Source of the DNA: an uncultured Selenomonas sp.
Lineage (GTDB): Bacteria; Bacillota; Negativicutes; Selenomonadales; Selenomonadaceae
Assembly: GCA_937981305.1 (NCBI GenBank)
Contig: CALJPB010000038.1
Location: 1 to 24,921 of the forward strand
Reading direction: 5' to 3'
DNA length: 24,921 bases
Positions 1-24,921 of the stretch are shown piece by piece (the stretch's first letter is position 1; each line of letters begins with the position of its first letter). The position numbers and the translations under genes were made by a program. The notes beneath the pieces were generated by a model. That model worked only from the letters and a program-made list of their open reading frames with translations, made no database searches and had not been told where the DNA came from.

Positions 1-341
1 CGTCGCCCATCCCTGGTTTCTACCCGTACGATGCGCGCAGCATCTCCGTGCGCGCGCCCGTGCCGTGCCACCCCTGCCGCATTCACGAATGCCCGCTCAC
101 GGGTGAGGAGCATATGAAGTGCATGAAGGGGATGCCGCCCGCTCTGATTTTGCAGTACGCCGATCAGATGCTCGCGGAGTGCGGGGAGCAGCCTGCCTAT
201 GCGCTTGCGCCGCCGACAGCGTTCGAGACACGGGTTGTGGAGCGGGTGAACGGCACGTTTGTCCTTGCGCCGAAGGGGGCGGCGGCACGCGTCGTCCGTC
301 CCGTGATGCCCGCAGGTCTGAAAGCACACGGTTTTGACTGA
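1..341 (+). CDS. Glycosyltransferase family 9 (heptosyltransferase-like), C-terminal part
   Basis: This is the 3' end of a gene whose start lies outside the window; whole codons run from position 3 and the frame stays open to the left edge. The visible protein contains the Cys-rich segment PCHPCRIHECP, followed by HMKCMKGMPP and an amphipathic helix ending in QML. That arrangement is typical of the C-terminal lobe of ADP-heptose:LPS heptosyltransferases (GT9, WaaF/WaaC/WaaQ type), which add heptose to the LPS inner core at the cytoplasmic face of the inner membrane. The tail after about residue 75 of the visible part is low in recognisable motifs. The TGA stop lies 31 bases before the rfaE1 start, so the two are probably cotranscribed, and an enzyme that uses ADP-heptose fits the next three genes, which make it. 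The exact acceptor cannot be told. Confidence 0.75.
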   Translation, partial: SPIPGFYPYDARSISVRAPVPCHPCRIHECPLTGEEHMKCMKGMPPALILQYADQMLAECGEQPAYALAPPTAFETRVVERVNGTFVLAPKGAAARVVRPVMPAGLKAHGFD

Positions 342-372
342 TTTCTATTTCCACAAAGATAGGAGCGTTCTC

Positions 373-1371
373 ATGGATATGGCAAAGATCCGCGAAACGG
401 TCGCGGAGAAGAGTGTACGCAGCAACATCCTTGTCGTCGGCGATGTGATGCTGGATAAGTATTACTCGGGCGAGGTCACGCGCATTTCCCCCGAAGCGCC
501 TGTGCCGATCACGCACGTGACGGGGACACACGAAACCCTTGGCGGCGCGGCAAACGTCGCGCACAACCTCGCGCTCCTCGGGACGAATGTCAGCATCGCG
601 GGCTATGTCGGTGAGGATGCGCACTGCAAGAGCCTTCTTGAGAAATTTGCCGCACGCGGCATCGACTATGCGGGGCTCGTCCATACAGACCGCCCGACCA
701 CGACGAAGATCCGCATCATCGGCGGACATCAGCAGATGATGCGCCTCGACTTCGAGGATGCAAGCCCCATCGACGGAGACGATGCACAGCAGTATCTCTC
801 CTATATCGACAAGAAACTGAATGAGAGCATGGACTGCGTCATCATCTCGGACTACGGCAAGGGGGCGTGCACAGAGTTCGCGTGCCAGCACATCATCCGT
901 GCGGCGCACGATCACGGCGTGCCCGTCATCGTCGATCCGAAGGGAGCGCAGTGGCTGAAGTACAAGGGCGCCGACTATATCACGCCGAACATCAAGGAGA
1001 TCAACGAGATCATGCTTGAGCCGATTGCGAACAAGGACTTCGATGTCGAGAAGGCGGCGCGTTATGCAATGCGCAAGTTCGGCATCCGCAACGTCGTTCT
1101 CACGCGTTCGTCGAAGGGGCTGTCGCTGATCCACGGCGAGGAGGTCGTTCACATCCCGACGAAGGCACAGGAGGTCTTTGATGTCTCGGGTGCGGGCGAT
1201 ACGGTGATCGCCGTGTTTGGCCTGGCACTCGCGGGCGGGCTGAAGCCGGCCGACGGCGCGTATCTCGCCAATGTCGCGGCGAGCGTCGTCGTGTCGAAAC
1301 TCGGAACGTATGCGGTCAGCAGAGAGGAACTGCTACAGGTGCTCGACCATCAGGAAGGGGCAAACGGATGA
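373..1371 (+). CDS. rfaE1: D-glycero-beta-D-manno-heptose-7-phosphate kinase (kinase-only RfaE1)
   Basis: Cytoplasmic PfkB/ribokinase-family kinase that phosphorylates D-glycero-D-manno-heptose 7-phosphate at C1 on the way to ADP-L-glycero-D-manno-heptose. The 332-residue product has the RfaE1 N-terminal block VVGDVMLDKYYSGEVTRISP (about residues 21-40), the sugar-binding GGAANVAHN (57-65) and the PfkB signature GAGDT at 273-277, where D276 would be the catalytic base. The length fits the kinase domain alone; the cytidylyltransferase-like half found in fused HldE is absent, so a separate RfaE2 should be encoded elsewhere. I chose ATG 373 because AGGAG at 361-365 sits 7 bases ahead; an upstream in-frame TTG at 334 overlaps the previous gene. 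The stop overlaps the rfaD start (ATGA), implying translational coupling. Confidence 0.93.
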   Translation: MDMAKIRETVAEKSVRSNILVVGDVMLDKYYSGEVTRISPEAPVPITHVTGTHETLGGAANVAHNLALLGTNVSIAGYVGEDAHCKSLLEKFAARGIDYAGLVHTDRPTTTKIRIIGGHQQMMRLDFEDASPIDGDDAQQYLSYIDKKLNESMDCVIISDYGKGACTEFACQHIIRAAHDHGVPVIVDPKGAQWLKYKGADYITPNIKEINEIMLEPIANKDFDVEKAARYAMRKFGIRNVVLTRSSKGLSLIHGEEVVHIPTKAQEVFDVSGAGDTVIAVFGLALAGGLKPADGAYLANVAASVVVSKLGTYAVSREELLQVLDHQEGANG

Positions 1372-2339
1372 TTATCGTCACAGGCGGTGCCGGCTTTATC
1401 GGCAGCAATCTCGTCCACGCGCTCAACGCACGCGGGCACAAGGATATTCTCATCGTCGATGACCTCGGGGACGGTGCGAACTACAAGAACCTGCGCGGCC
1501 TGCACTTCATCGACTATCAGCAGAAGGACGACTTTCTCCACCTCGTCGAGGAGGGGGACTTTGACGGCACGGACATCGACGCGATCTTCCACGAAGGCGC
1601 GTGCTCGGATACGATGGAGTACGATGTCAACTACATGATGAAGGAGAACTACGCCTACTCCAAGGCGCTCCTGCACTTCGCGATGGGGGCGCGCATCCCG
1701 TTCTTCTACGCCTCCTCCGCCTCGACCTACGGCGGCGGCAGGCACGGCTTCACCGAGGGCGGACGCTGCGAGGATGCGCTCAATCCCTATGCGTTCTCCA
1801 AGCTCGCGTTCGACCGCTATGTACGGCAGGTGATCCCTGAGGCACGTAGTCCCATCGTCGGACTGCGGTACTTCAACGTCTACGGACCGCAGGAGCACCA
1901 CAAGGGCAAGATGGCGTCGATCTTCTACCAACTCTATCATCAGATCCTGGAGACGGGGGAGGCTCGTCTCTTTCGCGGGACGGACGGCATTGCGGACGGG
2001 GAGCAGCGGCGCGATTTTGTGTACGTCGGCGACGTGGTGCGCGTGAACCTGCACTTCTTTGAAAACGGCGGCGAGAGCGGTGTCTACAACTGCGGCACGG
2101 GGGCGGCGCACACCTACAACGAGGTGGCTCGTGCGGTCATCGCCGCACTCGGCAGGGGGCGGATCGTCTACCGTGACTTCCCCGAGGTGCTGCGCGGCAA
2201 ATATCAGAACTACACGCAGGCGGACACCACCGCTCTCCGCGCGGCAGGCTGCGATGTCGTCTTTACCCCGATGGAGGAGGCGGTCAGGGAGTACTGCGAC
2301 TTCCTCCGTGCGGGCGGGTATTTTTCGTATGCCGACTAG
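1368..2339 (+). CDS. rfaD: ADP-L-glycero-D-manno-heptose 6-epimerase
   Basis: Short-chain dehydrogenase/reductase-type epimerase that converts ADP-D-glycero-D-manno-heptose to the L-glycero form, the donor for LPS inner-core heptosyltransferases. The 323-residue protein opens with the NADP-binding Rossmann motif TGGAGFIGSN (residues 5-14), has the YASSASTYGG strand with the catalytic Ser/Thr at about 116-120, and the YxxxK pair Y141/K145 in NPYAFSKLAFDRY. The length equals that of known HldD enzymes. ATG 1368 overlaps the rfaE1 stop and gmhB starts inside its last codons, so the three heptose genes are coupled. The sequence RYFNVYGPQEHHKGKMAS matches the usual HldD substrate-binding region. 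I see no sign of damage. Confidence 0.95.
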   Translation: MIIVTGGAGFIGSNLVHALNARGHKDILIVDDLGDGANYKNLRGLHFIDYQQKDDFLHLVEEGDFDGTDIDAIFHEGACSDTMEYDVNYMMKENYAYSKALLHFAMGARIPFFYASSASTYGGGRHGFTEGGRCEDALNPYAFSKLAFDRYVRQVIPEARSPIVGLRYFNVYGPQEHHKGKMASIFYQLYHQILETGEARLFRGTDGIADGEQRRDFVYVGDVVRVNLHFFENGGESGVYNCGTGAAHTYNEVARAVIAALGRGRIVYRDFPEVLRGKYQNYTQADTTALRAAGCDVVFTPMEEAVREYCDFLRAGGYFSYAD

Positions 2340-2862
2340 GGCGATCTTCTTCGACCGTGACGGCACGCTCAATGTCGATGTGGACTACCTCCACGATCCT
2401 GCGGACTTTGTATGGATTGAGGGGGCGATTGAAGCAATCCGCTGGGCGAACGCACACGGCTACCTCGTTATCGTCGTCACGAACCAGAGCGGCATTGCAC
2501 GCGGCTACTACGACGAAGCCGCCGTGCTGCGTCTGCACGACTGGATGAATGCACAGCTGACCAAGTTCGGCGCACACATCGATGCGTTTTATTACTGTCC
2601 CCACCATCCGGAGGCGGCAGTCCCCGCCTACAGGAAGCCGTGTGACTGCCGCAAGCCCGCGCCCGGCATGATCCTCAGAGCCATTGCAGCGCATGGGATC
2701 GACCCCGCCGCCTCGTTTCTCTTTGGCGACGGCGTGCGCGATGTCGCTGCCGCCGAGGCGGCGGGCGTGCGGGGCGTGCGCTATACAGGGGGGAGTCTTT
2801 TGGACTGCGTGCGGGGTGCGGTGGAGTCCGCAGATGGATCTTCGGGGGAGGCGGATGCGTGA
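2329..2862 (+). CDS. gmhB: D-glycero-beta-D-manno-heptose 1,7-bisphosphate 7-phosphatase
   Basis: HAD-superfamily phosphatase that removes the C7 phosphate of heptose 1,7-bisphosphate, the step between RfaE1 kinase and nucleotide activation. The 177-residue protein begins with the nucleophile motif FFDRDGTLN (D9 and D11), then TNQSGIARG (51-59, motif II), the GmhB-type zinc loop with C90, H92, C105 and C107 (YCPHH...KPCDCRKP) and the FGDGVRD metal motif (D134, D138). Length and zinc loop are those of GmhB rather than histidinol phosphatase, and the heptose neighbours support this. ATG 2329 overlaps the last 11 bases of rfaD in another frame. The stop overlaps the next gene as GTGA. Confidence 0.93.
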   Translation: MPTRAIFFDRDGTLNVDVDYLHDPADFVWIEGAIEAIRWANAHGYLVIVVTNQSGIARGYYDEAAVLRLHDWMNAQLTKFGAHIDAFYYCPHHPEAAVPAYRKPCDCRKPAPGMILRAIAAHGIDPAASFLFGDGVRDVAAAEAAGVRGVRYTGGSLLDCVRGAVESADGSSGEADA

Positions 2863-3605
2863 AACTTGCCGTCATTATTCTCACACACAACGAGGAGCGG
2901 CACATTGCAGCGTGCATTGAGAGTGCGGCGTTTGCCGATGAGATTCTCGTGATCGACGATCACAGCACCGACCGCACGGCCGAACTTGCGCGGGCGGCGG
3001 GGGCGCGTGTCATTGCGCGTGCGCTCGCGGGCGATTTCGCCGCGCAGCGGAACTTTGCCCTGACGCAGACGGATGCGGACTGGGTGCTCTATGTGGACGC
3101 GGACGAGCGTGTACAGCCGGAGACGGAGGCGGAGATCGCCCGTATCTTGGCAGAGGATGCGCGTGCCGTATACGAGATCAAGCGGATCAATGTCGCCTTC
3201 GGCCGGCGGATGTACTACGGCGGGCATCGTCCGGACTACTCGCAGCGGCTTTACCCGCGTATGGCTGTGCATTGGGTCGGGCGCATCCATGAGCACGTGG
3301 TGTCCGATCTGCCCATCCGCCGCATGGGCGGCAGTCTCCTGCACTACACCTACACGGACTGGGATCGCTATCTCCTGAAATTCAACCAGTATACGACGCT
3401 GATGGCGGAAAAACGCTATGCGGGCGGCAAGCGGGCATCGTTTCTAAAGATCCTGCTCGATCCGCCGTTTGCCTTTTTTCGCGACTATATCCTGCTGCGC
3501 GGTTTTCTCGACGGGCGGCTCGGGTTTATCCTCGCGATGTTCCACGGTTTCTATACGATGGTGAAGTATGTTAAGCTCTATCACATGGAGACGCAGTCGA
3601 AATAG
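2859..3605 (+). CDS. Glycosyltransferase family 2, LPS core (WaaE/KdtX-like)
   Basis: GT-A fold sugar transferase, probably adding a hexose to the LPS inner core at the cytoplasmic membrane face. The 248-residue product shows the GT2 start AVIILTHNEERHI (4-16), the nucleotide-sugar strand EILVIDDHSTDRT (28-40) and the metal-binding DxD as YVDADERV (D80, D82). The compact length, the AAQRNFAL segment and the C-terminal DYILLRGFLDGRLGF region are those of the WaaE/KdtX subgroup, whose known members are LPS core beta-1,4-glucosyltransferases. Acceptor and donor here are inferred, not shown. It starts with GTG 2859 overlapping the gmhB stop. A 42-base gap without a visible promoter or terminator separates it from the ligase gene. 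Confidence 0.85.
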   Translation: MKLAVIILTHNEERHIAACIESAAFADEILVIDDHSTDRTAELARAAGARVIARALAGDFAAQRNFALTQTDADWVLYVDADERVQPETEAEIARILAEDARAVYEIKRINVAFGRRMYYGGHRPDYSQRLYPRMAVHWVGRIHEHVVSDLPIRRMGGSLLHYTYTDWDRYLLKFNQYTTLMAEKRYAGGKRASFLKILLDPPFAFFRDYILLRGFLDGRLGFILAMFHGFYTMVKYVKLYHMETQSK

Positions 3606-3647
3606 CTCCGTACAGGCGGTGTAGGGCAGAAACTTAGGGGGATTGTC

Positions 3648-4850
3648 ATGCGGCTGAGCGAGGTCGGCATCGAACGGATTCATACATGGGCGTTTTATCT
3701 GCTCGGCGGATTTGCGCTGTTCAGCAATGTTTCCATTGCTGTCGGCAACATCTTTCTCGGGATGCTGACCGCGCTCGTGCTGTTTCGGCTTTGGCGGCGG
3801 CACGACGACTGGCAGGACGCGCTGCCGGACGGGCGCGTCGGGATGGCGCTGCTCATTCTGATGGGCGTGCTCGTCCTCTGTTCCCTTTTTTCGAACGATG
3901 TCTCCTACAGTCTGCGCGTCTTTGGCGACTACTACGGCTACCGCATGATCGCGTTCTATGCCGTGCTGCTGATGATCCGTGAGAAACGGCAGCTCGCGCG
4001 GATCGGCATATGCGTCGCCGTCTCGTTCGTCGTCAACGATCTCGCGATCATCGCTCAGGGGATTGTCTATGGGAATATGCGGGCGGACGGATTTTCGTTT
4101 TCCATGACATCGGGCGGCTTTCTCTCGATGCTGCTCCCCGCGCTTGCCGTGCTCCTCATGAGCGGGCGGCTCGATGCACGGTACCGCATCCCTGCGGCGG
4201 CGATGCTCCTCGTCGGCTGCGCGGCGCTCCTCTTTAACGGGACGCGCGGCGCGTGGGTCGCCGTGCCGATTGACGTGCTTGTCTGTGCGGCGCTTTTGGT
4301 GCGTGACAAGAAAAGGCTGCTCGCGGGCGTGTTGGCGGCGGTGGTCGTATTTGGCACGGTGTTCGCCCTCTCGCCGGCACTCTCCTCGCGCTTTGCCTCG
4401 ATTGGCGATACGAAGATGTCGAGCAACTCCGAGCGGTTTCTGCTCTGGACGAGTGCGGCGCATATGTTCACGGATCATCCCGTGCTCGGCATCGGCTATG
4501 CAGGGTTCGAGGCGGCATATCATGAACAGTACATTTTGCCGGAGGCGACGGAGCCGCGCCTTGGGCACGCACACAGCAATGTCATGCAGATGCTCGGTGA
4601 GTGCGGCGCGGTAGGGCTCGCGGCACTGCTCTTCTGGTGGGGGGCGTGCCTGTCGTACGGCATCCGTGCATGGCGGACGGCGCAGCACATCGCGGGACTG
4701 CTCCTGCCTGCCGTCCTCCTCGGCCTGATCCTCCAAGGACTGACCGAGTACAACATGGGGAACTCCTCTGTGATGAAGCTGCACTGGCTGCTCATGGGGC
4801 TGTGTCTCCAGTGGCTGCGGCTGGATTTGGACGGGCGGAGGATACGGTGA
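3648..4850 (+). CDS. O-antigen ligase family protein (WaaL/Wzy_C type)
   Basis: Polytopic inner-membrane protein, 400 residues, with roughly ten to twelve hydrophobic segments. The Wzy_C-type core includes FNGTRGAWVAV (Arg just after a membrane helix), a periplasmic loop of about 100 residues, and the conserved histidine segment GHAHSNVMQMLGECGAVGL with H307/H309, which in WaaL ligases is needed for activity. Ligases join undecaprenyl-linked O-polysaccharide to the lipid A core on the periplasmic side; polymerases (Wzy) and some other surface-glycan ligases share the fold, so the exact reaction is inferred from the LPS-core neighbours. ATG 3648 follows a G-rich RBS (about 3636-3642). The stop overlaps the next start by GTGA. 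Confidence 0.8.
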   Translation: MRLSEVGIERIHTWAFYLLGGFALFSNVSIAVGNIFLGMLTALVLFRLWRRHDDWQDALPDGRVGMALLILMGVLVLCSLFSNDVSYSLRVFGDYYGYRMIAFYAVLLMIREKRQLARIGICVAVSFVVNDLAIIAQGIVYGNMRADGFSFSMTSGGFLSMLLPALAVLLMSGRLDARYRIPAAAMLLVGCAALLFNGTRGAWVAVPIDVLVCAALLVRDKKRLLAGVLAAVVVFGTVFALSPALSSRFASIGDTKMSSNSERFLLWTSAAHMFTDHPVLGIGYAGFEAAYHEQYILPEATEPRLGHAHSNVMQMLGECGAVGLAALLFWWGACLSYGIRAWRTAQHIAGLLLPAVLLGLILQGLTEYNMGNSSVMKLHWLLMGLCLQWLRLDLDGRRIR

Positions 4851-5968
4851 GAGTTGCGATTCTGGAAACGGTGAAAGCGGATGGCGGGTTTGAACTTGAG
4901 TTCGACCACATCATCATAGAGACGCTGAAGGAGGAGGGGCATGAGCCCATCCTCTTTTTGCCAAGGGATACGGATCTCGGGCGGGACTTCGGCGTGCCTG
5001 TGCGCTATCTGGAGGGTGGGCGCATCGTCAGCTACGATGGTGCGGGGCGGCTCAAAAAGATCTGGCTCTCCGTGCAGCGGGAATACCGGCGCGTGCGATG
5101 GTTCGACGCGATGGCGGAGGCGGTACGGCGGGAGCGGATCGACGCCGTGCTGCTCACAACGGCGACCTATCGCTATCTGCGGGCGCTGAAAAAAAGTGCG
5201 CTGCGCGACAGCCCCGTGCCTGTCTATTTCATCTTCCTCGGTGTGAACCCGCAGGAAATGCCGAAATTCCAAAAGGCGGCGCGGTCGTGTCTGCCATATC
5301 GGAACATCCGGCTGTGCGTGACGACGCTGCGGGACGACTTCGGCGCGGCACGCCCCGCCAACGTGCGCCTCATCGCTCCGCCCGTGATGTCGCTCCCTGT
5401 CACGTGCGAACGGCGGACGGACGCGGTGCTGCGCATCGGGTTCTTCGGACACTATCGCAGGGGGGAGAAAAAGCTCGCGTGGTATCTACGTGCGGCGGAG
5501 GAAGGGCAGTTTGTGCGCCCCGTGCATTTCGTTTTGCAGGCAGCACCGACGACGGCGGCGGATCGCGCGGAGGTGGAGGCACTCGTGGCACGGTATCGGG
5601 AGCATCCGCAGATCACCGTGCTGATGGAAAAGCTGATCGGGGCTTCGTGGTACGCGGCGATTGCCTCCGTGGACGCGCTGTTTCTGCCCTATACGGCGGA
5701 GCGTTACCGCTACAACTGGAGCGCACTCTACTTCACCGCGATCGGCTTTCAAAAACCCGTTCTGACGACCGCCGTGCTGAATCCCGAGATCATGGCGGCG
5801 TTTGACATCGGCAGTGTGATGGACATAGAACGCTATGAGGACTTTTGCGCGGGGATGGAGGACTTTGTCAATCATTTTGCCGCGCGGCAGGGGCTCTATC
5901 GGGAGCAGCTTGCGGCGGCGGCGGCGCGATACAGCAGGGCGAACTTTGTTCGGCATCTGCTGAACTAG
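4847..5968 (+). CDS. Glycosyltransferase, GT-B-like, of unknown specificity
   Basis: The 373-residue product begins MRVAILETVKADGGFELEFD and has a two-lobe look: an N-terminal Rossmann-like half (EEGHEPILFLPRDTD, then RIDAVLLTTATYRYLRAL) and a C-terminal half with IGFFGHYRRGEKK (about 195-207) and the late segment ALYFTAIGFQKPVLTTAVLNPEI, which resembles the donor-binding region of GT4-type enzymes. No classical EX7E can be read with certainty. It is most simply another LPS core or outer-core glycosyltransferase because it sits between the ligase and virK-like genes. GTG 4847 is chosen since GGAGG at 4837-4841 precedes it by 5 bases and it overlaps the ligase stop. A longer upstream reading would cover the ligase gene. 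Confidence 0.65.
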   Translation: MRVAILETVKADGGFELEFDHIIIETLKEEGHEPILFLPRDTDLGRDFGVPVRYLEGGRIVSYDGAGRLKKIWLSVQREYRRVRWFDAMAEAVRRERIDAVLLTTATYRYLRALKKSALRDSPVPVYFIFLGVNPQEMPKFQKAARSCLPYRNIRLCVTTLRDDFGAARPANVRLIAPPVMSLPVTCERRTDAVLRIGFFGHYRRGEKKLAWYLRAAEEGQFVRPVHFVLQAAPTTAADRAEVEALVARYREHPQITVLMEKLIGASWYAAIASVDALFLPYTAERYRYNWSALYFTAIGFQKPVLTTAVLNPEIMAAFDIGSVMDIERYEDFCAGMEDFVNHFAARQGLYREQLAAAAARYSRANFVRHLLN

Positions 5969-5979
5969 GGGGTGGATGG

Positions 5980-6882
5980 ATGCAATCCTTTTATCAACTG
6001 GCGAAACAGATCTATGATATGAACAATCCGCGTGAGGTGCGGCGTGCCGTGATCTTTTGTGCACGTGCATGGCTGCATCGCAGGGAAATGCAGAAACTCG
6101 ACGCATTCTTTCAAAAAGACCCGACCTTGGCACAGCTGGCGGAGATCTATCCCTTTGTCTACGAGCAGCCGACACGTGCCTTTTTCTACAACAAATCCAC
6201 ATTCGATGAGCGCGCACGCATCGTTGAGCAGCATATGCTCTTTCTGTGCGGGAAGCTGCGTGCGGATGTGCTCTTTCCGCTCTATCAGCGGGTCTCCGTA
6301 CCGCTGTGGCAGGGGATCATGTGCATGGGAGAGCAGATGACGGCGGCGCTGTTCTTTGACTACGGGCAGCGCAAGGAGGGACTGCTGTCCGTCATTCTGC
6401 GGCTTGGCGCGGCATCCCTCTATCAGATCATCTTCTGGATTGTGCCGGCAGAGGACGGCGCAAATGCCATGTGGATCGGAGCGATGCAGGGGCCGAACAT
6501 GGAGAATGCACGCGACGTGGTCAAGGCGGCGACCAAGGCGTGTCATACCTATCGGACGAAGAATCTCGTGCTCTACATCGCGCAGGCAGTTGCACGCAGT
6601 CTGGGGATCGGGCGGATCTACGCCGTGACGAACGAGGGCTACTACGCGAACAATCACGTGCGCGTTGATCGAAAGCTCAAGACGGACTTCAGCGCGTTCT
6701 GGCGCGAGGCGGGAGGAACGGATACCGCAGACGCACGGTTCATGGAACTGCCGCTCATCGAGCCGCGCAAGACGATGGAGGAGGTGCCGACGCGCAAGAG
6801 AGCGGTCTATCGGCGCAGGTTCGCCCTGTTGGATGCCATCGACGCGGAGGTCAGTGCGTCCGTCCGCGCCGTTTTACGATGA
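5980..6882 (+). CDS. VirK/YbjX family protein (DUF535)
   Basis: The 300-residue protein carries the signature blocks of DUF535: IGAMQGP (166-172), TKACHTYRTKNLVLYIAQAVA (185-205) and NEGYYANNHVRVDRKLKTDF (218-237). Known members (Shigella VirK, Salmonella/E. coli YbjX) are linked to outer-membrane and LPS remodelling and to virulence or antimicrobial peptide resistance; the biochemical activity is not settled. The fold of the C-terminal half resembles an acyltransferase, but that is inference. There is no signal peptide. ATG 5980 is preceded by a G-rich RBS at 5967-5975, 11 bases after the upstream stop, so it is the last gene of the LPS operon. It ends just before a strong hairpin terminator. 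Confidence 0.85.
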   Translation: MQSFYQLAKQIYDMNNPREVRRAVIFCARAWLHRREMQKLDAFFQKDPTLAQLAEIYPFVYEQPTRAFFYNKSTFDERARIVEQHMLFLCGKLRADVLFPLYQRVSVPLWQGIMCMGEQMTAALFFDYGQRKEGLLSVILRLGAASLYQIIFWIVPAEDGANAMWIGAMQGPNMENARDVVKAATKACHTYRTKNLVLYIAQAVARSLGIGRIYAVTNEGYYANNHVRVDRKLKTDFSAFWREAGGTDTADARFMELPLIEPRKTMEEVPTRKRAVYRRRFALLDAIDAEVSASVRAVLR

Positions 6883-6894
6883 AGAAACGGAAAA

Positions 6895-6933
6895 AACGCC
6901 CGCCGTAGGAGGATTGTTCCCACGGCGGGCGTT
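6895..6933. terminator. Bidirectional intrinsic terminator
   Basis: A perfect 12-bp stem (6895-6906 with 6922-6933, mostly G/C) encloses a 15-base loop. On the minus strand the stem is followed by a run of six T (complement of the A tract at 6891-6896), so it is a strong terminator for the recombinase gene. On the plus strand a weaker, interrupted T-rich stretch follows, which could end the LPS operon. It lies exactly between the two convergent genes. Confidence 0.85.
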
Positions 6934-6945
6934 CGTATTTTCGCG

Positions 6946-8049
6946 TTATTTTTTCTTTGTCGGAGCGGGCGGCTGATACTGCACCGACTCTACCTTTACG
7001 CCCGGGGTGATGCCGCGCGTGTGGCGTTGTTCCATGCGCTCGTGGACGTGGGCGTATTTTGCGGTGACCTTCGGGCTGCGCTGACGCAGGGTCTCCTGTA
7101 CGACGCGCAGATCCTTCGTCTCCTGATAGAGGTTCGTGCCGCAGCTGTGGCGGAAGAGATGGCACGCATAGCCGGGCTGCTTGAGTCCTGCGTCTGTCAG
7201 TGCCCTGTTGATGACGTAGCGGATGCCGACGCGCGTGATGCGTCCCTTCACATTGTTCTGTGCGCAGGAGATGATGGTGGGGGTCAGGCGGCTGACGGGC
7301 GGGATCGCCCCGCGTACCTCCATGTATGCCTTGAGCAGCTGAAACGTCTCCTCGCACGGGTAGATGATCCCTGCGTGTCCCTTTCCTCGGATCTCGATGC
7401 GCCCACGCTGCCAGTCGATGTCCTCGTCTGAGAGGCGCATGACCTCGACGACGCGCAGCCCCTCCACCCCCATGAGGTAGACGATGAGGATGTTGCGCAG
7501 GCGACGCAGTGCGTTCTTGTCCGTCGCAAGCCCCTCGCAGATCTCTCGGATCTGATCGACGGTGAGGTATTTATAGTCCTCGTCAAGATGCTGCGGGTTG
7601 CGCAGCTGCAGGTCGGCGCAGGGGTTCTCGGCGATGAAGGAGAGCCGCTGTGCGACCTTGTAGAACGCGCGGATCGCCGCGCCCTTGATCATGAGCGTCG
7701 CCGCGCTGTAGCCGCGCGTGCGCATATCCTCCATGTAGATGCGGATCTGGTAGTCATGCACATCGCGCAGCGGATGCAGCCCCTGCTCCGCGCACCAGTG
7801 GAGGAACAGACGGATCGCGAGCTCGTACGTGTCGCGTGTGTCCGCCGTGGGTGCGCCGCCTGCGATGTAGCGCGGGAGGTATTCGTGGAAATGTGCGATA
7901 AAGTATTCGGGGGTAATGGCATCCTGCCGCACGTTCATGGCGGGCGCGTTCATGCGCCGCACCGTACCCGGTGTCGTTTCCGTACGCCGCGCAGGAACGC
8001 CCATCGCAGCACTGCCGCCGCTGCGGTAGTTTTCGTTTGTCGCCAACAC
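6946..8049 (-). CDS. Tyrosine-type recombinase/integrase
   Basis: Site-specific recombinase of the XerC/D-phage integrase superfamily. Using the longest reading (GTG at 8049, 367 residues), a SAM-like core-binding domain spans about 45-140 and the catalytic domain about 160-335. Visible active-site residues are R199 (GVEGLRVVEV), K223 (RGKGHAG), H297-x-x-R300 (CHLFRHSCGTNLY) and the nucleophile Y332 (KYAHV). The usual second His/Trp (LGH in most relatives) reads LRQ here, so that position is glutamine or shifted. Start choice is uncertain because no candidate has a good RBS; ATG codons at 8004, 7953 and 7938 are alternatives. It stands alone, with no excisionase or phage genes and no obvious attachment repeats nearby, so a resident recombinase is as likely as a relic of an element. 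Confidence 0.85.
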   Translation of the reverse strand: MLATNENYRSGGSAAMGVPARRTETTPGTVRRMNAPAMNVRQDAITPEYFIAHFHEYLPRYIAGGAPTADTRDTYELAIRLFLHWCAEQGLHPLRDVHDYQIRIYMEDMRTRGYSAATLMIKGAAIRAFYKVAQRLSFIAENPCADLQLRNPQHLDEDYKYLTVDQIREICEGLATDKNALRRLRNILIVYLMGVEGLRVVEVMRLSDEDIDWQRGRIEIRGKGHAGIIYPCEETFQLLKAYMEVRGAIPPVSRLTPTIISCAQNNVKGRITRVGIRYVINRALTDAGLKQPGYACHLFRHSCGTNLYQETKDLRVVQETLRQRSPKVTAKYAHVHERMEQRHTRGITPGVKVESVQYQPPAPTKKK

Positions 8050-8078
8050 AGCACCCGCTTTCGTCTTGTGATGAGGTG

Positions 8079-8108
8079 ATTATAGCACGCGGGGGGCGGC
8101 ATTCGCAA
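8079..8108 (-). promoter_or_regulatory. Candidate promoter for the recombinase gene
   Basis: On the minus strand TTGCGA (8108-8103) and a perfect TATAAT (8084-8079) are 18 bases apart, just upstream of the recombinase start region. The -10 box overlaps the ogt stop codon, so the recombinase could be transcribed independently of ogt. This is based on consensus matching only. Confidence 0.5.
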
Positions 8109-8607
8109 CAGGGAACGCGGCGTGCTGTCCCCGCTCGATCTGCAGCAGCCGCTCCTTGCGTGCAAGACCGCCCGCGTAGCCCGTGAGGCTGCCGTCCGCA
8201 CCGATCACACGGTGGCATGGGATGAGGATGGAGATCGGATTGCGCCCGACCGCACCGCCGACCGCCTGCGCCGACATCCGCTTTTTCTCCTGTTGTTCGA
8301 TGCGCCGTGCAATCGCGCCATAGGTTGTCGTCGCGCCGTATGGAATCGTCCGCAGGATCGCCCATACCGTCTGCTGGAACGCCGTACCCGCAGGAGCGAG
8401 TGCGGGGATGAAGTTCGGGATGCTTCCGTCGAAATACAGATCGAGCCACCGCACCGCCTCCCCGAACACGGGGAGATCCTTTTCGTGCGCCGCCGAGAGA
8501 TCGGGGAAGTCCCTCTCCCCATCGAAGTACAGCCCCGTCAGTGCCGCTCCCTCGCTCGTGAGCGTGATCCCGCCGAGCGGGGATGTATAGTGCCGTTTGC
8601 AGAGCAT
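8080..8607 (-). CDS. ogt: Methylated-DNA-[protein]-cysteine S-methyltransferase
   Basis: Suicide DNA repair protein that moves the methyl group from O6-methylguanine (or O4-methylthymine) to its own cysteine. The 175-residue product has an N-terminal RNase H-like domain and a C-terminal winged-helix domain containing TAFQQTVWAILRTIPYGATTTYG (75-97, DNA recognition helix region) and the active site ILIPCHRVIGADGSLTGYAGG with C131. Length and absence of an Ada N-terminal domain make it an Ogt/MGMT type. ATG 8607 is selected because AGGAGGG (8620-8614) lies 6 bases ahead; a further in-frame ATG upstream at 8655 lacks such a site. It precedes the recombinase on the same strand, but the two have no evident functional link. 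Confidence 0.93.
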   Translation of the reverse strand: MLCKRHYTSPLGGITLTSEGAALTGLYFDGERDFPDLSAAHEKDLPVFGEAVRWLDLYFDGSIPNFIPALAPAGTAFQQTVWAILRTIPYGATTTYGAIARRIEQQEKKRMSAQAVGGAVGRNPISILIPCHRVIGADGSLTGYAGGLARKERLLQIERGQHAAFPVANAAPRVL

Positions 8608-8635
8608 CGATATCCCTCCTGCCGGTGTAGTTCTT

Positions 8636-8710
8636 CTAGTATAGAGCAAAATCATGGATCGGATCGGTGACGAGGACGGTGCTGAGAAATCCGAGGAATC
8701 GTGTTTTCAT
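8636..8710 (-). other. Possible 24-codon leader ORF or truncated gene start ahead of ogt
   Basis: On the minus strand an ATG at 8710 is preceded by AAAGGAG (8725-8719) at an 8-base spacing and opens a 24-residue reading frame, MKTRFLGFLSTVLVTDPIHD followed by FALY, ending 28 bases before the ogt start. The first 16 residues look like the beginning of a signal peptide or membrane helix. It could be a decayed gene start, a short leader peptide, or chance. The good RBS is the only real support. Confidence 0.25.
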
Positions 8711-8729
8711 GAGCATCGCTCCTTTGTGA

Positions 8730-8805
8730 CAGGGGGATGTACAAGGCATCCCTTCCGCCACCACGGCGGAGGCGAAGCCGGCGGCTGCCCGAAGGAGTCC
8801 CACTG
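8730..8805. repeat. Hairpin-rich GC island in the intergenic region (possible dispersed repeat)
   Basis: The 8608-9053 stretch has no convincing protein gene. Its middle holds consecutive hairpins: GGGATG (8734-8739) with CATCCC (8747-8752), and CCGCC (8755-8759) with GGCGG (8765-8769), followed by a further GC-rich self-complementary run. There is no T tract on either side, so an ordinary terminator is unlikely. The compact, palindromic look suggests a REP-like or MITE-like intergenic repeat, but copies elsewhere cannot be seen in this window. Confidence 0.3.
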
Positions 8806-8985
8806 TATCTCCGCATCTGCAGACGAACGCGATTGTTCGGAATGCATTATCTCATTGTATCATAGTTCACGGGAAATTGATCTGTCTTTCACAATAGGTC
8901 GGGTGAAAAATTTGAAAAAGCCCGCCCATAAAAAGAAGGAAAATGAATCATAAATAACGAATGGTTTATGACATAATAATCATAG

Positions 8986-9014
8986 TTGAGAACGCTTCAA
9001 TCGTTGTGTATGGA
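8986..9014 (+). promoter_or_regulatory. Candidate promoter for the substrate-binding lipoprotein
   Basis: TTGAGA (8986-8991) and TATGGA (9009-9014) are 17 bases apart, about 40 bases upstream of the GTG start, in an AT-rich stretch that follows the GC-rich hairpin region. The match is moderate (5 of 6 and 4 of 6). Confidence 0.35.
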
Positions 9015-9053
9015 TATGAAAAGACCAATGCGATCAAAAAGGGGGAATGTACG

Positions 9054-10592
9054 GTGAAACAACTCCTACACTTGTGTATGGCACTTGCGCTCCTTGTACT
9101 CGCGGGCGGCTGCGCTGAGAACCGTGCGGACGAGGATCACGGAGCGCGGATCGTCTATGGATCGAGGGACTACAATCAGATCAATCCGCTTCTGAATGAG
9201 TACGGGGTGATCGACCAGCTGCTCTTTGACGGGGTGATGCGGCGGGATGCGACGGGGGCGACAGTGCCGGGACTGGCGGCATCGTACGAATACGATCCGG
9301 AGTCCTATACCTATGTATTCCGACTGCGTGACGACGTGTTCTGGCACGACGGGAAGCCGCTGCGTGCGGCGGATGTGAAGTTCACCATCGAGGCGATCCA
9401 AAATCCGCTGACGGGCTCGTTCAATACGCAGAACTTCGAGGATGTGCGCGAGATCACCGAGCTCGACGACAAGACCGTGCGCATCCGTCTGTCCGCGCCG
9501 AACGCAGCATTCCTCGACGACATGGTGCAGCCGATCCTGCCAGCACATCTCTTGGCGGGGCGGGATCTGAAGACGACAGGATTCTTCCGCAGCCCCGTCG
9601 GCACGGGGCCATTTGAGCTCGATCATTGGGAGGCAGGCAAGGAAATCGTCCTTGTGAAAAACGAGAACTACTATCGCGGCGCACCGAAGCTCGACAGCGT
9701 CGTATTCAAGATCATCGGGGACGATGTCACGGAGGCGAAGGCACTTGCGGACGGACAGATCGACCTGGCGCATCTCGCTCCGACGAATGCGGCGCAGTTC
9801 GCGGGGAATCCCGCCTACCGCAGCTATGACATGAAGACGACGGACTACCGCGCGATCCTGTTCAACTTCGCCCATCCGTACTGGCAGCGGAATCGTGATC
9901 TCATCCCTGCCATCTCCTGTGCGATCGATCGGCAGGCACTCATCGACAAGGCACTGCTCGGCTACGGAACGCCCGCGTACGGCCCCTTGCAGCGCAGCAT
10001 CTACAACAATCCGAACGTGCAGCGCTACGACTACGACCCCGCAAAGGCGCAGCAGCTCCTCGAGGCGGCGGGCTGCGTGCGGGGCGCAGACGGCTACTAT
10101 ATGCGCGGCGGCGAGGAGGTCGGCTTTCGGCTCACCGCGCAGAACGATAATTTCGCCCGCGGCGAGATTGTCCACGCCGTAGCGGAGCAGCTGTGTGCCG
10201 CCGGCATCCACTGCACGGTGGAGACCCCGGCGCAGATCGACTGGGCCGGGCAGATGGCATACCTCGTCGGCTGGGGTAGCCCGCTCGATCCGGATATGCA
10301 TACCTACAAGGTGTTTTCGACAAACGGGAAAGTGAATGTGGGCCGCTACTCGAACGCACGCGTCGATGAATATCTCATGGCGGCGCGGCGCACGAGCAAC
10401 CCCGATGAGCGGATGCGGCTCTACGGACTCTTTCAGGAGGAGCTGGCAAAGGATCCGCCCTACGTATTCCTCTGCTACATCGATGCCGTCTACGTGGCGA
10501 ACGCACGCATACACGGCATCGCGGAGAACAATCTGCTCGGGCATCGCGCCATCGGATTCTTTGGGAATGTGAACGAGTGGACGGTGGAGTGA
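9054..10592 (+). CDS. ABC transporter substrate-binding lipoprotein (peptide/nickel, SBP_bac_5 family)
   Basis: Extracytoplasmic solute-binding protein of the DppA/OppA/NikA class, 512 residues. The N-terminus is a lipoprotein signal (MKQLLH, a hydrophobic core, then VLAGGC) with C20 as the likely lipidated cysteine. The mature part has the family's typical run INPLL...LLFDGVMRRDATGATVPGLA, then DVFWHDGKPLRAADVKFTIE and, later, PVGTGPFELDHWEAGKEIVL, all landmarks of SBP_bac_5. GTG 9054 is chosen because a G-rich RBS (9041-9045) lies 8 bases ahead and the signal peptide begins there; the upstream extension to 8961 gives no signal sequence. No permease or ATPase genes adjoin, so it is either an orphan receptor or serves a transporter encoded elsewhere. 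The ligand (oligopeptide, nickel chelate or other) cannot be told. Confidence 0.88.
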   Translation: MKQLLHLCMALALLVLAGGCAENRADEDHGARIVYGSRDYNQINPLLNEYGVIDQLLFDGVMRRDATGATVPGLAASYEYDPESYTYVFRLRDDVFWHDGKPLRAADVKFTIEAIQNPLTGSFNTQNFEDVREITELDDKTVRIRLSAPNAAFLDDMVQPILPAHLLAGRDLKTTGFFRSPVGTGPFELDHWEAGKEIVLVKNENYYRGAPKLDSVVFKIIGDDVTEAKALADGQIDLAHLAPTNAAQFAGNPAYRSYDMKTTDYRAILFNFAHPYWQRNRDLIPAISCAIDRQALIDKALLGYGTPAYGPLQRSIYNNPNVQRYDYDPAKAQQLLEAAGCVRGADGYYMRGGEEVGFRLTAQNDNFARGEIVHAVAEQLCAAGIHCTVETPAQIDWAGQMAYLVGWGSPLDPDMHTYKVFSTNGKVNVGRYSNARVDEYLMAARRTSNPDERMRLYGLFQEELAKDPPYVFLCYIDAVYVANARIHGIAENNLLGHRAIGFFGNVNEWTVE

Positions 10593-10613
10593 AGGGCGGC
10601 GTGAATCAAGAGA

Positions 10614-11639
10614 ATGATGGACACAATCTCGTTTTGCTATACCAGATGGGAGTACGGAGCTGACCCCTACCCTCTGCCTGCGGTCAAGATTTTTCTCAAC
10701 GGTGCGGATTTCATGGAGGAAATTCATGCAGCCGAGCGCATCGTTTGCGGCGAGGAGTGCGGTCATGCGCCACTCACCCCTGAGGAGCTTTATGACAGTC
10801 TCACGGAGGACTACAAGGAGGACAGTGCGCTCATCTACGGCTGTACCTGCGGCGTTGCAGAGTGTGACCCGGTCTATGTGCAGATTACGGTGGAGGGAGA
10901 GACGGTCATCTGGCGAGATTTCACATCGCGCTGCTGCAATCCCGAGAACCCGCTTCCGCTCAGGACATTCGTCTTTGATCGTGCGGCGTACTTTGCCGCG
11001 ACGGAGCGGCTGCGGCTCTGGATGAACCGTGACCCGCTCCTCTTTTTTTACGGCGGTATCGCATACGGATATTTGACGCTTGCCATAGAGAAGGCGGGGG
11101 GAACGGTTGACCTCGTCTTCGATGAGCGTTTGAGCGACCCCATACCCGACCTCGTGTATTTTATGAACTGCGTAGCGGAGGGGACGGACATCGAAATTGC
11201 GGCGGGCAATGACTATGGCGACAGCCCGCTCACCCTCGCCGCGATGGGGATGTATCGGGACACGGTGCTCCTGGAGCTGCGCTTTTCGGAGAGCGGCATC
11301 GTGGCGAGTATTCTGCGCCGCGATGAGGTTGTCGCCATGCTGCGGGGGATTGCCGATGCCCTGCGCACAGATGCGTGCTTTCCCTATATGTATCCGTCCT
11401 GCGATGACATCGATGACGAAGCGTTCGACCGCGTTTCGGAGGTTGTGGAGGCACTGGGAAAAGACCTCTCCGAGGAAGAGGAAACGATCCTCCTCTCCCA
11501 AGGGCTCCGTGGGGAAGATACCCCGCTCACGGAGGAGGGCGTGACCTATCTCACGAAGTACCTGACAATGCTGGATACCTATATCGTACCTGACGGGTGG
11601 GTGTCGGCAATTGGAGAAAAGGGCTGCTGCATGAAATGA
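10614..11639 (+). CDS. Hypothetical protein, acidic, with N-terminal Cys cluster
   Basis: I do not recognise this 341-residue protein. It is acidic and soluble-looking, without signal peptide or membrane segments. The N-terminal third contains a Cys-containing beta region, GCTCGVAEC (C77, C79, C84) followed by [15 protein letters not shown] and a CC pair at 107-108; small proteins with a CxCG...C segment before a V-W-x-x-F strand recur in bacteria without a known role. The C-terminal third is helical and very acidic ([21 protein letters not shown]). The start may be ATG 10614 or 10617; the RBS is poor. It begins 21 bases after the lipoprotein gene and may be cotranscribed with it. Coding character is supported by codon-position GC bias like that of its neighbours. 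Confidence 0.6.
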
Positions 11640-11760
11640 AGGCATCACTGGGAACATCACGACCATCTGGACGGATTTTGCCCGCACGCTGTCCACGATC
11701 CTCCACATAGCTTCGGCGATGCGTCCGTTTCGTTTCCTCGACAGGATGAAAAAGATGCGC
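11635..11760 (+). other. Possible gene remnant between the acidic protein and the macro-domain gene
   Basis: The 172-base gap before the macro-domain gene contains an open stretch in the frame of that gene that reads, in part, [20 protein letters not shown] and then [11 protein letters not shown]. It looks like real protein sequence with a membrane-proximal helix and faintly recalls the N-terminus of CdaA-type diadenylate cyclases, which have a helix followed by a FLDI motif. It lacks a start codon and RBS, so at most it is a broken fragment. The resemblance is from memory only. Confidence 0.2.
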
Positions 11761-11811
11761 TACGCTGACACACTTCATTTTAGCAACGATTTATTGAGAG
11801 GAGAGAGAACA

Positions 11812-12342
11812 ATGAAGCCGAACGCATCGAAGAATGAGATTGTCTATTTCGTGGGCGACATTACGACGCTCGCCGTAGATGCCATCGTAAACGCAGCGAA
11901 TTGGAGCCTCCTCGGCGGCGGTGGCGTTGACGGAGCGATTCATCGGGCGGCGGGCAGGGAGCTCCTCGCGGAGTGCCGTACGCTTGGCGGCTGCGCAACG
12001 GGCGCGGCAAAGATCACGAAGGGATATCGTCTGCCCGCGCGCTATGTGATTCATACGGTCGGCCCCGTCTACAGCGGCAGTGCATCCGATGCGGAGCTCC
12101 TGCGCTCCTGCTATCGGAACTCTCTTGAACTCGCACAGACACACGGGCTGCATACCATCGCGTTCCCTGCCATCTCGACCGGTGTCTACGGCTACCCGAA
12201 GGAGGCGGCGGCAGAGATCGCACTCATGACGATTCGGGAGTGGTTTGACGCGCACCCCGATGCGGGTATGTGCGTGACCATCGTGAGCTTCAGCGCACAG
12301 GATGATGCGATCTATCAGAACCTACAGAGGGAACTTCGATAA
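11812..12342 (+). CDS. Macro-domain protein (O-acetyl-ADP-ribose deacetylase, YmdB/MacroD-like)
   Basis: The 176-residue protein is a single macro domain, which binds ADP-ribose and in MacroD/YmdB members hydrolyses O-acetyl-ADP-ribose or removes ADP-ribose from proteins. Visible motifs are [17 protein letters not shown] (14-30, with D16 and N30 at the ADP-ribose site), the glycine loop [16 protein letters not shown] (33-48), and the phosphate loop [16 protein letters not shown]. All key residues of the catalytic MacroD class are present. ATG 11812 is preceded by AGGAG (11799-11803) with 8 bases between; an upstream ATG at 11719 in the same frame lacks an RBS. No ADP-ribosyltransferase gene is visible beside it. 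Its position at the border of a defence island makes a role in phage defence or counter-toxicity possible, but this is inference. Confidence 0.9.
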
Positions 12343-12385
12343 TCATAGGCAGGGAGAAATGAGATGAGGGAATACGAATGAATAT

Positions 12386-12518
12386 GATCACTCCACGGAG
12401 AGGTCAAACCCCATCCTCGTAACTCTCTAAAACGAGATTCGAGTTCGTTTTTGTTTGAGGGGCACGCCATGCTATCGACACATACTTGAGAGAGTCAGAG
12501 TGATCCGGCTCTTTTTTT
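12386..12518 (+). ncRNA. Candidate structured RNA ending in a U-tract
   Basis: This AT-rich non-coding stretch can fold into a closed multi-helix structure. P1 pairs GATCACTC (12386-12393) with GAGTGATC (12498-12505), 8 bp. P2 pairs ACTCTCT (12422-12428) with AGAGAGT (12489-12495), 7 bp, two bases from P1. Stacked directly inside P2 is a hairpin AAAACGA (12429-12435) with TCGTTTT (12445-12451). A fourth hairpin between P1 and P2 pairs GAGG (12400-12403) with CCTC (12415-12418). A run of seven T (12512-12518) follows, as after an intrinsic terminator. It may be a small RNA, or simply the 3' UTR and terminator of the macro-domain gene. I do not recognise a known RNA family, and no reverse transcriptase or Cas gene is nearby. 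Confidence 0.4.
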
Positions 12519-12524
12519 ATAATG

Positions 12525-12533
12525 TGCTATAAG
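12525..12533 (+). promoter_or_regulatory. Candidate extended -10 promoter for the coiled-coil defence-island gene
   Basis: TGC followed by TATAAG (12528-12533) forms an extended -10 element just after the U-tract. No good -35 box is visible. A second -10-like TATAAT overlaps the T tract at 12518-12523. Transcription from about 12540 would give a leader of roughly 100 bases that includes AAAAGGAGG (12553-12561), a perfect Shine-Dalgarno with no start codon at normal spacing. Confidence 0.35.
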
Positions 12534-12640
12534 TACGAATAGGGAAGCATATAAAAGGAGGAAAAAAGCCCTAGAGAGTTGAAGTGTTATCTTTGGATAT
12601 ATTGATCGTTGTCGGTTCGTGGAAAGGATGCGATGAATCC

Positions 12641-14086
12641 ATGCTGATCTTTTCAACAAGACTTCCTGTAAAGGAGACGCTTACCAAGGGAAAATTTTTC
12701 GAGCTTGTTATCCGCTGGAATCAGGACAGTCCGCATCATCGGATCGACGGCATCGAATGGGATGGCGGCTATCGTCACCGTTGGGGCGATATGAAGAATA
12801 TGCTTGAGATCACAGAGTATAACGATGTGGCAGCGGCGCATTTTGTTCAGAGCGAACATGGCGTCCATTGGACAACGGAGTTTATCTTCCATACAGAGCG
12901 GCGGGAGATCGGGATCTACCTCAGCCGTGAAGCGACAGAGAACACGGTTTACTTTCACAAGGAGTTCAAACCGCCATATTTTTTGAAGCTGCTCATGCGG
13001 GAAAATGTTCTTGGATCGGATGGCGGGCTCACTATTTCCGAATATCCGCATTCCTTTGGTGCAACTGCAGATGAGCAGCAGGTGTTGACGCAGCTCTGCT
13101 TGGAGGATGCTGGTGCTTTTCGTCTGCCTGTGGTCTATCTGACGCGGGATTGGTTCACAGAGCACTGTATCGTTGATGAGGGGGAACTGGGGCGTCGCCT
13201 GTGCGGTGTCGCTCATGTATTGGTCGAGTCTGACAAAGATGTGAGCCGCACGTTGAAGGACTTGTGCCATGGGAAGAATGTTTATAACGGCGGTATGGCG
13301 ATCTACTTTCCAAGCGTATCAGCGGCAGCGAAGCGATTTATTCCGTATGACGGAATGGACGTGGAGAAAGTCATGACACAGATGGTGCGCATAATTTTCC
13401 GCTATATGAATCAACAAAAGCGGGAGCGGCTGGACACATGGGACGGCATTCAAATGATGCAAATGCGACGGCAAGCTGATCAACTGCTTGAGGAGAAGCG
13501 TCGGATCGAGGAAACCCGAAAGCAGACCTCGAAGGAAAAAGAACAATACTGGAAAGAAAAAGAACAATACTGGGGTGAATATGTCAAGGCACAGAAACAG
13601 GTCGAGGAACTTACCAAACAGAATGCCCGTCTGCAAAGTGAGCTTGCCGGCTTACGCGCACGCGTGGATTCGATGGGGGAAAATCCGCTTCTTTATTATG
13701 GCGATGAGAGGGAATTTTATCAAGGCGAAATGCTTGAGTTTGTACGTACTGCACTGTCAGAGAAACTGGATCGTCTGCCGAAGGAAAAAGATCGCCATCT
13801 CAGATGCGCTGACGTGCTGCAGGATCTGCTGAATGCCAATGAGTCCGAGGAGATACAGGCGCAGCGGCAGACGGAGCTAAAGCGTGTACTGAAGGGGGAG
13901 CGTACTCTTACTGCTTCAATTCGGAGAACTTTGATTGACATGGGCTTCAGGATTACATCCGAGGGAAAACATCACAAACTGACTTATTATAATGATGACC
14001 GCTATATCGTCACGATGTCCAAGAGTGGTAGCGATCGGCGCGGCGGTGATAATCTTATTTCGGAAATCAAGACTAGGGTTTACTGA
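12641..14086 (+). CDS. Uncharacterised coiled-coil protein with HicA-like C-terminal domain
   Basis: The 481-residue protein has three parts. Residues 1 to about 260 form a beta-rich domain (FSTRLPVKETLTKGKFFELV, GIEWDGGYRHRW, GGMAIYFPS) of a kind that recurs, unnamed, in bacterial accessory islands. Residues about 266-346 are a charged coiled coil with two tandem EKEQYW heptads. After a linker, the last 65 residues, containing MGFRITSEGKHHKLTYYNDD and a closing GSDRRGGDN, resemble a HicA-type small alpha/beta domain with H444/H445 at the position of the HicA catalytic histidine. HicA folds bind double-stranded RNA or cleave mRNA; whether this one does is unknown. ATG 12641 is preferred since the domain begins there; a GTG at 12584 would add 19 residues. 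Lower GC than the LPS genes and the position directly before the helicase operon suggest a transferred defence gene. Function is not established. Confidence 0.7.
   Translation: MLIFSTRLPVKETLTKGKFFELVIRWNQDSPHHRIDGIEWDGGYRHRWGDMKNMLEITEYNDVAAAHFVQSEHGVHWTTEFIFHTERREIGIYLSREATENTVYFHKEFKPPYFLKLLMRENVLGSDGGLTISEYPHSFGATADEQQVLTQLCLEDAGAFRLPVVYLTRDWFTEHCIVDEGELGRRLCGVAHVLVESDKDVSRTLKDLCHGKNVYNGGMAIYFPSVSAAAKRFIPYDGMDVEKVMTQMVRIIFRYMNQQKRERLDTWDGIQMMQMRRQADQLLEEKRRIEETRKQTSKEKEQYWKEKEQYWGEYVKAQKQVEELTKQNARLQSELAGLRARVDSMGENPLLYYGDEREFYQGEMLEFVRTALSEKLDRLPKEKDRHLRCADVLQDLLNANESEEIQAQRQTELKRVLKGERTLTASIRRTLIDMGFRITSEGKHHKLTYYNDDRYIVTMSKSGSDRRGGDNLISEIKTRVY
13535..13576 (+). repeat. Two tandem 21-base repeats in the coiled coil
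   Basis: Units 13535-13555 and 13556-13576 share an identical first 18 bases and encode EKEQYWK and EKEQYWG. The unit is one heptad long and keeps the frame, so copy-number changes would lengthen or shorten the coiled coil without breaking the protein. Confidence 0.75.
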
Positions 14087-14100
14087 GCAGCAGGGAGAGA

Positions 14101-14112
14101 TGTCCAGGGACA
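14101..14112. promoter_or_regulatory. Short inverted repeat upstream of the helicase promoter, possible operator
   Basis: TGTCC and GGACA flank a 2-base centre in the 110-base gap between the coiled-coil gene and the helicase gene, about 37 bases upstream of the -10 box. The spacing is too tight for an RNA hairpin, so a protein-binding site is more likely if it matters at all. No regulator gene is adjacent. Confidence 0.25.
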
Positions 14113-14145
14113 CTCCATATATACTGCCCAACACTCTCATTCTTG

Positions 14146-14154
14146 TGTTATAAT
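14146..14154 (+). promoter_or_regulatory. Extended -10 promoter of the helicase-methylase-ATPase operon
   Basis: TGT followed by a perfect TATAAT (14149-14154) gives a TGnTATAAT extended -10 element; the -35 region is weak. Transcription would begin near 14161, about 36 bases before ATG 14197. The three genes that follow are spaced by 4 and 23 bases, so this single promoter probably serves all of them. Confidence 0.6.
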
Positions 14155-14196
14155 ATACAGAAAATAGAAGACATAGAAGGAGCGAGAGGCAATCAG

Positions 14197-17100
14197 ATGG
14201 CGCGATTGGAAGATCTTACCATAGGTGCACGGGTCACAGGGATCATGGGCGATGCTCCCGTGACCGTCGTCGCAGTGAACTGGTTCGGCGATATGGGGCT
14301 TGAGGTCACGGTGAAGGACGATCGCGGGCAGCTCTCCGGTCAGATCCTCTATCGGGAGGATGAGGCGCGGCTTGCGGTGAGCGGTGCGCACTTGCCGTGG
14401 TCGTTTGATGCGGATGCGGATGACATGCGCCTTGCCTCGGAGGCATACCGCATCCACATCGCCCACCTCTTCGACCCCTATCTTGCTGTGCATACCTCTG
14501 CCATCGATCCCTTGCCGCATCAGATCTCGGCCGTCTATCAGGAGATGCTGCCGCGCCTGCCGCTCCGCTACATCCTCGCGGACGACCCCGGCGCGGGCAA
14601 GACCATCATGACAGGACTGTTTCTCAAGGAATTGCTCATCCGCGGTGACCTGAAACGCTGTATGATCGTCTCGCCGGGCAGTCTCGCCGAGCAGTGGCAG
14701 GACGAGCTCTATCGCAAATTCAACCTGCATTTCGAGATCCTGACGAACGATCGCATCGAGTCTGCTGTGACGGGCAACGTGTTTGCGGAGACGAAATTCT
14801 GCATCGTCCGCCTGGACAAGCTCGCACGGAGTGAAGCGATTCAGGAAAAACTGCGTGTCACAGACTGGGATCTCATCGTCTGCGATGAGGCGCACAAGAT
14901 GTCGGCGACCGTCTGGGCCGGTGAGGTCAAATACACCAAACGATTTCTGCTGGGACGGCTGCTCTCAGGACTCACGCGGCATTTCCTCCTCCTCACGGCA
15001 ACGCCGCACAATGGGAAAGAGGCGGATTTCCAGCTCTTTATGTCCCTCATTGACCCCGATCGCTTCGAGGGCGCTGCGCGCAGCGGCACGCAGGCAGTCG
15101 ATGTATCCGATGTCATGCGCCGCCTCGTCAAGGAGGATCTCTTGAAATTCGACGGTACGCCGCTCTTCCCCGAGCGTAGAGCGTACACCGTCAACTATGA
15201 CCTCTCTCCGATGGAGGAAAAACTCTACGCAGAGGTCACATCCTATGTACAGGAGCAGTTCAACCGCGCCGATCAGCTGGACAAGGAACGCAAGACAACC
15301 GTCGGCTTTGCACTCACCATCCTCCAACGGCGTCTCGCCTCATCGCCGGAGGCGATCTATCAGTCCCTCCGTCGGAGGCGTGAGCGCATGGAGCAGCGTC
15401 TCGCAGAGGAGCAGATCGGCCGGCGGGCGACGGCATACAGCATATCCGCATCCGATGACTACGATGACGACGATCTGCCCGCAGCCGAGATGGAGGACAC
15501 GGAGGAGCGCGTCGTCGATCAGGCATCTGCCGCGCAGACCATCGCAGAGCTCGAGGCGGAGATTCAGATTCTAAAGAACCTTGAGCACATGGCGGACAGC
15601 GTGCGGCAGAGCGGTGCAGATCGGAAATGGGACGAGCTATCGAAGCTGCTGCAGGACGACGCCACCATGTTCGAGGGGGACGGCACGCGTGAGAAACTCA
15701 TCATCTTTACGGAGCACAGAGACACACTGCGCTATCTGACGGATAAAATCCGCTCCCTGCTCGGTCGTGAGGAGACGGTCGTCACCATCCACGGCGGCAT
15801 GCTCCGCGACGATCGACGCAAGGTCGAAGAGCTGTTCAAACAGGATAAGGAAGTCCGCATCCTGATCGCCACCGACGCGGCAGGCGAGGGCATCAACCTG
15901 CAGCGTGCACATCTCATGGTCAACTATGACCTGCCGTGGAACCCGAACCGCCTCGAATAACGCTTCGGACGCATCCATCGCATCGGGCAGACGGAGGTCT
16001 GTCACCTGTGGAACCTCGTGAGCAAGGAGACGCGCGAGGGCATGGTGTTCCAGCGCCTCTTTGACAAGCTGGAGCAGGAGCGTGAGGCACTGCATGGCAA
16101 GGTCTTCGATGTGCTCGGCAAACTCACCTTCGAAAACCGTCCGCTGCGTGATCTTCTCATTGAAGCGATTCGCTACGGCAACCGGCAGGAGGTGCGTGAT
16201 CGGCTGAATCAGGTCGTCGACACGAGCCTTGACCGCGCAGAGCTGCAAAAGCTGCTGGACGAAAACGCGCTGACCGAGGACACGATGGACGTACACAGCG
16301 TCACGGCGATCCGTGCAGATATGGAGCGCATGGAGGCGCGCAGGCTTCAGCCGTACTTCATCGAGAGCTTCTTCCTCGCGGCGTTGCGTCGGCTCGGCGG
16401 GAAAATCCATGTGCGTGAAAACGGACGCTATGAGATCACCTCCGTGCCATTTGCCGTGCGGAATCGTGACTGCCAGATCGGCACAGGGGAATCCGTACTC
16501 CGACGTTATGAGCGCATCTCGTTTGACAAGGCGTATTGCGCCGTGCAGGGACAGGCAGCTGCTGCGCTGATTGCCCCGGGGCATCCGCTCCTCGAGGCTG
16601 TGATCGACCTCGTGCGGGAGCGCAGCATGGACGTGATGAAGCGTGGCACGATTTTTGTGGATGAGAACGATGCAGGTACGGACGCGCGACTCCTCTTCTA
16701 TATCGAGGATGCCGTACAGGACGGTGTGCCGCTCCCCGGCGGCGGACAGCGCGTCATCTCAAAGCACATCCACTTCGTTGAGATTCGTGCCGACGGCAGT
16801 GCGGCGAACGCGGGCTATGCACCCTATCTTGACTATCGTGCGCCTCAGCCCGAGGAAGCCGAAGCCATCCGTGCCTTCCTCGCGGGGCAGGACTGGCTCT
16901 CGCATGATGTGGAGGGGATGGCACGCAGCTATGCCGTACGCGAGCTTATCCCAACCCATCTGAAAGAGATACGGGAGCGCAGAACGGCACGGATCGACAA
17001 GACCATCAAGGCGGTCACGGAACGTCTGACCGCAGAGATCCAGTATTGGGACTACCGTGCCGGGGAACTCCGGGAAAAGGAAGCCGCAGGCAAGACGAAT

Positions 17101-17700
17101 GCCCGTCTGAACGCACAGAAGGCGGCGCAGCGTGCAGAGGAACTCAGTGCGCGGATGCAGCGGCGGCTTGCAGAGCTGGATATGGAGAAACGCATCACAC
17201 CGACCGCCCCCATCGTGGTCGGAGGTGCACTTGTCATACCGCGCGGACGATTGGACACACTCATGGGGCGCACGGAGCGTGTCACTGCCGATCCGACGGC
17301 ACGCAGCGCAGTCGAGCGGGCGGCGATGAATGCCGTCATGGAGATTGAACGCTCGCTTGGCTATGTGCCGCGTGACGTGAGCGCGGAGAAGGTCGGCTAC
17401 GATGTGGAGTCCGAGATTCCGATGCATCTGCGTGCATCGGACGATGCGCCGCTGCGCTTCATCGAGGTCAAGGGGCGGCGGGCGGATGCTGCGACCGTCA
17501 CCGTCACGAAGAACGAAATCCTCACGGCATTCAACAAACCCGAGGAGTACATCCTTGCACTCGTTGCAGTAGACGGTACACGCACACGGACGACGTATCT
17601 ACAGCGTCCCTTCCGTGAACGTCCGGACTTCGCCGCGACGAGCGTAAACTATGATATCAAGGAACTGATGGACGGCGCGACCGTCCTCTTGCAGAGGTAG
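14197..17700 (+). pseudogene. SNF2-family DEAD/DEAH helicase with C-terminal DUF3883 domain, interrupted by an in-frame stop
   Basis: A 1168-codon reading frame is broken only by TAA at 15958-15960 (codon 588). The first half (14197-15960) has Walker A DDPGAGKTIMTG (K135), DEAH box CDEAHK (230-233), motif III LLTATPHNGKE (about 265-275) and the second RecA domain with ATDAAGEGINLQ. Immediately after the stop the same frame continues with motif VI, RFGRIHRIGQ, a helical middle, then GYDVES (1067-1072) and FIEVKGR with E1090/K1092, a DUF3883 PD-(D/E)XK-like domain. Relatives read NPNRLEQRFGRIHRIGQ, so one C-to-T change of a Gln CAA explains the stop. Such helicases (BrxHII/DrmD type) are ATP-driven motors of BREX and DISARM-like systems. 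ATG 14197 follows AAGGAG and GAGAGG; an upstream TTG overlaps the promoter. Without readthrough the protein lacks motif VI and should be inactive. A sequencing error is the main alternative. Confidence 0.85.
15958..15960 (+). other. Premature TAA in helicase motif VI
   Basis: The TAA replaces the first, near-invariant Gln of the QxxGRxxR motif VI. Reading frame before and after is unchanged and there is no insertion or deletion nearby. The next base is C (TAA-C), and no obvious recoding structure follows. Confidence 0.9.
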
Positions 17701-17704
17701 GATC

Positions 17705-20416
17705 ATGACATACAAGAAGAAACTCATCGAGGTCGCGCTTCCGCTGGACGCGATCAACGCGGAATCCGCGCGTGAGAAATCCATCCGACACGGGCATCCG
17801 TCAACGCTCCATCTGTGGTGGTCGCGTAAGCCAACGGCGACGGCGCGTGCCGTGATCTGGGCATCGCTCGTCGATGATCCGTCCTCACATCCAGAGCAGT
17901 TCCCCACGGAGAAGGCACAGGAGAAGGAGCGGCGACGCCTCTTTCGCATACTCGAGGAGCTCGTGAAATGGGAGAACTCCAATGATAAGCGCGTGCTGGA
18001 TGCCGCGAAAGCGGAGGTACTGAAGTCGACGGACGGGAATCTGCCGCCGCTGCTTGACCCCTTTGCGGGCGGCGGGACGATCCCGCTGGAGGCACAGCGG
18101 CTTGGGCTTGAGGCGCACGCGCATGACCTTAACCCTGTCGCCGTCATGATCAACAAGGCGATGATCGAGATCCCGCCGAAGTTCGCGGGTCAGCCGCCCG
18201 TGAATCCCGAGGCACAGAGGAACAAACTCACGGAGGACGACTGGTCGGGTACGCGCGGACTCGCCGAGGACGTGCGCTACTACGGCGAATGGATGAAGCG
18301 GAAGGCATTTGAGAAGATTGGACACCTCTATCCGAAGGTCAAGGATGCCGACGGGAAAGAGCACACCGTCATCGCATGGCTCTGGGCGCGTACCGTGAAA
18401 TGCCCGAATCCTGCCTGTGGATGTGAGATGCCGCTTGCGAGCAGTTTTGAGCTGTCGAAGAAAAAGGGAAAAGAGGCGTATATTCAGCCGAATGTTGACG
18501 GGACAAATATTCGTTACGAAGTGCGCTATGGGCGTGATTTTCCTGCGTCCCCTAAAACGGCGAAAGGACTGAAATTTCGCTGTATTTCCTGTGGTGAAGC
18601 AACTACGCCGGAATACATTCGGAACGAAGCTGCATCCGAACACATGGGGATGTCCATGATGGCTGTTATAGCCGAGGGACAGAGGGGGAGAATCTATCTG
18701 TCGCCAAACGAAAGTCAGACCATGTTTTTGAGTGATTTAATGGTACATGACTATCCAACTGGTGCAATGCCCCAGAATCCACGTTGGTTCAGTCCTCCGC
18801 TATACGGTTTGGAGGAATATCATCAATTATTCACAAATCGACAATTAAATGCACTGACTATATTGTCTGAACTCATCTCTGTGGTGCGAGTACAGGTCAT
18901 CTCAGATGGAGGTAGTGAGGAATACGCCCAGGCAATATGTTCTTATCTTTCATTTGCGGTGGATCGTACAGCGAATCGGATGTCAACGCTCTGCGTGTGG
19001 AATCGTATTGGTGAAAAAATTGAGCAGACATTTGCGAGACAGGCAATTCCAATGATTTGGGAGTTTGCAGAGGCAAATATTTTCAGTAATTCCACGGGAA
19101 GTTGGAGCGGCTCTTTGGAATGGATTCCAAAATGCATTGAACATTTTCCTGCAACCTTGCAGGGAGTTGCTAAACAAGCGAACGCACAAGACGGGATAGG
19201 AATGCGGAATGTCATGATTTCCACGGATCCGCCCTATTACGACATGATTGGCTATGCCGACCTATCGGATTTTTTCTATATATGGATGCGAAAGGCACTC
19301 AAGGATATTTACCCCGAACTGTTTCGGACAATGCTCGTTCCAAAGGAAGAGGAACTGATTGCAACACCCTATCGTTTTGATGGAAGTGCTGATAGGGCGA
19401 AGGAGTTCTTTGAGCATGGTATGAGCGATGCCTTATTGCAGATTTATCATGCGGCAGATAACGATATCCCGATCACAATTTACTATGCGTTTAAGCAAAC
19501 AGAGACCGATCGGGACAATAATACGGCATCTACGGGATGGGAGACCATGTTGTCTGCAATTCTCAATGCGGGACTTTCCATTACGGCAACATGGCCAATT
19601 CGCACAGAGCGACCGACCGGACTCAAAGCATTTGAAAATGCACTCGCTTCCTCCATCGTTCTTGTCTGCCGCAAGCGTCCCGCCGATGCACCGGTCGCTA
19701 CACGGCGTGACTTCCTTACGGCACTCAAGCGGGAACTGCGCCCCGCCCTTGTGAACCTCCAGGAGAGCAACATCGCACCTGTAGATATGGCGCAGAGTGC
19801 CATCGGTCCCGGCATGGCGGTCTACTCGCGCTATGCGCAGGTTCTTGAGGCAGACGGTACGCCGATGACGGTGCGCACGGCACTTCAGATCATCAATCAG
19901 GAGCTCGACCAATACTTCTCCGAGCAGGACGGAGCACTCGATCGGGATACGATTTTCTGTGTGGCACTCTATACGCAGTACGCATTCCGCGAGGTGAAGT
20001 TCGGCGATGTGGATGTGCTCGCGCGTGCGAAGAATACGAGTACCGACCGCCTACGGGAGAAGGGCATCCTCTTCGCGGAGCGGGGGACGGTACGCCTCCT
20101 GCAGCGCGATGAGATGGTAGCACAGAGGACGTTCGATGTCTCTGTGACCTGGCAGGTTGTTCAGCGTCTCGCCCATGCGCTCGATGTGGATGGTGTGGAG
20201 GGCGCGGCGCAGATCGTTGTGGGGCTTTCCTCGGAGGCCGCAGAGAAAGCACGCGCACTCGCCTATCGCCTGTTCCAGACGGCAGAGCGGCGAGGTTGGG
20301 CACAGGAAGCCTATGCGTATAACACGCTGGTCTCGAATTGGCGGGCGATCCAAGAAGTCGCCGCGCGGATCAAGAAAGAACAAGGCGCGAATCAGGGCGG
20401 ACTCTTCGCCGAGTAG
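17705..20416 (+). CDS. DUF1156 domain-containing adenine-specific DNA methyltransferase with Zn-ribbon (PglXI-like)
   Basis: The 903-residue protein starts with the DUF1156 block LIEVALPLDAINAESAREKS then HGHPSTLHLWWSRKPTATAR (30-49), a hallmark of this methylase family. SAM-binding motif I is LLDPFAGGGTIPLEA (116-130) with D141 as the next acidic residue, and catalytic motif IV is DPPYYD (508-513), typical of N6-adenine methylation. A Zn-ribbon is formed by C233/C238/C240 and C293/C296. Relatives are the PglXI methylases of type 3 BREX and related helicase-DUF499 systems, which mark host DNA as self. The RBS overlaps the helicase stop, 4 bases before ATG. Codons about 250-650 (roughly 18455-19650) are clearly more AT-rich than both ends of the gene, which suggests a recombined internal segment. 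The reading frame is intact. Confidence 0.9.
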   Translation: MTYKKKLIEVALPLDAINAESAREKSIRHGHPSTLHLWWSRKPTATARAVIWASLVDDPSSHPEQFPTEKAQEKERRRLFRILEELVKWENSNDKRVLDAAKAEVLKSTDGNLPPLLDPFAGGGTIPLEAQRLGLEAHAHDLNPVAVMINKAMIEIPPKFAGQPPVNPEAQRNKLTEDDWSGTRGLAEDVRYYGEWMKRKAFEKIGHLYPKVKDADGKEHTVIAWLWARTVKCPNPACGCEMPLASSFELSKKKGKEAYIQPNVDGTNIRYEVRYGRDFPASPKTAKGLKFRCISCGEATTPEYIRNEAASEHMGMSMMAVIAEGQRGRIYLSPNESQTMFLSDLMVHDYPTGAMPQNPRWFSPPLYGLEEYHQLFTNRQLNALTILSELISVVRVQVISDGGSEEYAQAICSYLSFAVDRTANRMSTLCVWNRIGEKIEQTFARQAIPMIWEFAEANIFSNSTGSWSGSLEWIPKCIEHFPATLQGVAKQANAQDGIGMRNVMISTDPPYYDMIGYADLSDFFYIWMRKALKDIYPELFRTMLVPKEEELIATPYRFDGSADRAKEFFEHGMSDALLQIYHAADNDIPITIYYAFKQTETDRDNNTASTGWETMLSAILNAGLSITATWPIRTERPTGLKAFENALASSIVLVCRKRPADAPVATRRDFLTALKRELRPALVNLQESNIAPVDMAQSAIGPGMAVYSRYAQVLEADGTPMTVRTALQIINQELDQYFSEQDGALDRDTIFCVALYTQYAFREVKFGDVDVLARAKNTSTDRLREKGILFAERGTVRLLQRDEMVAQRTFDVSVTWQVVQRLAHALDVDGVEGAAQIVVGLSSEAAEKARALAYRLFQTAERRGWAQEAYAYNTLVSNWRAIQEVAARIKKEQGANQGGLFAE

Positions 20417-20439
20417 ACGTTTCACAGGAGGAATGTAGG

Positions 20440-23400
20440 ATGGGCAGCAATCACGAAAAGGTGCGGCAGGGGGAGCGTATTCTGCTCTTTGCACTCTCGG
20501 ACTATGTCTGCAAGGAGTTGAAGCAGACCTATGGGGCGGACTGGTGGGAGGACGGCGTTCTGGACATCCTCTATGATGACCAGAAGCGCAGTCTGCCGCT
20601 GTCGGGGGACTGGGGGACGCTCGTCGACTCGCTCGATATGGCGTTGGCACTGCTCCTCTTTGACCTGCACTGGAGTGATATCTTCTCACGCAAGCTGCCG
20701 GTAAGCAATCGCACCTGGGTGAAAGAGCTCAAGGGTGTGCGCAATGATCTTGCCCATCTCGGCGGCAAGGATTTCACCGATGATGATACATGGCGTGCGC
20801 TCGATACGATGGCGCGTCTCTGTGCGTCGATCGACGACGATAGTGCAGAGGAGATCCGCGAGATTTTGCGCGAGCTGCGCTATGGCTCGGCGGCCGGCTC
20901 GATGAATGGTGCGGCGGCGGTCTCTGCCCCCAAAACAGCCGCACCCAATACGGGCGGCATCCTGCAGTCTGTCCCCGTGAGCAGTCTGCCGAGCTGGCGC
21001 GACGTAATCAAACCGCATCCGGATGTGGCGGCGGGACGGTACAAGAACGCGGAGTTTGCCGCTGATCTGGCGCAGGTAGCGCGCGGCGAGGGCGCCTTTG
21101 AGTACCGTGACCCCGTGGAGTTCTTTGCGCGCACCTATGTGACCGAGGGCATGGCGGGGCTGCTCATGCAGGCACTTCGACGCATCGGCGGCAAGGACGG
21201 CGAGCCCGTGATCCAGCTCAAGACGGCATTCGGCGGCGGCAAGACGCACAGTATGCTCGCGCTCTATCACATGCTGCGCGGAACGGTACCGCTCGACAAG
21301 ATCCCTGCAGTGCGGCCTGTCCTCGCGCGTGCGGGGCTGTCCACACTGCCCAAGGCGAACGTGGCGGTGCTCGTCGGTACTGCCATCGATCCGACGCGGG
21401 TGCAGCGTCCGCCGCACATGCCGGGGTTGATGATTCATACGCTGTGGGGGGAGATGGCGGCACAGCTCGCTGCATCGGCGGGCAATTCGAAGCTCTACGA
21501 CTATGTGAAGGAGGCGGACAAGAAGGGGGTATCTCCCGGATCGGAGGCACTGAAGAATCTCTTTGACGCGGCGGGGCCGTGCCTCATCCTCATGGATGAG
21601 CTGGTCGCCTATGCAAAGAAAATCTATGGTGTGGATGGTCTTCCTGCCGGCTCGTTTGACAACTTCATTTCCTTTATCCAGGAGATCACCGAGGCGGCAC
21701 GTGCGAGTGAGAACAGCCTCGTGGTGGCGTCGATCCCCGAGTCGGAGATCGAGATTGGCGGTGCGGCAGGGCAGGCTGCGCTTGAGAGCATCGCGCATAC
21801 CTTCGGGCGTATGGAGGCGATCTGGAAGCCCGTGACGGCGAACGAGGGCTTTGAGGTTGTGCGTCGCCGCCTCTTCCTCGACTGCGAGGACACGGATGCC
21901 AGAGACCGCGTCTGTGCGGCATTCAGCGAGATGTACCATGCGAATCAGGACGTATTTCCCGTGGAGGCTCGCGAGCTGGAGTACCGTGAGCGTATGATCT
22001 CGTGCTATCCGATTCACCCCGAGGTGTTCGACCGCCTTTACGAGGACTGGGCGACACTGGAGCGTTTTCAACGGACGCGCGGCGTGCTCCGCCTGATGGC
22101 GGCGGTGATTCATGAGTTGTGGATGGGCAGCGACGCGGGGCTGCTCATCCTGCCCGGCTCTCTGCCGATGGATATTCCGTCTGTGCGCGACGAGCTGACT
22201 CGCTATCTGCCCGACGGGTGGATCGCACTCGTGGACAGCGAGGTGGACGGCAAGAAGGCGACCCCCTATAAGAAGGATCAGGAGAACGCACGCCTCGGCA
22301 AGTTCCTAGCGGCGCGGCGTGTGGCGCGTACGATCATGCTCGGATCTGCACCGAGCGTGCGTGCACAGTCGGTACGCGGCATCGAGTCTGCCCGCATCTC
22401 GCTCGGTGTTGTTCAGCCCGGCGAGAATATCTCTGTGTTCAAGGACGCGCTGAGTACGCTCGAGACTTCGCTCTCGTATCTCTATACCAATCCGTCGCGC
22501 AGTCGCTACTGGTACGACACGCGTCCGACGCTGCGCAAGACGGTGACGGATCGTGCCTCTCAGATCGCAGATGCCGATGTCGTCCGTGAGATCGAGATGC
22601 GTCTGCGCAAATGCAAAAAGGAGTCCCCGTTTGTGGGACTCCATATCTGTCCAGCGTCCTCTCTGGATGTACCGGATGAGCAGGCAGCACGGCTCGTTCT
22701 CCTGCGTCCGACGGAGACGCATACGGTGAACAAGGCGGACAGTGCTGCGATGACTGCGGCAGTGGATGTTTTGAACAATCGCGGGAGCAATACGCCGCGC
22801 ATCTATCGAAATATGCTTCTCTTTGTCGCAGCGGACGCGGGTCTGATGAATGATTTGCAGCAGGATGTCCGCCGCTATCTCGCGTGGCAGTCGATTCAGA
22901 ATGACCGTGAGTCGCTGAATCTCGATGCCGCGCAGAACCGCGAGACGGAGAGCAGTCTGCGTGCAGCGCATGATACGGTAGATGCGCATCTGCGGGAGGC
23001 GTATTGCTGGCTGCTGATCCCATACGTGGATAAGACGGCGGATGTGAAGACCGTTCAGTGGGAGATGCCTCGTATCGGCGGCGATGAGAGCATTGTGACC
23101 AAGGCGGCGAAGAAGGTACGGACGGATGAGGCGGTCATTTCGCGCTGGGCACCCATGCTGCTGAAGATGGAGCTGGACAGTCTGCTCTGGGCATCCTCCG
23201 ATCACCTGCCGGTCAAGACGCTGTGGGAGCAGCTGTGTACCTATTGCTATCTCCCACGCCTTGCCGTGGAGGAGGTGCTCATGCAGACGATTCGCGAGGG
23301 CGTGAACTCCGATCAATACTTTGCCCTCGCAGCGGGATTCGATGGCACACGCTATATCGACCTGATGTTCAACCGTTCGGTTTCACACGTCGATAAGTCC

Positions 23401-23868
23401 GCACTTCTCGTGAAGATGGCAGTCGCGCAAAAACAGCTTGCCGAGGACACAGCAAAGCGTCAGGCAGAGATGGATGCTGCGGCATCGGACAGAGAGCACA
23501 CGGCCGCCCCGTATGGCGGCAATGTGCAGGGCAATATGCCGGATGGCTCCGCCGATACTGCGCATGGTAGTGTGGCGGATGGCAAATCGCCGTATGGACG
23601 TCCAATTCCTACGGCATCCGCTCCTGCACCTGCGCAAAAACGGCGCTTCTTCCTCTCTGCCGCGCTCGATACGACCCGCATCAACCGCGACGTTCAGAAC
23701 TACGTCGAAGAGGTTATCCGCCACCTCACCTCCGAGGACGGCACACGCGTCACCATCTCCCTCGAAGTGGAGGCCGAAAGTGACAATGGCTTCTCCCCCC
23801 AGACCATCCGCACCGTCTCCGAGAATGCACGCACACTCGGCGCGAAGGATGTAGGGTTTGAGGAGTGA
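20440..23868 (+). CDS. DUF499 ATPase with N-terminal Swt1-type HEPN domain
   Basis: Large AAA+-like P-loop ATPase, 1142 residues. The first 140 residues form a Swt1-family HEPN domain with the Rx4H ribonuclease motif intact as R101-NDLA-H106. A linker of low complexity follows, then DUF499: KTAFGGGKTHSMLALYHML with Walker A K268/T269, and Walker B CLILMDELVAYAKK with D386/E387. A late charged, low-complexity linker (about 1005-1065) precedes the conserved C-terminal ALDTTRINRDVQNYVEEVIRH type domain. DUF499 proteins act as the BrxC/PglY-like ATPase partner of DUF1156 methylases in BREX-like systems. ATG 20440 is chosen because AGGAGG (20426-20431) lies 8 bases ahead; the frame is open further upstream but inside the methylase gene. 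The HEPN domain raises the possibility of RNA cleavage as an abortive step; this is inference from motif conservation. Confidence 0.9.
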   Translation: MGSNHEKVRQGERILLFALSDYVCKELKQTYGADWWEDGVLDILYDDQKRSLPLSGDWGTLVDSLDMALALLLFDLHWSDIFSRKLPVSNRTWVKELKGVRNDLAHLGGKDFTDDDTWRALDTMARLCASIDDDSAEEIREILRELRYGSAAGSMNGAAAVSAPKTAAPNTGGILQSVPVSSLPSWRDVIKPHPDVAAGRYKNAEFAADLAQVARGEGAFEYRDPVEFFARTYVTEGMAGLLMQALRRIGGKDGEPVIQLKTAFGGGKTHSMLALYHMLRGTVPLDKIPAVRPVLARAGLSTLPKANVAVLVGTAIDPTRVQRPPHMPGLMIHTLWGEMAAQLAASAGNSKLYDYVKEADKKGVSPGSEALKNLFDAAGPCLILMDELVAYAKKIYGVDGLPAGSFDNFISFIQEITEAARASENSLVVASIPESEIEIGGAAGQAALESIAHTFGRMEAIWKPVTANEGFEVVRRRLFLDCEDTDARDRVCAAFSEMYHANQDVFPVEARELEYRERMISCYPIHPEVFDRLYEDWATLERFQRTRGVLRLMAAVIHELWMGSDAGLLILPGSLPMDIPSVRDELTRYLPDGWIALVDSEVDGKKATPYKKDQENARLGKFLAARRVARTIMLGSAPSVRAQSVRGIESARISLGVVQPGENISVFKDALSTLETSLSYLYTNPSRSRYWYDTRPTLRKTVTDRASQIADADVVREIEMRLRKCKKESPFVGLHICPASSLDVPDEQAARLVLLRPTETHTVNKADSAAMTAAVDVLNNRGSNTPRIYRNMLLFVAADAGLMNDLQQDVRRYLAWQSIQNDRESLNLDAAQNRETESSLRAAHDTVDAHLREAYCWLLIPYVDKTADVKTVQWEMPRIGGDESIVTKAAKKVRTDEAVISRWAPMLLKMELDSLLWASSDHLPVKTLWEQLCTYCYLPRLAVEEVLMQTIREGVNSDQYFALAAGFDGTRYIDLMFNRSVSHVDKSALLVKMAVAQKQLAEDTAKRQAEMDAAASDREHTAAPYGGNVQGNMPDGSADTAHGSVADGKSPYGRPIPTASAPAPAQKRRFFLSAALDTTRINRDVQNYVEEVIRHLTSEDGTRVTISLEVEAESDNGFSPQTIRTVSENARTLGAKDVGFEE

Positions 23869-23926
23869 TGAGGGACTGTGTGATTTAGAATAGTTTCAAA
23901 TATGTTTCGTGTGAGGTGATTTTGAC

Positions 23927-24921
23927 ATGGATCATACGAGAATTGTCACAGCTGAAGATTTGTCACGTTATGTGAATTCAAATATGAATATGAGTCGAGG
24001 TGTGATACCTGAACTAGTCAATCTGTTGGTTAGCCGATCGATATCGCATGGCGATAGTTGTCATATCCCATACGGTGATAGTGTTAATCAATCTGGATGG
24101 GATGGGGTTGTGGAGTGTGTGCAGGGGTTTCTTCAGTTTGTACCAAAAGGATGTTCGTACTGGGAGATTGGGACGGGAGTCAACTCGAAGAGAAAGGCTA
24201 CTGATGATCTGATTAAACGAACCGAACAAGTGCAAGAGAGTGTACGACGAAATACTAGTTTTGTTTTTGTTACACCACGGTCGTCTGCGAGTTGGGGGGA
24301 AGCATGGCTTGCAGAACATAAAGATAAAGGTTGGAAGAGCCTTCGCGTTCTTGATGGAAATCAAATTGCTGATTGGTTGAGAGAGTTTCCCTCGATTGCC
24401 CGATGGTTGGCAGTCAAGATGGGGATAGCCGTAAATTCAGACGGGATGACAACTCCTCTTGAACATTGGCGGTTAATTTTGGACTCAGCAACAAAAGAAG
24501 GTATACCCCTTCCGCCGGATCTTTTTGTTATAGACAGAGAAGATGCCTGTAATGAACTTGAGAAACTTTTCTTGGGCGAGATCGAGAAAATATTTCTTTT
24601 GGAAGAGAGCGAAGGTGATGTCAATGATTTTGTTGCTGCATATATAGCAAAATTTGGAGAAGAACGTTCGCATCGTCATCGATGTCTTTTTATAAATGAT
24701 ATTAACGCATGGAAATATGTATCCAATGCACGTAGTTCTCATGTATTAGTTGCCAATCCAAGATTGGAGTTAACTACCACAGGGTACATGGATTTACAAA
24801 CAGAGGCTACTCGTAATGGACATGGCGTGGTTATACCTCTTGGAGAATCAATGCTTAAAGGAAATGCTAAGATTATAAAGCTTAGAAACCCCTCTTCGTC
24901 TAAAGTTGAAAAAATTCTTCG
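23927..24921 (+). CDS. Large uncharacterised defence-island protein, N-terminal 331 residues (runs off the window)
   Basis: The frame opens at ATG 23927 behind GAGGTGA (23913-23919, 7-base spacing), 58 bases after the DUF499 stop, and has no stop before the edge. Residues about 25-165 contain NQSGWDGVVE (D59) and SYWEIGTGVNSKRKATDD (E80, K88, K90), a pattern like the N-terminal PD-(D/E)XK-type nuclease domain of several large bacterial defence proteins; the usual ExK lysine is not in place, so activity is doubtful. Residues about 195-330 (KIFLLEESEGDVNDFVAAYI, HVLVANPRLEL, NGHGVVIPLGES) look like the first part of a degenerate STAND-like NTPase region with no clear Walker A. GC is much lower than in the upstream module (20 of 60 bases in 24661-24720), so it was probably acquired separately. 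I cannot name it. Confidence 0.7.
   Translation, partial: MDHTRIVTAEDLSRYVNSNMNMSRGVIPELVNLLVSRSISHGDSCHIPYGDSVNQSGWDGVVECVQGFLQFVPKGCSYWEIGTGVNSKRKATDDLIKRTEQVQESVRRNTSFVFVTPRSSASWGEAWLAEHKDKGWKSLRVLDGNQIADWLREFPSIARWLAVKMGIAVNSDGMTTPLEHWRLILDSATKEGIPLPPDLFVIDREDACNELEKLFLGEIEKIFLLEESEGDVNDFVAAYIAKFGEERSHRHRCLFINDINAWKYVSNARSSHVLVANPRLELTTTGYMDLQTEATRNGHGVVIPLGESMLKGNAKIIKLRNPSSSKVEKIL

Follow-up and report, generated by a model that had tools for sequence, protein, structure and literature searches.

The locus described here raises the question of what a single nonsense codon, lying within an otherwise open defence helicase gene, says about the state of the system to which that gene belongs. 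The window, by which we mean the whole stretch of 24921 nucleotides that was analysed, contains on its plus strand the frame of hmaA (positions 14197–17697; 1167 codons; terminal TAG at 17698–17700), and the TAA at 15958–15960, codon 588, is the sole in-frame stop ahead of the terminal one. From position 15940 the sequence reads AACCCGAACCGCCTCGAA TAA CGCTTCGGACGCATCCATCGCATCGGGCAG. The 5′ part of hmaA (14197–15957, plus strand, 587 codons) encodes GAGKT, DEAH and TATP, which we take to be motifs I, II and III, together with most of RecA2, as indicated by matches to SNF2-rel_dom, Helicase_C and positions 1–601 of the PADLOC HmaA profile PDLC00659 (950.5 bits). The residues of these motifs are conserved in 77–80 of 80 loci, the best 80 of at least 580 relatives. 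The 3′ part (15961–17697, plus strand, 579 codons) is open as well and matches positions 603–1170 of the same profile (691.2 bits), the two halves thus lying back to back on its 1176 positions. It carries a NOV_C domain (PF13020; RFIEVKGR), read as PD-(D/E)XK-like from passages of PMC12839542 that place an active PD-(D/E)XK nuclease at the C-terminal end of Type-1 helicases. The profile matches bear out the initial annotation in its view that the gene encodes a defence SNF2 helicase.

Directly 3′ of the stop, locus alignment places motif VI, RFGRIHRIGQ (15961–15990, plus strand), which is identical in all of the 78–79 loci covering each residue, again among the best 80 of at least 580 relatives, and is absent from the truncated product. 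RapA of E. coli, whose structures have been solved, is not a defence protein; it shares the SF2 core and the same motif VI with HmaA, and in the alignment LEQRIGRLDRIGQ stands opposite LEQRFGRIHRIGQ of the intact relative P0001, which supports the motif VI label. The nonsense codon had been placed exactly on the glutamine of motif VI. The TAA is indeed solitary and does occupy a glutamine column, but it lies one codon 5′ of RFGRIHRIGQ, so that no part of motif VI is kept.

Two further genes follow on the plus strand. hmaB (17705–20416) encodes a DUF1156 adenine methylase of 903 aa with FAGGG and DPPY motifs (PDLC00660/00661, with 1094.4 bits for PDLC00660; PF06634), and hmaC (20440–23868) encodes a DUF499 ATPase with an N-terminal HEPN_Swt1 domain (PDLC00662, 1068.1 bits; PF04465; PF18731). 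The frame of hmaC opens at a TTG at 20338, and the ATG at 20440 was chosen as the likely start. Both frames are open and a motif check found their catalytic motifs present, so that, with one stop in 1167 codons of hmaA, the earlier statement that the rest of the helicase frame and the downstream methylase and ATPase are open was confirmed. Because the two halves of hmaA match HmaA and are then adjoined by hmaB and hmaC, the locus is, as judged by homology, an Hma (helicase-methylase-ATPase) locus, alias Type-1 DUF499-centred BREX-related (BR). Its helicase, methylase and ATPase genes adjoin one another in that order, as in the Hma system of PADLOC (HmaA/HmaB/HmaC), and each has Hma as its top PADLOC match; the premature stop in hmaA is a feature of the window locus.

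According to passages of the two papers concerned, Hma was a candidate system of Payne et al. 2021 (PMC8565338) and was later reclassified as Type-1 DUF499-centred BREX-related (PMC12839542). Passages of the latter also describe the features that the window locus shares with this type, namely an SNF2 helicase with a C-terminal nuclease-type domain, a DUF1156 methylase with DPPY and a DUF499 ATPase that is often fused to HEPN; the window locus differs by its interrupted helicase-nuclease frame. HmaB is called an m5C methylase in part of PMC8565338, whereas the DPPY motif in the window and passages of PMC12839542 point to N6-adenine. A working Hma or Type-1 BR system needs a complete helicase-nuclease frame, and because the TAA at codon 588 precedes both motif VI and NOV_C, we file the locus as a homologous but, to judge from its frame, disrupted Hma locus and not as a working system. 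Membership of DISARM was rejected. hmaA shares SNF2 helicase homology with DrmD, but its scores are far under the curated cut-offs (333.5 bits compared with 610 for NF038317; 165.1 compared with 950 for NF038318, in the 5′ half of hmaA only); among the six proteins scanned, matches to DISARM models were confined to the hmaA halves. The gene upstream of hmaA (12584–14086) has a weak match to PADLOC HEC-07 (E 3.4e-9) and a HicA-like match at its C-terminus (E 2.1e-4), HEC standing for Hma-embedded candidates in PMC12988326. The neighbours at 12584–14083 and 23927–24919 gave no tblastn match at 1e-6 against the hma loci examined, an Rfam scan found nothing at gathering scores and no tRNA was found in the window.

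We then compared codon 588 with the corresponding column in relatives, which had been said to carry glutamine there, and they do. The column is Gln in all 79 genome-contig loci that cover it (the remaining one of the best 80 of at least 580 relatives, L068, stops short of the column), in 20/20 class-level loci, two of which share their genomes with L058 and L063, and in 6/6 viral-contig loci; in none of these three sets did a stop recur at this column. For 240 proteins (the best 120 of 7998 plus the best 120 of 6975), column 588 is covered by 223 of the alignments, 222 with Gln and one with Arg, although a stop at this column could not have shown up in predicted proteins. Two proteins, P0133 of 586 aa and P0171 of 585 aa, terminate close to column 588, where there may be either a nonsense codon or the end of the contig. 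Among the matches listed, P0001 is an intact relative of 1167 aa with 94% identity, and P0222, labelled Selenomonas sp., is a partial 94% match that ends before column 588.

The stop had been explained as one transition from CAA to TAA. This holds only if the ancestor had CAA, the rarer Gln codon, which is unproven: CAG, which is two changes from TAA, accounts for 41 of the 43 Gln codons in the hmaA frame (CAA for two) and for 66 of the 79 at column 588 in relatives (CAA for 13). The importance first attached to the exact motif VI position found no support either. Since 25 of the 59 codons of hmaA that are one transition from a stop sit in columns at least 95% conserved (448 of 1167 for all columns), the placement appears to mean little.

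On this evidence we consider that the window probably holds an accessory Hma operon with a recent nonsense codon in hmaA, which would be an ordinary loss-of-function allele, either fixed in the strain or a population variant. This reading is favoured by the single TAA in a full-length frame, the invariant Gln in the 79 covering loci, the intact P0001 and comparable lesions elsewhere. Translation would end before motif VI and give a 587-aa product. The arginine-bearing motif VI couples ATP hydrolysis to movement, and a product that keeps the ATP-binding motifs but has lost motif VI together with the nuclease-like domain at the C-terminus should, from what is known of the family, neither translocate nor cut. 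Because the truncated product lacks both elements, the sequenced cells most likely do not restrict by means of Hma. HmaB and HmaC can still be encoded and may be made at a normal or a reduced level. Approximately 1.74 kb of mRNA ahead of hmaB would be left untranslated, and polarity could lower the expression of hmaB and hmaC. The suggestion that the motor was lost and the methylase kept thus fits the sequence as far as the stopped hmaA and the open hmaB and hmaC are concerned, but because of the possible polarity the retention of self-marking by HmaB is not assured. A promoter scan gave no plus-strand site between 15961 and 17705 and none just before hmaA either (total of three compared with a chance expectation of 3.1), a result that carries little weight. 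Among the papers listed by the literature searches, titles and abstract beginnings describe no nonsense or silenced hmaA, and the text of PMC12839542 contains neither 'pseudogen' nor 'premature stop' nor 'frameshift'.

The main rival of the loss-of-function reading is a wrong consensus base, arising from a consensus or base-calling error or from a mixed population collapsed in the assembly, with the real hmaA intact. We regard this as rather unlikely, although the hmaA frame is otherwise open and undecayed and a close intact relative exists in P0001, as an error would have it. Over the 1166 residues compared, 65 differences separate the window from P0001. Polarised by 39 more distant relatives, 24 of them are derived on the window side and 27 on the P0001 side, with 14 unresolved; the ratio of window to P0001 is 14:16 before the stop and 10:11 after it (Fisher p = 1.0). 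Because the frame beyond the stop is without decay, the stop is apparently recent, polymorphic or an error. The 'recent' part of the original switch-off proposal agrees with this result, but an error, or a gene that works by read-through, would leave the frame just as free of decay. Against an error, the flank shared with the relative genome G124 shows no error signature. It aligns at 93.8% (1–2828) and 97.1% (2847–8655), and in the coding stretches of 357–8655 gaps were found only at gene edges, apart from one compensated pair of 1-base gaps. Since coding gaps are so few, the flank sequence is apparently not error-rich, a statement that covers the stretch shared with G124, outside which the hma operon lies. 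Furthermore, the Gln codon that dominates the frame is two substitutions from TAA, so that a single miscall would not give TAA; this would be a modest argument, because the one-step codon stands at column 588 in 13 of the 79 relatives.

The comparison with G124 also bears on the genomic setting. We call the bacterium Selenomonas-like because of the label of P0222 and because G124 was found within the class of G002, Acidaminococcus massiliensis. Colinearity stops at approximately 8655, and the next shared piece (9018–10592, 88% identical) lies approximately 39 kb away in G124; from this break and displacement, the hma operon appears to be in a variable region. A DNA search for hmaA in the 14 genomes of G124's genus found nothing in 13 and one weak 80-base match in G135, so that we regard the operon as accessory; it is apparently present in a patchy manner among relatives. 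A plasmid search for the operon gave three records with at most 6% of 12584–20413 covered, phage records gave no high-similarity match to the operon and viral contigs gave no exact match to the 30 bases round the stop. An integrase-family gene is located at 6946–8049, near the hma operon. At 2829–2846, approximately 2 kb absent from the window separates the G124 pieces that match 357–2828 and 2847–3605. A dispersed repeat at 11636–11817 accounts for 39 of at least 42 G124 matches for window 3601–14196, scattered over contig C1 (a lower bound, with 40 of 128 candidates scored), and is possibly an intergenic repeat family.

A different reading of the same lesion is that it was selected as an off-switch, with the motor lost and HmaB methylation kept, which would avoid self-restriction or permit DNA uptake. 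We consider this improbable, even though neither hmaB nor hmaC is interrupted and both encode their catalytic motifs. Among the best 80 of at least 580 relatives, counting only loci with the whole gene and ignoring stops before HmaC residue 60, hmaA is broken in 4/67, hmaB in 7/47 and hmaC in 0/28. The four broken hmaA genes comprise two in-frame stops, both TAG (L032 and L061), one frame change and one insertion. The hmaB breaks number five to seven, since five are clear frame changes but the 'pieces' seen in L078 and L079 may instead reflect divergence; even so, breaks are no rarer in hmaB than in hmaA, which argues against selection for loss of the motor. In-frame stops alone number 2/67 for hmaA and 0/47 for hmaB, and L026 has an hmaA stop at residue 51 in an incomplete gene, outside the 67. 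The L061 locus, from Desulfovibrio piger, is consistent with an off-switch in that its hmaB and hmaC matches are without stops.

In 379 Negativicutes genomes, with at most two candidates scored per genome, matches at E <= 1e-60 were found for HmaA in 29 genomes, for HmaB in 31 and for HmaC in 38. HmaB without an HmaA match in the family search was seen in 7 of the 31 genomes, as an off-switch might lead one to expect, but the converse also exists, with HmaA lacking an HmaB match in 5/29. A tblastn search of these seven genomes with P0001 gave only partial 31–33% matches in three of them and nothing in the other four; the seven may be incomplete, the gene being at a contig edge in G205 and G318 and the hmaB and hmaC matches of G309 being on different contigs, or they may use another effector. 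The same survey flagged in-frame stops in 4 of 32 HmaA, 2 of 41 HmaB and 1 of 42 HmaC matches, a lean to hmaA in which one of the four (G066) is a terminal stop. Two hmaB-hmaC pairs, L126 and L128, have no hmaA within 7.3 and 8.5 kb upstream respectively, and these too would suit an off-switch. A third pair, L129, with no hmaA in 4.8 kb upstream, carries an internal stop in hmaB itself, which speaks against it; the 932-aa gene upstream of this hmaB matches SduA (DUF4263; E 3.5e-8). A signature of selection is absent, and polarity may silence hmaB. Overall, the break data appear neither to show nor to exclude a preference for hmaA compared with hmaB. Second, divergent DUF1156 methylases (31–39% to the window HmaB) occur in hma loci L029, L030, L031, L042, L051, L058 and L063, and L122, from viral contigs, has a second DUF1156 methylase match at 42%.

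That the TAA is recoded, or read through to give a functional product as the initial annotation had also offered, is very improbable. Either would account for the conserved downstream frame, but TAA ends 3 of the 15 frames listed, the folding of the RNA downstream of the stop is no more stable than that of shuffled sequences (z = -0.21) and the relatives examined have no stop at column 588. We give just as little credence to a two-piece protein, in which the 587-aa fragment and a restarted C-terminal fragment (~552 aa from ATG 16042) would work together. An AAGGAG-like stretch, possibly a Shine-Dalgarno sequence, was seen on frame inspection upstream of the in-frame ATG at 16042–16044 (plus strand), and hmaA is split into two overlapping frames in the class-level loci L117 and L118, elsewhere than at column 588 (query residues 635/864 and 757/756). 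However, the first in-frame start beyond the stop is a GTG at 16018, and a restart there or at the ATG would still be without motif VI, which would then be in neither piece; moreover, no examined relative is broken at column 588. Phase variation was rejected, as there are no direct or inverted repeats of at least 12 bases in 15700–16200.

Apart from the ordinary loss-of-function allele that we favour, the loci can be arranged along a single path, in which 'mark only' would be a stable condition that Hma loci go through, HmaA being silenced and HmaB methylation, with HmaC, kept as self-marking or as a regulator; the window allele, the L061 allele and the L126/L128 pairs would be stages of the path. 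We hold such a path to be improbable, but if 'mark only' states were stable, they could explain DUF1156 methylases that have no helicase partner. The window locus, an accessory defence operon with an interrupted effector gene and a codable methylase, also calls for care in tools that infer activity solely from which genes are present.
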